DNA from: Tillus elongatus
Lineage: Eukaryota; Arthropoda; Insecta; Coleoptera; Cleridae
Length of the DNA: 64,000 nt
Direction of reading: 5' to 3'
Assembly (NCBI GenBank): GCA_964006375.1
Contig: OZ023262.1
Location: 95,934,976-95,998,975, forward strand
Shown: one piece after another, positions 1 through 64,000 of the stretch
How positions within the stretch are numbered: position 1 is the first letter of the stretch
Layout of the letters: every line of letters begins with the position of its first letter
Made by a program: the position numbers and the translations under genes
The notes under the pieces: model-generated
Told to the model about the DNA's origin: nothing
The model's input: the letters and a program-made list of their open reading frames with translations, nothing else
Database searches by the model: none

Positions 1-341
1 AGTTTTCTTCTGGAAATCTTTTGTATAACTTGAATGAAATTTGTAATAAAACTTTATTTTAAAGAGACTTACACTATCTACAGATATAGCAAAACTTAAT
101 TCTTTAGCTTCATAGAAAACAGAGTTTTAAGCATTTTTCTCAAAAGGAGTTAGAACGCGAGAGCTCAATGAATGGTAACACTTTTGAAAGAGTTTTTCAA
201 ATGTGCGCATACTAGGACCTCTAAAATCGATCTTCAATAGCTGTGTAAGTTTAAAGTATTAACTTTACTAATATGCCGTATAATAAGAGTGTACAATTCT
301 TATGAAGATTCGCTACTATACCGCACTTGCTGCGTCCCGCA
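1..341 (-). repeat. GCAGC-TIR fold-back element, right arm only
   Basis: This stretch matches the right arm of the fold-back element at 30953-31913. Both contain the run gtgtacaattcttatgaa followed by the terminal motif ..cgcacttgctgcgtcccg. The left part lies outside the window. No coding content is seen. Confidence 0.6.
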
Positions 342-481
342 ATTTGGTGATTGCTGTTATGAATAGAGTATGTTTTCCACTCTTTAAGTGAAGTTCATTC
401 AAAAATTTAGCAATGTAAGGTATCACAATTTTGATGGTGCCGTGTAGACAATTCAATGATATATCAAAATAAAAATAGAAA

Positions 482-929
482 GTTCGGGACGCAGCAAGTG
501 CGTTATGGTAGTGAATTTTTATTAAATGCTTCACACTTGAATAACTCAATTTTCTATAAACTTACAAAGTTTTATTTTGGTATATAGTAAAATCTTTCCT
601 AAGGCAAGATATCGACCAAATTTATTTTAAAAAAAATTTGTAATATTCAGAGAAAAAAATTCTTTTCAAAGAAAATTCACAATTTGAATAACTCAATTTT
701 ATAGAAATTTAGAAAGTTGAATTTTGGTATGTAGTAAGGTCTCTCCAAAGGCAATATATGCAGTAAATTTTATTAAAACAGCTTTGTAATTTTCGGAGAA
801 AAAACCTTTTTTTTTAAAGAAAACTCAAAATTTTCCCGCAAAACCCTTTCATATTTTCCTGGCTAACGAACTCATCCAAGCCATTAATAAAAGAAAGGGA
901 CTTGCCGAGTGTCATCGAAATCCGTTAAT

Positions 930-1018
<89 letters not shown>

Positions 1019-1404
1019 TAAACATATAAAAATTGAAACTGACCCCGGATATGGGTTCTAGGGGTACTAGTTCGCGCTCATTTCAAAAAATTTTTGCATC
1101 ATCGATACCCTATTAGTGATTTTTTAAAAATAAAAATTCACTCAAAAGGGGGTTGCCATGAAAATAAGTGCTGATGACGTCATATTTGAAAAGAGGGAGT
1201 GGGACAAATGTAACTTTTATGCAAAAATGTGTATTTTTAATAACTACAGTCGACGTGTCCGAGCATTTCGTCAAAACACATATCGCCCAAATTTTAACGA
1301 ATGTATTCCGTAATTTTACCGCTCACTGTATATATTATTTTCGAGAAAAATGTAGTTCATTTCTATGAAGCTTAACTACCATAACACACTTGTTGCGTCT
1401 GAAC
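482..1404 (+). repeat. GCAGC-TIR modular repeat with (TA)n core
   Basis: The terminal motif GGGACGCAGCAAGTGCG starts near 485 and its inverted copy ends near 1404. Inside are two imperfect tandem copies of an approximately 150-bp segment (about 523-672 and 673-815), the B block (aaactcaaaattttccc ... ctaacgaactcatccaag), a (TA)n array at 935-1015, and the A block (gaaactgaccccggatatgg ...) ending in a short palindrome, ttagtga../..tcactc. It is non-coding. The same modules recur across the window in the same order, so this reads as one member of a dispersed family. Confidence 0.65.
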
Positions 1405-2330
1405 TTCTTCATTATATGGAATTTATATTTGATATCTCACAACAAACATCATGTTTTCATTTGCTTTAATTGTAATTAATTATTTAACCAACAATTTTTT
1501 AAGCAAACCTATTTTATGAAAATTCGCGTCTCACATTTGCTTCATCCCGAATTTTCAATAATTTTCAGTCTTGCATTTATATTAAAAGTAGGAAACGTTT
1601 TGAATTTTTTACCATCTTTCAAATATAAAATCTGCATTGCTGTTTCTTCTTCGTTCTAATCAAAAGTCTCCAAGACAGGATGTAATATTTTCTGATTATA
1701 CCGACGGAATCGTAAATAAAAACGTTACAGAAAATGTCGGGAAATGTATGATTGGTATATAAAAAGAAAGAACGCCCACAGGAATTTCACTGCCAAAGAG
1801 AGATCGCAAAATATCTAGATAATTTCACCCCGGAGATTATTTCTATTGATCGCACTCCATATAAAATACCCGAACAGATTGGGAGAGTCGTTACACATAG
1901 GTCGAAAAACCCAATTCCTAAATTTAATTTAAAACACGAATGAAGAGTAGTCCTTCACTAAAATGTAACTATAATGAAATAATTTGCTTCGTTTTGTTAA
2001 CTTTAGCCAAGCGCCAGACCGACACTGAAAAAACATGGAGTGTAGATTGCCATTAATTAAACTTTATCGGAAAAACCGGATCTCATTATTGTCTGAATAA
2101 ATTGTGTCTTTATCTTTCCGCTTTGGTGAAGCTGAAACTTTGTATAATTCTTACGAACAAATAAGTTGCTGGAATCAATATAGCGTATCATGATTACACA
2201 ATTAATGAGGATATTAAATTTCAACGTACGAAACCCCCACCTAATGTTTTTGTTAATTATTTATTAAATTAACACTAAATGTAGATTGGAACCTGTGATA
2301 AGTACTGATAAGTACACTTCAAGAACCCAA
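1405..2330. other. no recognisable gene
   Basis: This AT-rich stretch shows none of the modular repeat blocks. An open frame at 1752-1943 (63 aa, Lys/Arg/Pro-rich, begins MVYKKKERPQEF) matches nothing I know. It has no start context or neighbours that would support a gene. Confidence 0.4.
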
Positions 2331-2358
2331 ATCATTACAACACATCTTTAAAGATCTC

Positions 2359-2392
2359 ACAATCGTTTCGCTCACAACGCAAGCGTCGTCAG
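2359..2392 (-). ncRNA. hammerhead-like motif, degenerate
   Basis: On the minus strand the sequence reads CTGACGA, then a GC-rich hairpin (GCTTGC/GTGAGC), then GAAA. This is the order of a hammerhead core. It has one extra base before stem II and no clear stem III or cleavage triplet, so it may be a relic from a Penelope-like element or a chance match. Confidence 0.25.
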
Positions 2393-2629
2393 AGGATGCA
2401 AAAATCTCAACCCTTAAGTACTAAAACGTTGTCTTTATAAAACATATCAGATAAAAAACCGATACCCTAGAGGGGGGGGGTCACAAACGAACTTTCCACG
2501 TTTGTCTTTTTCTTTATATCTGTGCTAACGGGGATATCTTTTCACAATTTGGTCAAACTAGGTCCCACGCACCTTCGGCATTTTTTTTAATCAAAAGAAT
2601 GGGAGCAGTTTTGTTGTAACGATTGTTAG

Positions 2630-2634
<5 letters not shown>

Positions 2635-2710
<76 letters not shown>
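2635..2710. repeat. (TA)n microsatellite
   Basis: This is an uninterrupted TA dinucleotide array of about 76 bp. Neither flank carries the modular A or B blocks. Hammerhead-like motifs lie about 240 bp upstream and 130 bp downstream. Confidence 0.95.
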
Positions 2711-2714
<4 letters not shown>

Positions 2715-2837
2715 TAGGAGGAGTAACTGTCGTACTGTTAGTTATCAAAACTCACAAGCTGATTAAGAGCTATCAGCTATCAACCAAAAAAAAAAAAAAT
2801 AGGCAAAGAAATCATGCAAGTTCTTTGTTAAATTAAA

Positions 2838-2865
2838 TTTCGCATCTACTTTGATGCTTCTTCAG
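2838..2865 (-). ncRNA. hammerhead-like motif, partial
   Basis: The minus strand reads CTGAAGA, A, GCATC, AAAGTA, GATGC, GAAA: a conserved hammerhead 5' core, a perfect 5-bp stem II and the GAAA box. One extra A sits before stem II, and the following sequence gives no obvious stem III plus NUH site. Similar sequences are known in Penelope-like elements. Activity is doubtful. Confidence 0.3.
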
Positions 2866-2999
2866 GAGCCTAAAATAAATAAAGTACATAAAGATCTTAA
2901 AATTCCTACTTGAAACTAAACTCTGAAAAAACAGCCTGTTTAGAAAAATAAACAAAACTGATGCTATTACAGTTTTAGTGGCAGATATTTGACTTTTAG

Positions 3000-3078
3000 T
3001 GAATTTTCGTAGAAAAACTTCACCAATAGGGTGATTCCGAACTAGGGCCCCTAGGGGCCATATCCGGTGTCAGTTTGA

Positions 3079-3149
<71 letters not shown>

Positions 3150-3195
3150 CTCTATGAAAATGCACTACCATAACGCACTTGCTGCCTCCAGACTT
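3000..3195 (-). repeat. GCAGC-TIR repeat fragment (A block, TA array, terminal motif)
   Basis: A reverse-oriented A block (tttagtgaattttcgtag ... ccggtgtcagtttgaat) runs into a (TA)n array at 3083-3147. This is followed by an inverted terminal motif, cactaccataacgcacttgc, at about 3166-3190. Confidence 0.6.
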
Positions 3196-3437
3196 TTTGT
3201 GTCTCTATGGATATCATATAAATATAGAAATTACAACAGAAAGGACGGAAGACAAAAGAGAAACTTTTAGAAACAGCACAGTATTATAGGTATGTGGTCG
3301 CAGAATAAACACCACACTCAAGTAGGCATCTCATTTGAAAAATGCTGACGCAGAAAGTGCGTTATCGTAATGAATAAGGTATCAATATGCGTTATACGAA
3401 TCAGGTAAGGACTAATTAATTAAAAACTAAATTTCAA

Positions 3438-3689
3438 AAATCTGGACGCAGCCAGTGCATTATGGTAGTGAATTTTTATAGAAATTTTATGGCATCAAAC
3501 ATTTTTTAAATTACATGCTATAACTTTAATTACCATAGCATTGTTATTTTCAGAGAAACAAAAACTCAAAATTTTTCTGGAAAGACTGGTCCGATTTTCC
3601 TCGCTAACGAATTTATCAAAGCCACTTGCAAGAGGAGGGCACCTGCCAAATATTATGAAAATCGGTCCATCATTTTTTAGGTTATCGGT

Positions 3690-3770
<81 letters not shown>

Positions 3771-3930
3771 TGCAACGGACCCCGGATATGGGTTCTAGGG
3801 GTCCTAGTTCCCGCTCATTTGAAGACATGTATTCAAAAGTCGGGATTTCTCCATTAGTGAAATTTTTCTACGAAAATTCACTAAAATACAGACGCAGCAA
3901 GTGTGTTATGGTAATGAATAAAATATCAAC
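3438..3930 (+). repeat. GCAGC-TIR repeat, compact B-(TA)n-A form
   Basis: The order is terminal motif (near 3445), B block (..ctcgctaacgaatttatcaa.., ending ttatcggtgtga), (TA)n at 3693-3765, A block (ggaccccggatatgggttct ..) and its closing hairpin at about 3846-3884. A second terminal motif in direct orientation follows (gacgcagcaagtgtgttatg, 3890-3909). It is non-coding. Confidence 0.65.
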
Positions 3931-3975
3931 ACGTACAATGAAAGAATTCTGACAAGTGCGTTATATTAACAAATA

Positions 3976-4480
<505 letters not shown>

Positions 4481-4499
4481 GCTGAGAATTGCAAAGGCC

Positions 4500-6540
4500 A
4501 TATAAATCTCTAAAAACAAAAATGAAAACCCTTACGGAAACTAGTATGATAACGTTAAGGTTCGATTATTGATTTAATAAAAGTAGATTGGCAGATCTAC
4601 AAAATTGGGGATCAGATTAGTAATGGGGGGTAGTAGTAGTACCACCAGTCAATAGTAAGTTAAAATACTTACGGTTTACACGTAATGCATATGGGTTCTC
4701 TGTAGATTGTATACACATCCACATCGTTCGACATATTTTACTGTACATTAAAACAGAAAAGAAAATAATAACATTAATATACAAGCATGTTCTATTATTG
4801 TTAGTCAGTGTTATTTGGATAAGCAATGAAAGATATAAAGCCTTCATTTGTTAAAATGATCGTTAATTAAATTTTTAAAATTTATAACTAACAAATTTGG
4901 ATAGCATTTCAGTTTATATGAATTTAAATGAGTCAAAGCCTATCTGCAAATAGATTAAACTCTTAAGCATGAAATAAATACCAAAGAATTATGTTATAAA
5001 ATCAATTACCTAAAGGTAATGAAAAAACCCCTTATATGATGTATTTAGATGTAAGTTTATTAATTTATTTATGTGAACAATGAACTGAAGTTTACCAAAG
5101 ACAGTGTTTGTGTTGTGGAACTTTTAAATCAAGATTGCAGCATATAAACTTAATTAATTTATAAATTTGTTATTGACTATAGTTATGTCGAGAAGTAAGG
5201 TTAGGCCAAATGTCAATTTTAAGAATAATGATGTTTTAAACTTACCGGAAGAACAGCTGTCAAAATATGTATTAATTAATGTCAAGAAAGGATGCCTTGA
5301 TATCAAATATTAGATGAATTTGGGTAACATTTCCGCTTTTGTTATGGTTTATTGTGGGTGGTAAAATAAATTCAGACGCCAGCATAGCGTCATTCTGACT
5401 TCCCATTTGAATATAAATATTTTAAAGTATATATTGTGTAAAGAAGATTCATATTGCCACTAAAACAAACAGAAGAGGTTACCTGAAGTTTTCAACGTAA
5501 TAAATTACCAGATAAACAGTAAATATATCAAGAATACCTACATTTAAGGATACCCACCACCATTAGCGAGGAACCAAGGTTTGAGATTTAATTATTTTAT
5601 CTAAATCAGCACAAGGAGGCAAATCAATTTAGTTAAAAGACAGTATATTTTCTGTCGATTATACGTCAATCAAAAGCGTTTATGGGAAAATAAGATTTAA
5701 TGCATAAATAGAAATCTTATTTTACATTTTACCATAGTTCAAATTTAAGAACGTAGAGGGAGTTAGGAGTGCAGGTTAAGGATCCATGTTACGAACAATT
5801 GAAAAAACAGCCGAAAATTCGGTTATTAATATTAATCATTGTAATCTAATAGTAAGCTTGAAAATTTATAACAACAGATCCGTTTAGCTTTAAAATTTAT
5901 AAAACTCTGTCAATAAAAGTTGTTATAAAAATTTTCTAAAAAACATAATTCTTTGAAACAAAAACTCATAATAAGATAAAAATAAGGTTAATATAAATAT
6001 TTGCAGGCTATATTTTCTTTTCCCCTATTTTAGCAGAACCTACCACTGAGATTACGTAAGTACATTAGATATTTTCATAACAATTTATTTGACATGAATA
6101 TATAGTAGAAGGGTAGGCAACCCATATAACACTGAGCTAGCTGAAATTGATAAATACATACACATATACCAAATTTCAAACACAAGAGTCATAAACACTT
6201 TATTCAGATAAAATTTTACATTATAAAATATACAGAGTCACCCATAAAACAAACTGTAAAACTATAAACTGTACAATACAACCAAAAAGGTACACACCCA
6301 TCTACAGGGTGATCATTCTCATATAAATATATTCTAATATAAATATACATTTCATATAAATATCATTTTAAATATCACTTTTTAATATAAATATAATAAT
6401 AATAATCTAAATAAAATAAATATTAATATAATAGAATATAAAAATAAGTAAAACTATAAAGCCAATCAATTTAATTGGCGCACAACAGTGTGGCATTAAA
6501 TAAAACATTAAAATTAATAATATAATATACATATAATCAA
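4500..6540. other. 2-kb stretch without recognised repeats or genes
   Basis: No modular repeat blocks, transposase or reverse transcriptase signatures and no long open frame are visible. 6180-6480 is low-complexity with many tataaata runs. This may be ordinary non-coding DNA between repeats. Confidence 0.45.
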
Positions 6541-6560
6541 ATATTAGTAATTAAAAGCTT

Positions 6561-6735
<175 letters not shown>

Positions 6736-6966
6736 TTTTTTTAGTTTTTATCCAATCGCTTTAACAACAGTTTACGGATCATATTTTATGTACTGAACCG
6801 AAACGTTTTATAACCCAACACATAAGAACATTATTATTATCCGACATTTCCATCCCTGTTAGCAACTAAAATCGTTACTTGTAAAAAGACGCACATGATT
6901 TGTCACGTGTTTTTCTTAGAGCTTCAAATAGGACATCTTGTTATTGTGAGACAAAATTAAATTTCT

Positions 6967-7158
6967 TTGTGTTTTCCGAGTGCGGCGGTGATTTTCTTGC
7001 AGGTGCAGACTGGCGTTGTCCTGGCGACAGACTGTTACTTCCCAGGTAACGCATATGATCTCCGACCCTCCAAAGAAAGCTGCAGCTGCTTGAGCTGCTT
7101 TGCTTCTACATTACATCAAAGTTGCCACTCAATTAACTTTGAAAGTAATTTATTCTGA
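6967..7158 (+). other. GC-richer open frame, possible exon (unassigned)
   Basis: This short stretch is clearly more GC-rich than its surroundings. Within it, 7003-7045 is bounded by ttttcttgcag on the left and a gtaacg donor-like sequence on the right, giving a possible 43-bp exon read as VQTGVVLATDCYFPG. The whole 63-residue frame is cysteine-rich at its C-terminal half. I do not recognise the product. It could equally be a fragment of an unknown transposon. The acceptor/donor pair is suggestive only. Confidence 0.2.
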
Positions 7159-7357
7159 GACTACAATTTGTTGTTAAAACCAGGTAATTACCCCTGGAGA
7201 TGGCTTTTGTGCAGAATAGGAAAACCTACAGAAAAAGCCCAACTGGGGACAATAAATCCTTTGAAAAAACTTTAAAAAGAAAAGGCACATAAGTGGCAAA
7301 AAAAAACGTCCCTTCTCTGCTCTTTGTAACAAAATTATTATCTAACAATATATACAA

Positions 7358-8165
7358 AAGTATGGACGCAGCAAGTGTGTTAGGGAAGTTAATTTTCATA
7401 AAAATGTTTTTAATAGCAGATATGTCTTTCTAATGCAAGCAGGCATCAATCTGGTTACCGGTATAACCCATATAGTGGAAGCAATGTACCATATTTTATC
7501 AAAATAACTTATTGGTTGAAAATGTACAAAAGGTTTTCGACAATACCCTTGAAATGTTAACGAGAAAATGGGTTTCCTAGACAACAAACCTTGGGTTAAT
7601 ATCTAATCGAGTTATTGAAATGTGAAGCATTTAATGAAAATTCGCTACCAAAACGCACTTACTCTCGATTTTCTTCTCACAAATATTCATCATATTTCTA
7701 TAAAAAATGCAAAAATGCATTAATATCAGGGCGTTCGGAAAACAAATTGCAGGTATCACAAACGACTTATGAGACATCCTGTGTTTGTCAAAATAACTCA
7801 AGACACCCTATAATTAACGTAGACAACTTTTTCTCGTACCTTGTATAATAACAATCATGTTGAGCTTTACCCTAGAAATGCGTCAGCTTGTATATATGTA
7901 AACAGATAAAAACTGGAACTAAACCCGAATATGGATTATAGGGGGCCGAGTTTGCGCTCATTTGAAGAAATCTTTGTAAAATTCAAAAAGTCGCGGTCTC
8001 CCCATTAACGAATTTTTTTTACGAAAATTAGCTAAACATTGTAGACCGTTAAACCATAAACTCAACTAAAACTACCGCCAAAGCATCAGAGAAAGAATGT
8101 ATTTGAAATGAAACTTCTGGAAACATTTTAGTAAAATAAAGTAAAATGACAGTTGAAGCTGAAAC
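7358..8165 (-). repeat. GCAGC-TIR repeat, short form without TA array
   Basis: The order is E block between terminal motifs (7364-7670), C block (tatcacaaacgacttatgag ... gaaatgcgtcagcttg), A block (7910-8040) and part of D (8041-8165). The (TA)n and B blocks present in the long form are absent; only tatatatgtaaacag stands between C and A. Confidence 0.6.
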
Positions 8166-9130
8166 TCGGTTAACTAAAAAGTTAAGCTGGCCATTTTTTG
8201 TGCGTACGTATCTGTGTCATTTGGAATGAAGCTTAGAGTGGTGCTTCCCTTCGTATGGGCATCGAATTCTAAAGTGGCAACTAGTTCATCTACCCTTTCT
8301 AAATGACGCTAACTTGGTTAGTGAAACGATCGTCGGCTTTTTCTAAATCTCTTGTGGTGATTTGGCTTCTCCAAGTGTACTAATCGGTATCCATTATGCA
8401 GCACGTGCGTTATGATAGCGACATTTCCTGAAAATATTTTAAATATCCGAATTTAAGAAGGTAACTAATTTAGTTTGATTGGGTTGTCTTACTAACTCAT
8501 CTAAGCGATTAGTGAAAGGAAGATTTTTAACTGGGCAGGTATCTTCTATTTTGCAAATATCTCAGATAAGTTTGTTAGCCAGCCCGATTGCACCAGTTTT
8601 AATTAGAAGATGTTACATTTTCCCGAGAAATTTGGCATCTTGTCAAGTAATCAAGTTATTTCAGTAAAATTATGAACCTCTGCTTTTATCGGACATATTT
8701 TAAGTTTTAGCTTTATAGAAAATTTACTTTCCGGCATCTATTTTTTTTTCCTTCGGGAAACCAAGAAAGCACAAGATTATAAGTTTTGTGTGATAAAAAC
8801 AATTTATTTAACTTCACTAAACAAATACTTTTAAAGGTAAAATTCTCTAAAAGACTTTCTTTATATAAAATTGGCAAAAACGTTTTTTCACGAAAGTCGG
8901 AAAAAAATTCTTAAATATGCTGAAAAAGTTACTATAACGTAGCTTAAACTTTGCCGAAAAAAATGGTTTTCTTCAAAATTTGCTAATATTTTGTTAGAAA
9001 AAGCAATAAAAGTTATTTGTTAATGAAAGAAAGCAGAACATTTTTTTTACAAAAATTCGCTAAACAATATTTTTCCAAAAATTTGCAGATTTTTTTTTCG
9101 GAAAAAGCAATTAAAATATGTATCTATGAA
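8166..9130. other. no recognisable gene
   Basis: AT-rich sequence with one degraded terminal-motif fragment (gcagcacgtgcgttatgata, 8399-8418). Repeated ttcgccgaaaaa-like runs at 8880-9115 suggest decayed repeat material. Confidence 0.35.
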
Positions 9131-9360
9131 AAAAGTCTGGACGCAGCAAGTGCGTTATTACCGGTATAGCCCATGTAGTAGAAACAATGTACAATATTTT
9201 ATCAAAATTACTTATTGTTTGAAAATGTACAACATTTTTCCGAAAATAAACTTAAACTGTTGGTTTCCTAGCCAATAAACCTTAGATTAATGGTAAATTG
9301 AGTTACTGAAATTTGAATGATTTATTGAAAATTCGCTACCAAAACGATCTTATTGTGTAA
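9131..9360 (+). repeat. GCAGC-TIR E block, internally deleted
   Basis: A terminal motif (ggacgcagcaagtgcgttat, 9138-9157) leads into E-block sequence (ccggtatagcccatgtagta ...). It ends in an inverted motif remnant near 9350. It is shorter than the approximately 315-bp E block at 13446-13764. Confidence 0.55.
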
Positions 9361-9377
9361 CACACACACACACACAC

Positions 9378-9446
<69 letters not shown>

Positions 9447-9913
9447 GTTTCCAAACAATAACTCAAAAAATAACTCACCGATTTCGATAAAACTCAGCAA
9501 GTGCCTTTATTTTATTAGTGGCTTGGACGAGATCGTTGGATAGGAAAATCGAACAAGGTTTTCCGGGAAATTTTTGAGTTTTCTTCCAAAAAAAATTTTT
9601 CTCCGAAAATTACAAAACTTTATTAATGAAAATTTGCGGATATATTGCCTTGGGAAAGGCCGTACTACACATAAAAATTCAACTTTGTAAATTTATACAA
9701 AATTGAGTTATTGAAATCTTAAATTTTATTTCGAAAAAAAAATTTTCTCCGAAAATTACCAAGTAATTTTAATGAAATGTTGTAGACATGTTGCCTTGGG
9801 AGGGACCTTACTACACGCCAACATTTCACTTTCTAAGTTTATAGAAAATGGACTTATTCATATTTGAAGCATTTCATAAAAATTCACTACCATAACGCAC
9901 CTGCTGCGTCTAG
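9361..9913 (+). repeat. GCAGC-TIR repeat with (CA)n-(TA)n and duplicated D segment
   Basis: A (CA)n tract (9361-9380) and (TA)n (9381-9443) are followed by the B block (aaataactcaccgatttcg ...). Two imperfect tandem copies of an approximately 140-bp segment follow (9560-9700 and 9701-9845), then an inverted terminal motif ending near 9913. This is the mirror image of the copy at 482-1404, with the same tandem duplication. Confidence 0.6.
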
Positions 9914-10009
9914 AACTTTGTTGAATGCATATAGACAAAAACTTAAAAATCTTTTTTTTAAAGAGGGCGAAGCTAAACTCATTTCAAAGCTTCATTAAAA
10001 TTTTCATGT

Positions 10010-10125
<116 letters not shown>

Positions 10126-10359
10126 TTTCACTTACAGTGGCCACATTTCATTATTTGATAACGTGTCGGCCGTTATTCAATTTTTTTTTTATAATAAAGT
10201 GTTCCAAAAGTTCCATATCCTGGGATGCATTATTTTAAGATTTATTTTTTCCATAGCCTACTACGATAACAAATAAGAACCCAAAATTAACTGAAACGTA
10301 TTAGGCATTTTTTACGAAAAAGACAAATATCTCTATCAATTTAAGCACATCTGTAGTGG

Positions 10360-10690
10360 GTGGCCATCTAATAAGGGGAGTGTTCCGTCCTAGCCTATGA
10401 AGGTCAACTAGGTTATTTGTGGTTTGGGGTAAAGTACCCAGTCGACTGCCAGTAATATCCCACACACTTTCGATTGGTGACTAGTCTGGGGAGCGTGAAG
10501 GCCATGGGAGCAGTGTCACGTTATTTTCTTGAAAGAATCTTGTAGTGACCCTTGCTGTATGAGGTGAGGACGTGCATTATCTTGTTTGAAAAGAGGTTGA
10601 ATTAACCCTCGTAGGAACGCCAGTAACAGGCTGGAGTGCGTTTTGTATATAATCAATTGTATTCAAATTTTTGCCAACGAAAAGTAAAGG
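10360..10690 (-). pseudogene. Tc1-like transposase fragment
   Basis: Read on the minus strand, short frames give PLFKQDNARPHTARV, then NNVTLLPWPSRSPD, then SPIESVWDITGSRLG. This is the order of the second catalytic Asp region and the SPDxxPIExxW block of Tc1-family DDE transposases. The pieces sit in different frames and are interrupted by stops (a stop replaces the residue after SPD), so it is a dead fragment of the C-terminal catalytic half. No TIRs were found nearby. Confidence 0.7.
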
Positions 10691-11039
10691 TGACCTGCTA
10701 CCGTAGATTATGCTTACATGCAGATTTGTAAACAATCTGTTTCATGATAATTCGTCATTTTTTTACAAAGATTGGCTAAGTCATATGCATCCCGTGTATG
10801 GCATCTTGATTTTTTTGACGAATAATATAATTGAAAACAACCCTAAATGCGTCATTTTCATGGAACTTCGATTTCCATTGGTAGAAACGCCGTATCACAA
10901 TTTTCAATATGTTCCAAAATGTAAGAAGTTGAAAACCAATTTAAATAACTCGAAAACGATGGGCGATAGAAATGTTTTCTCCTTACAAGCATGCATTGAA
11001 ATTGGATGGAAAATGCAATAATGCTACAATAAATAAGCT

Positions 11040-11193
11040 GTTCCGTTAAAAAAAAGCTTGTATCACCAAAGACTTATGAGCCAGCCTGTAATTGTAAAGG
11101 TGATTTTATAAGATCCAGCTCAAAACACCCTATAAAAAACTTTTATAACATTTTCCCGTATCTTGTATAATAATGGATATATTGAGGTTTACA

Positions 11194-11273
<80 letters not shown>

Positions 11274-11352
11274 AAACATGCAAAAACTGAAATTGACCCC
11301 AGAGTCGCTTAGTTCGCATCCATTTGAAGAAATATTTATAAAATTTTAGAAG
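11040..11352 (+). repeat. GCAGC-TIR repeat fragment (C block, TA array, A block)
   Basis: C-block sequence (tatcaccaaagacttatgag ..) is followed by (TA)n at 11195-11271 and then an A block (aaaactgaaattgacccc ..). The A block stops just before a mariner fragment at 11362. Confidence 0.6.
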
Positions 11353-11361
11353 CCAAAACAG

Positions 11362-11931
11362 TGGCTTTCTCCGTGCGAATTGGCGTCGAAGAAGACCAAG
11401 GTGGGTTTGTCATCCAATAAAGTCATGGCGACCGTTTTTTGGAATGCACGCGGTATAATCCACATTGATTACCTTCAAGAGGAAAGAAAAATCAATGGAA
11501 AATATTTTACCAACTTACTGGACCGATCCAATGATGAATTGAAAAAAAATGACCCCATTTGGCCAAGAAAAAAGTCGTTTCCACCAAGACAATGCAAGGG
11601 AGCACACATGTGTAGTCTTCATGGCGAAATTGCATAAATTGGGCTAGAGTTGCTCCCTCATCCGCCCTCTTCTCCAGATTTAGCCCAGATTTAGTGACTA
11701 TTTTTTGTTTCCAAAGTTAAGGAAATGGCTTGGCGGAAAGAGATTTGACTCCGATCATGAAATCATCTCATGAGTACCTCGACAAATATTATTTTTTGGA
11801 AGGGATAAAAAATTGGAGAAACGTTGGACGAAGTGTATAGAGCTCAAATGATACTATGTTGAGAAATAAAATGATTTTTTGTCAAAAAACTTGTTTGATT
11901 CATAAAGTCACGGACTTATTAACCCACCCTC

Positions 11932-11934
<3 letters not shown>
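11362..11934 (+). pseudogene. Mos1-type mariner transposase, 3' part with right TIR
   Basis: The open part (11380-11637) reads KVMATVFWNARGIIHIDYL, which is the block around the first catalytic Asp (the D of HIDYL) in Mos1-type mariner transposases. Downstream in shifted frames come QDNARE/AH-like sequence, ELLPHPPYSPDL-like sequence and a KWRKCIE-like C-terminus. The right end, cttattaacccaccctcgta, resembles a mariner TIR and abuts a (TA)n array (11935-12023). The N-terminal DNA-binding half and left TIR are missing. At least two frameshifts make it inactive. Confidence 0.75.
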
Positions 11935-12027
<93 letters not shown>

Positions 12028-12395
12028 ACAGATCTCCTCATTAGTGAATTTTTCTTAAAGAAAATTTACTAAATGTTATCATTTTTCTATCAAAGACAAA
12101 AGAGAGTATTAATGAAAATTGAATTGCAATTAGTCACTCGTTACTGGGTTTTCGGATTTTTTGGAGAGTCAGTATACAGGCTGGTCCAAGTTCATTATCT
12201 CCTTTATTATTCAATAATAAAAAAAAATTAATTTGGAACAAAAGTTGCAGGTACTAACGTTAGCTACAAACAAAAAAATTTTTTTCATTATTGTGAACGA
12301 GGAGTGTACTATTTTATTTGCTTATTATTAATGTAGATATAAGTATTTCTTATTGTTGTTCAAAAGTTGTAATTATATAGATTATTATTGTTTTT

Positions 12396-13764
<1,369 letters not shown>

Positions 13765-14933
13765 GTTTTTATTTGTTATATATGTGTGTAATATTGTTAT
13801 TTTAAGTTATAATTTGTATGTTTAGTTATATTTAGTTATAAGTATTTGTGTTTATGTAAAAAAAAATGATTAAAATAATTGTTGGGCGTCTTCTGTTTAT
13901 GATAAAAGAAGTAACACATGGAGTAGCTAAACAAGTATATAGTATTGAATCCTATAATAGGAAATAAAGATGAAGTATATAAGTTAGATACAACCCAAAC
14001 TTCTTTTTTTTGTTAATAGTCCACCCTATATATTGTTTCATTTTCGAATTCCCCTTGTTTTGCCGATTCATCCAGTGCATAGTTGTTGGAATCTATACAA
14101 AGTCATTCAAAAGTTATGACCACTTTTCTAAAACATCAGAGGCACATTTGACAGTCTGTATCTTCATTAATATGTCAGCATGCAATACTCTATCATTACA
14201 AAAATCTGAAAAAGTGTTCTTCCTTTAACTTCAATCAATACAGAAAGAATTCCTTGCAAACAGTATACAGAGTCAGTAAAAACACTGGAGTCAAGTTTTC
14301 TCGATAAATTCAATTCCCACAGGGTGTTTCATTTGAATTATAATATACATACTATAATCAATTTCGATACATCAGCAAATGTTCTATCAGTTTAATGAAG
14401 TATTCTGTATGCCTAAAACCAGGATTAACTGAGATATTGGGTGTCTTTTAAAAAAAAGGTACATCTATACACAGGAACGAATTAGTGTATTATTTTTGAA
14501 ACACCTGTATAAAGTTTCCTGTCTAGGCTCCTCTGGGTTTGATTATTACTCGTCTGTTGGGGCATATGAAGAATTCTATTAGGATTTACGGTCACTACTC
14601 CTCAAAAGCTAGTACTTATTCCGACCTCATTTTATTCAGAAAACTTACAAATATGGTTTCAACTCGAACATATTCCTTAAAGAATATATTGGTACCAATA
14701 TACAAAAGCATGGAGAAAATATATTCGTAAATAAAAATAATAAGTAGAAAAGAACATTTTAATGGAAAAATTTAACAAGTATAAATTAAAGACTATTTGA
14801 TTTATTGATATTGAGATAAAACTTAAACCTGAAATTATAATGTATCAAATCAAAGAAAATTATGATAAAAATGATATAACAACTATGTAAAAACAGGAAA
14901 AACTAGTTAATTAAGTGTTTGAGGTGACCACCA

Positions 14934-17775
14934 TTTATTTATTTATTTATTTATTTATTTACTACAAATACTCAACGGAATTATCCCAAATTAAGAGTAT
15001 GAATACAATACATATCATACACTATAAAAATTAACATAGTAAAGTTCTACTAATTACCAAGCAGCGATGCAACATGTCTCATCTCAGACTCACCACAACA
15101 CAATATGTCTATTGACTGATGCACGTTGTTATAAATGGAGCACGATCTGTAAATCGGTGAGTTAAGCCTAACATTGGTCCTAGGTGGCGGTAGATAAAAG
15201 AAGTCGTGTCTTCTAGAGTTGACTCTATGGGGTGTGAAAAAGCAGAGTGCGCAACAGTTCAGGACAGACGATCCTACTGTGCAGTAAATTATGTATTAGG
15301 GAGAGAGCAGAGTAAACACGCCTAGCCTGCAGAGACTCCAATGAGAACCTCGACAGTAAATCGGCCTGTGGTGTACCGGTAGCGGGATACACCCGATCCG
15401 CTCTGTATGCAAGGAACTTTACAAATCTCCGTTGGACACCCTCAAGAGCCCCTATATGGACGTCATACAGAGGAGACCAGACCACACAGACATATTTCAG
15501 ATGCGGCCGCACATAGGCACAGAACAGGAGCCTCAAGGTGTCTGCATTATGAAACGAACCGGAATTGCGAATAAGAAATCCGAGTGTCTTCGATGCCCTA
15601 GCAATAGCATGTTCACAGTTCTCCACGAATGAGAGTTTCGAGTCAAAGACGACACCCAAGTCTTTAAAGGTTGCAGGTCTTAGAAGAGGCTGTCCATCCA
15701 TGGAGTATGGGAACTCGATTACACGGCGGTTGAGCGTATAAGATTTTTACAACACATTTTTTAATATTCAGTGGGAGGTTGGTTATAGAGCACCAGTGTT
15801 GAACTCTACGCAAACATCTCTTAAGCACTGAACAATCGCAGATACCAGCAACGGATGAGAAGATTTTTACATCATCCGCATACAGAAGATGGGGTAATTC
15901 GATAACATCCGAAATATCGTTGATAAACAGATTGAACAGCAAGGGTCCCAGAACAGATCCCTGAGGAACACCTGAATCAGCCAAGACCTCCACGGACTGA
16001 CACCCATGATAGTGGACAACACTAACTCGATCACGAAGATATGATTCCATAAACTTCAGCAAGTTCGGTGAGAAATCCATGTTATCCAGTTTCCTCAAAA
16101 TAATATCGTGATTTAATCTATCAAAGGCCCTGGAGAGGTCCAGGTAGATAACATCCATCTGCGACCCCTTGTCCATGGCAGCAGATATATATTCAGTTAT
16201 GCTGATTAAGTTAGTGGTCGCGGAGCGGCGCCTCACGAAGCCATGCTGAGCGCTGCTAATCACATTTTTTACCGCAAACGAAATTATCTCATGCAGGACA
16301 ATCTCGAACACTTTCGCAAAGTTGTCCATTATAGCAATTTGTCTATGGTTCTCAATCAACGTAGAATCACCTCTTTTTGGAACAGGTATTGACTTCGCCT
16401 TCTTCCAGGTGCTAGGAAATACAGAAGACCCCAGCGATATATTGAACAGTATAGTCAAGGGCTGAGCAAGTATGTGAGCACAATCCCTGACCAGAAAAGC
16501 TGGAATTTGGTCAGGGCCCGATGTGTGCTTCGGTTTGATCTTAAGCAACGCGCTTAAGACCTGTTCGTCCGAAACTCGTTTGATATCCAAGGCAGTCCCA
16601 CCACTGTAACAAGGAGCACAGCCCACTAAAACGCCGCCAGACGCATCCGAGAATGAGCCCTGAAAAAACTCAGCAAAGGTATTCACTGCATCTGCGTCGC
16701 TCGCAACAACCTCCCCCCTATATGAGAGTGTAGATTGACCAGATTGACCTTTTTTGAGGTTGGCATACCTCCAGAAGCTAGCCGGATCAACGCGGATATT
16801 TCTCTCCACCATCTCCTCATAAAGCGACTGTTTGGTTGCAGACAAGACCCTGACACGCCTTCTAAGTCCCCTGAATATCTCATAGTCCGCAGGATGATTT
16901 GAACGCTTAAAGCATTTCCAGGCCTGAAATTTTCTTCTTGTATAACTGATGAGTTCAGAGTCAAACCAGGGTGGATAGCGGCGGCGCACTCCTGAACATG
17001 TCATGGGTACGTAGAGGTCAATGATTGAGTATAACAAAGCATAGAACACGCGGCAGGCTTCGTCCACATTTGAGAACTGGGCAAGTGAAGTCCAGTCAAC
17101 TGAAGAGAGATGGTTATATTAACCAGGAAAGTTGGCTTTGCAAAAGGGGTATCGGAAGGATGTAGGTATGTTCACAGCGTGTTTGTTCACCGGACGTTCA
17201 ATTGTGAGTGTTATCTCAAGCGCGGGATGATGACCATCCTCGACCACCAATATGTCAGAAGCACCATGCACACAACCTCTCGCATTAGTGAAAACAAGGT
17301 CAAGAAGTCTGCCGTTGGTATTTCTGATTGCATTCAGTTGTTGCAATCGAAAAATGTCTTGCAATGAAAGAATGGTGCGCAATTTATTAGTAACTGGAGC
17401 TCCATCTATATAGGCAGCATATTCCGGAATATTGAAGTCGCCCAAGATTAATAACACGGAGTTCAAAAGAAATTCGCAGGCACACAAAGCATCAAGAAAC
17501 ACATTGAAAGCAAAAGCAGTGGTGTTGGGCACCAAATAGGTCAGAAAAACGAACAGTGGAGAATCGTTTATATATATCTTGACGCAAATAATATCTATCA
17601 GTGGTAGACTGATAAGATCCGCACTAGAGATGTCCACAAAATTTGCGTTATAGAGTGAACTGACGGCCAGTAGGATACCCCCACCTCGGCCAAGACCAGT
17701 TTGCTCAAATTTCCTGTCCGACCTGAAAATGGTATAACCACTTCCAAGTATTTCAGAGTTGCTCAGCACATAAGT
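14934..17775 (-). mobile_element. 5'-truncated jockey/CR1-type LINE
   Basis: The 3' end, at the low coordinate, is a (TAAA)n tail (14936-14961 read on the minus strand). The 5' end is lost within the endonuclease domain. It sits inside a transposase gene whose two halves flank it. A clear target duplication was not found. Confidence 0.8.
15052..17769 (-). pseudogene. LINE ORF2: partial APE endonuclease plus reverse transcriptase
   Basis: The protein nicks target DNA and copies its RNA there (target-primed reverse transcription). The endonuclease C-terminal half (17769-17119) shows LGDFNIP and DLVFTNARG. The RT (17067-15664) shows SGPDQIPA, HRQIAIM, IYLDLSRAFD, GVPQGSVLGP and LLYADDVKI, the last carrying the catalytic YADD. 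The tail (15701-15225) is the usual thumb/C-terminal region (KDLGVVFDSKLSF, YVRPHLKY). Breaks are a TAA at 17119-17121 in the same frame as the RT, a frameshift near 15745-15755, and another near 15235 before the likely natural stop at about 15052. The N-terminal endonuclease and ORF1 are missing. By overall look it belongs to the jockey/CR1 group. Confidence 0.85.
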
Positions 17776-19753
17776 TTAACCGAATTTCTAACGAATAGTT
17801 AGCGTCTCGTAATACACTTAAATTAATATTATCAAATACACCACGGATTCTGGCCTTCATATCTTCTTCTCTCGACGGATCTGTCTGATAAGCTAACTTT
17901 TTTACATAACCCCATAAAAAAAGACTATTTTTGTTAGACCAGATGACCTAGGCGGCCATGCATTCGACCTTCCTTTCCCAATTCAGCGTTCTGAAAAATG
18001 TTAGTTAAGAAAACCATAAATGTTAGCTGTATGATGAACTGAGGAACCATCATGCATACGTCGCATATGATCACGTATGCTAACAGGCAGTTGGTCTAAT
18101 AATGGTTCAAGGTCTTCTCTTAAAAACTAAAGATATCGCTATACAATGAGCTGTTCTTCAAAGAAATGCGGACCAATGACAAAATTTCCAATAATTTCAC
18201 CCCATGCATTAGGAAACCCCCTATTTTGACTAGTCGTGTAGTCGTGTGAGTAAAGTGAGGATTTCCAGTAGAATGTAAGTGAAAGTTATGTATGGTGACA
18301 TGTCCGTTCTTATGAAATGTTGCTTCATCAGTGAACAACACAAGGTTGAATAACCTTGTATCTCTTTGGATTTGTTGCTGTGTCCAGTGACAAAACGATA
18401 GTCGCCTTTGATGACCATCATTGTACAATTCTTGGATGAGTTGAATATGGTATGGATGAAATTTGTTTTTACGTAAAATTCGTAAAACAGAGGTCTTACT
18501 GATATTAATTTCCCTTGCTATTTTCTTGAGCTGATATGAGAGTCTTCTATCACTTTCAAATTTACTATCAACCCTTTCTCTTCGTTTAAAATAGGCTTGG
18601 TTCTCTCAGTCTTCTTGTATCCTGTGTTCCCCGTTTCGTCAAACAGCGCATCAGTCTTTCAAAAGCGCTTCTGTGTGGTTGTCTTCTATTAGGATATTTA
18701 TCATGATAGAATCTTTTTTTGTTTTTGTTACTTGTTGCCAACACATAAATCATATTAGTCATTTCTTGTCCAGAGAAATTCATTTTAGCGTCTTGTTTTA
18801 ATTCAAATATGAGAAAATAACTACTCTATTGTGTAAGGTAGTGGTTGACAAGTGATGGAAAACTTGACGTCAGTGTTTCTACTCACCCTGTATACTGTTT
18901 TCAAGGAATTCTTTATGTATTAATCGAAGTTGAAAGAAGAACACTCTTTTAGATTTTTGGCATGATATAGTCTTGCAAGCTGACATATGAATGAAGATAC
19001 AGACCGTCAAATGTGCCTCTGAAGTTTCCATAACTTTTGAACGACTCTGTAGACACTCCAACAACTATACGCTGGATCAATCGGCAAAACAAGAGGAAGT
19101 GAAGTTTGGTTTCTGTATCTAACTTATGCAATAGCCTGTATATGCAAAAATTATTTTAGTTTGTAGCTAACGTTGGAACCTGCAACTTTTGTTCCATTTT
19201 TGTTGTTGTTGAGTAATAAAAGAGATATTAAACTTGAACACACTGTTGGACCACTCTGTATGTTAAAAGCTTCAATCCTCACATAGTCACATTTATCTAT
19301 ACTTTATAATACCTTCAAAACCAATCAACAAAAATCGAGTGTTAAATATCTATTAATATGCATACATAATAAAAAAATCAGTACTGTGTTTTGGAACAAA
19401 GTTTCTGTAATGCTCGTAATTGATTCATGCTGCACCCAGAAAGCTACTGTGAGTAGGTAAATACTTGTGAGCTAGCCTCTAGCGACTCTATTAAAGTTTC
19501 TGCATTAAATTCTGTGTTTACTTGATAAAACTTTTTTTAGCTTTTAACCAGTATAAAACTACACACAGTCTGTTGGAAATTTGTAGCCAAAAAAGAACAT
19601 CAAACAATTTTTTCTGGTTAGGCGTTATTATTCATAAGCATTGTAAATGTTCCCTCGGCAAGGGATGTTTAAAATCCACAAAAAGATTTCGTCAAAATTA
19701 AAAACTCTTTCAGGGATTTTTTCGTAGCAAAGATTTGCTAATGAGTAAATCTG

Positions 19754-19756
<3 letters not shown>

Positions 19757-19840
<84 letters not shown>
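19757..19840. repeat. (TA)n microsatellite
   Basis: A TA array of about 84 bp. It is followed directly by the left member of an inverted repeat pair shared with 24797-24935. Confidence 0.95.
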
Positions 19841-19843
<3 letters not shown>

Positions 19844-19844
19844 G

Positions 19845-20000
19845 AGAGAAGAAACCTTCTTTCTTTTCATTTTACGATAAAAAATTATTCTTCATAATAG
19901 TTTTTGCTTCTTCTAAAACGGCTGAATCAATTCTCACCGTTTCAAATTTCCTTTGCGTCCCAGATAAAAATCAAGAAATAAGTCGATTAAGTTGAACATT
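19845..20000 (+). repeat. inverted repeat partner of 24797-24935
   Basis: The run ccgtttcaaatttcctttgc and the end aagtcgattaag are found inverted at 24797-24935. Both copies also adjoin a (TA)n array on their outer side. The pair encloses about 4.8 kb holding LINE debris and a mariner-type element. Confidence 0.6.
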
Positions 20001-20035
20001 TATTAAGTTAACATTACAACAATTCAACAAGAAAA

Positions 20036-20377
20036 AGCCTGGAGGCGGCAAGTGCGTTATGGTAGTGAATTTTCATAGAAATGATTTGGCATAAAATATT
20101 ATATTATAACTTTTTTTTTGTAACATAGAAATCTAAATTTTGGTGTATAGTTTAATTTTTATATTGTAAACCTACCTACCAAATTTGGTTATCATAGATT
20201 TTTTGAGATATTATAATTTTTTTTCGAATGAAAACTTAAAATTTTCCGGAAAGCCCCGTTCGATTTTCTTCCCTAACGAACTTGTTCAAGAAATTTACAA
20301 AACGAAGGTACATGCCAAATTTTATCAAAATCGGTCCATTATTTTTTAAGTTATCGGTGTGACACACACACACACAC
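20036..20377 (+). repeat. GCAGC-TIR repeat ending in (CA)n
   Basis: The terminal motif (ggcggcaagtgcgttatggt) is followed by D-like and B blocks. It ends at ttatcggtgtgacacacaca. The usual TA array is replaced by a short (CA)n tract, and the A block is missing. A LINE fragment follows directly. Confidence 0.6.
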
Positions 20378-20379
20378 AT

Positions 20380-21029
20380 CTTGTTGAAAGTAGCATCTAA
20401 ACTTTAGACCCTACTTTGTTTCTTCTCCACATCAATGACTTTCTCTCTAGCACATCCACCCCAGTTCACAGTTACGCGGACGACAGCACCCTCCACTCAA
20501 ATATACAATATTCTGAGCCTGTCTCTTTAGCCCAATTAGATGAGGGTCGCAGACTCATGGAGGGTTCTGTCTCTGTCGATCTCCAAAAAATATTAGACTG
20601 GGGAAGTAGAAATCTTTTAAAATTCAACTCCACCAAATCTCAGTATTGCTTTGTATCTCATAAGAGATAAACCAGCCCTAGACCCATCACAATGAACAAC
20701 CAAGTTATTCAAAGTAATGGGTCCTTTTCACTTGTTGGGATTTCTGGCCATCAAAATCTCAATTGGCACCAACATGTCACATCATTTACAGAAGCGGCTG
20801 CTAAGAAATTAGGTTTCCTCTTCTGGGCTCGCAAATACTTTTTACCAGCTAATCTCTATACCTTATATACTTCACAAATAAGGCCAAACCTCGAATACTG
20901 CTCCCACATCTTGGGCGCCGCTGCCGCTTATACACTCGCTATCCTGGACTCCATTCATATACGTCTCATCAGTGACTCCACCCTCATCCAAAGGCTGCCA
21001 TCCCTTGCCCACCGACGTGCCGTTGGTGA

Positions 21030-21065
<36 letters not shown>

Positions 21066-21375
21066 AGATATCTGCACGGGCACTGCTCAGGGGAGCCCTC
21101 TTCCATAGTTCCTCCCCCTGCTGCCCCCAACAGATCTACCAGGGGAACAGAGCGAATGCACCCTTTTACTGTCCAGGTCACCAGGCATAGAACATCTTGT
21201 TACGCCCGCTCTTTTGTCCCGAGGACTTCTAAGCTGTGGAACTCCTTGTCGGCAGATGATTTGCCTTCTCCTCCGAACCTCCAAGCCTTCAAGTCTAGAC
21301 TTAAAGTTGCCTCTTTCCTCTTTGTCGACACTAGTATTTAGGCTGTGAGACCTCGTGGTGTGTTGTTAAAAAAAA
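20380..21375 (+). pseudogene. jockey/CR1-type LINE reverse transcriptase, C-terminal fragment
   Basis: The fragment starts just before the catalytic box: FLLHINDFL, then HSYADDSTLH (YADD), then LLKFNSTKSQ. The thumb region (AAAKKLGFLFWARKYF, LYTSQIRPNLEYCSH) and a C-terminal VPRTSKLWNSLSADDLP block follow. A TAA at 20668-20670 lies in frame between the first two parts. A (CT)n expansion at 21032-21062 shifts the frame before the last part. The 5' side is lost, and the 3' side ends near a short A-run at about 21366. It is inactive. Confidence 0.8.
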
Positions 21376-21439
21376 AGACACGTATGCTGATTAAACGTAT
21401 TTAAAAAATATGGTACAATTATACCATGATAAGAAATTG

Positions 21440-22170
21440 CACATTAGACGTTAACTTTAGCCGAATGTTGTCGATTACGAGCGATTTGAAAATAGGGGTT
21501 GTGGTGGTTCCATTTTTTTCCTCAGGGCTCGTCCGCGGCCTTGCCGCCCCGATAGCACTGCAACCTTCGGTTGATTGTTCCATTACTTCACATGATTAGA
21601 TACAACAGTACCATTAGGTTGAGGATGTGGCTTCATCAGATAATACATTATCTCGATTAAAGTATTATTATCCATGATTTGAGCGCCCATCCACATGCAG
21701 AAATCCAAATGTTTTGCAGGATACCTGAGCTCTAAAGTATGATAAAAATTAGTTGGTATGGAAGAACTTCACCTTGTTTCAAGGTTCTTTGAATGCGCGT
21801 TTTACTTAGAAGTACCTAATTGATAGATCTTCCCCGACAAAAAAGTTTTGGATTATTTTGTGCCGAATCCATTACAATAAAAGTGGCAGCGTTATCTTTA
21901 TCGTGATCTACTTTGGTTTTCTTCGCATCTAATACAGAGCCAGTAGTTAAAAGTTCCTTTATAATTTTTTGAGCACCACATTTTGAGATGTAGATATCCG
22001 AAAACTTTTGAACACAATCTTTGATAACTCGGCGGGTGACTTTATCACATTTACCAGCACTGTGTCAAGTAAATTCGTTGCTCTTTCGATAACATTATCA
22101 CTAATTTTGACAGAATTTCATTTTGACTGTCAATTAAACGATTTTATTTCTATTGGATTGTTGTCATTAA
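21440..22170 (-). pseudogene. degraded mariner-type transposase fragment
   Basis: On the minus strand, broken frames give GSVLDAKKTK, then LLSKTRIQRTLK, then HLDFCMWMGAQIMDNNT, then LSDEATSST. This order matches the linker, second HTH and first catalytic Asp block of Tc1/mariner relatives in insects. No TIRs or complete catalytic triad could be found. The call rests on short motif similarity. Confidence 0.5.
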
Positions 22171-22805
22171 AACTTAATAAACAAAAGTCATGTTAACGGT
22201 AGTCACAAAAACGAAAAGTATTTTTTTTCATTATATACAGGCTGCACCTTAATTAATTGGACATTAGCTAAGGGATGATAGCTGGCACAAAAATCAAGCG
22301 ATTGGGCTCAACAAGCCTTAGTAAAATGTGTAATTTTTCTTAAAAGTATGTTTTAAAATATCTTGAAAGGGGATTAATATATTATTATGAAATGTAGCCT
22401 GGTACTATTAGGCATTATGCGTAATACGATGACGGTATCAATTTCACCACTGCCGTTTGGTGGCGCCACCGACAGGAACACGTTCATTAACATGGTCATA
22501 ATTTTTTGTCCACCCTGTGTGCACCTTTTCGAACAAAAATAAGGATATCCCATTTAGTTTTACACAAAAAAGGTATACCTTTTCGATGTCGAAAAAGTTG
22601 ACCGTTTTAAAAATAAACGTACTTTTTAAATGAAAACCACAAATATGTATTTACTTTATTGCTAAGTATGTAATGGTAGCAACTAGGATCTTGCTTACTA
22701 TAACTTGTCAAAATAGACTGACATTAAACAAGAATCTTTAATTGTCATTTTGTTTTTGTTATTTGCGTTAAAATACCTCGTCATAAAGATTTTTCAAATT
22801 CACAA

Positions 22806-24080
22806 ATGCGAGATATGATGTGTCTTTATGCTCAGGACAATTTTTGTTCGCACAGAGCAGCACAGCGCTATGTTGAGCTTTATCCTGATAGAAGGCAACC
22901 ACACCGTAAAACTTTTAACGCACTGAATGATACATCAGATGAAAGTGGGTTATTTCATCCCAAAAACAGATATGCAGGAAGACCAAGTATAATGGATGCT
23001 GATATGGAAAAGGAAATCATAGTTCGTGTTGTAGAAGACGTGGGAACCAGCACGAGACCGGTATAAGCAAATCTTCGGTGCCAAGAATCATATGCAAAGA
23101 AAAGATGCATTCGTATCATTTCATTCGAATTCAGCGGATTTTACCACAGGACTTAGCAAGAAGACTTCAATTTTGCCAGTTTATGAGAGAACGCTATTTA
23201 GAGGAGCCAATGTTCTACAAGAAAATTTTATTTACTGATGAAGCTTCATTCACCAGAAGAGATATGTTCAATTTGCGGTATAGCCATACTTATGCCATTG
23301 AAAACCCTCATGCTATCCGCGGACATAATTTTCAACATGAATTTTTAGTAAGAATTAGGTGTGGCATTCTTAGAAATTGTATTGTGGAACCATTTGAACT
23401 GCCACCTAGACTTAACAGGGCAACATATCTCTTCTTTTTGAGAAATAATTTACCGATCATTTTAGAAGATGTACCTTTAACTTTAAGGAATTACTCTTGG
23501 TTCATGCATGATGGTGCTCCAGCACATTACATCCGAGACGTGCGAAGTTATTCAGATGAAATTTACCCTCAAAAGTGGATTGGTGGAGGTAGTGTGCACC
23601 CATGGCCAGCAAGTCGTCCCGACTTAAGTCAAATAGATATTAACTTTTGGGGATATTTAAAGTTACTGGCCTGCAAAGATCAAATAAATAACCTCCAGCA
23701 ATTATGAGAAGAGATTGCACAGAGTGTTAATGATATCAGAGCTAGACAAAATAATTTTTTTAAAGTAAGAGATAATTTTAATAAACGAGTGAGAAAATGC
23801 ATTGATGGATTCTAGGGAGCCTAGTTTGCGTACATTTAAAGATATCTTTTTAAAATTCTAAAGTCGAGGTCTCCTCGTGGACGAATTTTTGTACGAAAAT
23901 TAGCTAAAAATTATGGACCGTTAAACCATAAACTTAACTAAAACTACTGCCAAAGCACCAGAGAGAAAATAACTAACCTGTTGCATATCAACCCTTTTTG
24001 TAAAAGTAAGAGATAATTTTAATAAACGAGTGAGAAAATGCATTGCCGTAAATGGTGAACTCTGTCCACACTTACTCTGA
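22806..24080 (+). pseudogene. DD41D mariner-type transposase, inactivated
   Basis: The enzyme would cut and paste the element at TA sites. The N-terminus (MRDMMCLYAQDNF, YPDRRQPHRKTF) is of the DUF4817 type. A likely original start lies about 35 bp upstream, where the codon is now ATA. The catalytic residues visible are D in ILFTDEASF, D in MHDGAPAHY and D in SQIDINFWG, the last two separated by 41 residues. Breaks are a stop and frameshift at about 23058-23066 and a stop at 23705-23707. A 198-bp repeat fragment (23805-24002) splits the C-terminal RVRKCI from AVNGELCPHLL and is flanked by 43-bp direct repeats. Confidence 0.8.
23805..24002 (+). repeat. internal fragment of a GCAGC-TIR repeat used as filler
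   Basis: This is the A-D part of the modular repeat, starting and ending mid-block with no terminal motifs (compare 26978-27177). It is flanked by exact 43-bp direct repeats of transposase sequence at 23762-23804 and 24003-24045. Confidence 0.75.
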
Positions 24081-24796
24081 TTTGTTGTTGTTTCGCTTCT
24101 AAAGTTGCAGTTTAATTTTAGATTAATTTAATTAAGTAGGCTAATGCAATTTGTAGGAATCTTTCCGATATCCATTTTGTTAGCTATTTCCTTTTAATTA
24201 GTAGTTTTATAGATGTTATTTTATTTTATGGCTTTGTTGAATTCTTAATAAAAAAATTTCTTTCGATAGCGTACATTTTATTGTGCTAAAAAGTATCTAC
24301 AACAGATACACATCCTTTGCACTAAGCTGGAAGCCTTCGAGAATATGCAATATTTGCGCATAATCGTTAACTTAATTTAATTGAAAAGGTACATTTATTT
24401 TTAAAACGGTCAACTTTTTCGACTTTAAAGAAGTATACCTTTCATGTGTGAAACTAATTGCGCTTTCTTTATTTTAGTTGGAAAATGTTCATACAGGCTG
24501 GACAAAAAACTATGACCATGTTAATGAACCAGTGATTCTGTAGGTGGCGCCACCAGGCGGCAGTGGTGAAATTGATACTGTCCTCGTATTACGCATCATG
24601 TCTAGTAATACCATGCCACATTTCATAATAATATATTGAACCACTTTCAAGATATTTGAAAAAATGGCTTTAAGAAAAATTATTTAAACACCCTGTAAAA
24701 CGAAAACGGGTAACATTTTACTAAGGCATGTTGAGCCCAATTGCTTTATTTTTGTGCTAACTATCACCCCTCGGCTAGTGTCCAATTAATTATAAC

Positions 24797-24935
24797 TAAA
24801 TCGACTTATTCCTCGATGTTTCTCTGGAACGGAAAGGAAATTTGAAACAGTGAGAACTGATTGAGCCATTTTAGAACAAGTAGAAACTATTGTGACGAAT
24901 CCATTTTTTCTCTTTTACTCGTAAAATAAAATAAG
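24797..24935 (-). repeat. inverted repeat partner of 19845-20000
   Basis: It reads aaatcgacttattcctcgat ... aggaaatttgaaac ..., the reverse complement of the 19.9-kb copy with about 15-20% differences by eye. It replaces the terminal bases of the adjoining mariner TIR. Confidence 0.6.
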
Positions 24936-24967
24936 AATGTTTCACATACCGGCAACCCCATCCGAAG

Positions 24968-25340
<373 letters not shown>

Positions 25341-26279
25341 TGTAAGAAATGATTATGATTATTGTGCAAGTTTTGTATACTTACACCAAGTTTGTTCTAG
25401 TTTTCGAAAACCCAATCGTGACAACACTTGTATATTTTGTATAAATTATTCAAGTTACAGCTCGCAGACAATGATTAAAATGACGCTATTTTATACTTGA
25501 TTCTGAATTTGGTATCTGCTGTAAACATTTTTAAGTGACAAATTAAGATGAATTGTAAAATTGAAAGAAACTTTTAACAAAGAAATTTTTCTCGGATATA
25601 TTTATGTGTGAGAGAGACGCAGCAAGGAAAAATAAGAATTTTGCGTATTCCCAGAGAACTCTTGTGTTTTCCAGTATGCATAATGACCTGTTTGTCAGCT
25701 GTCTCAGGTTGGGAAAGTACACAGAATTTCACACGCACTTTTCAAGCGAAAACATCCTGATATATTTCCCCGAGCACAGTTAGAGCTTTTGTTATGGATG
25801 ATATGTTAAAAGATTTGAATCTGACATGAAAACAATCCTCCCCATCTTGGCCTGATGAATACGAAATATACTCGCTGCGTGTTTATGCAAGTCTTGGCAG
25901 AATTAGATTCAGCGCGTAATTAAAGGAAACACTAACACCAGTAAAATGACATGACGTAATTTGAATACTAATGGTCTGAATTAACTGGTGTTCTTGAATG
26001 AGGTTAGTCTGTCAGAAGCAGAACTTTGTATTATGTATGATGAACTATACATAATGGTGGCTTATCGGCGCACATATAGGGTTTTGACAAAATAGGTACT
26101 TCATTTCCTAACACCTATCTAGTACCTTAATGTTATATTTCGGCCATTATGATCTTAAAATAATATATTATGAGAACCTAAGCTACTGACAAGATTAAGT
26201 GGCAAGCAAGGTAATAACTAACGGATTAGTCTTTATAATAAATAAATGGATTATAGGTTGTTAGTAACCCAAGTAAAAA
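25341..26279. other. no recognisable gene
   Basis: No modular repeat blocks, transposon motifs or long open frames are seen. Composition is slightly less AT-rich than the surroundings around 25600-25950. Confidence 0.4.
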
Positions 26280-27180
26280 AGTCTGGACGCAGCAAGTACG
26301 ATATGGAAGTAAATTTTTATAAAAATGATTTGAATAGCATATATGTCTCTCTAATGCAAGCAGTCCTCAATTTTGTTACCGGTATAACCTATATAGTAGA
26401 AACAATGTGCCATATTTGATCAAAATAACTTATTGTTTGAAAATGTACAAAAATTTTCCGACAATAAACTTTAAATGTTGGTTTTCTAGCCAACAAACCT
26501 TAGTTCATTGATTGTTGTTGCCCTTACTTGGTGAAACTTGTCCATACTGCATACAGACTTGGAGAATACTTCTCTGGCTTCAATGTTGGTTTTTTTTCAC
26601 CACTAAAAACCAACAGTGAAGCCAGAGAAGTATTCTCCAAGTCTGTATGCAGAACAAACCTTAGGTTAATAGCAAATTGAGTTATTGAAATTTGAGGCAT
26701 TTAATGAAAATTTGCTGCCAAAGATTTTTTTACAAACATATTTCGATAAAAATGCAATAAAATAATGGTGTTCGAAATAAAAATTGTAGGGATCACCAAC
26801 GACTTATGTGCCAGCCTGTAATTGTCAAAATAATTTTATAAGATGCAGCTCAAGACACCCTATAATTAACTTATACAATTTTTTCTCGTCTCGTGTATAA
26901 TAAATTATATAGAGCTTTACCGTAGAAATGTGTCACCCTGTATATATGTAAACAGATAAAAACTGAACGTAAACTCGGATATGGATTCTAGGGGGCCTAG
27001 TTTGCGCTCATTCGAAGAAATCTTTTTAAAATTCTAAAGTCGCGGTCTCCTCATTGACGAATTTTTGTACGAAAATTAGCTAAAAATTCTGGACCGTTAA
27101 ACCATAAACTTAACTAAAACTACCGCCAAAGCACCAGAGAGAAAATAATTAACCTGTTGCATATCAGCCTTTTTTGTAAA
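26280..27180 (-). repeat. GCAGC-TIR repeat, short form (E-C-A-D)
   Basis: The terminal motif ggacgcagcaagtacgatat near 26284 opens an E block, which is interrupted by a hairpin insertion at 26504-26652. Then come C (26745-26940), A (26960-27080) and part of D. The layout matches 7358-8165. Confidence 0.65.
26504..26652. repeat. snap-back hairpin insertion with 12-bp target duplication
   Basis: Two 48-bp arms (26547-26594 and 26605-26652) are inverted copies with a single difference and a loop of about 10 bp. The inserted segment is flanked by the direct repeat AACAAACCTTAG (26492-26503 and 26653-26664). This marks it as an insertion into the E block. Confidence 0.75.
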
Positions 27181-27479
27181 ACTTCGATCTATATCTCTTG
27201 ACAAACACTGTTTAGTCCACCCGCTAACATTAATAAAATCGTAAATAAATAATTTGCACTTGTATATTAAAATTCCCAAATAACAAATAATTTGTCAGCT
27301 GAAATTGAAAACAGATAACCGATCTAATAATATACGATAAACATCAGTTACAGCGTGTAGCTGACCTGCGCAATGATATAAAATGGTCCGTTGCTAGGTA
27401 ACGACTCAGACATACTAGATCTTATATACCTATAAACCAGTTTTTAACATTGTCAATAAAAAGCGGTGATATTAAATAT

Positions 27480-27722
27480 AAATGTTTCAAAATTGAATAT
27501 CTCAATTTTCTGTAAACCTAGAAAACTGAATTTTTGGTACATGGTTAGGTATTTCCCAAAGCAATATGTCCACCATGTTTCATCAAAATAACTTTGTAAT
27601 TGTCAGAAAAAAAATTTGTTTTCGAAATAAAACTCAAAATTTTCCCGGAAAACCTTGTCCGATTTTCCTGCCTAACGAACTCATCCAAGTTATTAATAAA
27701 ATAAAAGCATTTGCCGAGTTTG
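27480..27722 (+). repeat. GCAGC-TIR D/B block fragment
   Basis: D-like sequence is followed by the B block (ctcaaaattttcccggaaaa, ctaacgaactcatccaag). It breaks off before the usual ttatcggtgtga end, where a LINE fragment begins. Confidence 0.55.
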
Positions 27723-27724
27723 GG

Positions 27725-28322
27725 GACTGTTGGTGGTTGAACATCTGGAGGTGGGTTGAGAGTATAATTGCCGGTGAACAAGGAGGCAAAAGTTAAGCCT
27801 TGCTCAGGGCGGTAGAAACAATTCCATCCCCTGAAACAAGAGGTGGGAACGTGCTATTGTAGAATTTATTCCCAATAGATTTAGAGAGAGTCCAGAAGGG
27901 TTTGCTGCCGTTAAAGATTGAGAGGACTTTGTTTTTTATGTGGTTATTAAACGAGTTTTTTGCCTCAGAAAAAATGCGGACATAGCGGTTTCTTGCGTCG
28001 TTAAATGCTTGACGTTTTTCTTGACTGTGATTGTGTAAAAGCGTTTTGTGAGCTTTGACCTTTTCAAGTCTGGCCTTGTCACAGGATTTAGAGAACCCGG
28101 GCTTTGGAGTGGCTGAAGAGGTTTTCTGTGTACGTGGAATAAATAATTCCATGCCAGCTTGGATAATTTAGGTGACGTTTTGTGAGATATCAGAGGGGTC
28201 AGGATGAGAGAAGCAGACAGACGCCCATGGAAATCAGGAAAAGTAAACAGGCATTTCGTCCCAGTTCGCGAAGTTGTAGTGCCAAACGATACGTAGGTGT
28301 GATGACTGTCTTTGTCAGACAT
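27725..28322 (-). pseudogene. LINE fragment between endonuclease and RT domains
   Basis: The minus strand reads VWHYNFANWDEM, GMELFIPRTQ, GFSKSCDKARLEKVKAHKTL and RNRYVRIFSEAKNSF, then KPFWTLSKSIGN. This is the linker found between the APE endonuclease and reverse transcriptase of jockey/CR1-type LINEs. Two stops lie upstream of GMELFIP. Both domain cores are missing, so this is an internal scrap. Confidence 0.7.
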
Positions 28323-28742
28323 TAGAAATTAACCACAAAAGTTGCTTCAATTCATGTCTTTCATATTTTTTTTGGAAAAAACTCGATATTTTGCGAACCA
28401 AATTACTTGAAAATGAATAGGTTCTATTGCTATGCGTGGCGATCTATTATTATGTAACAAAATTTGAAAAAGGAAACAAAAGTGTTGTAATGGGGGGCAA
28501 AGCAAGTATTGTGACTGTTTAAGGACTTTTTAGTAACAGAAATCTGTGGCTAATGAAAGGAAACTTTCGAGGCTATCTTACGACCACCACCACCAAATTA
28601 CTTTAACTTCACAACAGATGTTTATTTAGATAATGTCTAGCTATATTTAAAGTCTCATCCAGTTACGCTAATACTTTCAAAAATAAGGCGTATTCAAAAT
28701 TTTTTGTGTATATTTTTGGGTGAAAAAATTGTTATAGCTGAT

Positions 28743-28890
<148 letters not shown>

Positions 28891-29019
28891 CGCATATCAA
28901 AATTCCTTTAGTTTAAAGCAATATTTTGTAGAGATTTGTGCTCAATTTATTAAGTCACTAAGTCATTGTAACAAGGCGCCGCGCCGTTTACACAACAATT
29001 ACAGTCATTTAAGTAAATT

Positions 29020-29330
29020 CAAAAGAGGGTGCATTTTTCGTATCCGGGAAGCCAGTTTTTCAATCAAACAAATTTTCGACCTCATGGGACACAGTGTGTC
29101 AAAAGTGTTACTACAATGTTGAACTAGATGGTCTGAAAAAGAAATCACAATCCGTCGTCATGGATCCGCACGACCTAGAGTGACTTCAGCACGGGAATAT
29201 CGTCGTCTGAGGGCTGCGACTTTACAATACGGACTTTCCACAAGACTGGAAATGGTTGGTTGAGAGTTTTAAAACAAGAGTCTCTATGGGAGCGATATAT
29301 CACAGAATACGCGCTGTTGGGTCTGTAAGT
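29020..29330 (+). pseudogene. Tc1-like transposase N-terminal fragment
   Basis: In one frame with stops the sequence reads [46 protein letters not shown], and in a shifted frame YHRIRAVGL. This is the paired-like double HTH and GRPR hook of Tc1-family transposases. The catalytic domain is absent. It might be the complement of the fragment at 10360-10690, but they do not overlap. Confidence 0.7.
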
Positions 29331-30067
29331 TTAAAGACAAACAAGTTACGGGCATTTAAAGTTTTCCTCAAAACGTCACAGTCGCGATTTGAAACGTCAA
29401 AGTTGACAACACTTAGGCAAAGAACCTGAAACAAATACGGATTATGCAAAGAAAATGTCAAAAGAAGAGTGTTCTGCAAACCCTTAAGTTTCAGCTTCAA
29501 CCGTCGTTGCCCTTCATTTTACTAAAGTTTTTCCAGAAATCGACCCTCTCTCTAATGCTTTGGCGATAGTTTTAGTCACATGGATGGTTTAACGGTCTAT
29601 AATGTTTAATTAATTTTCGTAGAAAAAAATCATTATTGTGGTGACCGCGACTTTTGAATTTTAAAAATATTTCTTCAAATGGGCGCAGACAGGGCCCCTA
29701 GAATCCATATTAGGGTTTAGTTTCAGTTCTTATCTGTTTTCATTTATACAGGATGACGCATTTCTACGGTAAAGCTCAATACAATATTGTTATTATACAA
29801 GATACGAGAAAAAGTGGTATACGTTAATTATAGAGTATCTTGAGCTGTATCTTATAAAATTATTTTGACAATCACAGGACGGCCCGTAAGTTGTTGGTAA
29901 TAACAAAAAATCTTTTTTCGAACACCTTATAGGTATTATTGCATTTGTGCATTTTTTATCGCAATATAATGCATGTTATAAGAAAAAAAGAACGAAAGCA
30001 TTTAAAGTTTATTTTCGGAAAATTTTCCCACATTTTCAAACAAAAAGTTAGTTTGATAAAATATGGT
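29331..30067 (+). repeat. GCAGC-TIR repeat fragment (D-A-C-part of E)
   Basis: D (ttacgggcatttaaagtttt ...), then reverse A with its hairpin (about 29600-29640), then C (gacgcatttctacggtaaag ...). A scrap of E follows. This order shows that the A remnant between D and C in the long form was once a full A block. Confidence 0.6.
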
Positions 30068-30440
<373 letters not shown>

Positions 30441-30739
30441 GCAATATCTCTCAAATTCTCTAACTGATTGAAAAGAATATTTACAACTTAAAAGAACATA
30501 GACAGACGTGGTTGTGTACTAATTTTCAAATGGTTTTATCAAAGCAAAATAAAGTTAGTAGAAATTTATAATAAAATAATCCTCGGCATCACTTCAGATT
30601 CTGTAATGCAATATCTACAATGTGGGACAAAGACAGATGACGTTATCTGTACCGCTATGCTATTTAAATAAATCATAGATAAAAATCTAAACAATGGAAG
30701 TTGTCGCGAAATGTCAGCCTGGAGAACGTTGTGAGAGAT

Positions 30740-30905
30740 ACCATAGGGACGCCATCTCGGTGCAGGACCAGGTAGTATGTTGTCACGATAGCTCTAGTTT
30801 AGACAAAATTTTATAGATGGAGCTGTGTACAAAGTACAATCAACTAAATGTAAATTGTCAGCCTTGGACCATTTATTTCATAATCCCAGGACAAAGTTTG
30901 CGTCC
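30740..30905 (-). repeat. diverged relative of the 33-kb hammerhead-containing unit
   Basis: It shares ggtagtatgttgtcac, aaattgtcagcc.tgg and ggacaaagt.tg with the units at 32858-33538, in the same order. No hammerhead core is visible here, so it appears to be an old partial copy. Confidence 0.55.
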
Positions 30906-30952
30906 AAAAGCGCCAAATTTTAGCATGCGAATGTATACTATAAATAAAAAAT

Positions 30953-31913
30953 TTCGGGACGCAGAAAGTGCGTTGTAGTGGTGAGTTTTCATAAGAATTG
31001 TACACTTTTAGTAAGATATATTATGAAAACTAATTCTTTAAATTTAAATGGACCTTGGAGATCGGTTTTAGAGTCCCAGTTAGCGATTATTTGAAAAAAT
31101 CTATATTTTATATGGAGATAAAAAATTAAAATTTGGTCTTAGATATAATATGTGAGTACTGCAAGTGTCTTTAAAAAATTGTGTTACAAATTTTATTAAA
31201 GTTACAAAAGTTTTTCAGAAAAAAATTCATTATTTATAAAGGGAATGTACCTGTCAAATTATAAATATGGCACGTATTTTTCCTTATTAATTGGTTGGAT
31301 GGTTTTGTTTCAGTCAACCCATCCAGTTTTTGCAAACAATAAACAACAATAAAAGTTTTTAATGTTATGGTAGAAAATTTTCGTAAAAATATTTCAAATC
31401 CGATAGCTCAATAAATGTCCCATTCAGCCAGAATCTTTAATATTGAACATCAGTAACACCTATGTAAACGCACGTGGGTAATAAATTAAAGAAAAATAAC
31501 ATAATGAGCTTTGCGGATAACTACACATTTGTTTTAAAAACCTTTTTTGTTGTTTATTGTTTGCAAAAACTGGATTGGTTGACTAAAACAAAACCATCCC
31601 AACAATTAATAAGGAAAAATAGCTGCCATATTTATAATTTGACAGGTACATTCCCTTTGTAAATAATTATTTTTTTTCTGAAAAACTTTTTTAACTTTAA
31701 TGAAATTTGTAACACAATTTTTTTAAAGACACTTGCAGTATTACATATTATATTTAACACCATTTCTTTTTCCAATAATCGCTAACTGGGACCCTAAAAC
31801 CGATCTCCAAGGTTCATGTAAATTTAAAGAATTAGTTTTAATAGTATATCTTACTAATAGTGTACAATTCTTATGAAAATTCACTACTATAACGCACTTG
31901 CTGCGTCCCGAAA
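30953..31913. mobile_element. fold-back element of the GCAGC-TIR family
   Basis: Two arms of about 370 bp (30953-31335 and about 31540-31913) are inverted copies. Each ends in the family terminal motif (ttcgggacgcag / ctgcgtcccgaa) around a roughly 200-bp centre. Shared landmarks are taagaattgtac near both ends and the pair taaagggaatgtacctgtca / tgacaggtacattcccttt. No coding capacity is seen. The target duplication is unclear because the flanks are A/T-runs. Confidence 0.75.
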
Positions 31914-32857
31914 ATTTTGTTTCTACTATATAGGTTATACCGGTAACCTTTGGTTTTTTTTTGAGGGTCAGTATATATATAAATATATTTACCATCAGCT
32001 TGTGTTGTATTTTTAAAAGGGTTGGGATTTTTTATTCTATTAAAAAACTGAACAACTGAAAATGTAACCAGTTCACTCCATAGCTTCATTATATTAATTC
32101 TAACAAACCAATATTTATTTTATAAAATCAATGCACAGTGTCGAACAAAATTCCTCATATGCAATATGAAAGCAAATATTTTACCTATGTATGCACCGTA
32201 AATAATATGGAAATATTGAAATTTTTGAAACCCGTTGTAAATACCAATATCAAACATTGCATCAAGCTTGTAATTTACATATACAGGAAATTAAATCCAG
32301 TGGAGTAACAAAAACCTCGACAAACAGTGCGTGTATTCACTAAATCAAATCTGTGACCACTATTATTTGCCCTTATGACGTTTCAATGTAATTCCCCTAA
32401 ATTCTGTTGTTTTGTGATGATAACAATAGCAGAACGAATAAAACGTGGCATGATTGGTGCTTTTAATAATTTAACGTTGTCTGGTATTATATAGAGGCGC
32501 TATCCCACGGTCACCGTTGGTTAGAAGTATTTGGAGAACCTCAAAAGCTATCAAATCAAAATTTCGTAAGAAGCCTTAACAAGCTACTATCATTTGATTT
32601 TAAATAATTCCAAAATGCCGGAACTTCCAGAAGTACCGGAAATTGACCATATTTTTTTATTTTTGTAAGATTCTAAATATTAGATTGACCTTACGGGACA
32701 TATCACTAACATAAAATGTCAGCTTTCAGAGATAACAACTGTTTTATGACAAAAATACTCAGTGTCAAAAACATTTGTAAGACTGGAACTAACAAAGATA
32801 GAACAACAACATTCTGGCAGTAGGCAGTCAAAACATTTAAATTTATTTTTATTTGTA
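31914..32857. other. no recognisable gene
   Basis: A short E-block scrap (ctatataggttataccggta, near 31924) follows the fold-back element. The rest shows no repeat block or coding motif that I recognise. Confidence 0.4.
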
Positions 32858-33201
32858 AGGCTAGATGCATTCTCGCAACAATTAGAACCGTAGACCGGTT
32901 TCGCTCTCATTAGAGCTCTTCAGTACGGCATACTAATTGTAGCAAAAATGCATCTAAACTAATACGGCTATAGTATAACCAGCCTTTCAACACTAAGTAA
33001 GTGGTGGACGTGCCGCCACCTAGTTGCGGAACCAAGTAGTATGTTGTCACGCCAGCTCCAAATAACACAAAGTGTTAAAAAAAATATAGACTGTATACAA
33101 CTAACTAAAATTTAGAAAATTGTCAGCCATGGCCCATTTCTACCCCAATATAGGGACAAAGTATGTAAGTCTAGATGCATTCTTGCAACAATTAGAACCG
33201 T
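32858..33201 (-). mobile_element. retrozyme-like unit: one ~309-nt monomer plus 34 nt of the next
   Basis: Read on the minus strand, the unit begins at about 33201 with ACGGTTCTAATTGTTGC, one base after the position equivalent to the hammerhead cleavage site. It runs about 309 nt to a hammerhead motif cleaving at 32893/32892. It then restarts with the same TACGGTTCTAATTG sequence for about 34 nt before homology stops. Monomer length equals the distance between equivalent cleavage positions. This layout is known for animal retrozymes, small non-coding retroelements thought to use Penelope-like machinery. No protein is encoded. Confidence 0.65.
32879..32939 (-). ncRNA. type I hammerhead ribozyme motif, canonical core
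   Basis: On the minus strand: stem I CCGTA with TACGG (extended past an internal loop by CAATTAG/CTAATTG), CTGAAGA core, stem II GCTCT/AGAGC with loop AATG, GAAA, a minimal self-complementary stem III ACCGGT, and a GTC cleavage triplet. Cleavage would fall between 32893 and 32892. All invariant core bases are present. The very short palindromic stem III is typical of hammerheads in Penelope-like elements and retrozymes, which are thought to cleave as dimers. Confidence 0.8.
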
Positions 33202-33202
33202 G

Positions 33203-33538
33203 GCAACATACTATCTGGTTCCGCAACTAGGCGGCGGCACGTCCACCACTCACTTAGTGTTGAAAGGCTGGCTATACTATAGCCGTATTACTTTAGATGC
33301 ATTTTTGATACAATTAGTATGCCGTACTGAAGAGCTCTAATGAGTGTGAAACCAGTCTACGGTTCTAATTGTTGCGAGAATGCATCTAGTCTTACATACT
33401 TTGTTCCTATATTGGGGTAGAAATGGGCCAGGGCTGACAATTTTCTAAATTGTTAGTTAGTTGTATACAGTCTCTATTTTTGGCGTGACTACTTGGTTCC
33501 GCAACTAGGTAGCGGCACGTCTACCACTCACTTGGTGT
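33203..33538 (+). mobile_element. second retrozyme-like unit, inverted relative to the first
   Basis: It starts mid-monomer (caacatactatctggttccg), passes through a second hammerhead motif at 33311-33371, re-enters the monomer start (tacggttctaattgttgcga) and ends near 33538. At about 336 nt it is one monomer plus roughly 27 nt. It abuts the minus-strand unit at the latter's predicted 5' end. Relative to the first unit it lacks seven bases around 33488. Confidence 0.65.
33311..33371 (+). ncRNA. type I hammerhead ribozyme motif, decayed stems
   Basis: Same layout as 32879-32939 with core CTGAAGA (33327-33333), GAAA (33348-33351) and cleavage triplet GTC (33355-33357). Stem II has mismatches (GCTCT/AGTGT) and stem III reads CCAG instead of the palindrome CCGG. 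It is probably weak or inactive. Confidence 0.65.
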
Positions 33539-33834
33539 CATTTTTATTTGATTTAGTTTTGAATATTGTTCACAGGGCGGTTTGAAAAAAAAATTTGAAC
33601 GGGTTCAACACAAAGTGCCAAGAAGTCACTTTTTTTAGATGGCACACCCTGTATGTTATAAGTATGTTAGATGCAAGATTAGACTCCACCTTAAATTTCA
33701 CTAGCATCCCTATACGTAACTCTTCAGATTTTCATTAATTGTAATTATTTGAATTGATTTGGCATGACCACGAAATCAAGACCAGGTAGCCTAAGCTAAT
33801 TTAAAACATAGTGGACATTGAAAGTGTATATTAC

Positions 33835-34603
33835 CAACCACTTATGGGCCAGCATGTGATTGTCAAAGTAGGTTTATGACATGCAGCTCGAGACACCACC
33901 CTATAATTAACGTATATCATTTTTTCTCTTAAGAGCCTCGGCGGTTCAGAGGTAAGAACGTGTGCCTCTGAACCGAAGGGTACTAGGTTCGATCCCAGGA
34001 TTCTCCTTTCACTTTTTCAGTACAAACTGTAACATTAACATCAACCGAGGTTCTGGCATTGTATTTGAGCAAGTTGAATGTCTGCACGTTCCGCCCTTCA
34101 GAGGGGGCGTAAAGCCGTCGGTCCCGTGTCCCTGCAATGTTGGGCACGTTAAAGATCCCCACCCTCCTTACAGAAAAGCAGGGGTTCGGCAAAATTTCCG
34201 GGATAGTGAGGTGAAACTGCTCCCTGGCGTCGGTGATTGGCCGTAGTCGCGGAAATAGGCCGACGTTAAAAAAACACAACAACACAACATTTTTTCTCAT
34301 ATCTTGTATAATAACCGATATATTGAGCTTTACCGTAGAAATGCGTCAGCCTGTATATGTATAAACAGCCAAAAACTGAAACTGACCCCGTATATGAGTT
34401 TTAGGGGTTCTAGTTCGTGCTCATTTGAAATCTTTTTTAAATTCATAAGTCGCGGTCTCCTCAATAATGAATTTTTTCTACGAAAATTGGATAAAATATA
34501 GACTATTAAACTAAACTCTACAGCTGAAACTACTGCCACTTACAAAAAGAAGGTACCTACCAATTTTCATCCAAATCTGTCCATTATTTTTCAGTTATTG
34601 TTA

Positions 34604-34606
<3 letters not shown>
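33835..34606 (-). repeat. GCAGC-TIR repeat fragment (C-A-D/B) interrupted by a SINE
   Basis: C block (cttatgggccagcatgtgat ..., resumed at 34291), A block (34375-34495) and a scrap of D/B run up to a (TA)n array at 34607-34677. The C block is split by the SINE at 33929-34287. Confidence 0.6.
33929..34287 (+). mobile_element. tRNA-derived SINE, full copy
   Basis: The 5' region resembles a tRNA gene, with an A-box-like ggcggttcagagg and a perfect B box GGTTCGATCCC (33986-33996). This would recruit RNA polymerase III. The body includes gggggcgtaaagccgtcggt and gtcgcggaaataggccgacg. The tail is A-rich with CAA repeats (aaaaaaacacaacaacacaa). Exact 11-bp direct repeats CATTTTTTCTC flank it (33918-33928 and 34288-34298). 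A second copy lies at 52841-53192. Confidence 0.85.
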
Positions 34607-34679
<73 letters not shown>

Positions 34680-34680
<1 letters not shown>

Positions 34681-34728
34681 ATTAGGCCTCCCAGAACACA
34701 TATCCGGGCTCAGTTTCAATTTTTATAT

Positions 34729-34822
<94 letters not shown>

Positions 34823-35927
34823 GTATCACACCGATAACTCAAAAAATAATGGACCGATTTTAATTAAATTTGGTGAATACCTTTCTTTTGCAAATGGCTT
34901 GGATAACTTCGTTATCCAGGAAAATCGGCCCAGGTTTTCCCGGAAAATTTTGTGTTTTCTTTCGAAAAAAATTAATATCTCCGGAAATAACAAAGTAAGG
35001 GCAACCAAATTTGGTACACTGGTTTACATCCTTATAGGTAAGTTACCTACCAAAATTTAGCTCTGTGGGTCAAAATACAAAAAAGTTATAGGCATTTAAA
35101 GAAAAATAAATTGGGGTTTTCCTCAAAACGTCAAAGTTTAAAATGTCAAAATTGGCAACATTTAGGCAAATAACTTGAATCTAATACGGGCTATGGAAAT
35201 AAAATGTCTCAAGAAGAATGTTTTACAAACCATGAAGTCTTAGTTTCAACCATCATTGTCCTTCATTTTAATAAAATATTTCCAGAAAATTCATTTCAAA
35301 TAGATCCGGTCTCTGATGTTTGGCAGTAGCCTTAGCTATAGAGTTTATCGTTTAATGGTATATAATTTTTGTATAATTTTCGTAAAAAATCAATAAAGCT
35401 CAATATATCCGTTATTATACAACATATGAAAAAAATTTGTATATATTAATTATAGAGTGTCTTGAGCTACATCTTAAAAAATTATTTCTACAATCACAGG
35501 CTGGCCCATAAGTCGTTGGTGATACAAATTTCCTTTTTTTTTAATCAAACACGCCTTATGTGCATTTTTGCATTTTTCATCGAAATATAATGCATGTTTG
35601 TAAAAAAAGAAATTCTGGACGCAGTAAGTGCGTTACGGTAGCGAATTTTGATCAAATGCTTCATATTTGAATTGCTCAATTTGCTATTAACCTATAAGGT
35701 TGACCAAGAAAGGAGTTTTTTCGGGAACACTTTAAGTTTACTTTCGGAAATTTTTGTACATTTTCAAACAATAAAGTTATTTTGATGAAACATGGCACAT
35801 TGTTTTTACTATATAGGTTATACTGGTAACCAAATTTGATGCCTGCTTTCTTAAAAAAAACACATATTTGCTATTAAAAATATTTTTATGAAAATTCACC
35901 ACCATAACGCACTTGCTGCGTCCAGAG
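34680..35927 (+). repeat. GCAGC-TIR modular repeat, near-complete long form
   Basis: Truncated reverse A (34680-34732), (TA)n and (GTAT)n (34733-34826), B (34827-34990), D (34990-35370), A remnant, C (35396-35608) and E bounded by inverted terminal motifs (35612-35927). Block order is identical to 12396-13764. It is non-coding. Confidence 0.7.
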
Positions 35928-35949
35928 TTTTTTTGTTATCCACATAAAC

Positions 35950-36192
35950 TATTTTGATCTTGTGCGTTTCTCTGATCACCAGTGATACCTATAACTTATT
36001 TTTCTTTTAACTTATTAATCCTAATTTTGATACATAGTTTACCTTTTATAATGTAAACCTGGGTACCAAATTCGTTTGTCATAGCTTTGTTATTTCCGGA
36101 GAAACAGGTCCAACTATTTTTGTTAACGAACCTATCCAAGCCATTTACAAAAAGAAGGTACTCGGCCATCACCAAAATGTTGAGCTTTCGGT

Positions 36193-36290
<98 letters not shown>

Positions 36291-36302
36291 GTGTGTGTGT
36301 GT
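35950..36302 (+). repeat. GCAGC-TIR D/B fragment, (TA)n and (GT)n
   Basis: D-like sequence (cctgggtaccaaattcgttt ...) and a shortened B block end at tttcggtgtga. A (TA)n array (36195-36288) passes into (GT)n to 36302. A degraded A block follows (gaaacagaccccggaaactg). Confidence 0.6.
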
Positions 36303-36419
36303 GCATAAAAATTGAAACAGACCCCGGAAACTGGATTTTGAACCTAGCCTTTGAGATTAAAGAGTCGAGGCCGAGAGCATTTGAGGAAATATAGAGGTAC
36401 GTGAACATAAAAATAGACA

Positions 36420-36950
36420 TAAGAATAAAAATTGGGTAGGGAATGTACTTATTTGTTTTATATTCTCATATGTATTATTGATAATAATAGTAATAACAGC
36501 AATGCAGTCGTAATATACACAGACATAACTTCAAAGTGATACAATACTTAACACACATAAATATAAAACTTAATACACTACACAATACTATTAAATTCAC
36601 TATATTAAATAAATCACACACTATATATTCAAACATTTTCTTCAGTATATACTTATATAAACCTAAAAAAAACTTCAAAAACCATAACAAATAATATCGT
36701 ATAAAAACAATATATTGTATAACATTTATATAACAGTCACAAAAGTCATCTATTAGGAATTATCACACCCTTAAAAGTGCAAATTTTTATTAATATACAG
36801 AGCACCAAGTTCAAATTATACCTAAAATTAAATTAAATTAAATTAAATAATAAATCAAGCTCGTCAAAACTGTTACCAATATCACTCAAAAATGTGGGGC
36901 ATTTATTACCATACCTAGTAAAGTACCTCATCTAAAGACTAAATATACTA
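36420..36950. other. no recognisable gene
   Basis: Low-complexity AT-rich DNA with a (TAAAT)n-like run near 36831-36850. No repeat block or coding motif is recognised. Confidence 0.4.
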
Positions 36951-36952
36951 GA

Positions 36953-37215
36953 AAAAGTTTGGACGCAGCAAGTGCGTTATGGTAGTGAATTGTCATACAA
37001 ATCTTTTTAATATCAAATATGTATTTTTTTTAAGAAAGCAGGCATCAAATTTGTTAACCGGTATAACCTATATAGTACCATACTTCATCAAAAGAAATTT
37101 ATTGTTTGAAAATGTACAAAAAAATTTCGAAAATAAACTTAAAATGTTCCCGAAACAACTGGTTTCGTGGACAATGAAACTTATAGGTTAATAGAAAAGT
37201 GAACTATTTGAAGCA
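36953..37215 (+). repeat. GCAGC-TIR E block, right end missing
   Basis: The terminal motif ggacgcagcaagtgcgttat (36960-36979) leads into E sequence (aggcatcaaatttgttaacc ...). The inverted right motif is absent. A (TA)n array (37254-37340) follows. Confidence 0.6.
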
Positions 37216-37251
37216 TAAATAACAAAAATGTTATAAAATAAAGACTGTTCG

Positions 37252-37340
<89 letters not shown>

Positions 37341-37345
<5 letters not shown>

Positions 37346-39135
37346 TGTGTGACACACTTAAGATGAAGACACGCCTGTATTTTTTCTTTATTTTTAGGGA
37401 TAGCGATTTCATTTTTGTAAAGACGTGAAATGTCATTAGGCTGTTTGAATAGCCTACCCATTTTAAATGTCAGATGTCAACCCAGCCTACTATAATTTCA
37501 GGAATAGGGCCGGTTCTCTATATTTCGCAAGCCATTACAGATATAAAAAAAAGTTTTATTATAAAGTTATTTAGAATTCAAATTTGACTGCAGATACAGA
37601 GTTTCAAGTCAAAATTCGAATCTTTGCTTTTCTGTAAATTTTTAGACAGTCCAAATTTTCCATAAGATTTTAACAGGTAGATTACCATGGAAACAACAAA
37701 CATCGTTAATATCAAAAGAAAACAATGGTACGTGATTTATTCAACTCAACTTACACATAAACTCTAACAAAAGTTCAATTAAATTGAATATAAAATTATT
37801 ACATGTAGTCTGCTTCAACTAGCCCACATTCAAGCCTGATATATTTTTCGATTCGTTTACGATTATTGCTGGCAGCTTTTCTTAGTTCTGATATATTTAT
37901 TTCACGGCAAGCCTGCCTTATTTTCTCTCAAAGTTCCTCGCAACTTTGGGGCCTTTCTTTGTACACCTTATTCTTAACAGAACCCCAAAAACAGAAGTCT
38001 AGTGGCGTAGTGTCAGGAGACCGAGGAGGCCACTGTTCATAAGGACTATTTCTGCCAATCCATCTTGATGAAAAATGTAAATTTAGCTAATTTCTGACTA
38101 ACTGAGAGTTGTGAATGGATGCACCGTCTAATTGAAAATACATAGCTTTTCGCACGTTGATAGGTAAACCTTCGATACAGTCCCATAATTCATTATTAAA
38201 AAAATGAAGCAATCGATCTGCGTTTAAGGTGTCAAAAAAAAAAGACCAATTATTCTATCCCCTAAAATTCCACACCACGTATTAACTTTTTATGAATACT
38301 GGGCTTTACAACTGATAACCCAGTGAGGGTTTTCAGCAGATCAATATCTGGAATTTTGGGCACATACTATTCCATTGGTAATGAATGTTGCCTCGTCCGT
38401 AAATAAAATTTACCTTCATTCAGAAGGTTACGACTGCACAAACTTTGGCTTGAAAGGCTTTATTTTATGACGCACAAGGCATCTTCTGATTTTTTCTCTA
38501 TTTACATCAAATGCAACAGCCCTTTAACGTGAACTCATCTGGGGATTGGCTTAAGTTGAAGCCAAGATTATGCTATCATCACTACTTGTTCGATTTCTAA
38601 TAGCCGAGATATTGCTCACCACACTTCCCGTTTGAGAAAATCGTGCATTCAGAGCTGCTGCAGTTCCGTGCCTAATTGTACTTCTCTGTGGATGTCTCTG
38701 ATTGAATTCATCAGCAATTTCTCTACTATTTCGAACACCATCACCAAACAATCTTATTACTTCAATTTTTTCTCTCGCACTGAGACGTTCAACAGGCATT
38801 TTGCTGGCAGACTCACAGTTAATGTCAATTTGACATTTATCGCAATATTTTACAGGGTGCTAATTTGTTTCCATGACAATCTACCTGTTAAAATCTGATG
38901 GAAAATTTGGACTTGAAACTCGGCATCTGCAGTTAAAATTGAATTCTGAATAACTTTTTAAAGTAACTTTTTTTTGATATCCCGCATCGCGAAATATAGA
39001 GAACCGGCCCTATTCCTGAAATCATTGTAGGCTATTCAAACAGCCTAATGACGTTTTACGTCTGTAGAAAAAATGAAATCGCTATCTCTAAAAATAGAGA
39101 TAATACAGGCGTGTCTTCATCTTAAGTGTGTCACA

Positions 39136-39140
<5 letters not shown>
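37341..39140 (-). mobile_element. mariner-type element with ~300-bp TIRs inside a (TA)n array
   Basis: Ends are TACACTGTGTGACACAC (37341) and GTGTGTCACACTGTA (to 39140). The inverted homology extends to about 37700 on the left and 38860 on the right, with two small insertions on the left. TA arrays lie on both sides (37254-37340 and 39141-39212), as expected for a TA-targeting transposon landing in a TA microsatellite. Total length is 1.8 kb. Confidence 0.8.
37799..38799 (-). pseudogene. mariner-type transposase with DUF4817-like HTH, inactivated
   Basis: The N-terminus is open and clear: MPVERLSAREKIEVIRLFGD, then NSREIADEFNQRHPQRSTIRH, an HTH region typical of this insect group. Downstream, in broken frames, are ENPHWVIS and WCGILGDRIIGP-like blocks. 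A C-terminal NNRKRIEKYIRLECGLVEAD runs to a stop at 37799-37801. Several frameshifts and stops separate the parts, so the protein cannot be made whole. The catalytic Asp residues could not all be located. Confidence 0.75.
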
Positions 39141-39212
<72 letters not shown>

Positions 39213-39214
<2 letters not shown>

Positions 39215-39345
39215 GGAAAGTGACTCTGGATATGTATTCTAGGGGGCCTAGTTCGCGCGCGCTCATTTCAAGATTTTTTTTCAAAATTCAAAAGTCGCGA
39301 TCTCTTCATTAGTGAATTTTGTAAAGAAAATTCGTTAACACTAGT
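39213..39345 (+). repeat. GCAGC-TIR A block
   Basis: A block (ggaaagtgactctggatatg ...) with hairpin (cattagtgaattttgtaaag) directly after the (TA)n array that holds the mariner at 37341-39140. It contains a short (CG)-rich run, gcgcgcgctc. Confidence 0.6.
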
Positions 39346-40190
39346 GGGCCTGGTTTGCGCACGTTTAAAGAAATTTTTCCCACGAAAATGCACTGAAAAC
39401 ACGGTAATTATTTTCTGTATTCACAAAATAAACTACAGTCTTATAATAACGAAACATAATATCTGCCCATGAATACCCATTATATTTAGCACCCTAATCT
39501 CCTGTAATACTATAGCGATTATGTGAATATCAGAACCATTATAACCAAATAATGTTTTAAAGGGAAAACACCAGCTTGACTAAGATAAACGAGTGTAAGG
39601 TAAGACTTTTACGATATCTGGCAGGTATATAAGCCCTATCTAAAATCGATTTACTATTAAACTAATCCGGATAAGGCAAACTCGATGTATGTGACGTCAG
39701 CATGTGACCGTACTTGCTATCTTATTCTCTGAAATGGTGCAACTTTCAACCCTTTACATGATATACCAGAGCCACCGGATCTATTAAATTTATTTTAACA
39801 GTTCCATAGCTCACCCTAGTGCAACGCTACTACCGAAGTCACTTGCTTTAACTATCAGTGATTCTGATATGGAAGCGTCTAATGAGTTTTCTACTTAAAG
39901 TGACTATAAGCACAAATTTATGAAACCGCGTTGTGTATACGTATTTTAGTTTTAATTTACTTATATTGAGCAAGAAATTAAACGGGATAGCCCGTTTTGT
40001 TGCAATACAATGAGATAGGTCATTTTTATACCTAAAGTAATGTAGTGTCACAATCAATTAAATAAACAACTCTAACTGAAAATCACCGTATACATAATTA
40101 CAGTAGAAGACAAAGACCGGTTTCGTCACTGCTCATCGGTTCCTATATTTAAAATATCGTATTAATGTAAAGCCTTAACAAGATTATCTC
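39346..40190. other. no recognisable gene
   Basis: AT-rich DNA without modular blocks, apart from a second partial A block up to about 39390. A degenerate hammerhead-like motif lies at 40115-40142. Confidence 0.4.
40115..40142 (-). ncRNA. degenerate hammerhead-like motif
   Basis: The minus strand reads CCGATGAGCAGTGACGAAAC, then CGGTC. GAAA, the palindromic ACCGGT stem III and the GTC triplet are as in the 33-kb ribozymes. The core is CCGATGA instead of CTGATGA and stem II is not convincing. It is probably a relic of a Penelope-like element. Confidence 0.35.
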
Positions 40191-40191
40191 A

Positions 40192-40328
40192 TTTGTTAGT
40201 GAATGTTTTTGAAAAAATCACTAATGAGGAGATCTTAACTCTTGAATTTTGAAATAATTTCCTTAAATGGGCTCGAATTAGGCGCCCTAGAAATTGTTCT
40301 ATCTAATATCCGGGGTCATTTTCAATTA

Positions 40329-40402
<74 letters not shown>
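40192..40402 (-). repeat. GCAGC-TIR A block and (TA)n array
   Basis: Reverse A block with hairpin (agtgaatgtttttgaaaaaa ..) followed by (TA)n at 40331-40402. The mariner-type element at 40403-51909 inserted in this array; TA repeats continue at 51910. Confidence 0.6.
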
Positions 40403-40405
<3 letters not shown>

Positions 40406-40784
40406 TGGATGGCGCATTGAAAACGAAACAGACCGATTTGCGTCCAGAGAATATTTTTTTTAAGAAACGCTGAAACACGTCAATTTTAATATTGAGGGGG
40501 ACATGTTTTGACACAAAACTCAACTTTGTCACATCAACCCCTTAAGGGTGGTGATAACAACCCTTATATTTTAAATAGGGAACATGAGTCGAGTGTTACA
40601 TCATATATAAACGCATTTCACTCATTGCGATAAGAAATAGGCTGATAGTGAATGTTTTGTTGGTTTGTAAACAAAAAATTGACTATCAGAACATTTCTTA
40701 TCGGAATGAGAGAAATGCGGTTTTATTATTTCAGTTTATCGGTCGGTTTGATACTTGATAGTACTACCGAAAATTAATTTCACA

Positions 40785-41854
40785 ATGGTGTATTCTGTAG
40801 AAGAAAGAGTTGTTATAATTACTCTTTAAAAAATAACGATGATTATGTCAACCGTACCGCAAATTTGTTTATTGAACGACATCCGAACAGACATGTTAAC
40901 AGAAAATACATTTTGGAGTTAGTTGCAAAGTTTCGACAAAGTGGTTCAGTAGCCAACAAAAAAACGGGATCCTGAACGTGAATTTTCGGTTAGAAATGAG
41001 ACTACTGAGATTGAAGTTTTAGGACAAATTGCTGCAGACCCAACTTTGGCCACGAGAAAATTGGCCACTGTTTCAAACATCAAAAGAAGAACTATTTAGC
41101 GAATATTGAAGCACCATAAATTTCACCCGTATAAAATTCATCTTGTACAACTGAATGAGGATTATTTTGATCGGCGGCTGGAGTTTTGTGAAGTTACGAC
41201 TGCACGAATAGCTGATAACTGGAACTTTCTGTTTAATATCTGTTTTTTAGACGAGTGTACGTTTTTATTAAACTCTACAGTCAATCGTCATAATTGTCGT
41301 TATTGGGCAGATAATGATCCAAGAAATTTTCACGAAGTCCACACTCAAACTCCACAGAAATTAAATGTCTGGACTGGCATTTTTGGAGACCGTTTAATCG
41401 GACCAATTTTTCTTGAGGGCAATTTGGGTGACGAAACGTATTTGGAGTTACTAGAAGATATCGTTTACCCTCTACTAATTGTCATTGTTGAAAATGATGA
41501 TCGCTGTCAAGAAAATCAATTAGTGTTTCAACAAGATGGAGCTCCTCCGCATTTTTCACAACGTGTTAGGGAGTTTTTGAACAGGAAGTTTCCAAGACAA
41601 TGGACAATGGTGCTATTGAGTGGCCCCCTAGATCACCGGAGGTAACTGCTTTAGACTTCCTTCTATGGGGCCGTTTAAAGAGTAGAATTTACGCAACAGA
41701 ACGAGAGTCTCTGGAAAAATTACGACGACGCAGTGTTGAAGAATGCCGTCTAATAACTCCACAAATGCTCCAGAATGTCAGAGCTCGTATTGAACCAAAT
41801 TTGTACTTTTGTATTGAAGCTCGTGTTCAACAATTTGAACACTTACTTAACTGA
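40785..41854 (+). pseudogene. mariner-type transposase (DUF4817 group), inactivated
   Basis: It would catalyse TA-targeted cut-and-paste transposition. The N-terminus starts MVYSVEERVVIITL. After a frameshift near 40828 comes ERHPNRHVNRKYILELVAKF. The linker LATRKLATVSNIKRRTI ends at a TAG (about 41097). The catalytic part shows CFLDECTFL, WTGIFGDRLIGPIFL, FQQDGAPPHF and, after a small deletion near 41605, EWPPRSPEVTALDFLLWG. Third Asp spacing is compatible with DD41D once the deletion is allowed for. It ends VQQFEHLLN, 18 bp before the left LTR. Four disruptions make it non-functional. Confidence 0.85.
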
Positions 41855-41872
41855 ATAAATATTTTTGAAAGT

Positions 41873-44310
41873 TGTTACGTGTAAAATTCACCTTAAGCAT
41901 ATTAACATCATTAACTACACGTAGCAGGCAAAATAAACAAAAACACCCCATATAATTATTCGGTTTCATATTGTTATTGGTTTAGGGACAGCTGTGAACG
42001 AACATCTTTAATTTGTTATCTACATTCATTCAGTTTCAATTTCTAGAAGTCGAGATTTACCACCGAAACAGTCGACAACGGCAGAGTACACTGTCTTGTG
42101 AAGGCATGGTTGCCAGCACGTCATTAATTTATTGTCTGTCTAACTTTAGCTGGTTGGAAATTACTGAATTATGTGTTAATGTAGTGAGATAAATTCTTGC
42201 ATGCAGAACTGTGGTTACAACGGTCTCTATAAGCTGTGGAAGAAGTTTATTATCGAGATTAATATTGGAAGTTAGGTGTGTTACATATGTCGAGGTCTTG
42301 CGGTCGAAGCCCGAATTTCCCCATTCGTGTAAATGTCGCAACTCTGCGGTATTAAGTTATTCGTTGCCAGAGTTTGATATTTTTGATGGAAGAACGGGAC
42401 ACCATTTCTTGTCGTCTTTTTTTGTTGACCGATAGCGAATCAGCAAGATTAGCTATGACCTGGGAGAGAAAACATTTTTGAGAAAAAAAGGTTGGTTTTG
42501 AAAACGGTGGAAGAAGCAATTTAATTTGAGTGTGTGGCAAGATTTCAGCTAGAAAAAAGAAACAGGCAAGTGGGCCATTCATCCTAGTTTGGAGATTAAT
42601 TTCTAGGCTGTAAAACGATTATAGTATTCTGGAGGTTCGGGAAGTTGAAGCGAATTAGTCGCATAGTACTTGAATACTATAATATTCCCGTGGTGGAGAG
42701 TAAATGTCACATACGTAAAGCCGAAAAAGCAAGTGGCTTTGTGGCTTGTTTTCAATCAGAACCGGCTTGTCTAACTGTGGTCAACAAAACACCTTGACAT
42801 AACATAGAAACCCTCAGGATTTGGAGGTAATACCCAACTCGTAGTTTTTTTTATGTGTAACTAAGGCGTGTTTTCTCTTTCTATTTGTTACAGGGTTTTG
42901 GTTTTAGCTTTTGGTTTTAGCCTTTGGTTTTAGCTTTAGTTTCAGTTTTTGTCTTGCTTTAATTGATTTTATAGTGCCTAATCGACAAGCAATAGGCCTA
43001 CATATTGTCTTAAACTAACGAGTGGTCAATGGGAGAATAAGAATATTGGTATGGTACCATTTTATGGCGCAAATTCAATTATAAGCCATTCCCAGCAACA
43101 TCAGATTGCCGAGGACATTTCGTTGTTGAGTAGAGGAAGTACAGGTGGCCGGAAGGTACCGACACAGTGGACAGTAGATATTTTGTTAGCGAAAAATCGA
43201 CCAGAGAAGGTTCACTGGAGACCAGACCTTACAGGTAGTAGTCTTTAAGTTGTATTGTTAATAAAGAACTCAATTTGTTTGTTTGGACTTTTAAATCCAG
43301 TATTAAGCTGTGACTTTACTTATGGTGGTCAAGTTTTGGAATTCAAAGATAAAGTTTTAACGATAACACAATAGGATAAGATACCCAGCTTTTTATTTGA
43401 ACCCTACACGTTAGCTGATGATTTATATTCACATTATCATTAATATAATTGCTTTGAGTTTGATAAAGTATTATCATTATTTAGGCTACCATTTGATACA
43501 CCTTTTCATATTTTAACATCTTTGTAAGCTGATCGTGATCACGAAAGGACACAAATTTCCATTTGATTTAGCTTAGTTACTTTTATTGTTGCGTTTGAAT
43601 TACTTGACTTGTTATTGCTTACCATACGAACGTTAGTAGCTTAAAGCTATTTGTTTAGCAGTAAATTATTGAGATATAGCAAGTGAGTCATTTTGCGGAC
43701 TCTGTTATTCATTTAACATACATGCTAGCAATTTATAGGTTATATATGTGTATATATAATACTGTTTTTGATCTGTCTGACCACTTGTAGGCATCATCTG
43801 GATTTTATAATAAACTAGAATTTTATTTTATATATATATTTGTGTGTCGTTTGTTCTGCACTCACCTCTCACTCCCGTATTAGTAACGTTAGGTGCTGTT
43901 TAGTGTTTGTCAGCTTCTACGTAAGCCTTTAAGATATTCCAACTGTAAGATTTCGTTCCCACATTTGTACATTCCGACGTATAAGCCTGCGATTTTAGGT
44001 GCAGCTGCCAGGGAGGTCCAAGGAGTTCTTGGTTGTGTTGGATTCTTGGTAAGCTGGATTTCGTAATTAACATCTCTTATAAATATCCGGAACTAGGTGT
44101 AAAACAATCAAGTGGCGCCCTCATAGAGTAACACCTTATAAAGAACCCTGCCCATCTTCACTGTATAAAAGCTAGGGGCCACCTAGATTTCCGGTAACGT
44201 TGACCTTTCTATCGATCGTCGTATGTAGGTTGTTTGACTCTCAAACGTGGTAAAGGTTTTTAGGAACAGGGATTCCTAGGATCGATTTAAAGAGATAGTG
44301 GGCGGTCACA
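41873..44310 (+). repeat. left LTR (2,438 bp)
   Basis: Starts TGTTACGTGTAAAATTCACC and ends GTGGGCGGTCACA. A TATA-box-like TATAAAAG lies at 44164-44171 and an AATAAA at 43260-43265. The interior contains a 65-residue open frame (43051-43248) ending just before that AATAAA; its meaning is unknown. Every position has its counterpart 7,226 bp downstream. Confidence 0.93.
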
Positions 44311-44314
44311 TATT

Positions 44315-44332
44315 TGGCGCCCAACGTGGGGC
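44315..44332 (+). promoter_or_regulatory. primer binding site, tRNA-Lys type
   Basis: TGGCGCCCAACGTGGGGC lies 4 bp after the left LTR. It matches the 18-nt site complementary to the 3' end of the tRNA-Lys isoacceptor that primes several retroviruses (Lys1,2 type). Reverse transcription of the minus strand would start here. Confidence 0.9.
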
Positions 44333-44606
44333 TCGATTCAGCTCAAAAAGGGCTTATTTTTTTGGGTTTTTAGAGATTTTGGAAGCCGTAGTATTGGACT
44401 TGAACTTTTGTGTAGTTGTGAGAGTAGGGCTTTGGGGAGTAAAGTCGTTTGGTTTTGGCGTATTGATCTTGCCGATGTACGGTGTTGTTAGCTTTCTCAA
44501 CTAATCGGGTGTGAGAGTGCAGACTGCATTTATTTTTTTTATTTTTTTTTACTGTATTGTTAGGTAGTTATCTTGATTCCAGTGTGGGTTTATTTTTTTT
44601 CCAATC

Positions 44607-45938
44607 ATGGCTCGTCGTATGGATGTATATAGACTGGACAAAGAAGAGCTCGTATATGAATTAACGGTACGTGGCATAGCTACTGGCACGGTGGAAGATA
44701 TGCGCGGTCGTTTAACCTTAGCGCGCCAAATGGAAAAGTCTGGCGATAGTCTACATTATCCTAAGTATCCATTTACGTTTGAGGAAGATCTTGGTGTTGT
44801 GCAGGGAAAACTGGAAGGCGTGTTGGCTGTCTTAGAAGAATTTCAAGGAGATAGCAAGGACAAGCAGTTTCTAAAATTGCAGACAAAGTTGGCTCACATA
44901 TTGGGAAGGATAGATAATATGGAATCTGCGGATGAAGAAAAGAAGAAGACTCGAGGTGAATTACTTGCTCGTACGTTATCGATGATTGACCAGCTCAACA
45001 CCAAAGCGTCAAAAGTCGGGAGTGAAACACAACCTACTCCTTTAGGTTTGCAAGTAATGGAAGCATCTTTAGGGAATCAGTTGAAGTTCGAAACCCCTCA
45101 GTCGTGTTCTTCACCCATGATGTCTGCTGCGCAGTCGCTTAACGCGTCGTTGATTAAGCCGGTGCTCCCTCACAAGTGGAACTTGAGGTTTGGTGGAGAC
45201 AGAAGAGGACTGTCTGTGACTGCTTTCTTCGAACGTGTCGAGGAAATGAGAAAGGCCAGAAATGTCAGTAAGGAGATCCTATTGGAGTCAGGAATAGATT
45301 TATTCGAGGGTAGAGCATATGAATTTTATCAGGATGCTAGGAGTGAAGTGTCCCAGTGGGATGAACTTGTAGGAAGATTCAAGGAAGAATATCAACCCGT
45401 TTTTTATAGCGAGAAGCTTCTGGATGAGATAAAGAAGAGAAAACAAGGAGCAGATGAGACCATAGGAACTTATTTGGCTATTATGTCGAAATACTTTCAA
45501 AGATTGCAATGTCAAGTCTCGGAGGAAACGAGGTTGAGTCTCCTAATGCGCAACTTAGCACCGATGTATCGTAGCCAACTGGGTGCTATGGAAATAAATT
45601 CAATCGCCCAGCTGCGTACTTTGTGCAAGAGGATAGAACAACGATCCCAGGCTGGTGAGTTTGCACATCCGCCAAAAAAAGAGCAGATTTTGGAGCCTGA
45701 TTTGGCATACGTGGGTTTGGAAGAGAAGACCGAGAGACTGCAAGTATCGTCTAACCAGGGTGGGCGTAGCCAGACGAGGCATAGTCCCGTCGTCTGTTTC
45801 AACTGTAGGAAGCCAGGCCACATAGCAGCAGGTTGTACCGAGAGAAATAGACTCATCTGCCACAAGTGCAATAGGGAAGGCCACATTGCTCGTAATTGTC
45901 CCAGAGGTTTTTCGGGAAACGGAGTGCAGCGCTCTTAG
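44607..45938 (+). CDS. gag: Gag structural protein of the gypsy element
   Basis: The 443-residue protein would form the virus-like particle and bind genomic RNA. The N-terminus (RLDKEELVYELTVRGIATGT) looks like a SAP-type helix pair. Residues of about 190-350 are a capsid-like retrotransposon gag region (e.g. GLSVTAFFERVEEMRKARNV, EETRLSLLMRNLAPMYRSQL). Two CCHC zinc knuckles follow: CFNCRKPGHIAAGC (397-410) and CHKCNREGHIARNC (418-431). The ATG at 44607 is the first in frame after the primer site and lies about 300 bp from the LTR. The last 43 bp overlap pol in the -1 frame, with a slippery site inside. No stops or frameshifts interrupt it. Confidence 0.92.
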   Translation: MARRMDVYRLDKEELVYELTVRGIATGTVEDMRGRLTLARQMEKSGDSLHYPKYPFTFEEDLGVVQGKLEGVLAVLEEFQGDSKDKQFLKLQTKLAHILGRIDNMESADEEKKKTRGELLARTLSMIDQLNTKASKVGSETQPTPLGLQVMEASLGNQLKFETPQSCSSPMMSAAQSLNASLIKPVLPHKWNLRFGGDRRGLSVTAFFERVEEMRKARNVSKEILLESGIDLFEGRAYEFYQDARSEVSQWDELVGRFKEEYQPVFYSEKLLDEIKKRKQGADETIGTYLAIMSKYFQRLQCQVSEETRLSLLMRNLAPMYRSQLGAMEINSIAQLRTLCKRIEQRSQAGEFAHPPKKEQILEPDLAYVGLEEKTERLQVSSNQGGRSQTRHSPVVCFNCRKPGHIAAGCTERNRLICHKCNREGHIARNCPRGFSGNGVQRS

Positions 45939-48900
45939 AGAGTCGAGCTGATAGTGCTGCCGTTAAGTACTCGACTACTGTCAAACCTGTTTTAGATTTC
46001 ATCATTGACCATGCACAGAACGATGAAAGGCCTCACCTTAGAGTGGACATATTAGGGATTACCTTGCTTGGACTCCTAGATTCCGGGGCGTCGAGAACAA
46101 TTTTAGGTGGACCAGGTTGGGACCGTATCGCGAAGTTGCGAATACCCCTGGACGAATCGAAGAAGACATCATGCACAGTCGCTAATGGAGAGAAATGTGA
46201 AAGTATTGGTACGTGTGAATTACCAATGAAGGTTCGTGAGCGTCTAAAGTTTATAGAGGTGATGGTTGTCCCTGAACTACCACATGTTTTGATTTTGGGA
46301 GCAGACTTTTGGATAAGGATGGGGATTGTTCCTGATCTGAGGCATAACGAGTGGCAATTTTCTAACTGTCCTGAAGTAAGCACAGTAGATATAGCTGATC
46401 AGTCAGTCTTGGAAGTTGGACAGAAGAAGCAGTTGGAGGAGTTAATCAACAAGAAGAAGACTTTGCTCGGAAATAGTTTGGGTTGTACAAATATGACGGA
46501 ACATGTGATCAAGACTAATGCACCACCGATTAAGCAGAGATACTATAGGGTATCCCCAGTGCTTCAGAAATACATCGATGAAGAATTAGAAGATATGTTG
46601 AAGAACGATGTCATAGAACCTAGCAGTAGTCCGTGGGCGTCGCCAATAGTTCTTGTAAAGAAGAAGGATGGTTGTTATAGGTTCTGTGTCGACTACAGGA
46701 AGCTTAATGCAGTGACCGAACGTGATGGCTATCCATTGCCAATGGTTACAGACACGTTAGACAAGCTTCGAGATGCGAAGTATCTTTCTAGTTTGGATCT
46801 GAAGAGTGCATTTTTCCAAGTCCCTGTTGCCGAGTCTTCAAGACCGTATACTGCGTTTACCGTCCCCAATAGAGGACTATTTCAGTTTAAAAGGATGCCA
46901 TTTGGCCTGCATAATTCTCCTGCAACATGGCAGCGTTTGATCGATCGTGTGTTAGGATCGGACCTGGAACCTTACGTGTTTGTATATTTAGACGATGTAG
47001 TGATCACGACTCCAAGTTTTGAAAAGCACCTCGAAGTGTTAGAGGAAGTGTTTGAACGCCTGAGAAGAGCCAATCTAACCGTCAATTGGGAGAAAAGTCA
47101 GTTTTGTAAGCCCGAGATGAAGTACTTGGGTTACGTGGTGGATAGAGAAGGGTTAAGAGTGGACCCTGATAAGGTCAGAGCAATGATCGAGCTACCTACT
47201 CCGACCAATGTGAGGGAAGTGAGACGTGTACTAGGTATGCTGTCCTGGTATAGAAGATTTTGTCCTGATTTTTCTACTGTGGTCGCACCAATCACAGGGT
47301 TGCTGAAGAAAAGTACTAAGTTTTGTTGGACTCCTGAGTGTGATAGATCTTTCAGGAAGATTAAGGAGTTGTTGATATCTGCACCTGTTCTGGGTTGTCC
47401 AGATTATTCTTTACCGTTTGTTGTACACACAGATGCATCGGGCTATGGTATTGGTGCGATGTTATCTCAGACGCATCCAGATGGTGATCGTGTGATTTGT
47501 TACTTGAGTCGTTCTCTGTCACGCCAAGAACGTAATTATTCCACGACAGAACGAGAGTGTTTAGCGGTTCTGTGGGGAATAGAAAAACTGCGTCCTTACA
47601 TCGAGGGAGTAAAGTTTACTGTCATCACCGATCATTATAGCTTGAAATGGTTACATAGCCTCAAGGATCCATCAGGAAGACTTGCAAGATGGGCTGTACG
47701 CTTGCAGCAGTATGATTTTGAGATTGTTCATAGGAAAGGCAAAGACCACGTAGTACCGGATGTACTGAGCAGATCTGTACCAGTGTTAGACGTCCTGAAC
47801 AGTGTGGAGACAGAGACGAAGACTACAGACAAGTGGTATTTGAAGATGATAGAGCGGGTACAAACTACACCTCTGAAGTTTGGGAATTGGAGATTGTCAG
47901 GTGACAAGTTGTATAAGTACGTGAGGCAAGATTATCCAGCACTTACGCCTAAGCAAGATGTTTGGAAGATTGTCGTTCCTAAAGACCAGCGACGAAGACT
48001 CTTGTCAGAAGCTCACGATCCAGCTACATCGGGTCATATGGGAGTCTATAAAACCTACTCAAGGTTAACTGATAGATATTATTGGCCGAAGATGCGACAG
48101 AACGTTGCGAACTATGTCCGCAAGTGTACCATATGTGCTGCGCACAAGGTGGATCAACGAGGTCCCAAGGACATGATGGTGTCGCATGCTAAACCGTCGA
48201 GACCGTGGGAGATGATATCAGTGGATTTAGTGGGTCCTTTACCACGTTCATCGAAAGCCAATAGTTTTATCCTGGTTGTCACAGATTATTTGAGCAAGTT
48301 TGTGTTAACCTTCGCTTTGAGGAAGTCCATCACCGACACGATTATTAGAAGTCTGGAAGAAGGTGTATTTCTGTTATTTGGCGTACCGAAGATGATAATG
48401 TGTGATAATGGTCCCCAATTTAAAAGTTCAGCTTTCAAAAGGTTTGCCGAGAAATACCAGTGCAATTTGAAGTTTAGCGCGAATTACCATCCGCGCGCAA
48501 ACCCTACCGAGCGAACTAATCGTACAATCAAGACCATGTTGGCAATGTATGTGAATGATAACCACAAGAAGTGGGATGCTGGGCTACAACAGGTGACTTG
48601 TGCTGTGAGAACATCTCGACATGAGACGACTAGATTGTCACCGTATTATGTCAATTTTGGGCGATGTATGGCATTGTCAGGAGCGGACTACCAGAATCAG
48701 ATTGATTTGGACGGCGAGGATGAAGATGTGTTGGTTGACAAGAGCAGGAACATCGTGTTCAAGGAGGTGTACAGGGACGTGAAACAGAGACTGGAGAAGG
48801 CTACTAAGAAGGCTGTGGCGAGGTATAACATGCGCAGACGTTATGAAGAGTATGAGGTGGATCAACCTGCGATGAGGAGGAATTACGTGTTGTCAGATGC

Positions 48901-49057
48901 AACGAAGAACTTTGCTAGTAAGTTAGCTCCAAGATACATAGGACCGTTTTATGTTAGTAAGAAGGTGTCTCCATGGACGTATGAACTTAGAGACAAAGCT
49001 GGCCAGAATAGTGGAGTTTGGCACGTGAAGGATCTGAAGCTTGTTCCTTCTGATTAG
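45896..49057 (+). CDS. pol: Pol polyprotein: protease, RT, RNase H, integrase
   Basis: This 1,053-residue frame is probably made only as a Gag-Pol fusion through the frameshift, so its own ATG need not be used. Order: aspartic protease with LLDSGA (catalytic Asp62); reverse transcriptase with VYLDDV (YLDD at 364-367) after MPFGLHNSPATWQRL; RNase H beginning HTDASGYG (about 511); integrase with zinc-binding H/H...CTIC (about 706-745) and catalytic Asp in SVDLVGPL (about 776), Asp in CDNGPQF (about 837) and Glu in NPTERTN (about 872), the last two 35 apart. A GPF/Y-like C-terminal module (APRYIGPFYV) ends it, with no chromodomain. It is uninterrupted. The order RT-RH-IN is that of Ty3/gypsy. 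Confidence 0.93.
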   Translation: MSQRFFGKRSAALLESRADSAAVKYSTTVKPVLDFIIDHAQNDERPHLRVDILGITLLGLLDSGASRTILGGPGWDRIAKLRIPLDESKKTSCTVANGEKCESIGTCELPMKVRERLKFIEVMVVPELPHVLILGADFWIRMGIVPDLRHNEWQFSNCPEVSTVDIADQSVLEVGQKKQLEELINKKKTLLGNSLGCTNMTEHVIKTNAPPIKQRYYRVSPVLQKYIDEELEDMLKNDVIEPSSSPWASPIVLVKKKDGCYRFCVDYRKLNAVTERDGYPLPMVTDTLDKLRDAKYLSSLDLKSAFFQVPVAESSRPYTAFTVPNRGLFQFKRMPFGLHNSPATWQRLIDRVLGSDLEPYVFVYLDDVVITTPSFEKHLEVLEEVFERLRRANLTVNWEKSQFCKPEMKYLGYVVDREGLRVDPDKVRAMIELPTPTNVREVRRVLGMLSWYRRFCPDFSTVVAPITGLLKKSTKFCWTPECDRSFRKIKELLISAPVLGCPDYSLPFVVHTDASGYGIGAMLSQTHPDGDRVICYLSRSLSRQERNYSTTERECLAVLWGIEKLRPYIEGVKFTVITDHYSLKWLHSLKDPSGRLARWAVRLQQYDFEIVHRKGKDHVVPDVLSRSVPVLDVLNSVETETKTTDKWYLKMIERVQTTPLKFGNWRLSGDKLYKYVRQDYPALTPKQDVWKIVVPKDQRRRLLSEAHDPATSGHMGVYKTYSRLTDRYYWPKMRQNVANYVRKCTICAAHKVDQRGPKDMMVSHAKPSRPWEMISVDLVGPLPRSSKANSFILVVTDYLSKFVLTFALRKSITDTIIRSLEEGVFLLFGVPKMIMCDNGPQFKSSAFKRFAEKYQCNLKFSANYHPRANPTERTNRTIKTMLAMYVNDNHKKWDAGLQQVTCAVRTSRHETTRLSPYYVNFGRCMALSGADYQNQIDLDGEDEDVLVDKSRNIVFKEVYRDVKQRLEKATKKAVARYNMRRRYEEYEVDQPAMRRNYVLSDATKNFASKLAPRYIGPFYVSKKVSPWTYELRDKAGQNSGVWHVKDLKLVPSD
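45914..45920 (+). promoter_or_regulatory. -1 ribosomal frameshift slippery heptamer
   Basis: G GGA AAC in the gag reading frame, a canonical X XXY YYZ heptamer also used at the gag-pro junction of some retroviruses. It sits in the 43-bp gag/pol overlap, 18 bp before the gag stop. Slipping back one base continues directly into the open pol frame. A downstream stimulatory structure was not modelled. Confidence 0.8.
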
Positions 49058-49083
49058 GCTTAACCTTACGGTTAATCCTCTTG

Positions 49084-49098
49084 AAGTAAGGGGGGGAT
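49084..49098 (+). promoter_or_regulatory. polypurine tract
   Basis: AAGTAAGGGGGGGAT directly precedes the right LTR. RNase-H-resistant purine tracts at this place prime plus-strand synthesis. Confidence 0.85.
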
Positions 49099-51536
49099 TG
49101 TTACGTGTAAAATTCACCTTAAGCATATTAACATCATTAACTACACGTAGCAGGCAAAATAAACAAAAACACCCCATATAATTATTCGGTTTCATATTGT
49201 TATTGGTTTAGGGACAGCTGTGAACGAACATCTTTAATTTGTTATCTACATTCATTCAGTTTCAATTTCTAGAAGTCGAGATTTACCACCGAAACAGTCG
49301 ACAACGGCAGAGTACACTGTCTTGTGAAGGCATGGTTGCCAGCACGTCATTAATTTATTGTCTGTCTAACTTTAGCTGGTTGGAAATTACTGAATTATGT
49401 GTTAATGTAGTGAGATAAATTCTTGCATGCAGAACTGTGGTTACAACGGTCTCTATAAGCTGTGGAAGAAGTTTATTATCGAGATTAATATTGGAAGTTA
49501 GGTGTGTTACATATGTCGAGGTCTTGCGGTCGAAGCCCGAATTTCCCCATTCGTGTAAATGTCGCAACTCTGCGGTATTAAGTTATTCGTTGCCAGAGTT
49601 TGATATTTTTGATGGAAGAACGGGACACCATTTCTTGTCGTCTTTTTTTGTTGACCGATAGCGAATCAGCAAGATTAGCTATGACCTGGGAGAGAAAACA
49701 TTTTTGAGAAAAAAAGGTTGGTTTTGAAAACGGTGGAAGAAGCAATTTAATTTGAGTGTGTGGCAAGATTTCAGCTAGAAAAAAGAAACAGGCAAGTGGG
49801 CCATTCATCCTAGTTTGGAGATTAATTTCTAGGCTGTAAAACGATTATAGTATTCTGGAGGTTCGGGAAGTTGAAGCGAATTAGTCGCATAGTACTTGAA
49901 TACTATAATATTCCCGTGGTGGAGAGTAAATGTCACATACGTAAAGCCGAAAAAGCAAGTGGCTTTGTGGCTTGTTTTCAATCAGAACCGGCTTGTCTAA
50001 CTGTGGTCAACAAAACACCTTGACATAACATAGAAACCCTCAGGATTTGGAGGTAATACCCAACTCGTAGTTTTTTTTATGTGTAACTAAGGCGTGTTTT
50101 CTCTTTCTATTTGTTACAGGGTTTTGGTTTTAGCTTTTGGTTTTAGCCTTTGGTTTTAGCTTTAGTTTCAGTTTTTGTCTTGCTTTAATTGATTTTATAG
50201 TGCCTAATCGACAAGCAATAGGCCTACATATTGTCTTAAACTAACGAGTGGTCAATGGGAGAATAAGAATATTGGTATGGTACCATTTTATGGCGCAAAT
50301 TCAATTATAAGCCATTCCCAGCAACATCAGATTGCCGAGGACATTTCGTTGTTGAGTAGAGGAAGTACAGGTGGCCGGAAGGTACCGACACAGTGGACAG
50401 TAGATATTTTGTTAGCGAAAAATCGACCAGAGAAGGTTCACTGGAGACCAGACCTTACAGGTAGTAGTCTTTAAGTTGTATTGTTAATAAAGAACTCAAT
50501 TTGTTTGTTTGGACTTTTAAATCCAGTATTAAGCTGTGACTTTACTTATGGTGGTCAAGTTTTGGAATTCAAAGATAAAGTTTTAACGATAACACAATAG
50601 GATAAGATACCCAGCTTTTTATTTGAACCCTACACGTTAGCTGATGATTTATATTCACATTATCATTAATATAATTGCTTTGAGTTTGATAAAGTATTAT
50701 CATTATTTAGGCTACCATTTGATACACCTTTTCATATTTTAACATCTTTGTAAGCTGATCGTGATCACGAAAGGACACAAATTTCCATTTGATTTAGCTT
50801 AGTTACTTTTATTGTTGCGTTTGAATTACTTGACTTGTTATTGCTTACCATACGAACGTTAGTAGCTTAAAGCTATTTGTTTAGCAGTAAATTATTGAGA
50901 TATAGCAAGTGAGTCATTTTGCGGACTCTGTTATTCATTTAACATACATGCTAGCAATTTATAGGTTATATATGTGTATATATAATACTGTTTTTGATCT
51001 GTCTGACCACTTGTAGGCATCATCTGGATTTTATAATAAACTAGAATTTTATTTTATATATATATTTGTGTGTCGTTTGTTCTGCACTCACCTCTCACTC
51101 CCGTATTAGTAACGTTAGGTGCTGTTTAGTGTTTGTCAGCTTCTACGTAAGCCTTTAAGATATTCCAACTGTAAGATTTCGTTCCCACATTTGTACATTC
51201 CGACGTATAAGCCTGCGATTTTAGGTGCAGCTGCCAGGGAGGTCCAAGGAGTTCTTGGTTGTGTTGGATTCTTGGTAAGCTGGATTTCGTAATTAACATC
51301 TCTTATAAATATCCGGAACTAGGTGTAAAACAATCAAGTGGCGCCCTCATAGAGTAACACCTTATAAAGAACCCTGCCCATCTTCACTGTATAAAAGCTA
51401 GGGGCCACCTAGATTTCCGGTAACGTTGACCTTTCTATCGATCGTCGTATGTAGGTTGTTTGACTCTCAAACGTGGTAAAGGTTTTTAGGAACAGGGATT
51501 CCTAGGATCGATTTAAAGAGATAGTGGGCGGTCACA
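49099..51536 (+). repeat. right LTR (2,438 bp)
   Basis: Same length as the left LTR and no mismatch noticed by eye. Ends GCGGTCACA followed by the target duplication AAGT. Confidence 0.93.
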
Positions 51537-51907
51537 AAGTTTGGTTTTTTTTTTAGTTTTTTTTTAACGAAAAATTGACTAATTAGTGCATTGCTTATGA
51601 CAATGAATGAAATACGTTCTTGCAACTCCAACTGTGAATAATTTTTAAACGAGTTGATAAAACTTCCAAAGAAATTAGTGTGCTGAATTCAGAAAAGAAA
51701 GAGCTTCCAAATGATGTAACACTCGACCCATGTTCCCTATTTAAAATATAAGGTTGTTATCACCACCCTAAGTGGTTGATGTGACAACGTTGAGTTTTAT
51801 GTCAAAACATGTCCCCCTCAATATTAAAATTGACATGTTTCAGCGTTTCTTAAAAAAAATTTCTCTGGACGCAAATCGGTCTGTTTCGTTTTCAATGCGC
51901 CAGCCTG

Positions 51908-52434
<527 letters not shown>

Positions 52435-53620
52435 TCATCCCAGGTATCTTAGATACCAAAGAACTAAGCTTATATGGAGCCATTTCCAAGTTATCGGGCC
52501 CTGAAAGACGACGCGACACATCCTTATTTCCCAGAATTCCCAGCACGATGTGTCCAGTTGCAAGCTTTCCCCCTTCTGCATAACCTTATAAAGGTACTCT
52601 TCAAAACCCAGTTTCTTAATGTTGTCTCGAAGATTCCTAGGAACCACACCGATATGACTATCGAATCCACTCGTACACTATATGTCCTCCACTGTCTCTT
52701 TTCTTGCATCTCGAGATCTCTGTACTTGATCTTCTCGTTGTACTTTATCTCTAGATTATTATTATTTGGAATGAACATATCAATCAGCGTCACTTGCAGG
52801 ACTTGTCCACTATTATTATATCTGGTCTGTTATGGGCAACACAGTGCCTTGGTGGTTCAGTGCTAACAACGTGTGCCTTTGAACCGAAGGGTACTTGGTT
52901 CGCTCCCTGGGTTATCCTTTCACTTTTTTAGTACATACTGTAACATTGACATCAACCGAGGTTGTGGCATTGTATTTGAGCAAGCTGAATGTCTGCACGT
53001 TCTTTCCTACGGAGGGGGCGTAAAGACATCGGTCCCGTGTTCATGCGTAGTTGGGCACGTTAAAGATACGTACCCTCCTTACAGAAAAGCAGATTTTCGG
53101 CAAAATTTTCAGTATAGTGAAGTTGAACTGCCCCCCTATCGTCCGTGATTGGCTATAGTCGCGGAAATAGACCTAATCTTAAAGAAAAAAAGTGGGCAAC
53201 TCGTTGGTCTGTGAACACAGTCCGATCTTAGTATAACCTGTATCTTGAGTTCTCTAGAACAGGCTCAGGAATGTATCTATAGTAGGGCACCTTACTAAGG
53301 TTTAAAAAACCTAGTTTCAGAGCCGGTTATTTAAGAGGTATTCTCGCAGCTGCGTCGTGCCTCTATTTATGCTCTGTTGAAGTAAACGCTTGACATCCTC
53401 CGGTGACGTGCTCGATAGTCTCTGATGACTGACACCAAATCTACATTTGTCATCTTGGGGCGAATTATCTCCAACTATATACTTTAAGTATATTCTTGTT
53501 GGGATGACCTGATCTTGTATGGCCAGCTAAAACCCCTCTGTCTGAAAACATCTGTCCAGACACCAACCAGTAGCTCGACGCCGGTTTGTCTACATGTGCC
53601 TGGGAGTTCTCATTCTGATG
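52435..53620 (-). pseudogene. R2-type LINE polyprotein, C-terminal part, split by a SINE
   Basis: Minus-strand fragments in order: LAIQDQVIPTRIYLKYIVGD, PQDDKCRFG, TIEHVTGGCQAFTSTEHK (zinc-ribbon-like region), VPYYRYIPEPVLENSRYRLY, DRTVFTDQRVAH. After the SINE come NRPDIIIVDKSCK, then LIDMFIPNNNNL, then KYRDLEMQEKRQW and GFEEYLYKVMQK. This is the region beyond the RT in LINEs often labelled type-1 retrotransposable element R2, containing the endonuclease-like domain. Several stops and frameshifts occur. The SINE (52841-53192) lies between VAH and NRP, duplicating TGGGCAAC. Confidence 0.75.
52841..53192 (+). mobile_element. tRNA-derived SINE, second copy
   Basis: Homologous over its full length to 33929-34287. 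The B box is slightly changed (GGTTCGCTCCC, 52897-52907). Flanked by the direct repeat TGGGCAAC (52833-52840 and 53193-53200). Removing the SINE and one repeat restores the LINE reading through this point, which confirms the boundaries. Confidence 0.85.

Positions 53621-55048
<1,428 letters not shown>

Positions 55049-55128
<80 letters not shown>
55049..55128. repeat. (TA)n microsatellite
   Basis: TA array of about 80 bp preceded by cacacaca. 55129-56037 beyond it has no recognisable content. Confidence 0.93.
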
Positions 55129-55130
<2 letters not shown>

Positions 55131-56034
55131 AAATATTGCTTAAATAGTAACATAGATAAATAAATAAAATTGCTTTAGAAACGCCCATACCTCTTGGACA
55201 TTACCAATCTAAACAAATACAACTGGCATATTTAGTACATAACTAACAAACGCAACACGCTGAAATGCACAGTCCGTGACCTCGCCTTGAAAGAGTGATA
55301 CCAATTATTAATTATTTTTAGGTCATTTATGTTTCTAATGTAATACTTCGTCCCGGCTCCCTTTCAAAGCAGTTCCCAACTTTAATTACTTAAAATACTG
55401 CTAATTATTAAGATGATATTTCAAAATTTATGTCAAAATAGTGTAGTTTTAAATAAAGATTTTGCAGCAGCTTTTTCTGATGTTTTTATGGTTGTCTAAA
55501 CTAGGTAAAAACAATGATTTTGCAATTCTGAACATAAAAAGGTTAATTAAAGTGGATACTTACTCTTTCTGGGTAAACTCGAACCAAAAGCTTACATTTT
55601 TCAGACCTTCGGTATAAAATTCCGACACTTAAGATTGATGGCTTATTAATGCGGTATCTCGATAATACTATAATTATATAGCTGATGAGCTTGACAAAAC
55701 GTGGTTGGGAAATTCATTTAGATAATAAACATAAGTAAAACACAACAATAGTTTTAAATAATTATTCAAGACATAAATTATTAGATATATGTTAATTAGT
55801 CAATGTTGACAATAAATCAGTTATCATGAACTGAACTTTAAAATGAGTCTTATATGGAAAGGCTTTTAAATATAACGATATGTCTATCTGGCCAGATATG
55901 TTAGTTTATTTGTCGTTACTGCATGTCCCGCTCCAAAATAAATTAAATTAAAGCCTAATTCTTCTTGTTCTACTTTTAATATATTATTTAAATTTGAAAG
56001 AACCAAAAGAGAACAGATTTTACGCGTTACTTAG

Positions 56035-56037
<3 letters not shown>

Positions 56038-56122
<85 letters not shown>
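56038..56122. repeat. (TA)n microsatellite
   Basis: TA array of about 85 bp in otherwise unremarkable AT-rich DNA. Confidence 0.93.
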
Positions 56123-56124
<2 letters not shown>

Positions 56125-56610
56125 GAAAATTTTAAAAATCTAAAATAATTTTAAAAGACTGATTTTAAATTTTTTGTGCAGCACTTACATTATTAATGTT
56201 AGCTATACAATTTTTTATTGAATTACAGAAATTATTGCAAACAACTACAGAAAATACTAGCATTGTCACTTTTAAAAGAAACATCTAAAAAAATTAACGG
56301 TTACTAACTGGTCTTTATTTGATTCCTTTCTTGTCCAGAATTACTTTAGATGATATGAAAAAAATAATGCTAGACTCACTCAGTTCAAAAGAGACTCAGT
56401 TGTCCCTACGACCTAATTAGCATTTGTCAACAGATTGGCAGCTCGAGATGGAATATGCAGGTCATACACTTATCGGGACTCAAAACCAAAATCTCAAATC
56501 CAGAATATTTTTTTGTTAAATTATTAATCCCAAACCAAAAATTCCGAACATGGACAACGGAAAGTTAGATATTTGATTTGGCAACAAAGCCTGGCATTTA
56601 TATTTTATAT

Positions 56611-56742
56611 TTATATTTCAGCACTTGTCCGGTAATTTTATATTTCGGCACTGGCCGGGCAATTTTATATTTTCACTGGCCCGGGAATTTTATATTTCAA
56701 CAGTGGACCAGCAATTTTATATTTCAACACTGGCCCGGCACC
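56611..56742 (+). repeat. 27-bp minisatellite, five units
   Basis: Unit of the form ttatatttcRRcactggccc followed by gggcaatt. Five copies in tandem, one 25 bp and one slightly truncated. Because 27 is divisible by three, a 61-residue frame (56625-56810) stays open through it with repeated (N/E/Q)FYIS-like peptides. This frame is probably incidental. Confidence 0.75.
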
Positions 56743-57785
56743 TCCATTATTTAAGAAAAAATACTCTGAAATGTTTGAAACCTTATAAAGATGAAACTTT
56801 CATGGCTTAGCATCAATTCTACGAGGGTTATTACCAAGTATACACACACACAGTTTTATCAACTTCAATTGAAACATTATTAAAATGTAATGACTATTAA
56901 TATGTAATCAGATAGGGGTTTGAAAATGCTGTGCCCAGAAAAGTACTATCGCAATCACCACTCGTCAGTCGAATCCGTCTTTCAACCGTGTTGTCCTCTA
57001 TTTAACACATAACCCCCGCGCCTGTCAAGCCTCTGCAGTTGACCATTTTCTCGTATCTTATTTGCTGAAACATTCTTGTGTTCAGCGATTCATGTTCTGT
57101 GGAAAATTCCCGACCGTTTAAGAAACCCACGAATTTCTCAGTTCGCAGAATTTATTAATAAGAACGTTGCTGCTGAAGATATATTGAAATAAGAGAAACT
57201 GCCTTTGTTTGTGGCCGAACTGCGTCTTTTTTTTTTCTAGCCTCAGCGATGGAACTATTTTCCCTTTTATGTCACTAGTGAATAGTCCCTTGGTGTTTAA
57301 CACGTTGTGGAGAATTCCAATTGCGTCTCTTATTGTATTTTTCAAGGAATTTTTCAAGTATTTAATATGTTATCTCTAAATTTTTTACTGTCACTTAATA
57401 ATATTCGTTTTAAAATTTTCCAGCAGAAAGCAGACGGTGTTTTACCAAGTAGCGAATTATCATAATTCTTTGTGTCAATAGTTTGTTCGATTATTCCCTA
57501 TCAAAAAAATATAGTTGGCACTGAGGATTTTCAAACTGTTGGTAAGATTATTCAAATGTAAGCTGACTGAAAAAGACGAGCGTAACAACTTTTAGACATG
57601 ATAAATAATGGTATTTTAGATAAGCTATTGATTGTAAACAGCCGTTGCTACAAAAGCGCCCATAAAATTTGTAAGTAGAGAACATATTTTTTTCGTCTAT
57701 CTGAGTTTACCTCATCTTGCTATACAAAAACTTAAAAGATAGCGCCTTCCTAATTCTAAATTTATTAAGTCTCTATTTGATAAAA
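56743..57785. other. no recognisable gene
   Basis: Contains a minus-strand frame at 57118-57357 (79 aa, begins MKNSLKNTIRDAIGILHNVL) in somewhat less AT-rich DNA. I do not recognise it and see no splice or neighbour support. Confidence 0.35.
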
Positions 57786-58849
57786 GTTCGGGTTGCAGCA
57801 AGTGCGTTATGGTAGTGAATTTTCGTAAAAATGTTTTTAATAGCAAATATGTGTGTGTTTTTTTCAGAAAGCAGGCATCAAATTTGATTACCAGTATAAC
57901 ATATATAGTAAAAACAATGTGCCATATTTCATCAAAATAACTTTGTTGCTTGAAAATGTACAAAAATTTCCGAAAGTAAACTTAAAGTGTTCCGAAAAAA
58001 TTCGTTTCTTGGTCAAACTTATAGGTTAATAGCAAATTGAGCTATTCAAATATTAAGCATAACGCACTTGCTGCGTCCAGAATTTCTTCACTCACAAACA
58101 TACGTCATATTTCGATGGAAAATGCAAAAATGCAATAACATAAGGCATGTTCGACTAAAAAAAATATTTGTATCACCAACCACTTATGGGCCACCCTGTG
58201 ATTGTAGAAGTATTTTTTAAGATGTAGCTCAAGACACCCTATAATTAATGTTTACAATTTTTTTTCATATATTGTATAATAACGGATATATTGAGGTTTA
58301 TTGATTTTTTACGAAAATTCGACAAAAGTTATATACCATTAAACGATAAACTCTATAGCTAAGACTACTGCCAAGCATCAGAGAAAGGGTCTATTTGAAA
58401 TGAATTTTCTGGAAACATTTTAGCAAAATGAAGGACAATGACGGTAGAAACTAAGACTTCAGGGTTTGTAAAACATTCTTTTTGAGACATTTTCTTTCCA
58501 TAGCCCGTATTAGATTCAAGTTCTTTGCCTAAATGTTGCCAATTTTGACTTTTAAATTGTCACTTTGACGTTTTGAGGAAAACCCCAAATTATTTTTTGT
58601 CTTTTGACCTACAGCGCTAAATTTTTGTTTGCAATTTATAGCGGTGTAAAACGATGTACCAAATTTGGTTGCCCCTGCTTTGTTATTTCCGGGAAGATGA
58701 ATTTTTTTCTAAAGAAAACACAAAATTTTCCGGGAAAACCATGGCTGATTTTCCTGGCTAACGAACTTGTCCAAGCCACTTGCAAAAGGAAGGTACTCAC
58801 CAAATTTTATCAAAATCGGCCCATTATTTTTTGAGTTATGGGTGTGATT

Positions 58850-58936
<87 letters not shown>

Positions 58937-59075
58937 ATATATATATATATATCGAAACTGACCTCGGATATGTGTTCTATGAGGCCTAATTAGCGCTCAT
59001 TTGAAGACATTTTTTCAAAATTCAAAAGTCGAGGTCTCCTCATTAGTGAATTTTTTTTAAAGAAATTTCACTAAA
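57786..59075 (-). repeat. GCAGC-TIR modular repeat, near-complete long form (reverse)
   Basis: E between terminal motifs (57786-58081), C (58082-58300), A remnant, D (58330-58640), B (58640-58850), (TA)n (58852-58950) and A with hairpin (58951-59075): the exact mirror of 12396-13764. The left terminal motif is mutated (gggttgcagcaagtgcgtta). It is non-coding. Confidence 0.7.
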
Positions 59076-59750
59076 AATGATGTAACAAAAATGCCACATT
59101 TATTCCATAACTGATCAGCATATCTGTGTAGTCCTCTTATACCTGATACCAGCTTACGTTTTCTATGTTGTACATTTAAACTTTTTGTTGGCAATAAAGC
59201 GTCAGCGGCGAAGAGTTTATTTCATCAATTACTCATTCTTGAATTAAATTTTCCTGTTTGAGTAATTAATTTTCTCTTTTTAATCGTCACATTTCACCAC
59301 TCAAGATGGAAGATGAAAACGGCGATTGACTTTAATTAAATTCTTTAGGTATTTTGGACAACATTCCTTCAGACAAGCAGCAAACAGATGTGACATTATC
59401 GAGATTAAGATAAGAGGGAATAAGAAAACAAATCAGACAACAGCAGTAAAACCAATTTAGGACATTTCAAGAATTCGGATTTTGATTTCTGTAGGTGACA
59501 CAACGTGAAATAGGATTTCCTTCATTCCGAAGAGTGATAAAATGTAATACTCCTACGAAAATCGTTACTTTATTGGCTTCTTCTGATTCAAGTGGAATAA
59601 GTTTCTACATCACTCCGGATTATGAGTATGAAATATTGGGATTATGGGCGTGTCGAAGCGCTAGTAACAAATGATTCGTAAAATATTTGCTCGAAATATA
59701 TCTGATCATCTTTAATTTATTTTCAGAGCCAACTTCAAAGAAGTCCTGCC
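59076..59750. other. no recognisable gene
   Basis: Unremarkable sequence without modular blocks or transposon motifs. A degraded terminal motif (gccgcagcaagtactttgtg, near 59751) follows. Confidence 0.4.
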
Positions 59751-59908
59751 GCAGCAAGTACTTTGTGGTAGTGAACCTGCGTAAAGCTGTTTCCTGTTAT
59801 TTAAACGGTTATTTTAACAGCTAATATTAAATGAGAAAATATATAGAAAATTATATACGTAGCACTATAAGTAAAGTTATCATTGCCGAAAAGTAAAGCC
59901 ATATAAAA

Positions 59909-60213
59909 AAGTCTGGACGCAGCAAGTCCGTTATAGTAGTGAATTTTCATTAACCATTCTTTAAATTAAATGCTTATAACTTTTTTTCATGTAATATAAA
60001 CATTTAAATTTTTTATGTAGTTTACCTTTTATAACGTTAACCTACACACCAAATTTCGTTACCATAGGTTCGTTAGTTTTGGAGATAACAAAATCCAAAA
60101 TTTTTCCAGAGAACCTGGTCTGATTTTTCTGACTAACGAACTTACGAAAGGACGGTACCTCCCAAATTTCATCCAAATCGGCTCATTGCTTTTTGAGCTA
60201 TCAGCACGATATG

Positions 60214-60261
<48 letters not shown>
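59909..60261 (+). repeat. GCAGC-TIR repeat (terminal motif, D, B, (TA)n)
   Basis: Terminal motif ggacgcagcaagtccgttat at 59914, D-like sequence, B block (ctgactaacgaacttacgaa ...), then (TA)n at 60221-60261. The A block is replaced by the sequence that follows. Confidence 0.6.
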
Positions 60262-60264
<3 letters not shown>

Positions 60265-61136
60265 TGTGTCCAAGATAAGGAGGGCCACTATGGTGATCTT
60301 CAAAATCGTAGCAGAGAGAGACTTACTTAAATGGGAGAAAAGTTGAGTACTTAAAAGACCAACAAAATGGCGGTTAGATATCTCCAAAAACTTTTTTGGT
60401 TTTTGAGACATTTTGAAAAATTTGGATTTTTTGATTTTACATATAATTTTTTTCTGGCCTCAATGGTGGACCTGCGCCAATACCGATGACGCTCCTTTGT
60501 CGGATGCTAACTAGATACCAAATTTGAAGATGATATCTCAATTCTTTTGAAAGTTATTGTGCCTACTAACAGACGTATAAGCAGACAGACCGACGGACCA
60601 ACAGATCAACAGACCGACAAAAAAATTGTTCCAGAATCAACTTTTCTATATGTTTTGTGACTTTTTACGTCGTTTTAGCAAACAAAAATCGAAATTTTTG
60701 TGTCTGATAATCCACCCCCACACATTCAACCGCTTATCTAATTTCAGCACAAAATACCATATGTTTGATGAAATTGAAAGTTTTCCTATAAACAAACCCT
60801 AAATCGTTGTATTACTTGAGTTTTAACGAAAAAATGTCACATTTCACCAAATACCCCCATTTATTCCCCACTCCCTGAAGCAATTTTACTCAAAGACAAT
60901 CCGAACCACTTCTTTGTCGGGTGCTAATGGTATACCAAATTTGAGGACGATATCTCTGTTCGTTCTAAAGTTATCGTGGCTGTAAACAGGCAGACATACA
61001 GACCAAAAAAATTTCGTTCCCAAATCATGTTTTCTATACGTTTTGAAAGTTTTTACGGCGTTTAAGCAAAAAAAACTGAAATTTTTATCGCTGAGGTCGC
61101 AACCAGAATTAACGATGTGGAGGTAAAAAAAGAAAA
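60262..61136 (+). repeat. repeat with duplicated 'accaaatttg..gacagac' module
   Basis: Starts at the TA array with acagtgtgtccaagataagg, which looks like a mariner TIR, although no inverted partner was found. Two similar modules occur at about 60495-60640 and 60920-61020. Each runs tttgtcgg(a/g)tgctaa, then taccaaatttgaggacgat, then gttatcgtg, then (gacagac)-like repeats. Such tails are common in arthropod interspersed repeats. Confidence 0.45.
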
Positions 61137-61230
61137 AGGTTCAGGACGCAGCAAGTGCGTTACGGTGGTGAATTTTCATAAGAATCGTATACTATAGTGA
61201 TTTAGCCTTATATTAAAAGTTATAAAACAT
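61137..61230 (+). repeat. GCAGC-TIR fold-back arm fragment
   Basis: ggacgcagcaagtgcgttac followed by ttttcataagaatcgtatac matches the left arm of the element at 30953-31913 for about 90 bp. Confidence 0.55.
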
Positions 61231-62884
61231 TACTTTATTTACTTAGGAATAGTAAAAAATAGGGTAAAGAAAGCTAAACAAAAACACGATCTCTATCATG
61301 AATACAGAAAATATACTCAACAAAAAATACACTAGAAAGCCGAACATAAAAAAATTCCTGTGGTTCATGCATTGAGGGTGATTGTATGCATGCAGAATGG
61401 GAGTAAGAACTCCCAGGTCGAATAGAGTTTCTGCCCCCTCACCCAACACGGGAATTTTTCCTTCCCCTTGTGCATGCATACAACTACCTACAAAACATAA
61501 AGCATAGGAAAAATTTCTTGGGAGCAACCCCCAAGAAAGTTACTGCACCTGGGCGAATATGGATACGGTGCGGGGTAGACAGGATTTAAAGGAGGTATTG
61601 CTGCAAAATGTGAAAAACGCATATTTTCAAAGTCCGACTAAATATTTTTTTAGCATTTTCCGCTCATATTTTCTCCCCGCTCAACACCCCTATTCATTTT
61701 TGGTCTCTTAACTTTCTTGGGTGTTGTTTGCAACAAATTTGGTTTGTGTCTTGTGCATCCAAGGGGGGTTCTAAGCATGTTTCTGAAAAAAATTATAAAA
61801 ATCCTTCATGCAGTAAACTGTAAATTGACCAAAATTACATTCCGCAACGTCGCCTATAATGCCTTTTTTAGATAATACCAGATACAGCACTAAAGTAAAT
61901 AAATTCATTTGTTGTTTCACTTATTTTTTATTTTTATATTACATATATAAACACAAGATAAGTAAGTATAATAAAGGGGGGCCCTTAATTACCATTGGGG
62001 GTACACAAACTTAAAAGTAGAGAACACATTTTGATCGTGTTAACAGCCATAAGTTTGATTAAAAAATCACTTCTAACTGTATGCACACAAAAATTAGTAA
62101 AACATATTTATAAAATCTAATAAAAAACAACAGTTTTACGATCTTACTTTAAATTAACCAATAGTAACACGTTTCGCGGCGATTTCGCAATTCGCGGATG
62201 TATGAACCTAGTTTTTGTGCAAGACTACATTGAAATTCGGTCGATCTCAAGCAAGCAGCTTGTAGGTTAAGCTCGATAGGCTTGGATGATTAACAAACGT
62301 AGGTATATCTAATTTTAAGCAGCAGACTGTACTGTTTGACACATACAATATGATAAATACAGAAATACGCTTTAAAGTGCTATTTATTTTAAAAAATATT
62401 GACCAACTAACCTGCGAGATCATGGATAATAAAAATGATGGATCTAGCAACTTATCTATCAGTAGGTACCATTATCATTTTGTAAACACGTCTTGATACT
62501 TGCAAAGAACATTGACGCTTGTGGTACTAAATGTAACAAAACGAACCTAACAAATATTGTCTTCCGCACGGAGACAAACTATAAAAATGCCGATCCTGTT
62601 ACTATTACTACATAATGCATTAGTTATTTCCCCCTGTTATGCAATAATAACAATGTCTAAGGGGTCCTGTCGTGGCTCAATTAAGAAACATTAAAAACCG
62701 AGTGTTATCACTGCTCTTAGAATATTATTTACTGATATACTGATTTTCTATTTTACGCAAAATTGTAATGTTTTAAGTCATTTACCCACAATTTTCATTT
62801 ATAACCATCGTTCAATATCTATTTTTAATATTGATAACCATGTTTTTAATATGTTAGGTGATTCAAAACGTGATTTGATATGTT
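61231..62884. other. no recognisable gene; two short hairpins
   Basis: GTATGCATGCA (61384-61394) and TGCATGCATAC (61471-61481) are a perfect inverted pair. TTTCTTGGG / CCCAAGAAA (61514-61522, 61530-61538) form a 9-bp hairpin. 61360-61600 is the least AT-rich part of the region. No known RNA family was recognised, and 61600-62884 shows nothing further. Confidence 0.35.
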
Positions 62885-63960
62885 CCTGATAAAGAACCTG
62901 AAACAAACATTACGGACGACGTAGCAGAAAATTTGTAAGAAGTGTGTTCTATAAAGCCTTAAGTTTTACTCCTCCATTTTAGTTAAATATTTGCAGGAAA
63001 TGAATTTAAAAGAGACCCTTTTTCTGATGCTTTGGCTGTGGTTTCAATTATAGGGTTATAATACATGAAGAAAAACTGTTTCCCTACCCCCTGTTAAGCA
63101 CACTGCGCGCACGGAGCAGTGTGATATTTGGCATAGTTAAAGTTCACATAACGAAGAATATCATAAAGATAAATTGAATGAGAGTCATAAGAGAAAACTC
63201 GTATGACTGTCACTTTTCTTGCAAATACTACCAACTGCTTTCATACATTCACAGCGAACTACTCCAACAGATCAAGTGTTTTAAATATATTTCGAAATAT
63301 AGTAAAAATACACCTTGTAAACAAATCTAGTAGATAGGTGTTTCACACAGTTACTATATTGTGTCATCATTTATTTAGTATTCTATAACATATGTAAATG
63401 TTTGTAATTTACTAAAATGTAAATAAAGTTTTGTTGAGTTGTGTTGAGTTGAGTTGACTCGTTACCAGAAGAACTTTGGGGGACGTCAGTTCAAATCTCC
63501 GTGGTGACTGATTTTATTTTGATTTTTTTAGTAACTTTTCTTTAAGAAAACTCACTAATGAGGAGGAGAACCCGAGTTTTTGAATTTGGAAAAAATTTCT
63601 TCAAATGAACGCAAACTAGGCCCCCTAGAATCCATCTCTGTGTGTACTTCAGTTTTTATCTATTTACATATATTCAGGTGACGCATTTCTACGGTAAAGC
63701 ACAATATAGTGTTATTATATAAGATACGAGAAAAAGTTGTATACGTTAATTATAGGGTGTCTTGAGCTGCATCTTATAAAATTATTTTGACAATCACAGC
63801 TGGCCTAGAAGTGTTGGTGATACCAACAATTTTGTTTTCGAACACCCTTATATTATTGAAATTTTGCTTTTTTAACGAAATATTGTGCATGTTTGTAATA
63901 AAAAAAGTCAAGACGCAGTAAATGAATTTTGGTAGAGAATTTTCATTAAATGCTCCAAAT
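62885..63960 (+). repeat. GCAGC-TIR repeat (D, insertion, A, C, E start)
   Basis: D block (aaagaacctgaaacaaacat ..., 62890-63055), then about 470 bp of unrelated sequence, then reverse A with hairpin (63527-63660), C (63675-63900) and a mutated terminal motif (agacgcagtaaatgaatttt, 63904) opening E. It runs off the window end. Confidence 0.55.
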
Positions 63961-64000
63961 TTTAGTAACTTAATTTGCTATTAACCTAAGGGTTGTTGGC

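Follow-up and report, generated by a model that had tools for sequence, protein, structure and literature searches.

The question raised by a short inserted element in the clerid beetle Tillus elongatus is which enzyme mobilizes animal retrozymes. Published animal retrozymes are units of ~170-400 nt with a GC content below 45%; they are highly self-paired and, where target-site duplications are present, these exceed 4 bp (PMC7229834). Penelope-like elements have been considered a strong candidate mobilizer by the retrozyme authors, as both groups share type I hammerheads and tandem occurrence and co-exist (PMC7229834). The element studied here lies in a window of 64,000 nt, the whole stretch of DNA that was analyzed (assembly GCA_964006375.1, contig OZ023262.1, positions 95,934,976 to 95,998,975); all coordinates below refer to this window. 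Where two units lie inverted within a single duplication, the integration step has left a physical trace, with both outer ends and the join readable. Scored genome-wide, such traces would make the question of the mover enzyme computable and would reveal whether the ribozyme cut sets the cDNA ends. The features of the locus are as follows; sense position 1 of the unit is 33201, and the minus-strand unit covers positions 1-310, then 1-36.

32856-33539, inserted element of 684 bp, made up of two head-to-head retrozyme-type units
32845-32855, plus strand, left 11-bp direct repeat ATTTTTATTTG, presumed target-site duplication
33540-33550, plus strand, right 11-bp direct repeat ATTTTTATTTG, presumed target-site duplication
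32856-33201, minus strand, minus-strand unit, 346 nt (the 310-nt monomer and the first 36 nt of the next)
33202-33539, plus strand, plus-strand unit of 338 nt, covering sense positions 154-310 followed by 1-212
33199-33201, CGT microhomology at the junction, fitting both units and 1-4 nt from the cleavage-equivalent position
32939-32879, minus strand, complete type I hammerhead (Rfam E-value search and mechanical descriptor)
33312-33372, plus strand, decayed hammerhead with weakened stem II and non-palindromic stem III
30900-30750, minus strand, diverged relative of the unit (sense positions 37-188, ribozyme part absent)

The two units form inverted arms of 198 nt with 94% identity, starting at 33199. 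The RNA of the minus unit has its 5′ end at 33201 and its 3′ end at 32856, and the unit shows a direct period of 310 nt, with copies at 32854 and at 33164 and without any intervening coding part. These arms and this period bear out an inverted pair of ~310-nt units, as had been proposed before any search was run. That sequence-only reading bounded the pair at 32858-33538 and overlooked an exact 11-bp direct repeat, ATTTTTATTTG, whose copies directly adjoin both outer ends; as this repeat bounds the unit pair, the element is widened to 32856-33539. When random pairs of sites with the same spacing and no TA-repeat flanks were drawn, an 11-bp match within 3 nt of slack was found in 18 of 91,733; with TA flanks allowed, 99 of 40,000 pairs matched, and 46 of 40,000 at zero slack. 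No terminal inverted repeat was detected (the two ends agree at 5 of 25 terminal bases, and within the terminal 30 bases no local match is longer than 4 bp). There is no poly-A tail at either outer end, and no open frame of at least 100 aa overlaps 32856-33539.

Judged from its bounds, the stretch 32856-33539 most likely entered as a single 684-bp insertion, and we read it as one retrotransposition event rather than as a DNA transposon or as two insertions lying side by side. Units longer than one monomer and the lack of terminal inverted repeats fit reverse transcription of a multimeric or circular RNA primed at both cut ends; together with the 11-bp repeat they support the earlier proposal that RNA was copied into DNA here. 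With arms that are offset, match at 94%, and lie between the copies of a direct repeat, the pair was not taken for a palindrome artefact of assembly or sequencing.

The core of the minus-strand hammerhead is intact, with C3 at 32923 and C17 at 32893. Its parts follow in the order CUGAAGA, a 5-bp stem II, GAAA, ACCGGU, and C, and the predicted cut site falls between 32893 and 32892. Stem III (ACCGGU) is palindromic; stem I consists of 6 bp, then a small internal loop, then 7 further bp, and its pairing continues outward as a longer stem. A mechanical type I descriptor run over both strands of the whole window gave this hammerhead as its single match (background, a match in 1 of 60 dinucleotide shuffles). 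A stricter pattern including the ACCGGU stem III, devised after inspection of the sequence, was found at one site and in none of 100 shuffles. The covariance check was negative at Rfam gathering thresholds, at which the whole window gave no match, and positive at the E-value level: on 32500-33900, HH9 (RF02275) matched 32928-32887 of the minus strand with 24.8 bits (E = 0.0018), below its gathering score of 52. The stem III loop of the HH9 model is absent from this hammerhead. The canonical ribozyme claimed earlier at 32879-32939 of the minus strand is thus upheld by the intact core, the descriptor match, and HH9. In energy terms, the 61-nt monomer prefers, by prediction, a core-burying fold (-20.6) to that of the hammerhead, which reaches -17.4 if stem III is left out and -11.7 if its single pair is included. 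A 26-codon frame from an ATG in hammerhead loop II is reminiscent of the frame starts of Penelope-like elements; it was left unused because, by our own estimate, such a length is common by chance.

The hammerhead of the plus-strand unit has retained CUGAAGA and GAAA. The 3′ side of its stem II reads GUGU instead of GAGC, its stem III has become ACCAGU with loss of the palindrome, and it was reported neither by the mechanical descriptor nor by Rfam in E-value mode. On these grounds only one of the two hammerheads is complete. Of the earlier claim that each unit contains a type I hammerhead, the minus-strand half holds, while the plus-strand copy is decayed and escapes both searches. Compared with the minus unit, the plus unit shows two deletions, one of 26 nt and one of 7 nt, along with a 1-nt insertion; its last base, 33539, falls outside the alignment.

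With 310 nt and 39.4% GC, the unit lies within the size and composition ranges of animal retrozymes. The minimum free energy of the circular unit was -106.8, against -70.0 ± 5.0 in 100 shuffles, and 70% of its bases are predicted to be paired in the circle, which agrees with the high self-pairing of retrozymes; the antisense circle reaches just -75.7. A type I hammerhead with a complete core is present on the minus strand only, and the duplication, at 11 bp exact, is longer than 4 bp. Hammerhead type, unit size, GC content, self-paired fold, and the insertion flanked by 11-bp direct repeats all support a retrozyme-derived locus, and the earlier retrozyme assignment is kept in that sense. Release of a unit from RNA requires two hammerheads in the same direction. 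No direct tandem with two same-strand hammerheads is present at the locus, each strand holding 1.1-1.2 units and at most one hammerhead; since neither strand has two, we name the locus retrozyme-derived and not a retrozyme. In the predicted folds of both 684-nt transcripts, 59 of the 61 hammerhead bases are paired outside the ribozyme and none within it. Since RNA transcribed across both units would fold back upon itself, we predict a dead end, with the locus unable to release RNA again. A working retrozyme is thus not supported, as no strand carries two hammerheads and the complete one is predicted to be masked by the inverted unit. The locus could possibly be a source of double-stranded RNA.

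A diverged copy without ribozyme had been noticed nearby, and the alignment confirms it: sense positions 37-188 are found at 30900-30750, with 68% identity to the unit. The relative starts at position 37 and so adjoins the 3′ end of the minus unit, at 36; positions 36/37 may represent a preferred end, which two copies are insufficient to show. A further tandem piece at 30560-30748 was rejected (score 23.0; mean of 300 shuffles 20.4, maximum 35.5). Two regions are present in three copies. Over 51 nt, each of the 7 variable sites is private to a single copy; over 36 nt, one variable site is private and another has a different base in every copy. Between the 198-nt arms there are 12 differences, of which 9 are transitions. 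Such star-like variation would fit decay following one insertion. Within one unit, copies differ at up to 6 of 51 sites, so mixed templates are a possible source of the differences between copies.

Sequences related to the unit were also sought in other collections. A 16-mer of the hammerhead was found in 2 stretches of viral contigs, where the best alignments to the unit covered 16-17 nt (E 0.001-0.004) and were judged to be chance. A loose hammerhead pattern occurred in at least 120 viral stretches, with E of at least 0.74 for the best unit alignments among the matches listed, and two longer unit patterns gave no matches in viral contigs. An 18-mer matched one stretch in prokaryote genomes, no more than chance by our own estimate.

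The surroundings of the element are rich in repeats of other kinds. Long, near-perfect TA dinucleotide arrays are numerous across the window (e.g., 24974-25105, 28743-28890, and 51908-52043). Adjoining the diverged relative is an inverted repeat of ~1 kb at 30934-31930 (arms 30934-31362 and 31534-31930, 85% alike), perhaps a foldback or MITE-like element. Dispersed direct repeats at 29500-29878 and 35249-35500 (81-86% alike, 5.6-5.8 kb apart) flank the element region. Just downstream of the element, at 33935-34005 of the plus strand, a tRNA-like box (GGTTCGATCCC) possibly marks a tRNA-derived SINE; ARAGORN found no tRNA in the whole window. A Gypsy-type LTR retrotransposon is bounded by direct repeats of at least 1,975 bp with 100% identity (42000-43974 and 49226-51200, extents limited by the compared stretch 42000-51200), and by this identity its insertion appears to be very recent. 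Between the repeats are a gag frame (44577-45938) and a polyprotein frame (45896-49057), and a search with the polyprotein returned 2,497 matching proteins. The window has 33 open frames of at least 100 aa; among the 10 submitted to Pfam were a reverse transcriptase, a zinc-knuckle gag, and one frame with sub-cut-off matches. The reverse transcriptase remnant, probably of a LINE, runs in several frames over 15225-17775 of the minus strand (RVT_1, E = 1.4e-28, 15667-17118). The weak matches belong to the frame 18123-18605 on the minus strand and lie below curated cut-offs (MWFE, HTH_7, and HTH_Tnp_Tc3_2, including helix-turn-helix models of transposases and resolvases). The plus-strand frames 23003-23707 and 41100-41645 resemble mariner-type transposase remnants by eye and gave no Pfam match.

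The point at which the two units meet bears on the role of the ribozyme. The CGT at 33199-33201 fits both units, so the join matches the cleavage position only within 1-4 nt, and the end of the minus cDNA lies within positions 1-4, i.e., 1-4 bases short of the cut. The sequence-only reading had put the join at exactly the cleaved end; its nearness to the cleavage position stands, its exactness does not. By our own rough estimate, the chance of such a join near the cut is ~2% for one end and ~6% for four ends. Given this chance and the blurring of the junction by 3 nt of microhomology, run-off of cDNA at a ribozyme-made 5′ end is only suggestive.

The explanation that we favor, with a probability of about 0.52, is that the 684-bp stretch is a single insertion of a retrozyme-type hammerhead RNA, with both cut ends of the target priming and a Penelope-like enzyme acting in trans. 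First, another site in the genome would have produced RNA of the ~310-nt unit, either tandem or circular. AT-rich target DNA would then have been cut in a staggered manner, leaving 3′ ends 11 nt apart, as the 11-bp repeat suggests. The left 3′ end would have primed a cDNA from position 36, through one hammerhead, to 1-4 nt from the next cleavage position, and the right 3′ end a second cDNA from near position 212, ending at 151-154 of an upstream unit; the end points of both cDNAs can be read in the element, and the direction of copying is the presumed one. The two cDNAs would have been joined at the CGT microhomology into a head-to-head pair, and filling in of the flanks would have produced the duplication. 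The microhomology and the repeat are there to be seen; the order of these events is the presumed one. The copy would later have decayed, the plus hammerhead losing its stems, a presumed timing for differences that are present in the units today.

Head-to-head repeats inside one short duplication are a Penelope-like feature, and they are found at 32856-33539. The arrangement was seen at one locus only, no second copy of it being observed. Neither a Penelope-like gene nor a GIY-YIG domain was found in the 10 of 33 window frames (at least 100 aa) run on Pfam; for an enzyme in trans, no such gene need be in the window. Published work also weighs against the favored explanation. The cDNA starts proposed here, 36 and 212, differ, whereas with the Anolis Penelope-like enzyme both strands share one pair of adjacent start sites (PMC11167929). 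In addition, the authors of the work on Adineta invoke antisense self-priming, not two target ends, for head-to-head forms (PMC3846280).

A more specific proposal, which we put forward only tentatively, would make the locus a fossil of Penelope-type dual-strand priming on ribozyme-cut RNA, in which cDNA run-off at the hammerhead-made 5′ end became the joint. In the Anolis system hammerhead mutants left in vitro insertion unchanged, and no RNA-seq reads started or ended at the hammerhead cut (PMC11167929), which is evidence against a role of the cut. If the proposal is true, Penelope-like enzymes move retrozymes and the insertion junction is shaped by the ribozyme cut. The self-masking inverted form would then be a by-product that removes copies from the retrozyme cycle, and it could feed small-RNA silencing.

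The main rival to a Penelope-like enzyme priming from both ends is twin priming of the LINE type, which we consider unlikely: a LINE enzyme in trans would have used both target ends to prime the copying of a single linear multimer of the retrozyme type, with the cDNAs then annealing at a microhomology. Twin priming also gives rise to the inverted form, a point against the favored explanation; its inverted 5′ parts come with duplications, and microhomologies are found both at the inversion junction and at the outer ends (PMC2912911). The CGT at the join and the TG at 32854-32855, which is common to flank and unit at the left outer end, agree with this, as does the reverse transcriptase remnant at 15667-17118 (RVT_1, 1.4e-28). 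The 15-bp duplications of Nematostella hammerhead repeats have likewise been compared with those of LINEs (PMC4918200). For human L1, however, 5′ inversion has been reported to be uncommon when Alu or SVA RNA is mobilized in trans (PMC2912911). The outer ends of the element, moreover, are without a poly-A tail. Such a tail is not required by every LINE.

Self-priming, in which the 3′ end of an antisense multimer folds back at the CGT and primes its own copying, would account for the head-to-head form and for the CGT common to both units at the join, and it is the model favored by the Adineta authors for head-to-head Penelope inserts (PMC3846280). It seems improbable here. The antisense transcript that it requires contains no hammerhead, and only coincidence would then place an end close to the cleavage position. 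In multimer numbering the plus unit spans 154-522 and the minus unit 1-346; as the plus unit extends past the minus-copied region, snap-back on the minus-unit cDNA itself cannot produce it. No more credible is a solo pair of pseudo-LTRs from a Penelope-like element in place of a retrozyme-type unit. The pLTRs of Penelope-like elements do bear type I hammerheads and occur inverted (PMC11167929, PMC3846280, PMC7761336). The minus unit, however, has a direct 310-nt periodicity without an intervening coding part, and CCGG is retained in its stem III, whereas the hammerheads of Penelope-like elements have been described as minimal, usually without the non-conserved helix III nucleotides (PMC7761336). 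A Penelope-like element itself would have an open frame with a telomerase-like reverse transcriptase and a GIY-YIG endonuclease; no frame of at least 100 aa overlaps 32856-33539.

We also give little credence to a direct tandem insertion that was subsequently rearranged by inversion or palindrome formation. Direct tandems are the described form of animal retrozymes (PMC7229834); however, the 11-bp repeat bounds the inverted pair exactly, so any rearrangement must have spared both outer ends. Foldback and Mutator-like elements have inverted arms and 9-11-bp duplications. The long arms and the 11-bp duplication at the locus recall such an element, but its capture of a hammerhead repeat is very improbable, the outer ends being unrelated (5 of 25 terminal bases, best local match 4 bp), and a DNA-transposon origin was set aside for want of terminal inverted repeats.

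Insertion by a Penelope-like enzyme from both target ends, the favored explanation, can be set beside several known systems. The element resembles the animal non-LTR retrozymes (Cervera and de la Pena 2020, PMC7229834) in its type I hammerhead, ~310-nt unit, 39% GC, strong self-pairing, duplication of more than 4 bp, and partial direct repetition in each unit. It differs in that two units lie head to head in one insertion, whereas the published forms are direct tandems; the main text of that paper contains none of the words inverted, opposite, and head-to (PMC7229834). Among the open-licence papers listed by literature searches, no title or abstract opening describes a head-to-head retrozyme insertion, and such a description may exist elsewhere. 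The ribozyme itself is similar to the amphibian HHR_Amex1, compared by description, in which helix III consists of one base pair and a palindromic tetraloop (here A-CCGG-U); HHR_Amex1 cleaves much better as a dimer (PMC7229834). LINE-1 5′-inverted insertions share inverted cDNA parts, microhomology at the join, and a target-site duplication (PMC2912911); here there is no poly-A tail, and both parts are longer than one repeat unit.

In Adineta vaga, several Penelope elements have inverted pLTRs inside 8-10-bp duplications, and head-to-head has been called the commonest inverted arrangement; some copies are without a duplication, and Pen1 copies have mostly direct pLTRs (PMC3846280). Inverted non-coding repeats placed head to head within one short duplication are thus common to these elements and the present one, which differs in its fuller hammerhead and in having no open frame or reverse transcriptase. 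The Adineta head-to-head forms have palindromes at the join, the basis of the authors' self-priming model (PMC3846280); at the present join a CGT microhomology is seen. The purified Anolis Penelope-like enzyme initiates inside its RNA and cuts and extends both strands, preferring AT-rich sites with an ATT motif (PMC11167929). It acts on its own RNA, the hammerhead cut is dispensable in vitro, and its starts are identical on both strands, all unlike the insertion proposed here; its two-strand cutting and extension, however, are the activity that the 32856-33539 insert would have required (PMC11167929).
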